Part shown: positions 1 to 64,000 of the stretch, in pieces
Numbering within the stretch: position 1 is the stretch's first letter
Layout: every line of letters begins with the position of its first letter
Assembly: GCA_021234155.1 (NCBI GenBank)
Contig: JAJEKV010000004.1
Coordinates: 9,676,109-9,740,108, forward strand
DNA length: 64,000 bases
Source of the DNA: Isoetes taiwanensis
Lineage: Eukaryota > Streptophyta > Lycopodiopsida > Isoetales > Isoetaceae
Reading direction: 5' to 3'
Notes under the pieces: model-generated
The model's database searches: none
Told to the model about the DNA's origin: nothing
The model's input: only the letters and a program-made list of their open reading frames with translations
Position numbers and translations under genes: made by a program

Positions 1-1595
1 CCTCATCATGCACTTCCTCCTCCTGCTTTGGTCCCTTCTCCTTGATCCTCTTGATGCCCCTTTTGTGGTTTTTATAGATATTGGCCACGATTTTTTGTGC
101 ACCATTATGGCTATTAATAAAACTTCCCTTTCTTTTTTTGTTTTACATATTGCCAACCTTTTACTTCACCTTTACCCCATCTTCCTTTGATCCCCCATTA
201 ATGCCATTGATAGCATTATGCTATCCGTAATCGTATCTCAGTCGCTTTATGTTTTTGGCAATCTATATCTACGAATTCTCTTCTTTCTTGGATCCAACAC
301 GGTTACATCCTTTCTTGGGCATATAAGCCTCCATCTCAGCCTTTTTTCTACCCGGACATTTTTTCACTGCATTGGCGCATTCCGCTTGCTCACTCAGCCA
401 TTTTGAATCTTTTGTACTCCGGTGCTGTCATACAAGTCCTCTCCTGTCCCTTTTTATATTCTCCTTTAGGGGTTGTGCCCAAAGGTGGCCATACGTTTCA
501 CATGATTTTGGATTTGCGCCATCTTAACTCTTAGTTATCTGTTATAACATTCCGTTGTGAGCCCCTATCAAATGTCTTGTTGTTCCTTAACCGCAAGATT
601 TCTTTTTTTTCTCGGATTTGAAATTTGGCTAGCATCATGTCTATATAAGGCCTTCTCATCGTGCTTTTTTAGGTTTCCATTTTGAGGTCAATTTTTTATC
701 TTTACGATGCTTCTCTTGGGCCTGGCTTTTGCTCTTTTTGTTTTTTACTAAACTTACGTGCCCCTTGCTATGACATTGACAGGCCTCAAGTATTTATTGC
801 ACCCCTTATATGGATTATTTCATTTTTAACACTCGGCGTGATCCTATTCCTCTTCATTATTGCACCATTATTTACCTTCAGCTTCGTTTATCCCATTGCA
901 TAGTTTTCCTTGTTCTTCTCCTCGATTCCTCTGCTATAGTCATTTGTTTATCTTCCAAAAAGCTGGAGAAATTTTTCATTTGTCCTCTCCCCTTCTCTCT
1001 TCCTATTTCCTCACATCATGCGAACTTGCCAGGTTTTAAGGTTTACTTTAGTTCCTTCGTATTGTTTCTGGCTCTATTGTCTTTGACTTGACTTTCTTTC
1101 CCTATCATCTTCTTAATCCTTTGTAGTTTGTACTGGGATAACTCTATCATCTTATCCTCATTGTCACGCATAGAAATTGTGCTCTAGGGATCCATCGCTG
1201 CTTCTCTCGATTTCTTGCCTCATTTCTCCATCCCATCCCTTGTCTGCCATGTTGGGATTTGATGCTAGTTATTTTAGTTGGGGAGGTTCTCGTATAGATT
1301 TTGTTGGTCTTTTTGTTGAAATTGGAAATATTTTTCTTCTACTTACTAAGAACTCTTTGCTTTTTTCCAGATCCTTAGTTCTCCCTTCCTTTTCTCCCTT
1401 CCGGTTTGGCCACTGTTCGTGGAGATATTTTGAATATTCTATCATTCTCCAGAAAGGGAGCTCCTCTTTTCCTGATGTTCATTTTCTTGTCCTTAAACTC
1501 TTTCTTATTTGTTTTCATTTTTCCATTTCCTTAGAACCCTTATGGATCCCTCGTTTCTGGAATGAATGGGCCAAATATGTTTCCCACTTTCCACA
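1..1595 (+). mobile_element. Decayed DIRS/Ngaro-like RT-RNase H region
   Basis: A reverse transcriptase-RNase H region survives as fragments on the + strand. At about 469-534 one frame reads VVPKGGHTFHMILDLRHLN and then a stop, which matches the start of the fingers/palm region in DIRS/Ngaro-type reverse transcriptases. From about 1257 to 1590 a single open frame holds GFDASYFSWGG (the first RNase H Asp block), CSWRYFE (like the S-T-W-R-E-L-E block of these elements) and SISLEPLWIPRFWNEWA (like the LEP.WIPR..NE.AD..S block). The order and spacing fit the family. Stops and frame changes between 534 and 1177 show it is dead. No tyrosine recombinase is visible, because the element runs off the left edge and is cut on the right by the Ty3 relic near 1596. 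The alternative, another RT class, is less likely given the WIPR block. Seen: motifs and stops. Inferred: the superfamily. Confidence 0.5.
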
Positions 1596-1596
1596 A

Positions 1597-2360
1597 TTGG
1601 GGATGATATGCTGTACTCATGGACAACTTTGTATAGATCATGTTGAAGAAATCCGTCCAGAAGGCACTTATGGACTTGGGATCTCTATCAGAGCTGATTT
1701 CCCTCGGCATCCCATGCAATCTAAATATTTCCTTTGCAAAAAGCAAGGCGGTGTCAAGGTTGTATATATGGTTCGACATGGCAAAAAGTGAGCCATCTTT
1801 GATAGCTTGTCGACCACAACCATTAAGGCGTTATGGCCCCTCGTTGTTCTTGGGAGTCCGGTTATAAAATCCATGCTCACAACCTCACATTTAGCATTTG
1901 GCACTGCCAAGGGTTCTAAGGTTCCCAGAATTCGAAGTTGCTCTGCTTTTGTTTGTTGACATAACTGACACTGCCGAATGTAGTTGGCGATGTCGTTCTT
2001 CATGCCAGGCTAAAAGTAACTACTTCTTATCTTGAAGTAAGTTTTCATGAACCCTGCGTAGCCGACTATTGGGCTATTATGAGTATCATGAAGAATTAAC
2101 TTCCTTACTCTGGATGCCTCTAGGACGCAAAGTTTGTCCTTACAGTATAAAAGATTGCCTTTCTTTCTATATCTTTTATAAGCTTCTCTTCCTTTATTTA
2201 CCCTTACTTCTTTGCAAATACTAGCCCATACTTCCTTGAATTCTTTGCTTGAAGGCAAGACCTCTTCAATCTTTTTTGCAAATTCACTGGATAAGGTGGA
2301 GATGGCATTGCAATGCGCTCGAGTCTCCAATGGCCGGCGAGAGAGTGCGTCAGCAACCAC
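1597..2360 (-). pseudogene. Ty3/gypsy integrase fragment with zinc finger
   Basis: Integrase joins retrotransposon cDNA to host DNA. The segment starts with VADALSRR (end of RNase H), then has the H2C2 zinc-binding finger: HDTHNSP with two His, followed at about 1950-1990 by CQLCQQTKAEQ with two Cys. The catalytic core follows, with MDFITGLPRT giving the first Asp, a second Asp in SSDRDPKSISAFW, and the block MSTAYHPQ. The third acidic residue and the C-terminal domain are missing because the element breaks off at about 1597. The zinc finger is split by a stop near 2005 and the core by a frame change near 1700-1760. It is non-functional. It belongs to the same element as the RNase H fragment to the right. 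Confidence 0.82.
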
Positions 2361-2458
2361 ATTTAATGTGACTGGCTTATAGACTATCTCGAAGTCATAC
2401 TCAATATCTAACTAAAATTTCCTACCAACCAAATAGTGCCTCCAAATACGAGGAGCTC

Positions 2459-2825
2459 TTACGACGCTAGAAGTTCTTGATCATGCGTTGGATGATGTTG
2501 TTTGGCATCATTCATCTTCTCAGAATCATAGGCTACTACCTTTCCTTCTTGCATGAGAACTCCACCTATTGCTAGCATACTTGCATCAGCTACTACTAGC
2601 TTATTTTTGTTTGGATCTGATTGAGTGAGCACTGGTGCTGTTGTCAAAGCTTCTTTGAGCTTTTGGAATGAAGCTTGAACGTTCTCTAGGGAATATGCCC
2701 CCCAATCCTTTACCTTCTTATTCTTAGTGAGGTCCGACAAAGGGGATGCCCTCTTAGCAAAGTCCTTTACAAATTTCTAGTAGTAGCCTGCTAAGCCAAG
2801 AAAACTTCTCATTTCAGAGATATTC
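2459..2825 (-). pseudogene. Ty3/gypsy RT connection and RNase H fragment
   Basis: This is the RT-to-RNase H connection of a Ty3/gypsy polyprotein, which degrades RNA in the RNA:DNA hybrid during reverse transcription. SEMRSFLGLAGYY and FVKDFAKRASPLSDLTK are the conserved connection; VADASMLAIGGVLMQ is the first catalytic Asp block (DAS..AIG). The block KQHHPTHDQELLAS carries the conserved Glu of the family's Y-x-x-x-x-x-E-L-L segment. One stop sits where the family has a residue after AGYY. The later block ending in MVADALSRR lies at about 2335-2360 in another frame, so at least one frameshift separates it. A relic only. Confidence 0.8.
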
Positions 2826-2841
2826 TAGGGTGCTGGCCAAT

Positions 2842-4410
2842 TGTGATGCTCCCTGCAAAATATACGGTGCCCCGCCGTACACTCCGTAGGAAATCCCCCA
2901 CCCGGTCCTTCGACCGCACGGGCCCTCCGTCTATCCCGCATTCCAGGGTATCCCCAGTATGGAAGGGGGGCACGAAGGTGTCTTGTGCGCCCTTCCCCTA
3001 TGGGCGGAAGCATAAACAATGTCAGAACTAGCAATAGCAATAAATTGAACTACCAAGAAGGGTAGCACATCTATACATCCATAGATACAACAGAGATACA
3101 CATATGCCATAAAACATGAGAGCTCCTACCCAAGGCTCAGACTCATGGGAGGTCGACTGACGGCTAGGCCACAAGATAGAACAGACCGACGCATAATAAT
3201 GGCGGGGCTGGCTAGAGACAATGGCTAGGGTAGTTCACTCTATCCGCCCCTCCTGTGCACACTATACGTAGATTGGCTAGATCAGACTCTGGCGTAACTG
3301 TAGCATGTCAGATATGTAGTCTCGAGGTATCACCCTTCGAGGCTACTCCGAGTTGCATCTCTCCGGTCCGTTGAGGCAGGAAGGGTTCCATCTCCATTGA
3401 GGCAGGAAGGGCAGCTAGAGAATCGTGGCGACACAAGGTTCTTCCCCGACTTAACCCCCCAAAATAGGAGCCAGGCCGACACCTGCAACTCCTGAGGATT
3501 AGGGTGGCACCATTGATCCAGAGGGTGTTGGACCCATGGCCGGCCGACCCACACGAAGTGACCGGCCATAAGCCTGGCTTGCTATGGGTCCCCAGTAGCC
3601 GCGCTCAGCAGGGACCCCCATCCACTTAGCCACTAGCCCCGTTATATAGTGCTCAGTCATTCCATAGTCCCCATAGCCGGGTGGGTTCTTGTGCACAGGC
3701 CGCATAATAATAGAAACTAAAGGTCTAACCAACTAAAGGGCAAACATGATCAACCAACATCACATATGCACATAACATGATAATAATGAGAATAATATCT
3801 AAACCTAATTATATACATCTAACTTACAGTTAGGGTTCATTGATTAGGGTTCAAGATCTAGACTGAGGGTTCTAGGAAGGCTAGAGACACAAAATGCTAA
3901 CTCATCTGGAATCCTACTTCCAGATGATCTACAAAGAACTCTAATCCAAATATCTGCTCCTGAGGAACTCCCTCCTACTCCCAGTGTCTCCATGGTCTTC
4001 GAGGTGGTCGGCATAGCTCCCACTCCTACTGACACGCACACGCTCTGGGGACTGCTGTGCTAGGCTATGCTACAGCAGACGGTTCTCGAAACGTAGTTTT
4101 GAGCACGAAAAAGTTCCCAGACAGTTGGAGCTAGAAAAATGGCCCAGGGTTAGGGTTTGGCCATTTATAGGTTAGGGTTGATATCACCTGCCACCTGGCT
4201 CCAATAGGGTGGTCCCGTGTGGCGGGTGTCCAATAGGCTAAGGCCACGTGGAAAATGGTCTTAGCCTAAGGTTGGCTAAGTTATATGAATAACTTAGTTA
4301 TGCACCCTATGCCTCTAATCTATGGTATACAAAGCTATGGAGATAGACTTTTATAGTGACGGGCCTGAAAATATACGTATTTATGGCATATATTTCCCTG
4401 GAATGTCACA
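2842..4410 (-). repeat. 1.57-kb LTR inserted in the Ty3 RT
   Basis: The block begins TGTGATGCTCCC and ends GGAATGTCACA on +, giving TGTGA...TCACA ends. Just beyond the right end, the minus strand reads AAGGGGGGAGAA, a polypurine tract typical of a 3' LTR boundary, so this is the 3' LTR of an element reading leftwards, or a solo LTR with remnant. It splits the RT of the older Ty3 relic exactly after NWPAP. It holds no convincing gene; the short open stretches are GC-rich noise. The outermost 25 bp of both ends also resemble each other in inverted order, which is longer than usual for an LTR. No second LTR or target duplication could be matched. Confidence 0.55.
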
Positions 4411-4422
4411 TTCTCCCCCCTT
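4411..4422 (-). other. Polypurine tract next to LTR
   Basis: The minus strand reads AAGGGGGGAGAA directly before TGTGACA. This is the standard primer site for plus-strand synthesis next to the 3' LTR. Confidence 0.55.
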
Positions 4423-5320
4423 AGAATAATGTTGTCCTCAGCATTACGCTAAGGTGACGAACCTACACTAACCCTGCAAAAACACACATGAACATACAAC
4501 TTTTGACTTTAATGAAATGATCAACTTCCTATTAGGTAATTAATACATATCATAGGTATATTTGTATCTATACAAAATTATATAGCCTTCACAAGGGTTA
4601 CTCATTATAGTAATTTCAAAACATTATCACAATAGTTATTAGGGTTGCAATTTAAGTCTAAATCATGACTCCCATCTTCACGTAATGTGCTCTCTCGTCT
4701 ATGCTCCCCTTTCACTGGCCTGCATACATAGCACATTACGCTAGTTTAGTTAATACGTTTGTGGTTTTAGGGGACCACCCCCCTAATTACCTCCTTGAGC
4801 CGAACTACTAGCTCAAGGTTACCCTACTACCTTGCACTCGATCATGGCCCTATAAGGATTTGAGCTTGAGGACCATTTAAGATGATTCTATCATTTCCCA
4901 TGATCAGGTGCTACCTTGTACACGATCCCCTTGATCGAGTACACCCACAGTGCCTCATGCCCCTGAGGGTTTAAGCTAGGGAATGTCTCACGATCCCATC
5001 ATCACGCATGATCACTCATACCTCACCATGACCCCCCTATGGTCAGGTGCACGTGCCCTGCATCGTGGCATAGAGATCATCCGTATGATGGCCTCATCAT
5101 CGCCCACCATGCCGCTCTCCTTCTCACATGACCCTCCTGGTCATGCGCACTCTTGGTGCGTGCTGGCCTAGAGAACGCCTTTAGAGCATATCTCATCATC
5201 GCCTACACTTCCAAGACTTTGGCATATGCACTCTGCTACCCCGAATGCATATGCCTCACTAGAGCTATACTAAGGCATACAACTTAGCTAAGCACCTGGC
5301 AAGTCGGCGTTGACCAGCTT
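4423..5320. other. Non-coding remnant beside the LTR
   Basis: About 900 bases without a credible gene. It probably contains the 3' untranslated part of the LTR element, because it adjoins the polypurine tract. It contains a run of ATGATC/CATGATC-rich words at 4835-5110 and nothing else recognisable. Confidence 0.4.
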
Positions 5321-5371
5321 TGTGACGTTCCAAGGAAATATACGCTATAAATATGTATATTTCTGGAGCAA
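5321..5371 (+). repeat. Inverted fragment of the LTR end
   Basis: TGTGACGTTCCAAGGAAATA and the following 30 bases closely match the right end of the 2842-4410 LTR read on the minus strand (TGTGACATTCCAGGGAAATA). It is therefore the end of a related copy in the opposite orientation. Similarity fades after about 50 bases. Confidence 0.5.
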
Positions 5372-6455
5372 CATTCACTTTCAAATTGATAGATCTCAGG
5401 CTTGAACACTCACATATACAAGAATAAATGCATGTCTTTTGCTGTGCTTTTTATGCAACATTTTGTCATCAATTGCAAAATATATTGAATCACAAATTTT
5501 GATCATAAGTTAGAAGTCTATTACTTTAATGTGGTCAAGCAGATATGGATAATAGATTATATATTCATAGAATATATGTCGTTGTCCGCAACATATAAAA
5601 GCTGATAGTTCAAAACAATACTAGGTAAGCACGTTGATGGGTGGGATATCTTCAAAGTGGAATAGAAAATAAATATTTGATTCAGCAAGTTAGAGGTAAT
5701 ATTTTATGATAAATACTTGGGTAAGAAATGTGAAAACAAGAAAGAAATGTGCAATATGTTACTCTGTGTCAGTAGCAAATTCCCTTTTGTTAACCTAAAG
5801 CAGAATTAAAGGATGAACAGGAAGGCAAGGCGGGCGACAAAGAACGAGAGGGAGAAACATCTACTATGGTCATAGTCGCCATAGCCATTATAAATACAAA
5901 AGAAAACAAAGGGCAAGTAGGGCAAACACTATATAACTACGAAGGGATTTTTGAACAGAAGCATTCTGCTACAAGAATCTGTTGCCAGAATCTCCAAGAA
6001 GGCGCCCGAAATTTGCAACATGCAATGTCGAACAAAATAGGGTTGGACACAGGAAAAATCTCCTACAATTAGCCAGATACTACGGACAACAGAATATATT
6101 CTGGTAGAGTACAGATCGGTCAAACAGTTCTGCCGAACCAATGTCATTATTAGACTAGGAGATGGATATGAGCAAGCATGGCGGCATCGGGCATGGATTG
6201 CAAGCCACAAAATGTTCAAAGAAGAAATCTGGCTAAGGTATAGCACGGAAAGAGATAAAAAGCTCCAAGTGAGTATTGCTAAAAAGGGGCTCGTCTGGAT
6301 CAAGGTCTGGATATGGATGAGGGCGAGACCAGTAGGTAAGCATTTGGAGCTCTGGGCACGACTGCAAGAGCATAGTACCAAGTCCCACTTTTCACCATTA
6401 TACAATCTGGTAAAGCCGAGTCCACTGGCACTGAAACACAAATCCTCGAATCATT
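5372..6455. other. AT-rich stretch, no gene seen
   Basis: No domain or splice-consistent open frame was recognised on either strand. A 170-codon open stretch on the minus strand (5929-6441) has no familiar motif and looks fortuitous. Confidence 0.4.
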
Positions 6456-6544
6456 CAAGATTGATAATGAGAAGGGCAAAGCCATCTATGTTGTTTACAT
6501 TAGTAAACTGGCCCTTTGCTCAGGTCAAAGTAATGACTTGGTTC
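6456..6544 (+). repeat. Left arm of a 90-bp inverted repeat
   Basis: The segment from GATTGATAATGAGAAGGGC to AATGACTTGG recurs as its reverse complement at about 7780-7866 with only a few mismatches. The two arms flank a poly(A)-tailed retroposon and part of a direct repeat, pointing to local inversion or nested insertion. Confidence 0.75.
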
Positions 6545-6779
6545 TTCAATGTTTTTTATATAATATGTATTTCTTGGTTCCAGTAAGATTGCTTATATCA
6601 TTGTATTCTATCTCTACAGCTTTTTTCTGGCCCCTTATGTAGACAAAATTTAACTTTCGTGCAGCATCATCACCAAGTTTATAGCTAATGAGCAGTGAGG
6701 TAGTGTTTCTAGTATGGCATTGCTCTGGGAACTTCTGAAAATGTAGCTGATGGTCCAAAATTAGCCCTTCTGTTTCCTG

Positions 6780-7388
6780 ACAAGGAGGCTTTTGCTAGCT
6801 TTCATCACAGCACTCGTGCGTCTCAGGCGTCTGTTCAACCTTCTTCTCAGGTTTAAGTTCCCATTATTACTTCTTCATCTATTCATGATCAACCTTTATA
6901 CCAGTTGTGTTGCATTCCTCGTCCATGGAATATGCTCTAATTCCAATTCCGATGGTGTCGTTCTTAGCGCCGTCAGCTGTACCTATAGTTCATTCTTCTC
7001 TCCATGTCGATGCTTCTTCCTCTCACGTTCCTGAGGTTGTTATGGCTGATGGTTCTAATCTTCTGTGCGCAAAAGAGTCATGCCAACAGGTCAATTGGAA
7101 GAAGGGGGTGAGAAAGAAGTTTGTGACGTCATCTCATGAGGCTACCCCGCCTCGTACTATTCAGTGGCATGATAATTTGATGTCTGTTGATGATCATCTC
7201 GATGTGGCAGAACATGTTGATTGTGATGAGGCCATTAAATGCCTCAAGGTGGCACAAGGAGTTTGAGTATATACTGTGTATAGGTGCTTTTGCTTAGTGG
7301 ACTATTTCGTACCACAGATCCCTTGTATGTGTCTTAATTTTTCTTAACAATAGATTGTCGTCCTTCCAAAAAAAAAAAAAAAAAAAAA
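6780..7388 (+). pseudogene. Retroposed coding remnant with poly(A) tail
   Basis: A Ser/Pro/His-rich open frame of 119 codons ends at 7266. It follows another short frame (6785-6870) of similar composition, so a frameshift probably separates them. It is followed by about 90 bases of 3' untranslated sequence and a run of about 26 A residues at 7363-7388. The poly(A) and lack of introns suggest a retroposed transcript or the 3' end of a LINE-type element. I do not recognise the protein. A basic patch (NWKKGVRKKF) and an acidic tail (DDHLDVAEHVDCDEA) are visible. There is no matching target duplication that I could find. Confidence 0.35.
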
Positions 7389-7390
7389 CT

Positions 7391-7630
7391 TGAAGCTAAG
7401 ATTAAACCAAGTATCTTCACTAATATGATAATTGCGCTAGAGAAAGATAACAGAAATTTAAATAAACATGCACAGCTAATCATATGCATATCATATGCAG
7501 CTACACTCTCCTCTGCATGATAATCAAGTAATCGGGTTTACTCATAGTATCCATGATTGTAGGCATGGTTATAGGCAGGAATGGATTATGCCATAACCTG
7601 GCTTGCCCTTCAGCCCGCTATACTTGGCAT
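7391..7630 (+). repeat. Direct repeat, copy 1 (240 bp)
   Basis: The block starting TGAAGCTAAGATTAAACCAAG and ending near ATACTTGGCAT recurs at 7868-8100 with about 90% identity. The copies share the GATAATCAAGTAATCGGG core. It is non-coding. The poly(A) of the retroposon abuts its left end. Confidence 0.8.
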
Positions 7631-7779
7631 TTTGTTGCTGCATATGAACCCAGCCTAACCCAGACACAAATGCATCCACTATATTCAAAATCACAATTGT
7701 CGTGGCGCAAGGGCGAGAGCTCTTACAACCTTTTTAGCTAATATGGCATAGCCAATTACTTTTCTGTCCCTGAGCCTAC

Positions 7780-8100
7780 CTAGCCAAGTCATTATTTTGA
7801 CCTGAGCAAAAGGCCAGTTTACTAATGTAAACAACATAGATGGCTTTGCCCTTCTCATTATCAATCCTGAAGCTAAGATTAAACCAAGTATCTTCACTAA
7901 TATGATAATTGCGCCAGAGAAAGATAACAAGGAAGTCAAATAAGCATGCACAGCAAATCATATGCAGCTACACTCTCCTTTACGTGATAATCAAGTAATC
8001 GGGTTTACTCATAAGTGTCCATGATTGCAGGCACGGTTATAGGCAGGAGTGGGTTATGCCATAATCTGGCTTGCCCTTCAGCATTGTTATACTTGGCATA
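7780..8100 (+). repeat. Inverted-repeat right arm plus direct repeat, copy 2
   Basis: Bases 7780-7866 are the reverse complement of 6456-6544. Bases 7868-8100 repeat 7391-7630. The join at 7866/7868 is where the two repeat relationships meet, so the retroposon at 6780-7388 sits in a rearranged duplicate. Confidence 0.75.
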
Positions 8101-8536
8101 ACCCTTATCATAAGCCAACAAATCACGGGGAAGCGAAGGTAACTCACTTTACTTCATACTGATCTGTATTGACACGCTGCCTCTATTCATGCCACTCCAA
8201 TCTTCTCAAATACTTTGCCTCCATCATGTCAACACCCCGCTAAAACTCTTTCTTATGATTATGAAGCTCTTATTTCCTCAGTATCGATTGTTAACAATGA
8301 CGCTTATCATTTTACTGTGCCCAATGTGTCCATTCTAGAACTGCATGTCAAAGATATTCTGGACAAAATCAAGCTGTACATTTACCATCTGGTGACATAC
8401 CTAACATCCTAAAAATGCTTCCGAAAGATCTTCAAAGTCTAAGAAAATGATTCGACTTAGCTTCTACATGTTATTTACACCACCCAGCTGGAATTTGATA
8501 ATTTGACAACCCTAGTTGTTGGCAGAGGGAACCAGC
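8101..8536. other. No gene seen
   Basis: About 430 bases of moderately AT-rich sequence with no recognised coding, RNA or repeat feature. Confidence 0.4.
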
Positions 8537-9086
8537 CATTAGGGTTTTTTTGAGATTAAAAAAGGGCCTTCAAAACATGCCAACTAAGCCAAATGAAGAT
8601 AAATGAACTACCAATCAGAAATCGGAGCCTGACGGGTCCAGTCAGCAAAACTGTTATAACTAACTCACTGGATCACATTTTCTAGCATAACTATTGATAG
8701 AAAAGTCCAAATCAACTCTCGTTTAGTGCAATAGATAGATCTCGTTGAGATCTTTCCAATCTTAGGTGCTTTGCATATATTTTAACCACTTATGATTGTT
8801 AAAACTCCAAAAAATATGGTTTTTACCATTTTTTACTATTCTACGGGACTAAAAGATATGAAAACCACCCAAGGTTAGAAAGATCTCAATGAGATCTATC
8901 TATTGCACCAAACAAGAGCTCATTTGGACTTTCCTATCAATACTTATGCTAGAAAATGTGATCCAGTGAGTTAGTTATAACTGTTTTGCTGACTGGATTA
9001 CCAGTTCTGTTTTCTGATTGGTAGTTCATATAGCTTAGTCAGCAATTCTTAGAAGGCCCTTTTATGATCTCAAAAAATCCCTAATG
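8537..9086. mobile_element. Fold-back MITE-like element (550 bp)
   Basis: Nearly the whole element is an imperfect inverted repeat. The left arm (CATTAGGGTTTTTTTGAGAT onward) pairs with the right arm ending ATCTCAAAAAATCCCTAATG, and the match continues for about 250 bases per arm through blocks such as AACTCACTGGATCACATTTT and AATAGATAGATCTC. Only about 50 central bases are unpaired. If the ends are GGG...CCC, the flank is TA on both sides. It has no coding capacity. The arms could form a long hairpin RNA if transcribed. Confidence 0.75.
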
Positions 9087-9340
9087 CAAGTATCGCTTGG
9101 GCCTGTTGCCAAGCTCCAAGCTTTGGTAGCCCACAACTTTCTATTTAAAACTTCTAGGAATTTTGATCTGACCCTTACAACCCATCTCACAGGCCGTAAG
9201 GGTCCTTAACAGAATATCTAAATAGCTCTTCGATATTGCAGTAGAATGATCTAAATAGTCCTTTGATATTGCAATGGGATTACTTTATTTGGTCCATCTT
9301 TCATATTGTGTTTCTCTTTAAAGCCATCCATTTGGAACAC
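9087..9340. other. Unique spacer before element B
   Basis: Nothing recognised. A short word pair (CTAAATAG + TCTTCGATATTGCA and CTAAATAG + TCCTTTGATATTGCA) is repeated at about 9220 and 9250. Confidence 0.4.
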
Positions 9341-9370
9341 CTATGGGTGAAAGCATGCTAGGTGTACCAT

Positions 9371-10660
9371 CTAAAGTTTTTTTTAGAGAGTGCGAAACTA
9401 CCCAGAAAAGTACCCAGTACTGGGTACTGGGAACTTGCATAAATGTCTCAATAAACAATAAGTTTGAGATTTGATTCATTTATTTAGCAGGGTTGCCTAA
9501 CCCCCCCTGCCCACTTTCCTGTGTTCTGAGCTATGCCACGTGTCCTGCCACGTCAGCTGTTTTCTTTCTTAGCCGTCCGATTCTTTATTTTCTGATCGTA
9601 GGGTCAGGAAAATTAGAAAAGCAAGTATTTGCCTGCCGGAGTATTCGACCTCTGCCGGAGTATTTGTCTGCCGGAGCTTTTCAGTTGGTTGTTTGTCGCT
9701 GGTGGGCGCTATGTTACAGGCAAATCCCTTAATCTATGTCAATGCACGGCTCCGAAAAATAATTATTTCGTGACTGTTGGAGAACGCCGCAAGCTCGACA
9801 TGTTTGCTTTCTTTCAGCTGTGGCTTTCTTCCATTTTAAGGTATAAGTTATTCTTCTTATATGCTTTGCATGCACGGTCATATCACAAAAGCTTACCTAG
9901 GGAAATGAATGGCCGGATTTGTGATCTTGTGAACGGCATGTGTTTTGTTGAGTCAAGGTTATTTTTTTTTTTTTTTTTAAGTTGGTTAGGCAAGCCTGCT
10001 AAAAATCTGCAGGTTGGATTGCAGTCTGGCAGATCTTCTGTCAAAGTGAGGAACTGCATTTTAAGGGTATGTATTTGCAGTTCCAAAGGATGAAACCATA
10101 GTCGAAGCTCCATAAAAATTTATGGCATTGGGGCAAGTTCAAAACAAGACTTGCTGTGTGCACCTATGCACCATGCAGTGTGATATAATCCTCTTCACAA
10201 GAAGACGCATTTGCAAAGCTCTGCTCCCTTGTAGATATCACTACCATTGTCCTCTTCTTCGCCAAAACGTTTGTCACGTAATTTTGTGGCCATCTTCATA
10301 AAGTGAATTTTCTTTTTAATTTTGTACAATAGCTATCTAATCTGCACTAGGACGTGCTTAGATCCTAACTGCAATCCAGATCAAGCAGGCAACTTCCCTC
10401 AGCTTGAGTTGTCATGGCTATCACTTCTGCCTTCTAGTTGCATTTCTTTACTTGAGATTATTTTGCACCTTGTCTAACATTACTACAATTTAAAATTCTA
10501 CTTTTAGTTATGATAAAAGTTGTACTTGCTAGTTATGCATGCAGATCATAAGACCAGCACCTTAAATTGATGTTTACAAAGCAATGCATAGACAGTTGTT
10601 TAATTTTGCTGTACTTTTATGTAGGCAGCATTTGCCTTTTGTCTCAAAAATATTTTGTTA
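9371..10660. other. Left interior of element B
   Basis: It contains an inverted word pair AAGTACCCAGTACTGGGTACT (9402-9422) and ACGTG-containing words at 9537-9556. An open + frame (9629-10093) has no recognised domain and runs through a 17-base poly(T) at 9961. An untranslated leader or first exon is possible but unproven. Confidence 0.3.
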
Positions 10661-10666
10661 CAACAG

Positions 10667-10849
10667 ATGTTAGACAACTTATTAGACAGTGAAGGGTTGT
10701 CCTGTTGTATTGTTCCTGGTTTTGGAGATAGAAGCAATGTCATGTTGGTTGAGTTGTCCCATCTTTTATACCACTGGCTGAAGGGTTTGAGTGTTCATCA
10801 ATCCAACAATGATGTTTGTATGGATGACATAATAAAGCCAGATCTATAG
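10667..10849 (+). pseudogene. Exon-like fragment in element B (unidentified)
   Basis: An acceptor-like TTGTTACAACAG precedes an open frame of about 60 codons that ends in TAG. The start reads MLDNLLDSEGLSCCIVPG and includes HLLYHWLKGL. The composition looks like real protein, with mixed hydrophobic and charged residues and no low complexity, but I do not recognise a family. It may be part of a gene captured by the transposon together with the exon at 11646. It could also be chance. Confidence 0.3.
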
Positions 10850-11645
10850 TTAGGCACATGTATTTAGGGACAGTTGTTGATTTCTGCTGTTGTTTGAATT
10901 CTTTTGAAGTCAATAGTCTTTTGATGCTTCATGGTGGGCAACGTTGCACCTATGAATTTTGTAGAATGATAAGTGATCTTCATGAAATTGACTATTTCTT
11001 TATGCTGCAGGCATAACTTGCTTATGGAATACCATGAAGCCACTTGAAGCATGTTTCACTTCTGCAGAAGGTATATATTTAGAAGAGATCTATTTCTTTA
11101 GATGCATTGCAAGTAACTATCTATATTCCTTTCCTCTCCCTCATATGCATCTGTGGGCTTCATAGAAAATAGGGACATGTTCGATTAATGCTTATACAAT
11201 TGAGCAATCAATTTTAGGCTGTCGATCACCTCTGCAACTCCATCTATTGAAGAAACATCGAAAAGCGATAACTCATCTAGCATTTAAAGGTTATGCTTCC
11301 TCTATAAGGTATGTGATGTTACATAGCTTTAAGAACAGCGCATATGTATACATAGAGACGAAGCAGTAATTTTTTAAATCGTCGTTATAAATTAGTGAAC
11401 ATTAGGACTTTTTGTGTGCTGGAACAGTAAGATTTGCTCACATCTTCTCAACAAATTAGAGATGGAGCAATGGCAGACAGAGATTATTATAGTGTACCTT
11501 TCCTTGTCACATATGCACTTCCTTGCTCTATTCTTTCTTGCATTTTTTTGCAGCAGACATTCATTTGTCTAGGGGCATAATCCAAGCGTACATGATCTGG
11601 TGTTGATAATGCAGGTGAGTCATTTGCATCGTCATTGTCATGCAG

Positions 11646-11756
11646 ATATAAGCAAATAGAAAGGCAATTTGAAGAGACAAAGATGACAACATGCAAGACA
11701 TTTCAAAAGTTGAGAGATGAAGAACTCTTTCTTCAGCTTGTTGAGCTTCTTGACGG
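11646..11756 (+). pseudogene. Exon-like fragment in element B (unidentified)
   Basis: A clean internal-exon structure: TCATGCAG acceptor, 111 bp open in one frame (37 codons), and GACGG/GTATG donor. The product is rich in charge and helix formers (KQIERQFEETK, then TFQKLRDEELFLQLVELLDG), so it is probably helical. The 111-bp length keeps phase. I cannot name the family. Neighbouring exons could not be joined with certainty, so whether a working gene exists here is open. Confidence 0.4.
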
Positions 11757-11759
11757 GTA

Positions 11760-13580
11760 TGTTCTAAGGACCTCCATCGTCCCCAAACCCAGTTGAACTT
11801 GCAAACCCTAGTTTTGATGCATATGCATTTTGCTCAATGTGAGAAGAGAAATTAAGCAGTAGGAGGGATTTTGAATCCTGAGATCGGACTTGCAGGCTGA
11901 TGCATATGTGGATCAATTTATATGAATGTCATAAAAATCAATACACAAGGTAGTCCTGGAAATCAAAGACTTTGCACACGGCTATGGTAGAGCCATCCAG
12001 CAATGTGCATAGGACAACAAGAACTCAACTGCACACAGCACTTGAGGCATAGTACCGTGCATTTGATACAGTAATGTGTTATTCTAAAAGCTGGAAATGT
12101 CAATCTTTTGTGAAAACCTACAGCAGTAATTTATTGCAGACTATTATTGCAGATCTCACTCAATATGGAAACTATGAAGACTTTGTTCTATATGTTTATT
12201 GGAAAGACAATTGGTGTTAGTCTTTCTCTTTAGACAAAGAAGACACGAGCAGTTGGAGCCCCAGAAAAAGGGAGGCTGATTCTGGAAGTTACTATTGTGT
12301 ATATCCTTCCCACATGGACATGTGTTCTTTCTGCATATATTATTTCTGTGCGCGTTACAAACGTTGGAAAAATAATGAACGAATTAAAATGGGTGGAGAT
12401 AATATAGAGTCCAAGCAGAATGTGATCAGGAATAAAGACTTGAATTTGGAGTGAGGTTTTCATTTCTCTCTTAGCACCTTAGTCAGGTCTTTAATGTTCT
12501 CTTCTCTAATTTTGCAAGTCTATTTTGATTGATGACCATTTATTTTGGAGGCCTCTCTGAAACTTGTATTGATGGCCATAGATACAACAGTTTTTGCATT
12601 GCACAAACGAAGTTCATTCTAGTTGCAAAGAAGCTGATGTAAAAGCATTAAATTATATCTCCAATATTCCATTTTAAGCTGCCATCGCATTGTATATATT
12701 CAGACACTGTATGAAACAATAGGTGCTTATGCTGCTATAACCTTGATCTAGTCTCTTGAAGGTTCAAGAGCAAGTACTCTAATAGGATTAACAGTAAAAC
12801 TTTTAAGGCTATAATTTCAGTTCGTGAATGAAATATATCCCCAGTATGTTGGTAACTAAATGAAGTGTCCAAGTCTGATGGAATTTAGGGCGCATGAGAT
12901 GCTATTGAGTCAACTTCCAATGTCACCTCCTATATTTGAACAAAGAAGCATGAAAGGAGTAGTGCTTAACATATGCTCCATAGTCGAGCATTCAAAAGAG
13001 TCCAATGCAAATTGCTAGCAATTTAAATTGTTGTAAACGTTGTTATAGCTTACTGTTTGACTAAAGGAGGTAGAAGACATTGTATAAGTTTCTTTGAAGC
13101 CTAAATGTGGCTGGAAGTTCCTTTTGATAATGAAACACTTACTGTGGGGGGTCCATTTCATAGTCATGTTACTATAATCTTAAAGAGTGTTTTTTGATAG
13201 AAGCTTTATGATTTCATAGTTATGTTACTATAATCTTGGAGAGTCTTTTTTGATAGAAGCTTTATGTCTAGACTATGGGTTTTAAAGATAAAAATAAATT
13301 TGATTTTGCATTGGATGACAGTAGGATATGGTCAAAGAACCTATTCCCTTTGCGAGTGCTTCAAACAACTCTAAATAGCGTGTTCTTTAATTTGGTCTTT
13401 GCAGCGACATTTTTTCCAATCGATGAATGCAAATGGTGTGTCCTTTATCTTTTCATTCCTTTAAATGGTGGTTCCTACTTTTGAAAACCATGAAAAAAAT
13501 ACAATTGACCTTATAATTAATGGTGCCACACACAACTTGTATAGTTGATCGCCTTGACCGTGCCTATACGTGTCCCGCTA
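11760..13580. other. Interior of element B, no clear gene
   Basis: No open frame with a recognised motif. A 60-bp word ending AGAAGCTTTATG is duplicated at about 13165-13212 and 13215-13266. The rest appears intronic or decayed. Confidence 0.35.
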
Positions 13581-14607
13581 AACAAAAATAAAAAATACTC
13601 GTGACTTCCTAAGGCGGGAGATATCCTGCCTACAAAGTGTGCATGTAAGGCAAAAGTTTTGCCCAACGGATGTGTGGTGAGTTGGTATGGGCCTAGTAAT
13701 GCCAAAATAAATGTTCATTTGGTCATGGGTTCAAACCTTGCCAATGTATGTTTATCTTTGGGAGTTGGTTACTGGGGTTATACGATGATGATCTCCGACG
13801 TGGTAGAACTTAAAAGCCTATATGTGTCCTCCACTTTGGCTGCCGCAAGGCAGTGGGATATAACTAGCTAGTCTGTACAACATTAGTCTAGCATGGACCT
13901 TAAACAAAAATAAAAAATACTCGTGACTTCCTAAGGTGGGAGATATCCTGCCTACAAAGTGTGCATGTAAGGCAAAAGTTTTGCCCAACGGATGTGTGAT
14001 GAGTTGGTATGGGCCTAGTAATGCCAAAATAAATGTTCATTTGGTCATGGGTTCAAACCTTGCCAATGTATGTTTATCTTTGGGAGTTGGTTATTGGGGT
14101 TATACGATGATGATCTCCGACGTGGTAGAACTTAAAAGCCTATATGTGTCCTCCACTTTGGCTACCGCAAGGCAGTGGGATATAGCTAGCTAGTCTGTAC
14201 AAGATTAGTCTAGCATGGACCTTAAACAAAAATAAAAAATACTCGTGACTTCCTAAGGCGGGATATATCCTGCCTACAAAGTGTGCATGTAAGGCAAAAG
14301 TTTTGCCCAACGGATGTGTGGTGAGTTGGTATGGGCCTAGTAATGCGAAAATAAATGTTCATTTGGTCATGGGTTCAAACCTTGCCAATGTATGTTTATC
14401 TTTGGGAGTTGGTTACTGGGGTTATACGATGATGATCTCCAACATGGTAGAACTTAAAAGCCTATACGTGTCCTCCACTTTGGCTGCCGCAAGGCAGTGG
14501 GATATAGCTAGCTAGTCTGTACAAGATTAGTCTAGCATGGACCTTAAACAAAAATAAAAAATACTCGTGACTTCCTAAGGCGGGAGATATCCTGCCTACA
14601 AAGTGTC
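13581..14607 (+). repeat. 322-bp tandem array with tRNA-like promoter boxes
   Basis: Three full units and a 60-bp partial fourth repeat at an exact 322-bp period: the same C of AACAAAAATA falls at 13583, 13905, 14227 and 14549. Units differ by only a few substitutions. Each contains GGTTCAAACC, a perfect RNA polymerase III B box, about 45-50 bases after TGGTGAGTTGGTATGG, which resembles an A box. Each unit therefore looks like a tRNA-derived SINE head with a longer tail. Each unit also has a 70-85 codon open frame, conserved because the units are near-identical, not from evident selection. Confidence 0.8.
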
Positions 14608-14701
14608 ATTTGCTTTACAAAATAGCATTTGAAGAATAAAAGGATAGAGAAGATTGTAATGGCTTAACGTGCAATTCTAATCCTCTAGTGCAAGTTAACA
14701 T

Positions 14702-14781
14702 CGTAATTATAACCAACTGAAATTGTTACTTGACAAAGTGTCATAATTGTAACCAACTGAAATTGTTACTTGACAAAGTGT
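14702..14781. repeat. 40-bp tandem duplication
   Basis: Two adjacent copies of AACCAACTGAAATTGTTACT with flanks, at period 40. Confidence 0.8.
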
Positions 14782-14911
14782 AAAGCTTATAAAGAAAATA
14801 TATGCTTTACAAGATGAATTAGAATAGCAACACATGTTAGCCAAAGAGCTCAGCAAGGCTAATACACATATAGCTAAAATCTGTTAAATTACGAATAAAA
14901 ACCAGCTACAA

Positions 14912-15290
14912 TTATACCACAAGTATTCTCTCCTTTATAGTCGAACCTCTAGTGGAATTTTGGGCTTGAAGCTCACACCATGTTAAACGGCTCATGGCAT
15001 CCTTTGGTGTGTTGCTAATGTGGCAAAGTTGTTCTACACACCCAATCATGAATGCTAACACCTTCCATATTATTTTTTTAATATCTAGTCTAGGATACAA
15101 ATGCTCTTTCTTCAACGTACAATGGATCTGACACAATTCCTTGTGTTGATTTAGGATCCTAGCAACATACTTTTTATGGGGGTGGTTTTCAACCTTCAAA
15201 TTCACAAGAATTAGATCTTGCTTGCGAGCAACCAAATCCTCTACTATTTACTTGATTTCCTCCAACAAAGGTAGATGCCTACTTTGAATA
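14912..15290 (-). pseudogene. Coding-like fragment near right end of element B
   Basis: An open minus-strand frame of 107 codons extends further upstream through one TAA stop (about 15247) into LPLLEEIK. The visible protein has an ordered, soluble look: ARKQDLILVNLKVENHPHKK, YVARILNQHKELCQIH, then a Cys-containing tail. I do not recognise the family. Its position close to the right TIR and pointing inward mirrors the transposase gene of element A, but no sequence similarity to that transposase was seen. It may be a captured host exon. Confidence 0.35.
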
Positions 15291-15697
15291 TTTCGTTATT
15301 AAAAATTTGTTTAATAAATGTTTTCCTCGACAACCTAACCTAATCAAATGCAAAACTAAATCCAAGCTTGAAACCGCCCTTTTTGCTAGTTTTTTTTAAT
15401 TTCCTAAGAAGGTCGCCGCCGATCCTCGGATCACCACGGGAAAAAACCAACGCGAGCGCGACTGCCTAGCCTCCTTCCCAACCCTGCAGTTCTGCTAGTT
15501 TAATCTCTAATAGTATTATTATCCTCTACTGTTATTGACCTTCAATTCAGAATTTTTGAATTGATTTTAGAAAAGAGAAAAAATAGAAAAAATAGAAAAA
15601 AATAGAAAAAATAGAAAGTACCAGTTTTAAAAGTACCCAGTGTAGGTACTTTTGAGGGTTCCAAAAGTGGTACACCGTAGCATGCTTTCACCCCTAT

Positions 15698-16450
15698 TCT
15701 TGATAAATGATTTATCGTAAAACTAGACGAAACATTTACTGTATTTTCTGTATTGTTGTTCATTGAATTTACGACGGAATGATTTTCTTGTCTCTCTTGG
15801 GAAATGTTCTTTGGTTATTCATCTAATCCTCAAGAACTAAACCCAAAATTCAAATACATCTTATGGGATATGTACGTACGTAATATATGGTTTTTCAATA
15901 TAATAGATCTAACCTATGATTGGATCCTATGTAACCCTACACCTTATACATCTCAAACAATGTTTTTACTGGTCGCAAATGTATTGACATAAAACAACTA
16001 CTGATACCTAAAATGCAAGAACATCATTTAAAAACCTTCATTACATTGCATAACCCACCAACATCCCCTGGCATGCCTTTTTGCTAGTTTTTTTTTTTTT
16101 TTTTTTTTTTTTTATATCTGCATTTTTTATTTGTTTTCCATAAATAGTGAAACTATGCTTCCTCTATTGGTACATTTTATACTACCTACCAATGTTGTAT
16201 TTATAGCTTCTATTGAATGATATACTCTATGTTGGTCATGCTAATCATGTCTTGGAATGAAGAACCCTATTGATCTTGTGACTAACCACAAAGGGGGGAG
16301 GGGGGGGAGGGATCTACATTGCTATAAATGCTCATTAAGACAAGGATCCTTACACTGCTACAGTGCTAGACTCGTCATCATTATAGTTGAATGTATAATA
16401 ATGAAGAAATAAGGACGGAGATTTTCACATCTAAAGAGAAGAGAAAGTGA
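15698..16450. other. No gene; poly(T) run
   Basis: A 25-base poly(T) at about 16089-16113 could be the reverse tail of a retroposon. Otherwise nothing was recognised. Confidence 0.4.
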
Positions 16451-16454
16451 CACT

Positions 16455-16530
16455 GGCAAACTTGGTCTAGTGGTAGTGTGGTCATTGCTTGTGGCTTGTA
16501 GACTAAGGTCTATCAATGATGGAAAGCCAT
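16455..16530 (+). repeat. Possible decayed tRNA-derived SINE head
   Basis: TTGGTCTAGTGGTAGTGTGG is a good match to the A box of tRNA genes and plant SINEs. The expected B box about 50 bases later is present only in eroded form (AAGGTCTATCAA). It does not fold as a full tRNA by eye. Confidence 0.3.
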
Positions 16531-18006
16531 GTTCATCGAGTCATTCTAAATGCCTTTCTCTTCAAGATTATGTACATGGCAAGCCATTAATCACTTGCAA
16601 GTGCTAAAAGAACATGATAAGTTACCATTGACGTACAACAGACTGAAGAGAAGTCTGCACGGCTTGCAAACTGAAGTTTCTTGTGGTACTATATTCATAG
16701 CATTCTAGACATAAATGGAGTTGTAGGAGATAATGACCATTATGGCATTAGTATAGTACAGATCTTTTCATGTGCCATGAAGAAGGCATAACTTTCTAAG
16801 GGGATCACAAACCTAGAATTTTAGAGACAGACTTGGTTTAGGACGCAAACCTTGCATTAATTGATTATGCTATACGATATTGTTGAAGGATAGATGGCTT
16901 GCCCACGACCTTATACTTCTAGACAGACAAAAGCAAGATAGTTTAGTTGAGAGTTTCAACCTTAAAACTGTAGACAGATAAAAGCAAAATAGTTTAGTTC
17001 GAAGCTCAGTATCACAAATTGCTTAGGAAAATCCAATAAACCCAATATATAGAACTGGGAACAGAAAGTTGTGGTCGTCATCAATGACATAACTCTTCCA
17101 AGGACAATGATGGACACAAAAGTCCCATGGACCAAGTTGAGACTAGTGCAAAGAAAAGGAAACATGATGTGAAGAAACGGGGAGAGAAACGACAAGGGAG
17201 GCAAGAAATCGAAGGCCTAGGAAACATGGCAAATCTACATTTGTCAAAGACCATTATTACGTGCGACCTAATTGGGAACAAATGCTGGAGCCCTCCTCAC
17301 ATGCGTTGTGGCAACGGATTCAATACATAAATAAATGGTTAGATGTGTGTGCAGCAACACTATATAGACCTTGTTTACTAAGCCCCACAGCACAACACCT
17401 ACCTTGTGTTCCTCGTTGCACGCTAATTAAGTAAATCACTTGGTAATCGGATTAGCACTCTTTTAAACATGTTCCATCATACTGAATTCGAAGGACCTTG
17501 TATCCGTAAACAAAATCTGTGTGCTGTAGCTATCATTCCCACCAATTTCGATACAAGCGCTCTCTATTACATTGTTATTTGCTGTGGCATGGTGGATTGA
17601 GCTACACTGCTCTACAAGGTGTGCAGCCTGCAGGCTTCTGTTCCAGGGTTAAGGAGTAAGTAATAAAAACGGTCCTGGCGCCTTGCTGCTAAGAATCTGC
17701 ATCTGTGACTGTGAGGCAACAGCACGGATCACTTATCAGATTGGATGATTCTGTCTATTATATAGTTGGTTACAAAATGCCAGTAGAATGCTGGATTGAA
17801 CTCCGAAGAATGAGCTAGCGATGGCAATGGGTAGAAGCAGCAAAAATTCGTAGAATAAATCTGATGCAGAAGCAGCAAAATTTGGAGATAATTCTGGGAG
17901 AGAAACTGATGCGCTGCTGGGCATTCTGGTGAGGAAACTGATCGTGTGTTGTAATGTATAGCAATGACAGGAAGGCATAGAAGTGAAGGGAAAATAAGGA
18001 AGCAAA
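16531..18006. other. Region 3' of the LBD gene
   Basis: No gene recognised. The right part (17740-18006) is the probable 3' untranslated region of the LBD gene on the minus strand. Confidence 0.35.
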
Positions 18007-18681
18007 TTACGGAGGAGAAAGGTGAGAAATTCCAGGAGGAGGGGCACTACTATCACTACCAGTTCTGGGGCTAGAATGGGGAGGAGGAGCAGCAGCAAGA
18101 GAAGGAGCAGAAAAACCAACGGAGGGACCGGCGAGGCCAAGGACAGCAAGGCCGGTTTCATAAGAGCCACCACCGAACCTGGCAATTTCCAGAATCTGCT
18201 CACGGGTAAACTGCTGCTCGTGGTACTGCTCACGAACGGACATCAATTCCCGGCTGGAAAGGGGAGGAGATGGGGCGGCGGCCACGGGAGGGGGAGGCAT
18301 GAGGGCGGAGGGAAGGATATGGGCGATGGAGTGGGGGCTTGTGTAGCGGGCCAGATCCTGCTGCGCAATGGCCAGCTCTTGCTGCAGATGCGCGACCTGC
18401 CTTTGCAGCAGCGAAATCGCCCCCACGCATCCATACACCGGATCCTTCACCCGCGCATCCGCTTCATACGCCAGAGAATTTACTGCATCTTCCCTCTGAT
18501 GCACCGGCAGATCGTTCAGTAGCTTCGTTATGTTGCTTGCCCCGAATATCTTGTGCACGCTCGAGAATTTGTGTGGCTGATCCGGTGGAAAATAGGGCGC
18601 GAATACACACTCCGTCGTGCACTTTCTTCTCAGAAACTTGCACGCTGCACACGGTGAAGAACTCGATGACGACGACGCCAT
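18007..18681 (-). CDS. LBD: LOB-domain (LBD) transcription factor, class I
   Basis: A complete 224-residue protein of the plant-specific LATERAL ORGAN BOUNDARIES family, nuclear DNA-binding regulators of organ boundaries and lateral organ growth. Residues 11-25 form the C-x2-C-x6-C-x3-C zinc block (C11, C14, C21, C25). The GAS block starts at FGASNITKLL (46-55) and includes DPVYGCVG (80-87). A coiled-coil L-x6-L-x3-L-x6-L uses L92, L99, L103 and L110, which marks class I. The C-terminal half is Pro/Ser/Ala-rich with EQILEIARFGGGSYE in the middle and is not conserved family-wide. The start is the only Met before the zinc block, preceded by a Ser run as in relatives. The coding region is uninterrupted. 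A possible acceptor (TGATGTTGCAG) just upstream allows a 5' UTR intron. The exact orthologue cannot be fixed. Function is inferred from the family. Confidence 0.95.
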   Translation of the reverse strand: MASSSSSSSPCAACKFLRRKCTTECVFAPYFPPDQPHKFSSVHKIFGASNITKLLNDLPVHQREDAVNSLAYEADARVKDPVYGCVGAISLLQRQVAHLQQELAIAQQDLARYTSPHSIAHILPSALMPPPPVAAAPSPPLSSRELMSVREQYHEQQFTREQILEIARFGGGSYETGLAVLGLAGPSVGFSAPSLAAAPPPHSSPRTGSDSSAPPPGISHLSPP

Positions 18682-18852
18682 TCCTCCTCCTCTCCTGCAA
18701 CATCACACAATCGTTTCACTCAGCTTCTGAACCAAATTTTTTTTACAAAAACCATTAAACCCCTCCCTTTCCCCTCGTACATTAAAAAACCTTGGCTTCA
18801 CCCTCAATTGGCCTCATCCATGCCAGCAGTCAAACTGTGGGCTCCCCTTGCA

Positions 18853-18865
18853 GATTTTTATATAC
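18853..18865 (-). promoter_or_regulatory. TATA box candidate of the LBD gene
   Basis: The minus strand reads GGGTATATAAAAATCTGC about 175 bases upstream of the LBD start codon. The distance is suitable for a transcript with a 5' leader of about 140 bases. Confidence 0.45.
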
Positions 18866-18869
18866 CCTA

Positions 18870-20026
18870 ACCCTCTGCTCCATTTCAGTGGCCCAACCCA
18901 ATTCAAATAACCTGCTCCCCAACGATTCCCATCATCAACACACACAGCAGTAGCAGTGGCTTTGGTCGCTCTAAACTCGCAAATTATTTCGCGGAGCAAA
19001 CTCTATTTGTGGATTCAACGGCCTGTTTTCTAGATTTACCGGATCGGCATAGCTACGAAACTGCCACTCATACAGCTCTGCCGCCGCTGCAGCATATTTT
19101 TAGGTAGATATTTGCTTAGGCAGTACGTTTTATGTTGCAGACAAGTAAAGCATGGGAAGAATAGGTCAATTCTTGAGCTGCTAGCTTTGCGGAAAACCTT
19201 GGCGTGCTTGATGCTTCGTATCGAGTACAGGTACACGTGGTAAATACTCACACACACAAACGTACTACACCATAATCAAACTGCAAAAAATACCTGTCTT
19301 GGGCCTCGGATCAGCTGAGAAACTTCTACCGCTGCAGCAAATCCCAAGTATCGATCCGTTGGCTGGCTGCCCAATTTCTGCTCAGATAATAATACTCGAT
19401 CTAATAAGCTTCTTAAAAAACTGCAGATACGAAGGTCTCAAATTCTCCTCAGGACCACACGAACCAGATTTGTTGGGGGACATCTTCAAGGTAGAAGGTC
19501 GCATTCGAAGGAAAATATTCCGGTGGAATAGCAATTTCCAAAATCCGAGCTCGAAGTGGGATTTTGGAAAAGGGGAGAAGGAAGGAGAAAGGGTTTGTCA
19601 CGGAATCATGTGAGCTGGCATGGAGGCCATCACCATCAATTCAAGGGAGCATATTTTTTTTTTTGCAGGATCCGGCAGGGATGAACAAAGGGAGGAACTG
19701 GAGCAAGGTCCTTTATGTGCGGCGGTTGCGGCGCTTCAGGCGGCTAAAGGGGGCCCGAAGCTGGGATAAGGCAAATCCGGGGAGGGGCTGCCGGATTGGA
19801 GCGAGGTGTTGAGCTCAAATCTAACAGCGCAGAAGCTCCAGCAGAAAGGGAAAATCGAAAGAATAGGAAGAATAGGATACGAAGAGATATGCGGAGAAAT
19901 AATAAGAAGGAAAAGGATTAGGATGGGCGCGCCGGAGGAAGAAGAGGAGACGCGGCGAATAAGGTGGTGGGTGGGTGTGTCTCCAGAAAGCCCTATACCC
20001 TTGGATTACCCTCCACGTCATCCCTC
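18870..20026. other. Upstream region of the LBD gene
   Basis: No coding gene was recognised. The stretch at 19550-19960 is purine-rich on + (AAGGGGAGAAGGAAGGAGAAAG and similar). Confidence 0.35.
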
Positions 20027-20141
20027 CACGTGTACTTCCACGTGTACCTCCACGTGTACCCCTCTTCCTCCGAAAAACGCATTGCGCGTTTTCCCCAAAA
20101 GCCGGCTTATCGCATCCTCCCTCGTGCTCCCCCTCCACGTG
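20013..20141. promoter_or_regulatory. G-box (CACGTG) cluster, 12-bp periodic
   Basis: CACGTG occurs at 20027-20032, 20039-20044 and 20051-20056, exactly 12 bp apart within CCACGTGTACYT units, with a further CACGTG at 20136-20141 and CACGTC at 20013. G-boxes bind bZIP and bHLH factors. The cluster is about 1.35 kb upstream of the LBD start. It might serve that gene or an unrecognised one on the other side. Confidence 0.5.
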
Positions 20142-22285
20142 TCCCCGCCCCACTCGCCCCACCCTACCTAAACGTTCAAAGATATAGTTTTAGTATTTTG
20201 GAACTGTCTTTAATACACATGTCTCCTATGGCTCCAGCCTGAAGTCCATGTGTGTGTCAGGAGGTTGCCGGCCTCTTTTGTAATTATTTAATGCCTTGCC
20301 ATTTCATATCCTTGCATCATCCTCCCATGCCTTTTGTATTTTCTTCCTTTCTTTCATTGCCCTTTATTTCTTCTTCCTCCCAGCTTTCATTTACGTTGCA
20401 TATTGCAGCATGATGATACATTAAGTCCTGATAGGAACTCGCCTATACTGCGTAACAAATAACATTTGTGAACCCAAGCAAGTAGTTATACTAGCCATGA
20501 TGATCACCTAACCTACATTCATCAAACCTTCCAACAAACACCTCACATAATAGCAATTACCATTGCATTCACACTACAATATCCACGTTTTGTGCTTGGT
20601 TCAAACTATACAATGTATTTTGCCATAGTAGTTGATGCATGTGCAATTATAAATGACAACCTTATTTGCTTCCACACTGATCCTACAGTGAACAACAAAT
20701 AAAGTCATATTAAAGAGTGTAGAATATGTCATAGTCAATGCACAGTAGTAATTCTTGGATATTTCGTATAAAAGTTTGTTATAACTCGAGTGTTAAGTAG
20801 TTGCACAGTTGATTAGTGCAAAAGGCAATCAAAATCTCTAAGTTTGAATGACATTTGAAAGCCAGAATAAAGTGAACATTCTAGAAGAGGCGAAAAAATG
20901 CCTCTACCTCACTCTATTATGGCAGCTGACGTGCTCAATAGCTAAGATTAAGTCTTATGTGTGCAAATATGGAAAATGTATGGGAAAAGATACTTTCACC
21001 TAAACTGAGTATATCATCATGCCAGCCAGTAAACAAAGCACCTATAGTCAATCCATCAGTAGCAAAGTCCTCTTCCTCCTCTTGCGTATATTTTTGGGCA
21101 AATCACTTGGGTTTTGTATAAGATCTAAATTATGCAAAATATCATATAAAACTTGGATAGTGATGAGGTCTACACTAGTGTAATATGAAGAATAGAGAAA
21201 GTGAGATTCAAAGTCCTGATATCATTTGCAAAGAAAATGCTCTACCACATATTATCATTCAATTTGCCATATATTAGTTTGTTAGGGGGAAGTCCATATT
21301 GTTATGCACTTGGTTTAAAAGGTGTATATGATAAATCATCACATAAAGTATCTCATTCCCGCATAAGGAATGCAACATCTCATCTATTGAATCTATTATC
21401 TATTCAATATGTTTCTCCAATTGATTAAAATATTGTCTACCTCATGTATTTTATTAGTCGCACAATGCCTCCTTAACATAGCCATGTCCTAATAAGCTTC
21501 TCAAAGCCCTATGGAAAAGTAGCATTCAACAGTAGTACATCATATGATTTCCTTAGCTTTTGGTACATTTTATCATTAGTTTGATGTTGTCAGCTATGTC
21601 CATTTTATCTATTAACATCCAACATGATTCATCTTCTTATGCATCACTGACTCTTCCATCAAACAACACCATTATCAAGTAACCTAATCCAAAAGCCTCA
21701 GAATACAATCCAAGAACATCACCCATGCAACTCAAGAGCAACCCCTAGTGAAAGACTTAACACGCCTCCCCCCGAGCCAATGCTGCTTTAGTAGTAGGGC
21801 AAAGCCCCGTTGGGCACCTGCCAGTCAGTGGAGCTTATAATGGATGGATAGTCGATATTTGGAAAACCCGTCCTAAGTCATGTAGGTTTGAGTGGTGACT
21901 TATGACTAAACATGGAAGATGGTTAGGCACACAGGCCTCAGCTTGCGGGGAGGGAGTTATACCAAAAACGCAACTGGCCAATTTTTTTTTTTTTTTTTTT
22001 TTGGAGCATCTTTCAAGGATGACCCTATGGCACCTTCTAGTTGTTTTCTTTCCAAACTATTCCTCATTCCATGTACAAGCTCCAGGAATTAAACTATATA
22101 AGAAGATACATAGTGCACTCAACTTTGACCCAGTATCACGCTTTATGTCATGATTCGAGTATATGGATCAATTTTGGCCTGATGAGATCCCGGGGGATGC
22201 ACTTAGTCATAAGGGGGTATGGACGTCTATGTTCGAAGGGTGGCCAAAAACATCCCTAGTATACTGAACTTTGGAAGCTAATTTA
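20142..22285. other. Gene-free AT-rich stretch
   Basis: About 2.1 kb with no recognised gene. A 22-base poly(T) lies at about 21981-22002. The open frames are short and without motifs. Confidence 0.4.
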
Positions 22286-22330
22286 ACCCCTACAAGAAAC
22301 TTATCGCGGCGGCCGCCGCGAACGTTTCTC
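22286..22330. repeat. Possible CACTA-type terminal sequence with GC palindrome
   Basis: CCCTACAAGAAACTTATCG followed by the perfect palindrome CGCGGCGGCCGCCGCG resembles the ends of CACTA transposons (CACTACAAGAAA plus GC-rich palindromic subterminal repeats). No opposite end was found, so this would be a relic. Confidence 0.3.
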
Positions 22331-22339
22331 TTCACCAGC

Positions 22340-22430
22340 TCATCTATACGTAGTAGAACATGCAGAATTTGAACCTGCGTTTTGTTGCCTTGTGTTGAGT
22401 GCCTGCACGATAGAAGAATATTGACCATAA
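22340..22430 (-). repeat. tRNA-promoter-like segment
   Basis: On the minus strand, GTTATGGTCAATATTC (A-box-like) is followed about 45 bases later by CAGGTTCAAATTCTGC (B-box GGTTCAAATTC). This could be a SINE head or a decayed tRNA-like copy. No full cloverleaf is evident. Confidence 0.3.
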
Positions 22431-22564
22431 CGACTCGTTAAGAAAGATGTTTTGTATTAAATCAAAAGAATCTAAGTTCCGAACATACAAAAATTGAACT
22501 GTGTTTGAGCATGGGGAATTCTAACCTCTGTAGTTTAAGGAGCCCTATAAATACTGCTCCATGG

Positions 22565-23265
22565 ATAGATCTAAACTTAAGTCTTTAGGCCACGTTCGAC
22601 CCTTAAAAATTCGGCCATTCCAAAAAATTGCAAATTTTGAACTTAGTGATTTTAAAGTTTGTGTGATCGAAACATGCCCAAAGCAAAACATACTTGGCCA
22701 CCTATATTGTGGATGACCTAATGTGGCTTGAGTAAAAATCGGGATGCCTATATTGTAAGGCAGAAGCCTTAAACGGTCTATAAGGATTTTTAAGGCACTA
22801 TATATGGTTATATGATTCTTAAACGGCCTAGGCTATAAGGATTTTTAAGGCACAATGATAAATTTCCGATAGCCAAAAAATATTCCCGGCGTTTAATGGT
22901 TAGGGCAAATTTCGAACTTAGTGATTTTAAAGTTTGTGTGATCGTGACATGCCAAAACATACTTGGCCACCTATATTGTGGATGATCTAACTTGGCCACC
23001 TATATTGTGGATGACCTAATGTGGCTTGAGTAAAAATCGGGATGCCTATATTGTAAGGCAGAAGCCTTAAACGGCCTATAAGGATTTTTAAGGCACAATA
23101 TATGGTTATATGATTCTTAAACGGCCTAGGCTATAAGGATTTTTAAGGCACAATGATATATAAGGATTTTTAAGGCACAATGATATGGTTATATGATTCT
23201 TAAACGGCCTAGACTATAAGGATTTTTAAGGCACAATGATATGGTTATATGATTCATACATCAGG
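22565..23265. repeat. Nested satellite-like repeats
   Basis: A word of about 55 bp (TAAGGATTTTTAAGGCACAA, TATGGTTATATGATTC, TTAAACGGCCTA) recurs five or more times between 22765 and 23260. A longer block of about 165 bp (TTAGTGATTTTAAAGTTTGTG to CTTAAACGG) occurs at about 22640-22775 and again at 22918-23075. It is non-coding and evidently expanded by unequal exchange. Confidence 0.8.
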
Positions 23266-24071
23266 ATAAGTTTCCTCTCAATCAGCTCAATCAAGGAAAT
23301 GATCTGTGAGCATATGCAACAATCATGGCTAAATCATGATTTTTGAACCGGATACTCTATTTCTTAGGAACCAACAATAGAGCTCCCTTCTTTCTAATCC
23401 TTTGTCTCAAACTCTTCTATTTTTGCTCTTCTACGTTTATCCTTCAGATGTCGGATTTAACATATGACTGTGGGTTCTTCAGGTGCCTCTTCAGGCTATT
23501 TAACCTGCTCATTAAAGATGTTAAAATAAAAAATTACAAACTATACTTCAACATTAAGATATTTAGAGAGCATATAAATACCTATTATCAGATGCTCCTT
23601 TGCAAAAAGCTAATCTTTGCTTTCATTCTTATTATTGTGTTTATGCGGTCTAGTGTCAAATCCCCGGCATCCAACTTCAATACCTCAATCTCAGCTTTTA
23701 TAAGTACCTACAGAAATCTAGCTACTTTTCCATCAACATTTTTCAATTCACAGCCTATGCATGTAATAATGCTTCAACAGTTAGTTACATGTGTATGCCA
23801 GTTCTAAGCTTTTCACACACCAACTACTGGAATTTGATTACGGTGAATCCTCGTAGATATGGCTTTTAATCCCCTCGCCCAAGTCTTCCAAACCAGCTCA
23901 AAACAAAAAAATACTAGCAAGAAGGGCAATTTTTGCTTCCAGAGCAAGAAATATCTGTGGGCCTTACGTCCTTGGAGAGTGATTTTCTCTAAAAGATAGA
24001 TCAAGTTCATTAAGAACAAATTTGGGGAAAAAACAAAGTTTCTTATAGTGTAGCACAGAAACAGGGGTTTT
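23266..24071. other. No gene recognised
   Basis: A 154-codon AT-rich open frame (23343-23807) is rich in Phe, Ile, Leu and Asn and has no motif. I regard it as chance. Confidence 0.35.
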
Positions 24072-24314
24072 TTGATCAGAAGAGGTGCCAATGGCTGTAA
24101 GCAAGAAAGTAGAAAACCTATTTGCAGGGAAGAGCATCGAGGGGGCGTAAGAAGAAGACCATGGGGAAGATTTGCAGCAAAAGTAAGCGATTCAAGAGGG
24201 CAAGAGGCTTGGATATGGCTGGGAATTTTTGATATGGCAGAAGATGCTGCTTTTGCTTATGATGGAGCTGCACTTTCCATGCGTGGATGCAGATATCTTA
24301 ATTTCCTCATTTGA
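24072..24314 (+). pseudogene. AP2/ERF domain fragment
   Basis: An 80-codon frame holds a nearly full AP2/ERF DNA-binding domain (residues about 20-78). [17 protein letters not shown] is the beta-sheet that reads the GCC box. [20 protein letters not shown] is the region of WLGTFDTAEEAALAYD in ERF proteins. Normal ERFs have RGVRRRPWG and RDS; here [11 protein letters not shown] and SDS show drift, and the protein stops at LNFLI right after the domain, with no activation or nuclear region on either side. Upstream there is no credible start context. It is most likely a truncated gene copy carried here by duplication or transposition. A short functional ERF is possible but less likely. Confidence 0.75.
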
Positions 24315-26764
24315 TCAAAACCAGATACTACCTGAAATTTGAAGATAAGTTTGTAAGTATGACGATGGCGCATGAACACCTCTCTGCTAAGATAACGAAT
24401 GCAGCTTTGTTTTTGCTCAACTGTATGAAAACGAAGATGTATATCAATAAAACAGGAGGCATGCCAAACACAAAATTAGCTTTATCAAAGACTCATATCA
24501 CAGAGATCAATTTGTAACAATTTAAAGGCTTGTACACCGTGTACCGCTGAGAAACACATCTGACTTGGCGTGTCCAAATCGGCATGCTTACAACGCGTCT
24601 GTCTCTCGAAGTTAGACATACTTGCCCCATACCATTTCACACAAAGTTACGTCTATGTAAACAAAACACTTGTCCTTTTTGTCGAACGCGGATACTGAGA
24701 CATAAAATAAGTTCGAAACCCGCCATGGCATAGCATTTCAAGGTACCCCTACGAGTGCTAGATGTTGCGGCAGATACAACAATCGAGATAGGGAAAAATA
24801 GGGAAAGGATTAGCGACGCTAGCGGGATCATCTTCTGAATTGATCTCATATGATGCAAGGAAATTCTATTGAACAAAAAATCCCATCATCAGAAAGCCAA
24901 AACCCAGTTGTCGTACCTCTGCAGCAATATATTTACATATCCAGTGCAAGAAATCCATTTCTAGATGCAAGAGCTTGAATATGGTTGTTTCGATGCACAA
25001 ATTCATCCACAAAATTGCTCATTTATATGGAATTGAAGTCGAAGTGGGTCATGCTTTCGTGGATGCCCTTAACGCAAAAAGAAAGGAAAAAGAAACAACG
25101 ATGTTCAGACTTACATCAGAAAGATTTCCTTGTTGCTGTAGAAAAGTATTAATGATCAAATTGAGCAAGTGGCTAATCTCCGCCTAAAAGGCAAAAGTCT
25201 CGACACCACCGGTGCTATATTCACTTCTAAAGCCATGTCTGCAAGGGCTGCCTTTCCCGATAAAAGCTTTTTGTGAATGCCTTTCTGAATTCCCTTTTTT
25301 CCCCCTCTTGCTCTGCCGTTTAAGCAACCCTTTTGGCTTCCTTTGTGTGGATCCACAGCTATATCCAACCTTTTCATTAGGAGTAATGTGCCCCTGCAGG
25401 CCCTTACGCGGGGTAAGGGCCTGGCGAGAAGAAATCGCTGCTCCCCATAGCCAGCTCCGGAGTGCAGGAAGCACGCACCTTTCGAGCTCCGGCGCTGTTA
25501 CATAGAATAGTGGACCATAACTGGTCAGAGTCTAGGCCAAGAGGGCCGAAAATGGTTCAGAAGGCCGATTTGGTTTTAGGGAGCCCAAATAGATCCTAGC
25601 CTGGAGAGATAACTGCCGGAGTCGGAGCTTCAAACCAACACTGCCATGAAGAAATAACGACCTTAAGGAGGTTGGAACGAGGGCCAGAAAGGCCGATTTG
25701 CTGGTCAGGGGCCTCTGCTAGGTATGAAGAAGGAGAATCGATGGCATGCAGCCCTCCGTTTGGCTGTTTAATCCATGTATGCCGCTTCGTTTTTTTAGAT
25801 ACAGAGCATAGAGCATGTTGATCAGCTTGCAGAGCAAGAAAGGGCAATGAAGTGCAAATGAAAATCGAGAAGTGTAAATGGAAAGTGAAACCCAACACGT
25901 GTCTCTAACAGGTTTTTTTTGCATCAAAGAAAATAGAGGAGGAACATGCTTTATATATGGTTTGAAAGTATGTATTTTAACCCAAACAATGTTGAAAAAA
26001 ACCCCTAATGGTAAGTATACAAATACGAAATGGTCAAAAAAACCTCCCTTTATTGCACGCACATATCCAATACTACAAACAATACTGAATCCCCTAGAGA
26101 TCAGACCCAATCTGAAAACCTTATTTAGAAAACTTTCCAGAAAAGTAGAGACCGCATATAAAGGTGTATGATCGAGATATTATGCATAATATTTGACCAT
26201 TTGGATTAGGTACATATGCATAGCATATTCCTTACATTTTTCGTATGCATTTTGTGCACATAGCACCAAAATCAAACCCATATCATTGGAAATTGGACTA
26301 TTAAATAGACTCTCCTCCCCCTCCTCCCCCCCCCGGCCCCCAAAAAAAAGCCCCCATTTCTGGCACCCCCTGTTGGTTTAGTGCATATTCATGTGGAGCA
26401 TCCATCGGTACTCTCAGACCGTTGGATATCCAATTTGGGCAATCTTGACTATTGTTAGACGTGACTCATTTTATAGAACGTTTTGGGTAATTGCGAATGC
26501 ATAATATGGGGCTAGTGTAAAGGTTTCAGGGGTGGGCGGGTTGCATGCGTGCGTATTAGGGAATGTGTATATGGATGTCCTCGTGAACTATTGAATGCTT
26601 CGTATGAATATGTAGCAAAATAACAGGGGATTCCAGGGGGATCTGATATGGATGTAAAAAAAAAACAATTCCTGAAACCATAGACCATATATCCCTAAAA
26701 CAATTGAATGGGTTGTTATGAAAAAAAAATATAGATTCAAGATAAAGAATAATCACATTAGCTC
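24315..26764. other. Gene-poor stretch with unassigned open frames
   Basis: A + frame at 24975-25187 (HKFIHKIAHLYGIEVEVGHA and more) looks protein-like but matches no family I know. A second frame around 25190-25260 (SLDTTGAIFTSKAMSARAAF) may be a neighbouring piece. Nothing else was recognised. C-rich runs lie at 26310-26360. Confidence 0.3.
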
Positions 26765-26767
26765 ACT

Positions 26768-26840
26768 GAATATATTGGTTAAGGTAGTCTTATTAGGACA
26801 TTGAGTTATTTTGATAGAGGTTCGAGCCCCCGTATTTCAT
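26768..26840 (+). repeat. tRNA-derived SINE head (A and B boxes)
   Basis: ATTGGTTAAGGTAG resembles an A box. GAGGTTCGAGCCCCCG, 35-40 bases downstream, contains a perfect B box (GGTTCGAGCCC). The arrangement is that of a tRNA-derived SINE promoter. A following word, AATCTTAGGCAAAG, is partly repeated downstream (AACCTTGGGCAAAC). Confidence 0.45.
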
Positions 26841-28737
26841 ATTCTAAAATCTTAGGCAAAGCCGTATAGAGGTTCAATATTCCCTCAAAACCTTGGGCAA
26901 ACTTGTATTTCATATTTCACAATCATAGGCGCCCCCAATCATAAATGACTATAAGCGAAACGAGAGGTGCCCAGAGGCCCCAACATACGATCTGGGTTGT
27001 AGGATCGACGAATTCGACGACTGTAGTAGTTCAGGATGCACCTCGTTTAGAATATGTAGCAAAACAACATGGGGTTTTTGGTGGGGGTTGGGGGGGAGGG
27101 GGTTTCTATCTAATCGTCCAATTTCCAATTCAATGTTCTAGAACTCAAAGAACTTTTACAATGCCTCCACCAGATGCTTGTTTTCTATCTTTAAATGTTG
27201 TATTTCTATTGTTTGGCTAATTAATTGTAGCAGAAATAGTTTTAGAGATTGCTATGCTTAGCAGCTAGAAGAGTTGCGTGCTTTTGGACCCCTGGAGATT
27301 TCACATAGAATATTATATCCGATGTCATATAAAGCAGAACCAAAATGAGGATATTTTAGTTTAGCTATCTCTGCATCTATAGAAAAAAGAATCTGGATCC
27401 AAGACCTTTTTGCCAAAACTGAACTTGGAGAACCAGCAGAATCTGGTTTCCTGGCAAGAGAGAAATCTAAAGCTGAAGCTGAAGAACCATGGAGGTGCAA
27501 AAGGTAGCTTCTTGGCTAGGGAAAAGTCCATTTTCTAATCCAGGAACTTTGCTTTTGCAAAAGCTTAGGCTGAAGAGCCATGTAGAAAACTGACTTCTTG
27601 ACAACAGAAGACTCTATTGCATAATCCGGGAGCTTTGTTGTTCGATATATCTTTCAAAGGTAAACTCTTCAAAAATGCAACAACCTTAAAACCTTTGTGA
27701 AAATATATCTGCAACCAATAACAATTGGTAAGTGATAATCTCATGAGATCTCGGCAGAGGCATGAGATTTGATGCACATCACATGCAAGATTCATGCAAA
27801 ACAAAATGTAGGAAAATACAACCATGGCCACACAGTTTCATTGCTCATTAAAAATCAAAGGCCAAGAAAGGGTGCACTTCAAAAATATTATCCAGTGCAT
27901 CCATGTGAATACAAGGCTAAAGAGTACAAAGAAAACCCTAAGTTATTAATCTAGATCACTCACATGAGAGATACACAAATATACTCTAAAATGTATGATC
28001 GATAGATCTGCCCGTATGAATATATAGCAGCATGGCTCCATCTAGTTGCAGCTTTATAGAAGTTCACTTATATATAGCTAGAAAAATGGATGTATATTTT
28101 TCAAGCGTTCCCTTAATTTACTTGATATGGACTTAATCTATGTATTGTATCTTGCAATGTTGAAAATGGACTGCAATGCAAAAATCTCCTTTGGAAATCC
28201 CATTCTCCAAGGAAGCACCTACAAGAGGGCCAAACCAATTGGTTATTAAGGACAATTAACCCGTGGGACTAACAATGTTTTGGAGATTGAGGCTATTAGA
28301 GAGGTTCTTCCCAAGAAAGTATTTGGCAGAAGCCTGAACCTTACAAATATGTTTAATCATGGCATACGTGTTAGAGCGAGATCAGATGTTCTTCTCATGT
28401 AATCAATTAATGCATAAGAAAATATCAACCTACATGTCCAAAATATATTTACCACCAATCTTTGCCTTCCACCAGCATATGCTTAATCGCCTCAATAATC
28501 CATAGGTTGCCCTCTTCGAACAACCAAGTTTGTTGCGTATCCACCTAACATCCAAAGCAATCGCACCACATGGTAAGCTCTTACTAGTTGATAAGATTGA
28601 AAAAATTGCTCCAATAAACCTAATTCCATTGCGCCCCACCATCAAGGACAACGTTACTAAAATCTCAGTCTATTTGCTACATAATGCAAGACTTTTCTTA
28701 GGAATGGAACATTTGCTTGATTTGGAATGGAATATCT
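26841..28737. other. No gene recognised
   Basis: It contains a G-rich run (27080-27105) and an internally repeated word around 27470-27600 (GCTGAAGAACCATGGAGG and GCTGAAGAGCCATGTAGA). No coding motif. Confidence 0.35.
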
Positions 28738-28741
28738 ACAT

Positions 28742-28762
28742 GGGTAAAAGCATGCTGTGGTG
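28742..28762 (+). repeat. Left TIR of element A
   Basis: A perfect match to the reverse complement of 39708-39728. Flanked on the left by ACAT. Confidence 0.9.
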
Positions 28763-29739
28763 ATAAAAAATGCGCATTTTGACGCCATATTTTTGCACCT
28801 TCTTTGTGGCAGAATCGGGTGGTGCATACCGAAGCGGAGATTGCGGGAGTGAGAATTAATGAGCGTCGGTTATTTTGAATTTTATGCCACGTCATTGTCC
28901 CTCATTTCGAATTAGGAAATAATCACCTCTTCTTCTGTTTTTTTGCCGCTTCTTGCCGATTGAACCCTAATGGAGTCAGAATTGAATGCCACTGGTTACA
29001 CGATGAAATCTCTCCTCAAACAAGAGATTATGCCCCATGAAGATCTAAAGAAGCTTTGGGGTGACAAAGTTCCAAATAAATCTGGCTACAGGTATTGTCC
29101 CCCAAATGTTTGTTCAAACTGAAAAATTAAGGCATATGTTTTCTTGTACAGGTTGAAGAATCTGAGCAATGAACAATACAAAGAGTTCATGCAAATTTAC
29201 AAAAGAATTACAGGGACGCCATATACATGGGGTGGAATGGCTCCTAGAACCTGGGCAGTGGCTTATTATTTGCATATAAAGGGGGAGGCTGTTAATTGGA
29301 AGAGCTTCTTGGATTATTATAGAACTCCCGATGAGAATGCAGAGACCAGTTCTTCTAGACCCAAGAGAAAGCATAGGCAAATCCAACCTGAGCAGGAAAA
29401 AAACAGTAAAAGTGACAGAGATGATGAAGATGATAGGGAAAAAACCAAATCAGGTTCCTCTAGACCACACATTCAGTCTGAACTCACAATCAAACTAGAA
29501 AAGCAGAGCAATATTCTAAGACCAAAATATGCCATTGCAGGTATATTCAATTATTAGTTGTATTACAACAGAAAAAATCTCAAGCTTGACCTAGATTGTT
29601 TCTATCAACACAAAAAAGATAACCTCAAATCCACTTCAAGAATCAGGTATGTCTACTACCATTTTGCATCATGTTGCCTGTATTGTCATGTTGTGTCTCT
29701 ATGATGCCATCTGTGGGGCATTTCATGCAATGGTTGCCA

Positions 29740-30560
29740 CAATGGTAGATGAGGTATGTGTCTGGTGAATGGCGAGTTGTTGGCATGTTGTTTGTGGTGT
29801 AGTGATGAGAATAATACTAGCATTTGTGGTGTGCTGTGTCTTCGTCGTGGTGGAGTGGGGTGTTGTGCTGCCAATAATAGTGCTAATAGTGTTGCTACAT
29901 TGTGGTGCGTGGCATATGTGGGGTAATAGTAGTAGCAAGTGAGGTGTGGTGTACCAATGTGGTGTGGTATAGGTTAATGTGCCGCCAATAGTGGTGATAG
30001 TGCAGCCTATGTTGTGTGGTATATGCACCGTGTTGTGTGGTATGTACTACGTGGTGTGGTGTGTGGTGTGGTGTAGGTTATTGTGCTGCCAATAGTGGTG
30101 AATCTTGTGTGGTGTATGCACCGTGTTGTGTGGTATGTCTTGTGTGTGGTGTGGTGTGGTGTAGGTTTTGTGCCGCCAATAGTGGTGAATGTTGTGTGGT
30201 GTGTGCAGTGTGTTGTGTGGTGTGTACTATGTTGTGTGGTGTGTGGTGTGGTGTAGGTTTTGTGCCACCATTAGTGGTGAATGTTGTGTGGTGTGTGTCG
30301 CGTGTCGTGTGGTGTGTACTATGCTGTAGGTTTTGTGCCGCCAGTAGTGGTGATAGTGCAGCCTATGTTGTGTAGTGCATGCAGAGTGTTGTGTGATGTG
30401 TAGTGTGTTGTGTGGTGTGTGGTGTGGTGTAGGTTATTGTGCCGCCAATAGTGGTGATAGTGCAACCTAGGTTGTGTGGTGTGTGCAACGTGGTGTGTGG
30501 TGTGTAATGTGTTGTGTGGTGCGGTGTGTAGAGAGTACCTTGTGGTGTGTGGTGTGTGAT
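29740..30560 (+). repeat. GTGGT-rich low-complexity intron
   Basis: The intron between 29540 and 30630 is filled with GTGTGGTGTGTGG-type words and an interspersed 20-bp word (GCCGCCAATAGTGGTGATAG) repeated about six times. On the sense strand it is almost free of C runs. Confidence 0.85.
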
Positions 30561-31929
30561 ATGGTCTTCCATTAGTATGTGGCTTATTATGTTAGGAGGC
30601 TGACATATATGTAGTGTTTTGTTTTGCAGACTATGACAGACTTGTGAAGGAATGGTTAGCTGCAACATCAGCTAGGTTTGATAGATGCCAGCAATGATTG
30701 CAAGCAAATGAGGATAGAAAAACTGATATCAATAGAAAGATTGAGTTGATGGAGCATAAAGCATCAAAAGTTAGAGCTGATTTGCACAAATGGCAGCCAA
30801 TCATGACAACAAATCTGAAAGCAGCAGAGAGTGTTCGGGTTGTAAGCGAACTAAAGGATGAAGAGTTAAATGGTACAGTGTTGCCTAGGCTAAATCAATT
30901 AAATAAGGAACTAGCAGAAACTGAAATTGAGCTAAAGGCGTTTGAAGCCTTACTGCTGGAGCTTCAACCTCGAATGCAAAGATTTGATATATTTCTCTAA
31001 ACGTAGTGGCCATGACAATCCTTTAGATCCTGCACTTCCAATGCTTCTTGAGGCAGAAGAAGAGGGTGATAAAAGTTGTCCATATTATGGACGGTGTCTG
31101 AAATGGGAGGGTAAATTGTTGCCAGTTGTGGTAGCAGAATGCAATCTCCAGTATCACATTCCATGTCTGTCACACCATTTGAGGTAAACATTATCGTCTC
31201 GAACCTCGTTTGCAGACTCTATTGATATTGGATTTGTTTTACAGACACTCTACAATCTGTTGCAGCCCCAATTGTGCCCACATTATGTCTAAGACATGGC
31301 TTTTGGCTTTTGGTGTTCGAGTGGTACCACAAGAACCAATAAACACAAGTAAGTACCTTAACTAATTTTTACTGATGTTGTCACAAGTCTACTGACTTAG
31401 TGTTTGCAGAATTGCAGAAATTTGAGACCAAGGATATTCAACAGTTATCCACGCTTCGATCAATTATGAGACTGCAAGATACCTCCCGGGTGCACCTAGA
31501 ATTCACCCCATTGGATACTTCAAAGTCAATCCTAGCTGCTGACAGTGGGGAGATTCCAAAACAAAATTTGGATAGTGAACTGAATGCAGTCGTGTCAAGT
31601 AAGTACCAATGCCACATACATAATTTACTTTTTTCTATTTTTCTTTGGTCTTCCTCATTTCAATTATGTTACAGAGATAAATGCTACTGCAAGCCATCAT
31701 GAAGACCCACGTGCATCTGTTTTAGGAGGGGAAATTAATTTCCCTGAAACTCATTCTGCACGGGATCTTTCACCAAACAAAAGTTTGCTGTTGAACATAA
31801 GCAACATGCGAATGCAGGTGATGAAGTTGACAAAGAAACCCCGGATCTTCAACAAGATGCAGCCTGCTCATCAAGTCCAATATAACCTCAACCAAGAAAA
31901 ACTAAGAGGTTAACTGAAATTCTCCTTGT

Positions 31930-32160
31930 TTTGGATTTTAATGGGGTTTTGGGCAAATTTTATGACTTGAAAGAGAGGATCCCTGCATCGGCCGAGTCAG
32001 AAGTGACCCACCAGAAATTGAACATTCAAAAGGCAGCAGTTTCCAGGCCTGGATTACAGGAGTTCTTAGAATGGTATTTTTCAAAATTTGAGATTGCATT
32101 GTGGTCCAGCATGGCTAAGAGTAATGTTGACTTGTTGGTGAGAATGTTGCTGCAAGAATA
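31930..32160 (+). pseudogene. NLI/FCP1-type HAD domain, N-terminal half
   Basis: LLVLDFNGVLG carries the first HAD motif. The nucleophile Asp is present but the second acidic position is Asn (D-x-N), as in some plant relatives thought not to be classical phosphatases. RPGLQEFLEWYFSKFEIALW and SSMAKSNVD form the second motif region. The half ends abruptly in a run of AGAAT repeats. The C-terminal half, with the Lys and the DD motif, is missing here but survives in the duplicated copy at 43512-43668. Confidence 0.75.
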
Positions 32161-32439
32161 GAATAGAATAGAGTAGAATAGAATAGAATTATTGTCCCTT
32201 GTGCCCTATGGAAGGACTTCTGGCTGCAGAAAGTGTGACTGCTTATGTCAAGGAAAATCAAATGTGGAACATGTGGGATTTTGAAAAGTCGTGCAACTGC
32301 ATGAAAATACTCGACAAGTATTTTCATAAATGAATCTTGTAAAACTCTTTGAAAGTCAATATAAGTAAAAAATTTCCTATGATATGTGTTGTACTTTTTT
32401 AATTTAAAATATTTGAATGGATTGTGAACAAATGTTCTC

Positions 32440-33166
32440 ATGTGTGTTTAGAACTAGAAATGATAGAGCTTCGGCAGTCTCTGTCTATCGAAAGTCACAT
32501 ACACATTTGGAAGTGGTGCTGAGTGGAACTGAAACTGTCTTGATTAGCTCCACCAACATCAAAATTTTGGAAGCTGATACGCAGTGGTTCAATGATCAAT
32601 TGATCCTCCTCTTCTCAAGGTGATACTTTCATCTGATTTGTGAGCATCAGGATTGTGCCATCATATGCATAGGTTTGCAGATACATGGAATACTACTTGA
32701 TGCTCCAAGGAATGAGCCATCCCTTTCATTTATTTGACCCTCTTTTTCACTCGACATTGTCCAAGGACACAAATAGTTACAAAACAATAAGGAAACATGT
32801 GAATCTGGATAAGTGCCAGTACATGTTTGTGACTGCTTGTGATGGACATCACTGGACCTGTTTTCTGACCGTAAGCTGCGCGTGTCTCACACAGAGATAT
32901 AAACCAAGAATATATCACTTTGATAGCATGGGCTTGCATGGCAGAAGCATACATATTGAGAGGTTATTGCTTGCTCATTGCATTTTGCTGTTGTCACACA
33001 ATGACAACAAGCTTTGAATGCAGGTTCCTAGAATTGCTTGGATACAATAATTTCAGCTTTACAACCTTAGATGTTGTGAAAATTTTCAGAATGCCTCTTC
33101 AAACCGATGGCCATTCATGTGGCCCTGTCATATGTTCGTTTATGCACAAATTTGTGAGGGGGTAGT
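32440..33166 (+). pseudogene. Ulp1/SENP-type (C48) cysteine peptidase domain
   Basis: Ulp1-family enzymes cut SUMO or similar modifiers. An exon ending at about 32621 holds DTQWFNDQLILLF, the substrate-binding W-x-N-D block. The next exon starts at 32681 and holds GHHWTCFLTV (catalytic His), then RIYHFDSMGLHG (catalytic Asp). The last part holds MPLQTDGHSCGPVICSFM, with the oxyanion Gln and the catalytic Cys. The His-Asp-Gln-Cys set is therefore complete. A frame change near 33000-33020 separates the Asp and Cys parts, so the copy is probably broken unless spliced unusually. Ulp1-like genes are carried by several plant and other DNA transposons, for example some MULEs, which fits this setting. 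Confidence 0.8.
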
Positions 33167-33388
33167 TGAAAGGAGTGAATATATTGTTGCCTAATCTAGT
33201 AAGTTAACTCAAATGTGCAGACAAACCAAACTCTGTTATTGACAAAGTGTGGTTAACTACAGGTTGTGGACATTTCAGACCTGGATCTAGTTGACGTTAG
33301 AGTGTTCATGCTTGAAATTTTAAGATTAGAAACAACAAAAGCTGGAACTGAGAGGAACATATATATTGGGAAGTATATAGGTGCATGA

Positions 33389-33672
33389 GTCACCTCGTAC
33401 TTTTAAATCACTGTATATCTTTCTTATGTACATAATTGTTACTGTAACCTCGATTCATTTAAATGAAAATTCATATTCAATTATATGTTCTTTGTCACAA
33501 AATAAGGCATCAAATGTTCAAAATTTTTCAAATCTTCAAAAGAAATCAAGACAAACTCATTTTCACAGCTGAGCACAAAACTTCAGATGAGTTTTAAAAA
33601 TTACATAATGGTTTTACATTTCATCCTCATCAGAAAGAACTTCAGGTAAATTCTGTAAAATATTCTCCTCAT
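33389..33672. other. Convergent 3' ends of the two element A genes
   Basis: 284 bases separate the two stop codons. AT-rich, with AATAAGG and similar words, and presumably holding both polyadenylation regions. Confidence 0.4.
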
Positions 33673-34092
33673 CTAAAGGATCCAGCTATATACAGTCTTG
33701 TTTTGACGTTTAGTTGGTGCCATGTGTCTGATTGCACAGATTTGTGTTGTGAATACTATGCCTAAGACGTCTTTGCTGCAAAGATCATAGTTGACGGTTG
33801 ATCTTGCGCCCTTCTTGTAATACATACCTTCTATGACACTATCACCGACGAGGTACCATGTTCCATTGAGTTGGAATTTTTTCTCCACTATCCATTTTAG
33901 TTTTGTGCACATCAGAATCCAAAATTCAGCACCCTCATCATTCCCTTTCAGAGCAACGACAGCAAAATTATCACCAACTCTAAGTGCTTCTGCTAACATC
34001 GTAGGATTGGAGGAGAACAAGGACCTGTTGGATTTACGGTCCTCAATGTCAGCATCACATTCGAGGATGGTACAATAACTTAAAGTTTTCAA
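33673..34092 (-). pseudogene. C-terminal domain of the element A transposase
   Basis: A 139-codon open frame: VGDNFAVVALKGNDEGAEFW then ILMCTKLKWIVEKKF, a module that follows the DDE core in relatives, where a phrase like VGDYFAV..DEG..FW.L is usual. Upstream, in another frame, the segment reads LSCFCNYCLDAMWDNCVN, a Cys cluster before the module. No catalytic role is known. It could bind DNA ends or partner proteins (inference). Confidence 0.65.
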
Positions 34093-34261
34093 TCATCAAC
34101 ATAATGCTTGTTCACACAATTGTCCCACATGGCATCCAAACAATAGTTGCAGAAGCATGAAAGTTCCATCGTGTGCAACTGCAATGGAGATTCAGGATTG
34201 AATGCATGTACACAATGGATCTGCCTAGTGTCCAAAATCCTCTGCACCCCATGCTTTCTTT

Positions 34262-34900
34262 CTATCTATATCCTCCACCTTGACTTCCCAAAAGAATCTT
34301 TTTTATAGTTTTCCTCTTGCTGGTTTCAAATGTGTTCACCCACTCGGATGTTCCACAAGTAAACATCTCTTCAGCAACTTCTACCACTTCATGAGCATTA
34401 CCCAATTTTATGCTGCTGTATTTTAATTGCAGTTGTCTTAACCATTTTTTCAACTCAGCAGCCTTGTCATCGTGTTCACCTTTCCCCTGGTTAGAACCAA
34501 AAAAATTCCACATCATATAGACTTCAGTATCGTTTGTGTACCTAGCCACAAAGTAAAATGGTCTAGAAGCCTTGAATTGAGATGCCATCCATCTGAAAAC
34601 ATATAATGTCTCTTTGGCACCCTTCCTTTCTGCTCCAGATATTTATGGTGCTTCATGAAGCAGTGTTGCACGAACAAAGTATCATGTTCCGTATCATCTG
34701 ATACATAGTAATGTGTTTCTTTGATAGTCTCATCTGCCACTGAGTCATATTGATATGTTATTTGAACCAAAATGGTAATCTGGTTATTGATCCAGTGCAT
34801 CGATTGCACCTCCTCTTGTTCCTTGAATGTATACTTCTCTGCAAAATCCACTACCGAAAGATATACATCTGCTGGGAGATTCTCCAGAAGCTCCTTAAAT
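34262..34900 (-). pseudogene. DDE core of the element A transposase
   Basis: Three acidic blocks follow the expected order: VVDFAEKYTFKEQEEVQ (first Asp, codon 34846-34848), HYMFSDG (second Asp, codon 34591-34593), and NFFGSNQGKGEHDD (third acidic residues at about 34468-34485). Between the first two is HYYVSDDTEHDTLFVQHCF. The frame breaks by one base directly after SDG. Two stops just upstream of the first block sit where CAG and CAA would fit. Catalytic assignment rests on motif order only. Confidence 0.75.
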
Positions 34901-35489
34901 TATTTTGCCTACCATTGGTACTTGAAATTATGCAGTGGAAAGATTTTTAGACGCTCTTTCAGTTTATCTAGAAGCTCCTTGGGTTCTGTCTCATCGTATT
35001 GATGAGTCAATCTCCTACCAGAACTCGAGACGACGTCTTTTTCATAGTCAATGTACTCCCATTTCACTTTCCTGTTACTGCCACTTTCTTCTATGGGACA
35101 GGTCTGAAACTTCTTGATTCCACACAGCGCACAATCTCCAAGGATGCACGCCTTCTTATGAAACTCATCTAATTCACTCTTTGGCCACAATATAGATCTC
35201 CACAAGCTTCATATACTTGCAATTTTATGCTGATGTGCCCTGCATCGACCAAGTTCGTGTGATCTACATACATCGCAGGTGCAAGTGCAATTCTTCGGAT
35301 GTTTGGTTCTCATCCCATTGAGTCCATTCACTAGCATTTGCATCCTCACATGTTGAATGCAACAGCAATTATTGAAATCCTTCAATTTCACAACAAACTA
35401 GCTTCTCAAAAGCTCGAAGACGAATCTTAATTTGTGGATGTTGGTCCTTGACCCTGTTGAACAATAGCATCTGCATGAAATGAACACTA

Positions 35490-36258
35490 AACTGTTAGGA
35501 TGTGTATACCACACCAAACCATGCACCATACCATGCCCCACACTCATCATATTCACCAGACCGAGCACCTTAGTGCTGCGTACATTACCACACACCACAC
35601 CATGCACCACACACATCATAACCATCAAACAGACGATACTAAACTCATGTCATACCACACACCACAGAGCACATACCATGCACCACACACTCTACACCGC
35701 ACATTCTACATGCTATACACCATCCACCACACATACCATACACCAAATGTGTGGTGGTAGCAAGGAGTGGTGGGACATTGTGCAGGGTGGTGGAGTGTGG
35801 TGGTGGGAGATAGTGGAGTGGGGTGGTGGGACATGGTGGAGTGTGGTGGTGGGGTGTGGGGTGGGACATGGTGGAGGGTGGTGGTGGGAGATGGTAGAGT
35901 GTAGTGGTGAAAGATGGTGGGGTGTGGTGTGGGACATGGTGGACTGTGGTGGAGTGTGGTGGTGGGAAATGGTGGGCTTCAAATGTGGTGGTAATGGAGA
36001 ATGTGGTGCATGTGCTGGTGGGAGATGGTGTGTTTGAAATGTGGTGATAAATGTGGTGGTGGCAAAGATGTAGTGGTAGTCTATGGAGGATGAAATTTAG
36101 TGGTAGAATAGATGGTGGGGTGTTATGTGGTGTGGTGATTGTGACAAATGTGGTGAACTGTGGTCATGAGACATTGTGTGGTGAAATGTAGTGGTGGTGA
36201 CGAATGTGTTGGAGTATGGTGGCGGGAGATGGTGGGCTTCTAGTGTGGTGGTAATGAA
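35490..36258. repeat. CCACA-rich block switching to GTGGT-rich block
   Basis: About 250 bases of CACACCA/CATACCA words on + (35500-35750) switch abruptly near 35748 to GTGGTGG words (35750-36258). The left half lies in a transposase intron and is GT-rich on the sense strand. The two halves are partly complementary and could pair. Confidence 0.8.
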
Positions 36259-36489
36259 GAATGTGTTGGAACATTGTTAACCCTATGTTGTTAACCTATG
36301 TGGACGTTCGGTCACATGTATGGTCAAAGGTCAAAGTCACATGTAAGACTAGGTAGGTGGACATCACATGTTAAGACTAGTTAGGTGGTCACATCATAGT
36401 TAGGTAGGAAGCCTCTATCATATATGTAACATCAACATGTAAAGGAAAGTAGCTCATGTTTCCATTTCTCTCCTCCTGATCCTCCAACA

Positions 36490-36502
36490 TGGTATCAGAG
36501 CC
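36490..36502 (+). other. Primer-binding site
   Basis: TGGTATCAGAGCC, the standard plant initiator-Met tRNA primer site, starts one base after the LTR. Confidence 0.9.
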
Positions 36503-36714
36503 AAGGGGCTTAGATCAAGATTGATCTATAGTGAGTGGATTCTCACTACTTTGCTGCAAGGAGGAGTAGAATCACAGAAGGGCAATTGTTTTGCTGCTGC
36601 AGGTTGTTCTTGAAGTCTTTGGGTGAAGCCCAAATCCATTTCAGTGTGATTTGAAGGTGGTTGAAGGATATTTGTTGTTTTTCTTCTAGATTCAGCTATA
36701 CCAGTTTGAATCTC

Positions 36715-37419
36715 ATGGATCCTTTCAAATTTTCCAAAGATCCCATGCTCACCCCAAGCAATTGGTATGTTTGGGCAGACTTTTTTGAGAATTTTATGAT
36801 CACTAACAATCTTGGAGCTGTTTTTTATCCAGCTTGGGATAAGGCAAAAGATGCCAAGTCCACTGAGTTAGATAGGAGGGCTCTAGCCTATCTTAAACTC
36901 CTTGTATCCCCTTCTATAAGGATTAGGCTCAGACCGTTATCTAGTTTCAAAGAAGCATGGAAAGAGTTGGAGAACTTTTATGCCTACACAGGTCTCTCAA
37001 CTCAGCTTGTCGTCAAGAAAAAGATTGAGACAACTTTGTTGACTTCTTCTTCAAATATGACTGAATATTTGGAGAAAATGGAAGCTCTAAGATTGGAGCT
37101 TATTACTGCAGGAGGAAAGATGGAAGATCTGGATCTCATCCAATGCATTTTGATCAATCTTCCTCTTGAGTATGCCATGTTATCTTCCCAAATACGACAT
37201 GCTAAGGAGCCTGATTTCCTTGATGTTAAGGGAATGCTAATTCAAGAGGAGTCTCACATCAAGGCCCTCAAGAGTAATGGGGCTGGAATACTAGGTGAAA
37301 AGGCTTTGGTTTCAGACCATAAAGCAAAAAATTCTACAAAGAATTCAAGTAGAAGAGCAATTGAATGCTATTATTGTCACAAGTTGGGGCATATTGCAAA
37401 GGATTGCCATGCTAAGTAA
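36715..37419 (+). CDS. Copia-type gag with zinc knuckle (copy 1)
   Basis: A 234-residue gag protein that would form the retrotransposon particle. The N-terminal region (SNWYVWADFFENFMITNN) and DRRALAYLKLLVSPSIRIRL match the UBN2-type gag of plant Copia elements. The C-terminus has one CCHC knuckle, CYYCHKLGHIAKDCHAK, near residues 217-233. MDPFKF is the best start because it fits the usual gag opening and copy 2 shares it; a further in-frame ATG lies upstream. The stop falls six bases before the residual LTR begins, so no protease or pol follows. The frame is intact, and copy 2 has only a few substitutions. Possibly still translated. Confidence 0.85.
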   Translation: MDPFKFSKDPMLTPSNWYVWADFFENFMITNNLGAVFYPAWDKAKDAKSTELDRRALAYLKLLVSPSIRIRLRPLSSFKEAWKELENFYAYTGLSTQLVVKKKIETTLLTSSSNMTEYLEKMEALRLELITAGGKMEDLDLIQCILINLPLEYAMLSSQIRHAKEPDFLDVKGMLIQEESHIKALKSNGAGILGEKALVSDHKAKNSTKNSSRRAIECYYCHKLGHIAKDCHAK

Positions 37420-37471
37420 AGGAAAGTAGCTCATGTTTCCATTTCTCTCCTCCTGATCCTCCAACAGAATG

Positions 37472-37660
37472 TGGTGAATCTGGTGGTGGGGGATTGTGGG
37501 GGGACGGGTTGGGTGAGAAGGGGATGTGTGGTGGGGTGGGTGGGGTGGGGTGGGAGAATAAATAAAATTGAATCCACACATATCATACATTTAACATGCA
37601 CGCACCCACATGATACCATAAATATCACGCACCCCACATCCACACCACACATCACTTCGA
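37472..37660 (+). repeat. GTGGGG-rich stretch
   Basis: A continuation of the GTGGTG-rich sequence interrupted by the LTR element. The G-rich runs (GTGGGGTGGGTGGGGTGGGG) could form G-quadruplexes. Confidence 0.7.
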
Positions 37661-38741
37661 TCTTATTCCATCTGTCATAAAAAATCTGCCTAGCCTGCTC
37701 TCATAACATTTCTGAAATTCGTACGCCCTGATAATAATTACATTCTTTTCCTAATATTAAAGGATCTACCCACTAAATCCTGTCCCTGCACTAGATTTTT
37801 GGCGTTTCGTTCTCAAGCTTCCAAGTTTATTCCGGCAATGACTAACAGGAGGTTCAGAGACAATTAAGGCCTACCTAGAGTGAGCAAGGAGGCCCTTCGG
37901 TTTGCATTTAACCAAGGCTCGTGACTAGTCTCTGAAGGTGGATATGCCTAAATCCACCTTCTTTTCTCAATTCGAAGCTACCCTAAACCCATTCAACAGA
38001 CTGGATGCATGGCCTTCAATGGCTATTTTTTGGTCAGATTGACGGGAAGAGAGCTTTCAGGCAAGGTCCATGCCCTTATGTTACATCTTTCGCAAAGTGT
38101 ATAGCATGGGTTGTTCTAAGCACTTGCTCGCCTCGAATCGGCAACATCAGAAATTATTGGCAGGGATGCATTCTTACCACTGAGGGGATGCAGGAAGCAC
38201 TGGCGAACCTGATCCTATGCAATTCTGGGATGATTGCACAAAGCTTGGATGCTTTAGTGCAGAAAACAGTCATTTTGGATGCACCAGAAGTGGAGCCAGT
38301 CATACTAGCATTTCCTGCTGTTTAGGAAATGCATGTAAATTTAGTTCTCGGGTACAGAGCTTTCAATGAAAAGCCAAATTTTGTAACATATGCTTTTTTT
38401 TTTAAATATTATAAACTTTCGAATAGAGATGTACTTTCATCTGACATCAATTTTTCTTTATCAATTCAACTAAACTTTTAGGATCAGTTAGTTATCTGTC
38501 ATTCTCAAATATTTTTAGACTATACACATAGACCCAGTAAAGGAATATAATACTTGTAACTCAATTCTGTCACGTTCTAATATTCCCAACATTAAATATT
38601 ATTTAGCTGCATTTTAGAGTCAACTACATACAATTCACATGCTGCATACAGTACTGTACAACACAATAACCACCACATGCACCACCACACTAAGCACCAT
38701 AACTAAGAAAACATGAATAACAGAATTTGTAACGTAACCTG
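37661..38741. other. Intron-like interior of element A
   Basis: It lies between transposase exons. A + strand open piece (FNGYFLVRLTGRELSG, 38017-38070) looks protein-like and is better preserved in the second copy (through AAAKTGIAWVV), but I do not recognise it. Confidence 0.35.
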
Positions 38742-39707
38742 TGATTCCTCCAGATAGTGGGCAGCATGTTCTTCTCTTACATTTCTCTCCAATCTTCTAG
38801 TTCTAACATCCTTTGTGTTAGGAGACACTCTGGTGTTCTCAATCCAAAAATTTTGAATCTTTTCTATCTGTTCATCCGAAATTGCATCGAACCTTTTAGC
38901 CCTCTTATAAGAAACCCATTTCCCACTATTGTAATTGATCTCTTCCCTCTTTTTCTTTGCCTTTTGCAGGTTTCAGTGAACACCTCATACCTTTCTAAGA
39001 TCTCTCTGGCTGATTTTGTCACTTGTTTCAAAACCTGCACGGCGTGGTACAGACATTGTAAGACAGCTATTCTTGGCTGCTAGGCAGTCATTGCTGGTAG
39101 AGAGTTTCACAGTCTGCATAGAATCCTAGATGCTCCTAATGACGATGCTCTTGGCTTCCAAATCCTTTAATTCTTCACCTATAAATCTTTCCAATGTTTT
39201 ATCCCTCAAAACTCAAGTAAAATTTCTTTCTTCATGCTATCCTCAATTCTTTTGGTCTGTTATGGAAAAACGTTAGCAAACTAAGGACAATACGGCGTTT
39301 ACTGCTTGCATTTCTTGATGAACCAGATCCTTCTGCCAATTCTACAAGCTTCAATTTTTCCTCTCTTCTTCTTTTCCTCTGGCGTCTTTCTTCAACATTT
39401 CTTCTTCCTTGGTTCTTCTTCGTTTTCTCCTGTCTGAAATGCCTATGTGTGGATAGATTACCTCGTTGACATCCATATCCACAATGGATTGGAGCTTGTA
39501 GTAGGGAGCCAAAGAATAGGACGTAGGCAAAGAACAGGAAGGGGCCAAAAAATAGGAATTTGAATTTTAGTTTTGAAATTAGAATTTCCCCCACAAATTG
39601 GGACTCCATTCTTAAATAACGGCAATTGAGCGGTGCCATAATAATACTTTCATACCACAAAAGTGGTAGATGCACGACCACATTTTGGGGGGCCGGCCGA
39701 ATTGGGA

Positions 39708-39728
39708 CACCACAGCATGCTTTTACCC
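39708..39728 (-). repeat. Right TIR of element A
   Basis: A perfect match to the left TIR. Followed by ACAT. The same end is preserved in the duplicated copy at 51577-51597, also followed by ACA. Confidence 0.9.
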
Positions 39729-39732
39729 ACAT

Positions 39733-40100
39733 CCACACATCCACAAAAGCAACTTTACAGAACATAGAGTAGTCTTTAACGTGTTAATACCTGGATTGGT
39801 AATTTGGAATGTTGTTATATGGAAGGAATACTGGAATACCATTCTTGGCTGTCCCTAGTGACCTGCGCAATGGGGAGCCCTGCCAGAAATGATCCGAGGA
39901 GTCAGGGAGCTGGGATAGCCAAGAATGATGTGTTGGAGTATATAGTTTTGAATTGTGAAAGGATTGAGTTGGTGAGCTTATTGAAGCAAATCATATGCAA
40001 GGATTGACTGTCAGATATTGTCTTGAATCTTACAGTGGATTGTAGTGAAGGCTGGAATGGATTGATATGCCCATTAAAGGGGCTGTTGTGTCAGAGTAAG
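39733..40100. other. Flank between element A and the LINE
   Basis: Non-coding, no feature recognised. Shared with the second copy at about 51602-51960. Confidence 0.4.
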
Positions 40101-41776
40101 ATCTCAATCAACATATACGGATGCTCCCCTCAACTGCTTGCCACACAGTGCCTTGGGATAAGTTGTGGGAAAGATTGAGACAGCTGGGGACCCCCGTTGA
40201 CTTGCAGAATGCTATATACAGACTATACAGGCTTGCTTGTCGTCTCACACTGTCGGGGGAGCCCGTTGTTAGTAGCATTGGGGTGCGCCAGGGCTGCCCT
40301 CTATCCCCGACGCTCTTCGGCTTGTACATTAGCCGAGCACGCGGGGGAGGCGCCCGTTGATGCACCACATAATCCGCAACTCATATATGCCGATGATGTT
40401 GACCTGCCGCATATACCCAGAGGACATGCAACGCCACCGGATGCTTTGGACACTTTCTCGCCAATTCACCGGCATGAGAGTTAACTTGGCCAAGACGAGG
40501 GTGCCGCTGGTCCCATCATCCCAAGCACTCCACGCCTTCCCTCATTCACTTACGGGGGCAGGTAGTGGAGGTGGCTCGATCTTATAAGTATTTGGGCATT
40601 GATTTTTCTACTACCACACACCGGGATGCATCCATCGTTACGGGTCACCGCAGCCGGAAAGCCCCAGATGCAATGCAAAACAACAATCACAAGGCGAGTC
40701 GTATGCATGGGGTCACCAGGCACACTTGTTCGGGGCCTTGGTTGAACCGGTCCTCCTCTATGGGGCGTAGTGTGGGGGCGGTGATATCCCTCACCACTTG
40801 GAACGATCTAGAGCAGTACGTAAGGCCTTCTTGGCCCGGCACCGGGAGGAAATCCACTTCCATCCCATATCAGATCTTGCTCCAGAGCAGTGCTTCCTTC
40901 CATTACGAGGGCTGCACCGAAAGTCACATTATTTACTTCCAAAAGGTGCCGGGCTATGGATGAAGCCCGGCCGCCTAACCTTGCTTTGGCGGTGGCGATG
41001 GGCCCGGCGACTCAAAGCCCGGGCTGGAAAGACAAGCAAGCCCGGTGGTTCTCGCGATGGAATGTGCGAGCACACGATGTGGACCGGTGCATACACCAAG
41101 GAACTTGGCTGCCTTGAAGCAAAGATACTTGGATGCTTGCTTTATGGCCAAGCTTTGGGATGCAGAGGCTGTCACATGTCAAGGTGGCAAATTATCGACG
41201 AGGTTAATTCCATGCTCACGAGGGCCCACACACCACTACCGCGCACCCATCTACCCATGAAAAGCCGGGGTGATTGCTTCCATTCACAAGCGGTGCACAC
41301 CCTCCGCATTGAGACGGGGAGATGGATCGGGAGCCGCGTGAGGAGGACAGAGTCTGCCGGTCTTTGTCAGCAGGCGCCATTGAGGATGAAAGTCATGCCC
41401 TCCAGGCCTGTCCGGCGTACGAGCATATCCGGGCTCGGTATGATCGGTTAGTTGTGCCCCATCAGGCCCGCATGAGCTGAGCACTACACGGCCTCTCAGA
41501 GGGCTTGTTGGGATCGTACCTCGGGAGGTAATGGATACGCGGACTCGATTCACGTCCCCGTCCGGGACATTAACCTCAGTTGTACTTGTGATTATGTATA
41601 TAACTGTGCAGTATGTCAGCATCCTTACTGCTACTAAGGTTTTTCCCCCGAAAACCCTTCGGGGCGGGGGTTTTTTAATCCTGGTAGTAATGTGCCTGTT
41701 GCTCTCTCTTTGTACTTGGGTCCCATAGGCCAGTTGGTCTCCGTGGACGATAAAATCATATTCTATTCTATTCCTA
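40101..41776 (+). mobile_element. LINE (non-LTR retrotransposon) 3' part, copy 1
   Basis: Fragments of a non-LTR reverse transcriptase in several frames. VPWDKLWERLRQLG, then SIGVRQGCPLSPTLFGLYI (the RT motif before the catalytic loop), then IYADDV at about 40386-40403 with the catalytic Asp pair, FTGMRVNLAKTRV and SYKYLGIDFSTT. Near the end, a Cys pair (CRLCQQ, in another frame) matches the zinc-binding tail of such proteins. The 3' end is a TATTC pentanucleotide run (41759-41776). No 5' region or endonuclease was seen, so it is 5'-truncated. Many frame breaks make it dead. Confidence 0.8.
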
Positions 41777-41943
41777 ACATAATATAGATCCTCGTACTTA
41801 TGCATTTGCGACTGTGAATGTGGCGACATGGGGTGGTCAGGGGACTGAACACCATGTCGACTTGCCCTAACAATGTGTATGCGTGCATGAAACATCATAT
41901 GGGAGGTGACCAGTGTCTAGATGCACGTAATGATATTCTCCCC

Positions 41944-42376
41944 TAAGAAGGCATCAATACTTGATATAAGGGGACATCTTTAAAGTGGACATTTGCAACT
42001 AGCAAATATGACACAGTGATGACAAGATAGATTAATAACCACTCGCAAATATGACCAGATATCTGTTCTAATTTCGTCTTCTATATCATCGATCTCTGAA
42101 TGGTCTGAATCCTTCAATTCGGCCCTCCAAATTCCATTCCTGACTTGGTAATTCCTTAAGACACCTTCTTTGTATCTGCATGTTATCCAATCTCTAAAAT
42201 CCTGAAGCTTTTCAAGATGTATCTAGATTGATTTTTTTTTTCTCCGTGGATGTTAAAAAAACTATTCTATTCTATTCTATTCCTTCTCTCAAAGCCTAGA
42301 TCTTGAATTTGTGTGTGTGCTAAAGATGTTTCTTGAGTGCTCCATTGAAATTCCTTTTTCCTTTTTCCTTTCCATT
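41944..42376. other. Spacer between duplicated copies
   Basis: Unique sequence without a gene. It contains a TATTC pentanucleotide run (42263-42283) like the LINE tail, preceded by ATTTTTTTTTTCTCCGTGG, which resembles the LINE 3' end CTCCGTGGACG, so another truncated LINE end is probable. Confidence 0.45.
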
Positions 42377-43246
42377 AACATTATCGTCTCGAACCTCGTT
42401 TGCAGACTCTATTGATATTGGATTTGTTTTACAGACACTCTACAATCTGTTGCAGCCCCAGTTGTGCCCACATTATGTCTAAGACATGGCTTTTGGCTTT
42501 TGGTGTTCGAGTGGTACCACAAGAACCAATAAACACAAGTAAGTACCTTAACTAATTTTTACTGATGTTGTCACAAGTCTACTGACTTAGTGTTTGCAGA
42601 ATTGCAGAAATTTGAGACCAAGAATATTCAACAGTTATCCACGCTTCGATCAATTATGAGACTGCAAGATACCTCCCGGGTGCACCTAGAATTCACCCCA
42701 TTGGATACTTCAAAGTCAATCCTAGGCGGACACAGTGGGGAGATTCCAAAACAAAATTTGGATAGTGAACTGAATGCAGTCGTGTCAAGTAAGTACCAAT
42801 GCCACATACATAATTTACTTTTTTCTATTTTTCTTTGGTCTTCCTCATTTCAATTATGTTACAGAGATAAATGCTACTGCAAGCCATCATGAAGACCCAC
42901 GTGCATCTGTTTTAGGAGGGGAAATTAATTTCCCTGAAACTCATTCTGCACGGGATCTTTCACCAAACAAAAGTTTGCTGTTGAACATAAGCCACATGCG
43001 AATGCAGGTGATGAAGTTGACAAAGAAACCCCGGATCTTCAACAAGATGCAGCCTGCTCATCAAGTCCAATATAACCTCAACCAAGAAAAACTAAGAGGT
43101 TAACTGAAATTCTCCTTGTTTTGGATTTTAATGGGGTTTTGGGCAAATTTTATGACTTGAAAGAGAGGATCCCTGCATCGGCCGAGTCAGAAGTGACCCA
43201 CCAGAAATTGAACATTCAAAAGGCAGCAGTTTCCAGGCCTGGATTA

Positions 43247-44084
43247 CAGGAGTTCTTAGAATGGTATTTTTCAAAATTTGAGATTGCATTGTGGTCCAGC
43301 ATGGCTAAGAGTAATGTTGACTTGTTGGTGAGAATGTTGCTGCAGGAATAGAATAGAATAGAATAGAATTATTGTCCCTTGTGCCCTAAGGCTCCTGGAC
43401 TGATGTAGCATGGGCGAACTCCCAGAAGGGCGCTACTAGCATATCACGCTGATATATTGTAACCTTTTCTGAAGGCTTTTCTTAGTTTCTATTAGCACTG
43501 GCACCCCGCTTTTGAAGGGCATATTTCTTTTTATTTGGAATCAGGATGACTGCACCAACACAAAGGTAAAAGTGATTAATAAGCCAATTTTCCTTAAGGA
43601 TCTGTCCAAAGTGTACCAGAAATACTGGAAATACCAAGTGAAAAACACATTGTTGATAGATGACAACAGATCGAGCTCCGGTCCCATTTTTGTTTCAGTT
43701 GTTTTTTCCTGTGCTAAAAGCACTTTTTGTGAACCTCAATGGTTCTGATACTATATCAGATGTAACTTTCTTATGATAAATATAAATCTTCCTTTTCTCC
43801 AAAAAAAAAAAAAAAAAAAAAAAAAAACAGATATAAGGGTTCTGCCAACCAGTCAAACACCATGATATGTCCAAATAGTTTTGCTCCGGACATATTGGAT
43901 TTCAATTTCCTTTTGGAGCAGAAAGTGTGACTGCAGGAGTTCTTAGAATGGTATTTTTCAAAATTTGAGATTGCATTGTGGTCCAGCATGGCTAAGAGTA
44001 ATGTTGACTTGTTGGTGAGAATGTTGCTGCAAGAATAGAATACAATAGAGTAGAATAGAATAGAATTATTGTCCCTTGTGCCCT
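43247..44084 (+). repeat. 145-bp direct repeats flanking the HAD half
   Basis: The block from CAGGAGTTCTTAGAATGG through the AGAAT run to GTGCCCTA occurs at 43247-43388 and again at 43934-44084 (offset 687). Copy 1 of the large duplication has the block once. Exchange between the two blocks would produce exactly the copy 1 arrangement. Confidence 0.85.
43512..43748 (+). pseudogene. HAD (NLI/FCP1) domain C-terminal half, only in copy 2
   Basis: FLFIWNQDDCTNTKVK, NKPIFLKDLSKVYQKYW and NTLLIDDN match the C-terminal half of the NLI/FCP1 HAD fold: the W-x-Q-x-x-C-T block, the K-x-L-x-x-V-W/Y block and the DD motif binding Mg. It lies downstream of the N-terminal half (43121-43349), separated by an AGAAT repeat and about 130 bases of other sequence. 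It is followed by a poly(A) run (43801-43827). Copy 1 lacks it entirely. The protein after LIDDN diverges into non-family sequence, so even this half is incomplete. Confidence 0.75.
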
Positions 44085-47000
44085 ATGGAAGGACTTCTGG
44101 CTGCAAAAAGTGTGACTGCTTATGTCAAGGAAAATCAAATGTGGAACATGTGGGATTTTGAAAAGTCGTGCAACTGCATGAAAATACTCGACAAGTATTT
44201 TCATAAATGAATCTTGTAAAACTCTTTGAAAGTCAATATAAGTAAAAAATTTCCTATGATATGTGTTGTACTTTTTTAATTTAAAATATTTGAATGGATT
44301 GTGAGCAAATGTTCTCATGTGTGTTTAGAACTAGAAATGATAGAGCTTCGGCAGTCTCTGTCTATCGAAAGTCACATACACATTTGGAAGTGGTGCTGAG
44401 TGGAACTGAAACTGTCTTGATTAGCTCCACCAACATCAAAATTTTGGAAGCTGATACGCAGTGGTTCAATGATCAATTGATCCTCCTCTTCTCAAGGTGA
44501 TACTTTCATCTGATTTGTGAGCATCAGGATTGTGCCATCATATGCATAGGTTTGCAGATACATGGAATACTACTTGATGCTCCAAGGAATGAGCCATCCC
44601 TTTCATTTATTTGACCCTCTTTTTCACTCGACATTGTCCAAGGACACAAATAGTTACAAAACAATAAGGAAACATGTGAATCTGGATAAGTGCCAGTACA
44701 TGTTTGTGACTGCTTGTGATGGACATCACTGGACCTGTTTTCTGACCGTAAGCTGCGCGTGTCTCACACAGAGATATAAACCAAGAATATATCACTTTGA
44801 TAGCATGGGCTTGCATGGCAGAAGCATACATATTGAGAGGTTATTGCTTGCTCATTGCATTTTGCTGTTGTCACACAATGACAACAAGCTTTGAATGCAG
44901 GTTCCTAGAATTGCTTGGATACAATAATTTCAGCTTTACAACCTCAGATGTTGTGAAAATTTTCAGAATGCCTCTTCAAACCGATGGCCATTCATGTGGC
45001 CCTGTCGTATGTTCGTTTATGCACAAATTTGTGAGGGGGTAGTTGAAAGGAGTGAATATATTGTTGCCTAATCTAGTAAGTTAACTCAAATGCAGCAGAC
45101 AAACCAAACTCTGTTATTGACAAAGTGTGGTTAACTACAGGTTGTGGACATTTCAGACCAGGATCTAGTTGACGTTAGAGTGTTCATGCTTGAAATTTTA
45201 AGATTAGAAACAACAAAAGCTGGAACTGAGAGGAACATATATATTGGGAAGTATATAGGTGCATGAGTCACCTCGTACTTTTAAATCACTGTATATCTTT
45301 CTTATGTACATAATTGTTACTGTAACCTCGATTCATTTAAATGAAAATTCATATTCAATTATATGTTCTTTGTCACAAAATAAGGCATCAAATGTTCAAA
45401 ATTTTTCAAATCTTCAAAAGAAATCAAGACAAACTCATTTTCACAGCTGAGCACAAAACTTCAGATGAGTTCTAAAAATTACATAATGGTTTTACATTTC
45501 ATCCTCATCAGAAAGAACTTCAGGTAAATTCTGTAAAATATTCTCCTCATCTAAAGGATCCAGCTATATACAGTCTTGTTTTGACGTTTAGTTGGTGCCA
45601 TGTGTCTGATTGCACAGATCTGTGTTGTGAATACTATGCCTAAGACGTCTTTGCTGCAAAGATCATAGTTGACGGTTGATCTTGCGCCCTTCTTGTAATA
45701 CATACCTTCTATGACACTATCACCGACGAGGTACCATGTTCCATTGAGTTGGAATTTTTTCTCCACTATCCATTTTAGTTTTGTGCACATCAGAATCCAA
45801 AATTCAGCACCCTCATCATTCCCTTTCAGAGCAACGACAGCAAAATTATCACCAACTCTAAGTGCTTCTGCTAACATCGTAGGATTGGAGGAGAACAAGG
45901 ACCTGTTGGATTTACGGTCCTCAATGTCAGCATCACATTCGAGGATGGTACAATAACTTGAAGTTTCCAATCATCAACATAATGCTTGTTCACACAATTG
46001 TCCCACATGGCATCCAAACAATAGTTGCAGAAGCATGAAAGTTCCATCGTGTGCAACTGCAATGGAGATTCAGGATTGAATGCATGTACACAATGGATCT
46101 GCCTAGTGTCCAAAATCCTCTGCACCTCATGCTTTCTTTCTATCTATATCCTCCACCTTGACTTCCCAAAATAATCTTTTTTATAGTTTTTCTCTTGCTG
46201 GTTTCAAATGTGTTCACCCACTCGGATGTTCCACAAGTAAACATCTCTTCAGCAACTTCTACCACTTCATGAGCATTACCCAATTTTATGCTGCTGTATT
46301 TTAATTGCAGTTGTCTTAACCATTTTTTCAACTCAGCAGCCTTGTCATCGTGTTCACCTTTCCCCTGGTTAGAACCAAAAAAATTCCACATCATATAGAC
46401 TTCAGTATCGTTTGTGTACCTAGCCACAAAGTAAAATGGTCTAGAAGCCTTGAATTGAGATGCCATCCATCTGAAAACATATAATGTCTCTTTGGCACCC
46501 TTCCTTTCTGCTCCAGATATTTATGGTGCTTCATGAAGCAGTGTTGCACGAACAAAGTATCATGTTCCGTATCATCTGATACATAGTAATGTGTTTCTTT
46601 GATAGTCTCATCTGCCACTGAGTCATATTGATATGTTATTTGAACCAAAATGGTAATCTGGTTATTGATCCAGTGCATCGATTGCACCTCCTCTTGTTCC
46701 TTGAATGTATACTTCTCTGCAAAATCCACTACCGAAAGATATACATCTGCTGGGAGATTCTCCAGAAGCTCCTTAAATTATTTTGCCTACCATTGGTACT
46801 TGAAATTATGCAGTGGAAAGATTTTTAGACGCTCTTTCAGTTTATCTAGAAGCTCCTTGGGTTCTGTCTCATCGTATTGATGAGTCAATCTCCTACCAGA
46901 ACTCGAGACGACGTCTTTTTCATAGTCAATGTACTCCCATTTCACTTTCCTGTTACTGCCACTTTCTTCTATGGGATAGGTCTGAAACTTCTTGATTCCA

Positions 47001-47371
47001 CACAGCGCACAATCTCCAAGGATGCACGCCTTCTTATGAAACTCATCTAATTCACTCTTTGGCCACAATATAGATCTCCACAAGCTTCATATACTTGCAA
47101 TTTTATGCTGATGTGCCCTGCATCGACCAAGTTCGTGTGATCTACATACATCGCAGGTGCAAGTGCAATTCTTCGGATGTTTGGTTCTCATCCCATTGAG
47201 TCCATTCACTAGCATTTGCATCCTCACATGTTGAATGCAACAGCAATTATTGAAATCCTTCAATTTCACAACAAACTAGCTTCTCAAAAGCTCGAAGACG
47301 AATCTTAATTTGTGGATGTTGGTCCTTGACCCTGTTGAACAATAGCATCTGCATGAAATGAACACTAAACT

Positions 47372-48146
47372 GTTAGGATGTGTATACCACACCAAACCAT
47401 GCACCATACCATGCCCCACACTCATCATATTCACTGGGCCGAGAGCACCTTAGTGTCAAGCAGCATTACCATACACACACCACACCATGCACCACACACA
47501 TCATAACCATCAAGCAGACGATACTAAACTCATGTCATACCACACACCACGTAGCACATACCATGCACCACACACTCTACACCGCACATTCTACACGCTA
47601 TACACCATCCACCACACATACCATACACCAAATGTGTGGTGGTAGCAAGGAGTGGTGGGACATTGTGCAGGGTGGTGGAGTGTGGTGGTGGGAGATAGTG
47701 GAGTGGGGTGGTGGGACATGGGTGGTGGGTGTGGTGGTGGGGTGTGGGGTGGGACATGGTGGAGGGTGGTGGTGGGAGATGGTAGAGTGTAGTGGTGAAA
47801 GATGGTGGGGTGTGGTGTGGGACATGGTGGACTGTGGTGGAGTGTGGTGGTGGGAAATGGTGGGCTTCAAATGTGGTGGTAATGGAGAATGTGGTGCATG
47901 CGCTGGTGGGAGATGGTGTGTTTGAAATGTGGTGATAAATGTGGTGGTGGCAAAGATGTAGTGGTAGTCTATGGAGGATGAAATTTAGTGGTAGAATAGA
48001 TGGTGGGGTGTTATGTGGTGTGGTGATTGTGACAAATGTGGTGAACTGTGGTCATGAGACATTGTGTGGTGAAATGTAGTGGTGGTGACGAATGTGGTGG
48101 AGTATGGTGGCGGGAGATGGTGGGCTTCTAGTGTGGTGGTAATGAA
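47372..48146. repeat. CCACA/GTGGT low-complexity block, second copy
   Basis: The same strand-switching block as at 35490-36258, with small length differences in the repeats (for example at about 47430-47470 and 47715-47735). Confidence 0.8.
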
Positions 48147-48151
48147 GAATG

Positions 48152-49327
48152 TGTTGGAACATTGTTAACCCTAAGTTGTTAACCTATGTGGACGTTCGGT
48201 CACATGTATGGTCAAAGGTCAAAGTCACATGTAAGACTAGGTAGGTGGACATCACATGTTAAGACTAGTTAGGTGGTCACATCATAGTTAGGTAGGAAGC
48301 CTCTATCATATATGTAACATCAACATGTAAAGGAAAGTAGCTCATGTTTCCATTTCTCTCCTCCTGATCCTCCAACATGGTATCAGAGCCAAGGGGCTTA
48401 GATCAAGATTGATCTATAAGGAGGAGTAGAATCACAGAAGGGCAATTGTTTTGCTGCTGCAGGTTGTTCTTGAAGTCTTTGGGTGAAGCCCAAATCCATT
48501 TCAGTGTGATTTGAAGGTGGTTGAAGGATATTTCTGTTTCTTTCTTCTAGATTCAGCTATACCAGTTTGAATCTCATGGATCCTTTCAAATTTTCCAAAG
48601 ATCCCATGCTCACCCCAAGCAATTGGTATGTTTGGGCAGACTTTTTTGAGAATTTTATGATCACTAACAATCTTGGAGCTGTTTTTGATCCAGCTTGGGA
48701 TAAGGCAAAAGATGCCAAGTCCACCGAGTTAGATAGGAGGGCTCTAGCCTATCTTAAACTCCTTGTATCCCCTTCTATAAGGATTAGGCTCAGACCGTTA
48801 TCTAGTTTCAAAGAAGCATGGAAAGAGTTGGAGAACTCTTATGCCTACACAGGTCTCTCAACTCAGCTTGTCGTCAAGAAAAAGATTGAGACAACTTTGT
48901 TGACTTCTTCTTCAAATATGACTGAATATTTGGAGAAAATGGAAGCTCTAAGATTGGAGCTTATTGCTGCGGGAGGAAAGATGGAAGATCTGGATCTCAT
49001 CCAATGCATTTTGATCAATCTTCCTCTTGAGTATGCCATGTTATCTTCCCAAATCCGACATGCTAAGGAGCCTGATTTCCTTGACGTTAAGGGAATGCTA
49101 ATTCAAGAGGAGTCTCACATCAAGGCCCTCAAGAGTAATGGGGCTGGAATACTAGGTGAAAAGGCTTTGGTTTCAGACCATAAAGCAAAAAATTCTACAA
49201 AGAATTCAAGTAGAAGAGCAATTGAATGCTATTATTGTCACAAGTTGGGGCATATTGCAAAGGATTGCCATGCTAAGTAAAGGAAAGTAGCTCATGTTTC
49301 CATTTCTCTCCTCCTGATCCTCCAACA
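48152..49327 (+). mobile_element. Nested gag-only Copia-like LTR element (copy 2)
   Basis: Duplicate of 36264-37466 with the same LTR (48152-48377), primer site (48378-48390), 3' LTR remnant and GAATG target duplication (48147-48151 and 49328-49332). About 33 bases of the leader are missing. Confidence 0.88.
48576..49280 (+). CDS. Copia-type gag with zinc knuckle (copy 2)
   Basis: A 234-residue gag protein like that at 36715-37419, with a UBN2-type body and a CYYCHKLGHIAKDC knuckle. Substitutions against copy 1 include D for Y in NLGAVFDPAWD, S for F in ELENSYAYTG, and A for T in LELIAAGG. The frame is intact. No pol follows. The conservative nature of the changes suggests copy 2 may be nearer to the original, since DPAWDKAK and ELENSYAY look more typical of the family. 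Confidence 0.85.
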   Translation: MDPFKFSKDPMLTPSNWYVWADFFENFMITNNLGAVFDPAWDKAKDAKSTELDRRALAYLKLLVSPSIRIRLRPLSSFKEAWKELENSYAYTGLSTQLVVKKKIETTLLTSSSNMTEYLEKMEALRLELIAAGGKMEDLDLIQCILINLPLEYAMLSSQIRHAKEPDFLDVKGMLIQEESHIKALKSNGAGILGEKALVSDHKAKNSTKNSSRRAIECYYCHKLGHIAKDCHAK

Positions 49328-49332
49328 GAATG

Positions 49333-51576
49333 TGGTGAATCTGGTGGTGGGGGATTGTGGGGGGACGGGTTGGGTGAGAAGGGGATGTGTGGTGGGGTGG
49401 GTGGGGTGGGGTGGGGTGGGAGAATAAATAAAATTGAATCCACACATATCATACATTTAACATGCACGCACCCACATGATACCATAAATATCACGCACCC
49501 CACATCCACACCACACATCACTTCGATCTTATTCCATCTGTCATAAAAAATCTGCCTAGCCTGCTCTCATAACATTTCTGAAATTCGTACGCCCTGATAA
49601 TAATTACATTCTTTTCCTAATATTAAAGGATCTACCCACTAAATCCTGTCCCTGCACTAGATTTTTGGCGTTTCGTTCTCAAGCTTCCAAGTTTATTCCG
49701 GCAATGACTAACAGGAGGTTCAGAGACAATTAAGGCCTACCTAGAGTGAGCAAGGAGGCCCTTCGGTTTGCATTTAACCAAGGCTCGTGACTAGTCTCTG
49801 AAGGTGGATATGCCTAAATCCACCTTCTTTTCTCAATTCGAAGCCACCCTAAACCCATTCAACAGACTGGATGCAGGGCCTTCAATGGCTATTTTTTGGT
49901 CAGATTGACGGGAAGAGAGCTTTCAGGCAAGGTCCATGCCCTTATGTTACATGCTGCTGCAAAGACAGGTATAGCATGGGTTGTTCGGCACTTGCTCGCT
50001 CTGAATTGGCAACATCAGAAATTATTGGCAGGGATGCATTCTTACCACTGAGGGGATGCAGGAAGCACTGGCGAACCTGATCCTATGCAATTCTGGGATG
50101 ATTGCACAAAGCTTGGATGCTTTAGTGCAGAAAACAGTCATTTTGGATGCACCAGAAGTGGAGCCAGTCATACTAGCATTTCCTGCTGTTTAGGAAATGC
50201 ATGTAAATTTAGTTCTCGGGTACAGAGCTTTCAATGAAAAGCCAAATTTTGTAACATATGCTTTTTTTTTAAATATTATAAACTTTCGAATAGAGATGTA
50301 CTTTCATCTGACATCAATTTTTCTTTATCAATTCAACTAAACTTTTAGGATCAGTTAGTTATCTGTCATTCTCAAATATTTTTAGACTATACACATAGAC
50401 CCAGTAAAGGAATATAATACTTGTAACTCAATTCTGTCACGTTCTAATATTCCCAACATTAAATATTATTTAGCTGCATTTTAGAGTCAACTACATACAA
50501 TTCACATGCTGCATACAGTACTGTACAACACAATAACCACTACATGCACCACCACACTAAGCACCATAACTAAGAAAACATGAATAACAGAATTTGTAAC
50601 GTAACCTGTGATTCCTCCAGATAGTGGGCAGCATGTTCTTCTCTTACATTTCTCTCCAATCTTCTAGTTCTAACATCCTTTGTGTTGGGAGACACTCGTG
50701 TTCTCAATCCAAAAATTTTGAATCTTTTCTATCTGTTCATCCGAAATTGCATCGAACCTTTTAGCCCTCTTATAAGAAACCCATTTCCCACTATTGTAAT
50801 TGATCTCTTCCCTCTTTTTCTTTGCCTTTTGCAGGTTTCAGTGAACACCTCATACCTTTCTAAGATCTCTCTGGCTGATTTTGTCACTTGTTTCAAAACC
50901 TGCATGGCGTGGTACAGACATTGTAAGACAGCTATTCTTGGCTGCTAGGCAGTCATTGCTGGTAGAGAGTTTCACAGTCTGCATAGAATCCTAGATGCTC
51001 CTAATGACGATGCTCTTGGCTTCCAAATCCTTTAATTCTTCACCTATAAATCTTTCCAATGTTTTATCCCTCAAAACTCAAGTAAAATTTCTTTCTTCAT
51101 GCTATCCTCAATTCTTTTGGTCTGTTATGGAAAACGTTAGCAAACTAAGGACAATACTGGCCAAGCATTCTTGCTTGCATTTCTTGATGAACCAGATCCT
51201 TCTGCCAATTCTACAAGCTTCAATTTTTCCTCTCTTCTTCTTTTCCTCTGGCGTCTTTCTTCAACATTTCTTCTTCCTTGGTTCTTCTTCGTTTTCTCCT
51301 GTCTGAAATGCCTATGTGTGGATAGATTACCTCGTTGACATCCATATCCACAATGGATTGGAGCTTGTAGTAGGGAGCCAAAGAATAGGACGTAGGCAAA
51401 GAACAGGAAGGGGCCAAAAAATAGGAATTTGAATTTTAGTTTTGAAATTAGAATTTCCCCCACAAATTGGGACTCCATTCTTAAATAACGGCAATTGAGC
51501 GGTGCCATAATAATACTTTCATACCACAAAAGTGGTAGATGCACGACCACATTTTGGGGGGACGGCCGAATTGGGA
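49333..51576. other. Interior of element A, second copy
   Basis: Intron-like sequence and 5' exons of the transposase, as at 37472-39707. The + strand open piece at about 49880-50000 is longer here (HALMLHAAAKTGIAWVVRHL) than in copy 1. Confidence 0.4.
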
Positions 51577-51597
51577 CACCACAGCATGCTTTTACCC
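51577..51597 (-). repeat. Right TIR of element A, second copy
   Basis: Same 21-bp end as 39708-39728, followed by ACATCC. No left partner exists in this copy. Confidence 0.88.
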
Positions 51598-51959
51598 ACA
51601 TCCACACATCCACAAAAGCAACTTTACAGAACATAGAGTAGTCTTTAACGTGTTAATACCTGGATTGGTAATTTGGAATGTTGTTATATGGAAGGAATCT
51701 TTGGAATACCATTCTTGGGCTGTCCCTAGTGACTGCAAGAATGGGGAGCCCATGAGAGAAATGATCCGAGGAGTCGGGGATTTGGGATAGCCAAGAATGA
51801 TGTGTTGGAGTATATAGTTTTGAATTGTGAAAGGATTGAGTTGGTGAGCTTATTGAAGCAAATCATATGCAGATTGATTGATCGCCGATATTGTCTTGAA
51901 TCTTACAAAGGATTGTAGTGAAGGCTGGAATGGATTGATATGCCCATTAAAGGGGGGCT

Positions 51960-53649
51960 GTTGTGTCGAGTAAGATCTCAATCAACATATACGGATGCTC
52001 CCCTCAACCGCTTGCCACCACGGTGCCTCGGGATAAGTTGTGGGAAAGATTGAGAGCGGTGGGACCCCCGTTGACTTGCGAATGCTACGCTATATACTAT
52101 ATGGTGCTTGCTTGTCGTCTCACACCTTTTGTCGGGGAGCCCGTTGTTAGTAGCATTGGGGTGCGCCAGGGGTTTGCCCTCTCTATCCCCGGCAGCTCTT
52201 TCGCTTGTACATTAGCCGAAAGCACCGGGAGGCCTTCGGTTGATGCACCACATAATCCGGCAACTCATATATCGCCGATGATGTTGACTGCCGCATATAC
52301 CCCAGAGGACATGCAACGCCACACGGATGCTTTGGACACTTTACGCCAATTCACCGGCATGAGAGTTAACTTGGCCAAGACGAGGGTTTGCGGGTCCCAT
52401 CATCCGGCACCCACGCCTTCCCTCATTCACTTACGAGGGCAGGTAGTGGAGGTGGCTCGATCTTATAAGTATTTGGGCATTGAGTTTTCTACTACCACAC
52501 CGGGATGCATCCATCGTTTCTGGGTCACCGCAGCCGGAAAGCCCCCGATGCAATGCAAAACAACATCCACAAGGCGTAGTTGTATGCATGGGGTCACCAG
52601 GCACACTTGTTTAGGGCCTTGGTTGAACCGGGTCCTCCTCTATGGGGGCGAAGTGTGGGGGGGTTGATATCCCTCACCACTTGGAACGCGATCTAGAGCG
52701 GTGTAGAAGGCCTTCTTGGGCCGCACTTCGGGAGTGAAATCCACGATCCCATATCAGATCTTGCTCCAGAGACGGGCTTCCTTCCATTCTGAGGGTCGCA
52801 GACCGAACGTCACATTATTTACTTCCAAAAGGTGGCCGCTATGGATGAAGCCCCGGCTGCCTAACCTTGCTTTGGCGTGGCGATGGGCCTGGCGACTCAA
52901 AGCCTCTCTGGAAAGACAAGCAAGCCCGGTGGTTCTCGCGATGGAATGTCGGGCAATACGGATGTGGACCGATTGCATACAATCGAAGGAACGCTGCCTT
53001 GAAGCAATACTTGGATGCTTGCTTTATGGCCAAGCTTTGGGATCTGAGAGGCCCCTGTCACATGTCAAGGTGGCAAATTATCGACGCCAGTTAATTCCAT
53101 GCTCACGAGGGCCCACCACACCACTACAGCACCCATCTACCCATGAAAAAGCGGGGTGATTGCTTCCATTCAGCGAAGGTGCACCACCACCTCCGCATTG
53201 AGACGAGGAGATGGATTCGGGGCGCGTGAGGACAGAGTCATCGATCTTTGTCAACAGCGCCATTGAGGATGAAAGTCATGCCCTCCGGGCCTGTCCGAGC
53301 GTCTGAGCATATCAGGGCTCGGTATGATCGGTTAGTTGTGCCCCATCGCCCCCGCATGAGCTACCGAGCACGGCCTCCAGGCTTGTTGGGATCGTACCTC
53401 GGGAGGTAATGGATCACCGGACTCGATTCGCCCCCCGTCAGGCATTAACCTCGGTTGTATTTGTGATTATGTATATAAGCTGTGTAAAGATGTCAAAGAT
53501 CCCTTCGCTACTAAGGTTTTCCCGAAAACCCTTGAGTGGGGGTTTTTAATCCTGGTAGTAATGTGCCTGTTGCTCTCTCTTTGTACTTGGGTCCCATAGG
53601 CCAGTTGGTCTCCGTGGACGATAAAATCATATTCTATTCTATTCCTAAC
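51960..53649 (+). mobile_element. LINE 3' part, copy 2
   Basis: Same LINE as 40101-41776, with RT blocks (KLWERLRAVG, SSIGVRQG, FTGMRVNLAKTRV, SYKYLGIEFSTT) and the TATTC tail. It differs from copy 1 by many one- to five-base indels and substitutions, unlike the near-identical flanks. Both copies are shredded in frame. Confidence 0.8.
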
Positions 53650-53814
53650 ATAATATAGATCCTCGTACTTATGCATTTGCGACTGTGAATGTGGCGACAT
53701 GGGGTGGTCAGGGGACTGAACACCATGTCGACTTGCCCTAACAATGTGTATGCGTGCATGAAACATCATATGGGAGGTGACCAGTGTCTAGATGCACGTA
53801 ATGATATTCTCCCC

Positions 53815-55570
53815 AGGGATAAATGGGGGGCCACTTATGCCAAATGGCAACAATAGTTGAGGAAGATGGCCATATCGGAGGAAAATGCCAGCTGCTGGGC
53901 TAAATCCTTTTGCCAAATGTAAGATTCTAGCCAGGTACTTTGAAAAATAAATGACAAAAATGACTTCCTACACCGCTTTTGCAAATCCAATTGTATATGC
54001 CACTTTGAAATGAAAGCGTACATTTACATGTCCCTTAATTTTTTTGAATGGTTCACATTTATTGCCATGTGGCACCCTTTCATTGGTTAGACAATTTTAA
54101 TTGTTTAGGTATATGCCAGATGGCGCAATGTGAGCCGTTGATTGAGGTGGATGGACAAACGCCATGGTTTTATGAGATAGGATTGTATTGCAATAGTTGA
54201 CTTGGGGCTTTAAAAAAGTTACAGGTTAAGAAAAAACTAGCGATGCAGATTTTTAATCAACATGTAACCAATTTATACCTCTCCATCAGTATACATGATG
54301 ACATAGATTCTCTTCATGCCACATGGATACACTAGTAAATGGAAATTTTGTATCAAGGAGTAGAAGGAGCGTTTTATCCTTAAAAACCACTCAATACTTT
54401 ATTTGCAAAACTCAAGAAAATACAGTGTTGGCACTCTACAGTACCTCGATACCTTCACAATCAAATTAGATGGCATTGAAGGATCAAATCACAAAATACC
54501 TGTATACATTTCTCACCTGGCTATAGCATCATTTGTATGGAAACTGGGGGGACCTATTTCCTCTGCAGAATGGAAATCGGCCCTTCCATTGCGCTCAACA
54601 AGTAAACTTCTACAATTCTTGAGTAAACACCCATTCTATGGGGAAATGAAACTGGGTTGGCCATTCAAAGACCTGTTTCCACTAACACTGGTAACAGGAC
54701 CCCGTTCCCAATGTCTATTCACCCATACAAGGACATATGAAGTTAGGCTACACTTAGAGACCAACCTTTGGAAAACCTCTCCAACAAGTTTCCTAGGGTA
54801 TGATCGCCATGTTTCACGCACTTAAGAGGCAAACACTTGTAGATCGAGATACAATTGCGCGCTTTGTCGTCCGCCGGGTCTTTTGGGTACCTAATGACCT
54901 GGACTACAACTTTGCTGAACAAATTTTTCCTAGAATCACTAAGGTTGAGAAGTTATGGCATCTTGGGGTTCTAGGCTCCCCTGTCGTTAATTCGATGGCC
55001 TCATTCGCGTATAATCGGAGCCTGCCGTCGCCAGCCCTATGGACCCGCTATGACGCCGAGTGGGCCAACTGACATGGCACTTAACACTACGTACCTCTGC
55101 CAGTCTCCCGCGAACGGGGGGCGGTGCATCAATGAGTGGCTTACGATTACACCCTTTTTGCCATACCCGAGGCCCCCTATGCCCTCACGGTTGCCGACTA
55201 TCGTGCCCTAGGGTAACGAGGATCGGCCCCCAAACTGGCCCACCCCAGCTTGATTTTTCCGGCCTCAATCCTTAAACGCTTTTCTAATTCTCGTGATCGA
55301 TTAAGCCCCTAAATTGCGGACCGACTCTGCTCATTTTGCGGTGGAATTGGTCATTAAAGCGAAGCTTTTTGGATATCTGGCTTGCTCAGGCAGCGCAAGA
55401 CCCATCATTCCATTCGTTCTTTAAATTCTGAGTTCGGCTTCTCGCAGCGACATTCTCGGTATTCTTCATCAGCTCCATCGAACCAAAGACAGTAGCGGCG
55501 GCCGCTACCTCTTCAAAGATAATTTGGATGTTTCTGGTTTAATTTAAACATGTTTTTCTTGCATTGGCAG
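53815..55570. other. No gene recognised
   Basis: A 140-codon open frame at 54403-54825 has no known motif. A GC-rich near-palindrome (GTAGCGGCGGCCGCTAC) at about 55493-55509 recalls the one at 22308. Confidence 0.3.
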
Positions 55571-55931
55571 CGGAAAATATGGATCAAGCACGTCGCACAA
55601 GCTTTCCCGGATGCGGCCGACCTGGGACACTGCTAGGTCCGGCAGGAGAGGGGACCCGTCTCCTGGAAAACGTGCTCGCCCACCGCAGAGTAATGTTCCC
55701 AGTCCTAGTTCATCCACGACTTCAACAACTTCGATTTTCTTTACAATTCGTAATTGCCTCGTCACACCAGCAGAGGTTACCCGTGCTGTAGGATCAACCC
55801 TTCATGTTGAGGTATCTCCGGAGATAGCAACCCAGGTTGAAAGGGCGCGCTGTGAGACTGACCTCATCCACTGCCAGATTGTGGTTAGTGAGGATGACAG
55901 CGTTTTATTTCAGAGCCCTGTTGATCATTGA
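55571..55931 (+). CDS. Candidate exon, Ser-rich protein (unidentified)
   Basis: An acceptor-like CTTGCATTGGCAG precedes an open frame running to the stop at about 55931. It begins with a basic and Ser/Pro-rich part (SGRRGDPSPGKRARPPQ, SPSSSTTSTTS) and then has a more ordered part (TPAEVTRAVGSTLHVEVSPE). It could be the last exon of a gene whose earlier exons were not found. Several frames are open over part of this region, which weakens the call. I do not recognise a family. Confidence 0.3.
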
Positions 55932-56457
55932 TTGCTTCCAGCCTTGTCTGCAATGGCTCCACTGGATGACCTCATTTCTTCACCTCCTCTTCTTTGGCTG
56001 ATAAGCTTCCCTCACCTGCCAATGTTTTGATGTACAATGTGGCCTGCGGGTCAGGCATTTTTGTGATGGGCCTAAGTGCCAACTTTTATATCATCCCTCG
56101 CTTCTTTGAAATGAATATGAGTGATGCACTTGAGTTATTGTCTTAACACAGTTTTTATTTACAAATGCAACAGAACTTTCCAAATTGGGCTCATGATCCC
56201 CTTCATTTGAAGACCAATGTTTGCTGTATTATATGCCATGAGAACTGATTTTAATTTTAGACCAATTTATCAAACGTAAATATACAATGCAAAGAATATT
56301 TGCTTTCATATTTAATGTTGTGTTGCGGCTACAAGTGCTGCTACCTTAGTTGTCTAAGGTCTTATCTATGGTCTCGTCACCAGCTTCCTGCCATGTGCAA
56401 ATATTAGATGTTAGTATTGTATCGAAATGCTAGTTCTCTTAAGTGCCTGTTGTAGAC
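55932..56457. other. No gene seen
   Basis: AT-rich sequence that may be the 3' untranslated region of the preceding candidate exon. Confidence 0.3.
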
Positions 56458-57108
56458 TTAACACACCTGGTTAGTGAAAGTGTTGCCCTCTTCGAATCTT
56501 GGTGCTGGTACTGACCCTTCAGACATATTTGCCCTCCAGATCTTTGCAAACTCCACATCCATTCCTTTGGCCCGAGAGGTTATGTCCTTTTCCACGCCTA
56601 TTTCGACCATTTCTCGAATGATCCTAGCTTTGTCTATGACCTTATCCCCGTCATGTTGGGGTCTAGAATGTGCTGCTGCATAATTGACCCAACCTTGCGT
56701 ATCCAACCTCATGGAATTCCCAGGGCCAATACCTGCGTCTTGCTGTGACTCTCCGTCCCTGTTGACCAAGTCCCAGGTCTTCAATGGTGACCTGATTGTA
56801 CTAATTGAGTTTGGGACAGGTCTGACCAGAGGCAGGAATCCTTCTATGCTAACATCCTGCACACCACCAACATCTCCCGAGCACAGGTTAGTATCTTCCA
56901 GGATGCACATAACATTCACTTCATCTTCACTATCCTGGTCACATGCATGATCACTAGTAACTGGTGTGGTCAATCCACTAACTTGCTGAAGTCCAGGATC
57001 CATGTTGAATGATGTTCTCAATATTGGATCCCTGATTGGACTCAACCCTTGCCTTGTCCTCATTCTGTTTCTAACCTCTAACCTTTTGCTCCTCACCCCA
57101 TCACTCAT
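56458..57108 (-). CDS. 216-residue open frame, unidentified
   Basis: A single open frame with protein-like composition. The N-terminus is basic (GVRSKRLEVRNRMRTRQG), the middle is acidic (DSEDEVNVMCILEDTN) and the C-terminus has KARIIREMVEIGVEKDITSR and EFAKIWRANMSEG. No domain recognised. It lies just downstream (in the minus direction) of the Pogo-type transposase relic and might be part of that element or a separate gene. Its length without stops, unlike the relic, argues that it is younger or selected. Confidence 0.35.
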   Translation of the reverse strand: MSDGVRSKRLEVRNRMRTRQGLSPIRDPILRTSFNMDPGLQQVSGLTTPVTSDHACDQDSEDEVNVMCILEDTNLCSGDVGGVQDVSIEGFLPLVRPVPNSISTIRSPLKTWDLVNRDGESQQDAGIGPGNSMRLDTQGWVNYAAAHSRPQHDGDKVIDKARIIREMVEIGVEKDITSRAKGMDVEFAKIWRANMSEGSVPAPRFEEGNTFTNQVC

Positions 57109-57149
57109 TGGTCTCTCGAAAAGTCAAGACTGGCAACTCTTGAGATGCC

Positions 57150-59290
57150 CCCAGGGTACATTAGTGCCCTAAGTCTAGCAAATAGAGGCTTCAAATTCTC
57201 GCATCGACCTTCTTCCTATTTTCCCTTTCTTCCCTATTCTTTGAGCTCTCTGGCAGCCTCCTGTCTTTCCAATTTCCTTCTAGCGGTTCGAGTTTCTCGG
57301 CTACAACTTGCTCATTCTTTAGTCTTCTTGCCTCGGCTCTCCTAGACCTCTCGCCAGCCCAAGGCCTCCACGGAAGCCATCACTAGAGATATGCACCCTC
57401 CCACTTAGGTGCGGGACTACACCCCAGATTCCTTGCCCTCGAGGATTGAGATTGTTGCATGCGGGCCTGTGATGTCCTCACTTCAGTAGGGAGTTGCACA
57501 CATGCATGTCTTTGTTCCCATGTCACCGAGTGGAACCACATGTTCTTTGTGAGGGTCTTAAGGTCGAATCAATGGCCCGATGTTCCCCATCCGGGTGCAT
57601 CTTCTTGGTGAGATGGATGCACATCATGTCTTTCAATGTCCACATTGTCAACTACATGTTGATGCACTCCAAGAGGCTCTTGGCCACCATGCTCACCGGC
57701 CAGGCGTGGTGCCTCCCATAACGCATGCAAGTCGACCATGTTGAATTGCTCCAATTCCTCCTCCTCCAAGTTGGTTTGCATTTTTCTCGCCCACACTTTG
57801 GATAATCTCGCTCCATGGGCACTCTTCCAAACCCCGCCGCTTTCCCGGCACGGCTTAACCTTGTCCAGAGTTGAATGGCCAAATCCCGGTTGCTCTAAAC
57901 CCCGCCTTCAATGTTGCTAGGTGTCACCCCGATTCAATGGCTCGTGAAATGAGCTCGCAATGTCCTCCCTCTTGGTTCAGTCCTCCCTTTGCTAACCATG
58001 TAAGAAGATCTCAATCTCTTGAAAGTCGCCTTGAATGGTGCAAAGCATGCAACATCCAAAGGTTGTAACCTATGTGATGTGTGGGGGGGTGGAAGTAGGG
58101 CAAAATGTATGCCCATTTCCTTAGGCGCCAAAATCACTTCCCGGCTCCCACATGGCTGCCATGGCCATCCAACATTATCGATGTGGCCTTGTTGGAGATA
58201 CTCCACCGGGAACCCTAGCAACAAAATGTGACAACCAAGACTTGAACAATTCTCAGTAGTCATCGGTAGGGCTGTTACGGCTTGAATTGCCCCTTCCTCA
58301 CATCGGCAATGTTATCTTGCCTCATCCAGGTGTACCCTTGAATATATACAAATTAGGTATCCTAAACCCTTCAAACATTTACACATACCGGAATGGTCAC
58401 CCGGCTCCCTATTGTTCATCACCACCTCATTGACCCTATGCTCCCCTTTCCTTCCTATGATCTTCATGCCCTTCACCTTACCGGCCTTGGATGCGGTCTC
58501 ATCGGCATTCCGGATCCTAGAGGTAGGGAAATTGAACTCGTCATAGATTTGTCTCGAACCGAAAGATAGAAGTTATCCAGATTCTCTTGTGTCATAGCAC
58601 TTACCAAGTTTACATCTAGTGTCTGCACTTCTTAGTGTAACCTCCGGATGCCTTTTGTTTGAACAGCTTCCACCATTTACTCAGGGAACCCGGAAATTCC
58701 CGAGTTGCCCCCTCCATAGCCATCCAGGCTTTGCCCTTTCCTTGATAGCCGAGAGTGTAACCCCTATTCCTGCTTTCGGCCACGGAGGGTGCCCAATTGA
58801 CTAACTCTTCCTCTTGTAGAGTCGTCTGATTTGTGGATTACCAAATTGTTTGTGAGTTATACGACCCATCTGACAAATCCCTTATTGTTGATTATGGGAT
58901 TCGGACCTTCTAAATGCCTCTCTAATGGATATACCATACTCACTTACCTCATCCAAGATGTCGCCATTTGATCTTACATCCCTTTGCCCTCGTTTGCTTG
59001 GCCTCCTTGGCATTGTGGGAGATGCAAAGATCGACTGTGGTGTCCGCTTCCTCCTTGGAGCAGAACTCTTTTCCTTGATGTAGGTACTCTGCTACTAGCT
59101 TCAACATCGCCTCCTCTCCGACCTCTTTGTGGAAACCATGTCTATTATCGCCCCTCCTCAAGACCGAGCATCGATAAGCTTGAAATTTGGAAGATGAAAT
59201 TGGCTTATTCGTTAGCGACCATAGCGGGAGCTTGATTTTCAAATTGGGTTTCATAATCGAAAGTGCTATGGAATGGGCCAATTCGAGCAA
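57150..59290 (-). pseudogene. Pogo/jerky-type (DDE_1) transposase relic
   Basis: A cut-and-paste transposase gene in decayed frames on the minus strand. The N-terminal part (59290-58949) includes EVGEEAMLKLVAEYLHQG. The catalytic part has NADET (about 58500; first Asp), MLDGHGSHV (about 58150-58180; second Asp), and EMGIHFALLPP then TSHRLQPLDVACFAPFKATF (about 58000-58135; third Asp). The C-terminal part includes the Lys/Glu-rich stretch ARRLKNEQVVAEKLE (about 57300). Stops and frameshifts occur between all blocks. Motif order is that of the pfam DDE_1 superfamily endonucleases related to Pogo, Tigger and jerky. TIRs were not located. Confidence 0.8.
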
Positions 59291-59794
59291 GGGGCATTGA
59301 ATTCTAATTTCGAATTGATATGACTCTTAACACGACCCACGAAAGTGGGCGTAACTACATTCCACAATTGTAGACAACAATTACACGACACCGGGAAGCA
59401 GGGCTTCACGCTTAGCGGAGCTCTATTGCACGCCGATGGTCAACAGCTGCACGACATAACCGCAAATCGTGGGCGACGATCGCGTAGCTTTGTGCCTGAT
59501 TCACGGTACCATATGCACCGCGACAGGGACACATGGTCGACGATGACGCCCGTGCCATAACGGATTCAGACGTGCACATAACGTCCACGGGCCAGGATGG
59601 CATGCCACAGGGCCAAGATGGCATGCCACAGGGCGATGTCGCGTCGAGACGGGGGGGGGTTAGGGTGATCCGAGGGACAGTCGCGATAGGAGGCGACCAT
59701 ACCCTATGGAAATCGTTTTAACAACACAGTTCAGCCCGAGCCAAACCTTAACCCTAAATGCATATGCAGTAGGGTTCGCAGCGGGAGAGGGACG
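59291..59794. other. Upstream region of the 124-aa gene
   Basis: GC-richer than its surroundings. A 20-bp word (GGCATGCCACAGGGCCAAGA) is tandemly repeated at about 59597-59637. It contains the likely promoter and 5' leader of the gene starting at 59795. No clear TATA box. Confidence 0.4.
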
Positions 59795-61237
59795 ATGAAC
59801 AAATTCAACGCCCCCAGACGGAACACCCCAAAGGAACGCCGGGCTCGACGAGCAGAACGTAAGCGAGCTCGGACTGGACTGGACTCCCTTCATATATCGG
59901 ATAAACCTCATGTAACCCGCAATGTTTCTGGCAAGAAGTTGCGCAAGCTTCAAAGGAAATGGCGCTTGGTACGTACCCTTTCCTTTGTTGCATATCATGC
60001 TGTGAAGTTCAACAAAAAGGAATGGACTTCCGATCCTTGACAGTGCTTAAATCTATTTCAACCAGTGATTGCCTGTCTGTCGAGAATTTGATAAAAGAAC
60101 GTTTTTTTATTGTGATATACATGATAGCGTTTCTGTGTGCTATCCAGGCTCAAAAGCAAGTATTGGAGAGTGGCTTGGTGAGCATGGAGGATATTGAAAT
60201 GTTATCAGCTGACAAACGTAAGCGTTTTTATTTCTATATTGATTGTGTTATGTGTTGTTCGATTGTTAAATTGTTTTTGACGAGATGGTGTGTGCTGTTC
60301 TTATAGCTTCTGAGGATATAGCTGAAGGAAGCGCACCAAAAACGGAAGGCAGGTTTCGAGTGAAGAAGCATTTGAAACTGAAGTTAAAAAAGAAATCAAA
60401 GAAAGGTACCTTTTTTCTAGTTTTATACAGCAACTAAGTAAATTAGCTATCAGTTTTATGTAGAAATTGTTGTTGTCTCATGGATTGGATTTCAATCAAG
60501 TATCCTCTTTCTGGATGGAATGGATACCTCTTTTCATCGTGTGCTTGTTCCTGAATATGTTTGCTGTTTTTGGAAGAGTACGCATCTTTGTACAACTGAT
60601 GAGTAATAATATCAGATTGAGTTTGTGTTGGTGAAGGTATGAATGTGTCAGAAATATGGGGAATACGTTGCTGATGAATTCAGATAGATGTAGCATTCTG
60701 CACTAAATATTACATAATACAAAAATGGTCGTATGCATAATGTAGAATATCCAAGGGCTGTTTCATTTCAGGGTTGTGCTAAGTAGGCAAACATATCAGG
60801 CATTAGTCAGGCCAAATATGAGAATTGCCTTAGTGTGTATGTAGTTCGTGGTAAACATGCAATTATGCTAATTTCGTAATTTATGCTTTATAAATGAAGA
60901 AAGTTTTCTGCAAAACGCGAGAACAGTTGGTTGAAAGAGAAGAGTATAATTAAATGCAACATTCTTGTCCACCACTACTGCAATTTCTAGCGATTTAATA
61001 TTTTTTTTTTTGGCAAACAATTGGTGGCCTTTCAATCATTTTCGTCAGTGCATAGACACTCCATTCTTGTCTGCTATTTTTATGTTTATAGTAGTCTTCT
61101 TTTCTTTTCTCCCATACATTTTATGTTATAGTTGTCATTGTATCATATGAGAGAATTTGAGCTGTTAGTGTCTAGCGTTCTAATCAATATTATATGTTTT
61201 TACAGGAAAAACCGTTGGGGATGTCATGATGGAATAG
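59795..61237 (+). CDS. Small basic C11orf98-like protein, four exons
   Basis: A complete host gene. Exons 59795-59968, 60148-60217, 60307-60405 and 61206-61237 join in phase through GT-AG introns to 124 codons plus TAG. The protein is strongly basic: an Arg-rich N-terminus (PKERRARRAERKRARTG), then NVSGKKLRKLQRKWRL, then an acidic-helical part (SGLVSMEDIEMLSADK), a Lys-rich stretch (VKKHLKLKLKKKSKKG) and GDVMME at the end. The SGKK-RKL-x(2-4)-W/I-R-L block followed by AQK resembles the C11orf98 family of small nuclear or nucleolar proteins, whose role is poorly known and may involve ribosome assembly. The ATG is the first in its frame after the leader. All splice sites are canonical, and no stop interrupts the reading frame. 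Confidence 0.85.
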
Positions 61238-61756
61238 TTTTCTGATGATGCGTTTGCTGTGCAATGCTAAGTTCTAGAAACAAATTTTGAATGTTGTCTT
61301 TGGCTGCAACTTTTTTCAAACTAGATATTACAATATTGAAAGGAGGGCATATCAATTAGTTGCAACGTTTTTGCTGATCATTGTTTGCCAAGGGTTCTGT
61401 CTTGGATACCTGGAGTGTGCTATGTTTCTCGTTATGCATTCTGCACATTCTCTTATTTTCCTTTGGCTGCTGATTAAACAGCCCAAAAATTGGACATAAT
61501 GCTGATTTTCCTGAGCATTTTTTATATTCTATTGTTGCATGTCCCAGTTGAGAAGGGCCAACTTTTCTTGATCTGTGCGTGCTTTCCCTTTTTGTTGATC
61601 TTTTATTTCTGTTATTGTATTTCAAAGGCATGAAGGCACAAGCATAGATGAATTCGAGGCAGGGAGGCAGTTGTTAGGTTTGTTATGGTGGTGCTGTAGA
61701 AACAGAATGGAAGAGACATTCCCGAAGGTATGTGCAGGGCCCCCTTATTGACAATT
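61238..61756. other. 3' flank of the 124-aa gene
   Basis: No gene seen. Presumably the 3' untranslated region and terminator. Confidence 0.4.
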
Positions 61757-61922
61757 ATAATTTGGAACCCAAGTGGTGAGTTAGCTTATTGAATTTAAGG
61801 GAAATGTGCTTTAAACCAGCACTGTAAATATCAGCCACCATAATTTGGAACCCAAGTGGTGAGTTAGCTTGTTGAATTTAAGGGAAATGTGCTTTAAATC
61901 AGCACTGTAAATATCAACCACC
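61757..61922. repeat. 83-bp tandem duplication
   Basis: TAATTTGGAACCCAAGTGG starts at 61758 and 61841. The two 83-bp units differ by a few bases. Confidence 0.85.
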
Positions 61923-62729
61923 ATCGCGATTATACAAGTGTAAACACATTGTGTAAAAAATGATGTTTTATCCATGGTTATAAGGGGATATTTATCTGGA
62001 TATAGAGATAAGCGCTGCTTTAGAAATTTGAGAAGCCTTGCTGTCACATTGATTGATATTGTTAATCAAAATCTCTGCACTAAAACCAACGGTTAAAGCT
62101 AGTAGGTTTCTCAATGACTTTCAGTTGGTTTTTTTTTTGGCCTTTTTTTGCCAAAATGTTCATGCCCGTTGAACATGGTTTTTTTTTTTGCCATGGTTGT
62201 GCATGGGCGGGGAGATTTGCATGCCATACAGTTTTGGCATGTTTGGAAGCCCTATTTTGCCTCTACGCTTGGCAGAATCGGCCTTCTTGAAGACCTCCCT
62301 GGTAGATTTCATTTGAATCTCTTGGAGGCTGGCCGCGTGGTGTTGTTTCTTGGATGTAGTTATGAGTTTGTATTTCCTACAGGTTTGTGGAGTGGAATGG
62401 CGAGCAGCAACGGGTTTATGGAAGCAAGCTCAAGTAATTTGTAAGCTTTCTTGATGATGGAGGACTGGCGAGAGGCTGGAGGCCTGGGAAGGGTTCGGTT
62501 GATGAGGAGGGAAGGCCTCCTGAAAGTAGTAGTGCTGGAGCTACCAGGAGAAGTCGGGTGCCTTTTATGAGTGGCCTGAATTTGCTAGCTGGTGTTGTAG
62601 ATTGTCTCCAGGTTGGTTCTTATCCGGTTTTCCACCGTAATGCTTACATAGAGTGCCTTCTCAGGAGCTACATTTGTTTGCAAAAAGAGCCCATTTGCTT
62701 GCAAAAAGAGCCCATCATAATCTGAATGT
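61923..62729. other. Unassigned, possibly upstream exons
   Basis: A frame around 62465-62630 is open and Gly/Ser/Arg-rich (GSVDEEGRPPESSSAG, RRSRVPFMSGLNLLAGVV). It could be an exon of the AT-hook region that follows, or chance. Confidence 0.3.
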
Positions 62730-63790
62730 GTTTGTTGAGGCCTGTAATGTTGTTGTGCCAAGAAGGAAAAGAGGTAGGCCACGCAAGGATGTTGGAATTG
62801 TTATCTAGGAGCAAAATGACAGGGATGAGATTAAGAGAAGGAAGCAGCAAGAAAGAGATGAGAAGAGGAGGGAGAAAGAACAGAGACAGAAAGAGGAGGC
62901 CCGTGAGAAAGCGAAGAAAGAAAAAGAGGAGAAACGATGTATGAAGAAGCAAAAGGGCCAAGAGCGAAGAAAGAAAAAGAGGAGAAGAGATGTATGAAGA
63001 AGCAAAAGGGCCAAGAAGTTGATGAAAAGAGTAATGTGCTAGATGTGAGTGTCACGGTTACAATTAGTGGCTCAGATATATTGGAAGACCATTCTTTGAG
63101 GGTGTGCAGATTCCTAGACTCTGATTGCCTAGCAGGTATGGTAGCACTTGAATGTGGCTCAGAGCTAGACCACCTGCATTTGCAGTGTGTGTGTTCCGTG
63201 TTTCCATGACGACGCCTGCGGCTGTAAACGTGCACCTCAGGCAAGCTTTAGACTAGACTAACCATCGTCCACCTGGAGGCGTGATCATGTGTAAGACATT
63301 GAAAGATACACGCTTGCATTGTTTCGAGGGAATGTTAGGATATTGTCAAAAACACAGGGAAGCTGCATTTCAAAAGCCACATGAAAGATGTGACTGCAGA
63401 CCAACTGGAGCGTGGAAAGAATCTGTATGCGCTATATGGTGCTAGAGAGATCAAGTATTGTGTAGTGTTAGATAATAGAAATCTTTTTAGTCATGCTAGA
63501 CACTTCGTCATGTATCATGGTAGGCGCCAGAGAACTCCGGGCTTATGCTACACGATTGCTCATATGCTCCGAACTGGCAAGTTTATCCTTTCCAGTTCGT
63601 GGGTGCTGCCTTGGAATTTTGACCGCATTAGTTATCACAGAGTGGAGGCTGCTTGCAGATTAATCCTAGATCCAAACCACACTTCTCGTTATTTATGGCC
63701 TCCCTCCAGGGAAAGAACCCATAGAGGGAAGAGACGTCACAGATTTTGAGAGGGTGCATAGCTGGTAAGGAATTGGACAGGCTTGACGCA
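62730..63790 (+). pseudogene. Decayed gene with AT-hook, coiled coil and BRCT-like part
   Basis: The frame at about 62750 reads VPRRKRGRPRKDVG, where RGRPRK is an AT-hook for AT-rich DNA. A charged coiled coil follows (QQERDEKRREKEQRQKEE). A 53-bp tandem duplication (62911-63017) shifts the frame, after which the same coil continues and passes to DVSVTVTISGSDILEDHSLR. At 63381-63749 a frame includes NLYALYGAREIKYCVVL, RTPGLCYTIAHMLRTG and KFILSSSWVL, which resembles a C-terminal BRCT domain (T...A...GK.I.S..W). AT-hook and BRCT together fit a chromatin or DNA-damage protein, but the stop after the AT-hook and the frameshift indicate a pseudogene or several unlinked exons. Family assignment is tentative. 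Confidence 0.4.
62911..63017 (+). repeat. 53-bp tandem duplication in coiled-coil coding sequence
   Basis: GCGAAGAAAGAAAAAGAGG begins at 62911 and 62964. The period of 53 is not a multiple of three, so the two units are read in different frames. Confidence 0.85.
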
Positions 63791-64000
63791 ATGTTACAAG
63801 AAAAAAGTAGCACTGGAGAAGGAGACGATGCAGTTGAAGTGGTGATTACCCCACTGATGAAGAATACCATGAAGAGACGGCAGCTTTTATTCATTCTATA
63901 TACCCCAACCAATCTTGTTTGGAAGATTACATTCCTTTAAACATAGAGGACCATGAATTCCAGATTGGATAGTATGATTTTTGCAATTAACATTCTCACT

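Follow-up and report, generated by a model that had tools for sequence, protein, structure and literature searches.

The window analysed here is a 64,000-nt stretch of the Isoetes taiwanensis genome (GCA_021234155.1, contig JAJEKV010000004.1, positions 9,676,109 to 9,740,108, forward strand), and coordinates are given within it. At 28742-39728 lies an inactive, old and broken copy of a family of cut-and-paste DNA transposons. At its left end is a terminal inverted repeat (TIR) of 21 bp, GGGTAAAAGCATGCTGTGGTG (28742-28762, + strand), which has the variant GCACGC in most listed copies; the right TIR, also of 21 bp, is at 39708-39728 (− strand). The two are 100% complementary, the tool match reaching 22 bp by the addition of one flanking base. 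The tetranucleotide ACAT lies directly outside both ends (28738-28741 and 39729-39732), i.e. a target site duplication (TSD). A first-pass annotation had claimed both the perfect 21-bp TIRs and the flanking ACAT, and both are borne out.

The element carries two genes that face each other. On the + strand is what we term the helper gene (approximately 28970-33165), for which about 8-9 exons are inferred from splice signals and a multi-copy exon consensus. On the − strand is the transposase gene (33614-39476), frameshifted in this copy and comprising two exons, of which exon 1 (39476-38739) includes a weak HTH-like region and exon 2 (35470-33614) the catalytic core, cysteine clusters and a C-terminal domain. 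The helper starts with an ATG at 28970, 228 bp in from the left end, and the transposase with one at 39476, 252 bp in from the right end, in agreement with the earlier description of inward-pointing genes starting about 230 bp from the ends. That description also called the element complete. This is true of its outline but not of its coding sequence: both genes contain stops and frameshifts, part of the phosphatase domain has been lost, and a gag fragment is nested within the element. In a consensus taken as the majority over 5-20 copies per segment the exons of both genes are open; the helper consensus has 949 aa, with splice choices that are our own.

One intron of each gene contains a minisatellite array, being GTGGTGTG-rich in helper intron 2 (approximately 29958-30560, + strand) and GTGG-rich in the large transposase intron (approximately 35742-36268, + strand). 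Eight of the ten copies scanned have GTGG/CACC minisatellites in both genes, in a single intron each. The remaining two (L010 and L016) have the helper array only, and their transposase region is non-collinear in the stretch scanned. Read on the helper strand, the helper-intron array differs between copies: it is GTGG in three of them (the window copy, L017 and L019) and CACC in the remaining seven.

The gag fragment is of the copia type and sits in the large transposase intron, flanked by a pair of identical 51-bp direct repeats (approximately 36439-37466, + strand). It is duplicated at 48567-49280 along with the block that contains it, and the match to PF14223 is that of the first copy (ORF 36661-37419). 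The duplicated block is a tandem segmental duplication, with 31187-41943 recurring at 42377-53814 at 96.5-98% identity. The second block carries most of the element together with the right end and right flank; it has an extra stretch and is without the left end. The right end at 51597 might have marked a further, independent insertion, but this was rejected: it is a second right end of the same insertion, produced by the segmental duplication.

Copies and target duplications across the genome

The 1,658,258,908 bases of the genome (1110 contigs) were searched with 30-mers from each end, allowing up to 2 mismatches. There were 350 matches to the left end and 319 to the right, with none for the controls, so chance occurrence of the TIRs can be rejected. 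The first-pass annotation had asked for such a search, and held that its reading would fail if the TIR were not multicopy or if the two genes lay outside it in other copies. The family is multicopy, and its longer copies are collinear with the window element.

An exact 4-bp duplication was found in 28 of 32 copies checked, and the duplicated sequence varied between them. The tally is made up of the window element, L011, L019, L022 and L025 from printed flanks, six of seven pairs, and 17 of 20 pairs. Of 40 copies ranked by similarity to the left end, the 20 that scored best after the window element were retrieved. Further flanks came from pairs whose left and right ends are listed close together on one strand; the set of 20 pairs was drawn from about 32 such pairs identified by eye in the listed ends. 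In one of the four failures (L017/L041) the right end was not found, in another (L068/L069) the ends are 26.6 kb apart and perhaps do not belong to one element, and in L046/L047 and L080/L081 there is a single mismatch in each. L070 and L072 have flanks in common and are thus not independent, and the left TIR of L022 is truncated.

Matching ends might in principle be made by tandem duplication or by an artefact of assembly, and the window does hold a segmental duplication that includes the right end. Yet each end is found at hundreds of sites in the genome, and the TSDs of those checked differ from one another, which makes such an origin extremely improbable.

The end-to-end span of the pairs is mostly 9-13 kb, with a few of 15.8-26.6 kb, and full-length copies are commonly 9-10 kb. 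One pair spans just 3.4 kb (C1026:5627452-5630817), flanked by 4-bp words that differ by one base; this is probably an internal deletion derivative. The mean K2P distance to the consensus is 2.0% in the 5′ helper region (21 alignments) and 3.6% in the NIF region (16 alignments). The corresponding values for the window copy are 4.2 and 8.2%, placing it among the older copies.

The transposase and its relation to known superfamilies

The transposase consensus (871 aa) gave no significant match in Pfam, and in particular none to rve or MULE. A match to YL1 (E 0.0083) by one of the 19 members of an alignment of transposases (A2) was taken as chance. The A2 sequences share the motifs DFAENY, SDG and GE.DG, with a third acidic residue that may be D or E; DFAENY was the search motif, so that its sharing is partly by construction. 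An AF2 model of a diverged relative, of moderate quality, aligns best with the cores of retroviral integrases. Its mean pLDDT is 47.3, with values of 34 to 86 for the core blocks (201-310) and 44 for the block containing the third acidic motif (341-350). A model built from close copies alone had a mean pLDDT of 30.3 and was set aside. Foldseek comparison with the PDB gave no hit at E ≤ 0.001; several of the top rows (NurA, terminase nuclease, TnsB and Argonautes) have RNase H-like folds. The best result of a sequence-profile search of the PDB (E 0.0099) was a mannanase, again taken as chance, and no match was found in the viral contigs searched. The model of the diverged relative supports a DDE/D enzyme with a predicted integrase-like (RNase H/DDE-type) core, and with it the earlier suggestion of a DDE-like transposase.

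Sola, or a nearby lineage, is the most likely superfamily. The likeness is drawn from published descriptions rather than from comparison with Sola sequences, and is not a claim of membership. In the passages on Sola in PMC10741241 these elements have a DDD transposase, a 4-bp TSD, TIRs of 11-1124 bp and lengths of 2-9 kb, with some over 15 kb. The TSD of 4 bp and varied sequence agrees with this, the 21-bp TIR and the common length of 9-10 kb fit the ranges, and the transposase has conserved D, D and D/E positions. Sola1 is listed for the moss Physcomitrella (PMC9033089, Table 1), and the superfamily is described as not common in flowering plants (PMC10741241, PMC9033089). The passages on Sola in these papers mention no second gene with RING, NIF or Ulp1 domains. 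Neither 'Sola', 'TIR' nor 'transposase' was found by whole-word search in the main text of the Isoetes genome paper (PMC8566536).

Among the other DDE superfamilies, Ginger, Kolobok, piggyBac and Academ also make duplications of 4 bp, and the element could instead belong to one of these or to an unnamed superfamily. This is the less probable assignment but one that carries real weight, given that the likeness to Sola rests on description and that the transposase fits no Pfam model. The signatures of Academ are an XPG nuclease and a helicase, and these were not among the Pfam hits. Ginger makes TSDs of 4-6 bp, according to the relevant part of PMC10741241, but the ends here are GGG...CCC and not TG...CA, and there is no match to the integrase (rve) model. 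Kolobok and piggyBac are described as TTAA-specific in the section of PMC9587614 that deals with them, whereas the TSDs here are varied and only two of the 28 are TTAA.

The helper gene and the convergent pair

The helper is a multidomain protein, as first proposed. A RING-like zinc finger region is encoded by two exons (31080-31350, + strand), scoring below the cut-off of the Pfam RING models. This is followed by an NIF/FCP1-type phosphatase domain (PF03031), of which the window copy retains the first half only (31922-32149, + strand; E 1.3e-6), the rest being kept in other copies. The domain is above cut-off in the helper consensus (E 9.4e-16), and is also found in a natural ORF of copy L022 (E 1.1e-15). 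An Ulp1/C48 protease domain (PF02902) in two exons (32685-33165, + strand) is seen from the consensus only, where it is above cut-off (E 5.3e-8) and accompanied by a SENP5 match (E 2.8e-4); the C48 exon of the window scanned alone gave no C48 match. The first motif of HAD enzymes is usually DxD. In the helper it is DFN in the window-element family and DLN in the relative L094, so that the second Asp is replaced by Asn and the phosphatase activity of the protein is uncertain.

There were 634 exact matches to the transposase motif in the genome, with none in the control, indicating many diverged relatives. A strict NIF motif pattern, with the window-element family excluded, gave 144 matches against 14 in the control. 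The two sets were compared over the contig range common to both listings, i.e. 100 of the 634 transposase and 32 of the 144 NIF matches. For sixteen of these 32 there is a transposase motif no more than 10 kb away; every one of the 16 pairs is convergent, with 1.5-4.0 kb between its members, suggesting that this facing arrangement is of long standing. For the other 16 there is no transposase motif within 10 kb among the matches listed. Three codon forms of the NIF motif recur beside diverged transposases. At L084 and L094 the transposase is adjoined by a helper that is convergent to it and contains an NIF-type region; the NIF domain of L094 is confirmed by Pfam (E 4.7e-7), and the NIF-like ORF of L084 alone gave no Pfam match. 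The convergent pair of transposase and NIF gene is recurrent in diverged relatives. Neither Ulp1 nor GTGG/CACC minisatellites were detected in the stretches examined beside L084 and L094; from the former, RING plus NIF may be the older core of the helper.

A looser NIF motif ([LF]D[LF]NGV[LF], in codon form) was rejected as a count of helpers because it is too unspecific, with 2174 matches in the genome and 61 in the control. Among the 100 looser matches listed, many are FDLNGVL forms located away from the listed transposase matches.

The first-pass annotation regarded the arrangement as unusual for a plant, a judgement that is not borne out in that form. In maize, MuDR likewise consists of two genes that converge from its two TIRs, and the second gene of its mudrA and mudrB pair is needed for integration, as set out in the MuDR passages of PMC3440606 and PMC8224964. 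The likeness is that the genes converge and each starts near a TIR. The TIRs of MuDR are about 215 bp (PMC8224964, same passages) compared with 21 bp here, the TSDs of MULEs are 7-12 bp (PMC10741241, MULE passage) compared with 4 bp, placing the element outside Mutator/MULE by this measure, and the transposase has no MULE match in Pfam.

Ulp1 is carried by the VANC genes of some Vandal MULEs. In the account given in the main text of PMC13317346, the Ulp1-containing second gene of KIU-carrying Vandal MULEs is linked to hypomethylation of related copies, and the targets of VANC are short motifs in non-coding parts of the elements. The common features are an Ulp1-bearing second gene and, in the present family, the intronic minisatellite arrays; the Vandals differ in being non-TIR MULEs. 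The Ulp1-bearing VANC proteins are the nearest published parallel to the helper. The word phosphatase is absent from the main text of that review (PMC13317346), and a search of an open-access library for transposon papers yielded none that contains both Ulp1 and 'NLI interacting factor'. We found no description of an NIF-bearing partner gene in that one search, which is weak evidence for novelty.

We conclude that the window element is very probably an inactive cut-and-paste, Sola-like transposon in which an integrase-like transposase is faced by a helper with NIF, Ulp1 and RING-like domains, possibly acting against silencing. As in MuDR, transcription of either gene would start at the end nearest to it. 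The right-end gene would supply the transposase, which would bind the TIRs, excise the element and reinsert it by joining to staggered 4-bp cuts. The product of the left-end gene might support transposition as a cofactor or counteract host silencing, perhaps by CTD- or SUMO-type modification of host proteins in the manner proposed for VANC.

The NIF domain and part of C48 vary near-neutrally within this burst of copies, with pN/pS ratios (variants common to at least two copies) of 0.78 and 0.84 respectively, and 0.32 for the transposase core. This would be in keeping with a helper that is a captured fusion of host genes, carried as passive cargo (transduplication) with no role in transposition. 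Plant transposons are known to capture genes, Ulp1 among them (PMC13317346, main text), Ulp1 was not detected beside the two relatives, and half of the strict NIF matches compared have no partner among those listed. However, a passive passenger is not expected to retain its partner, order and spacing, and an NIF-type helper is convergent to diverged transposases at L084 and L094, and in every close motif pair, with three recurring NIF codon forms. We therefore consider passive carriage unlikely, and favor a functional helper.

A more far-reaching reading is that of a long-lived plant lineage of two-gene elements whose transposase is permanently accompanied by a RING and FCP1-type phosphatase protein (plus Ulp1 in the window-element family). 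That protein would act on Pol II or on silencing that depends on SUMO, and would recognise the element by its intronic GTGG/CACC arrays. Taken as a whole this is rather unlikely. An FCP1-type phosphatase domain as a standing transposon gene would provide a new handle on the interplay between transposons and host transcription or silencing. The data point to a large and diverse radiation of one type of transposase in Isoetes taiwanensis, accompanied time and again by a convergent partner gene.

Elsewhere in the window, at 18007-18681 (− strand), there is an ORF of 224 aa beginning MASSSSSSSPCAACKFLRRKC, which by its motif resembles a plant LOB-domain protein.
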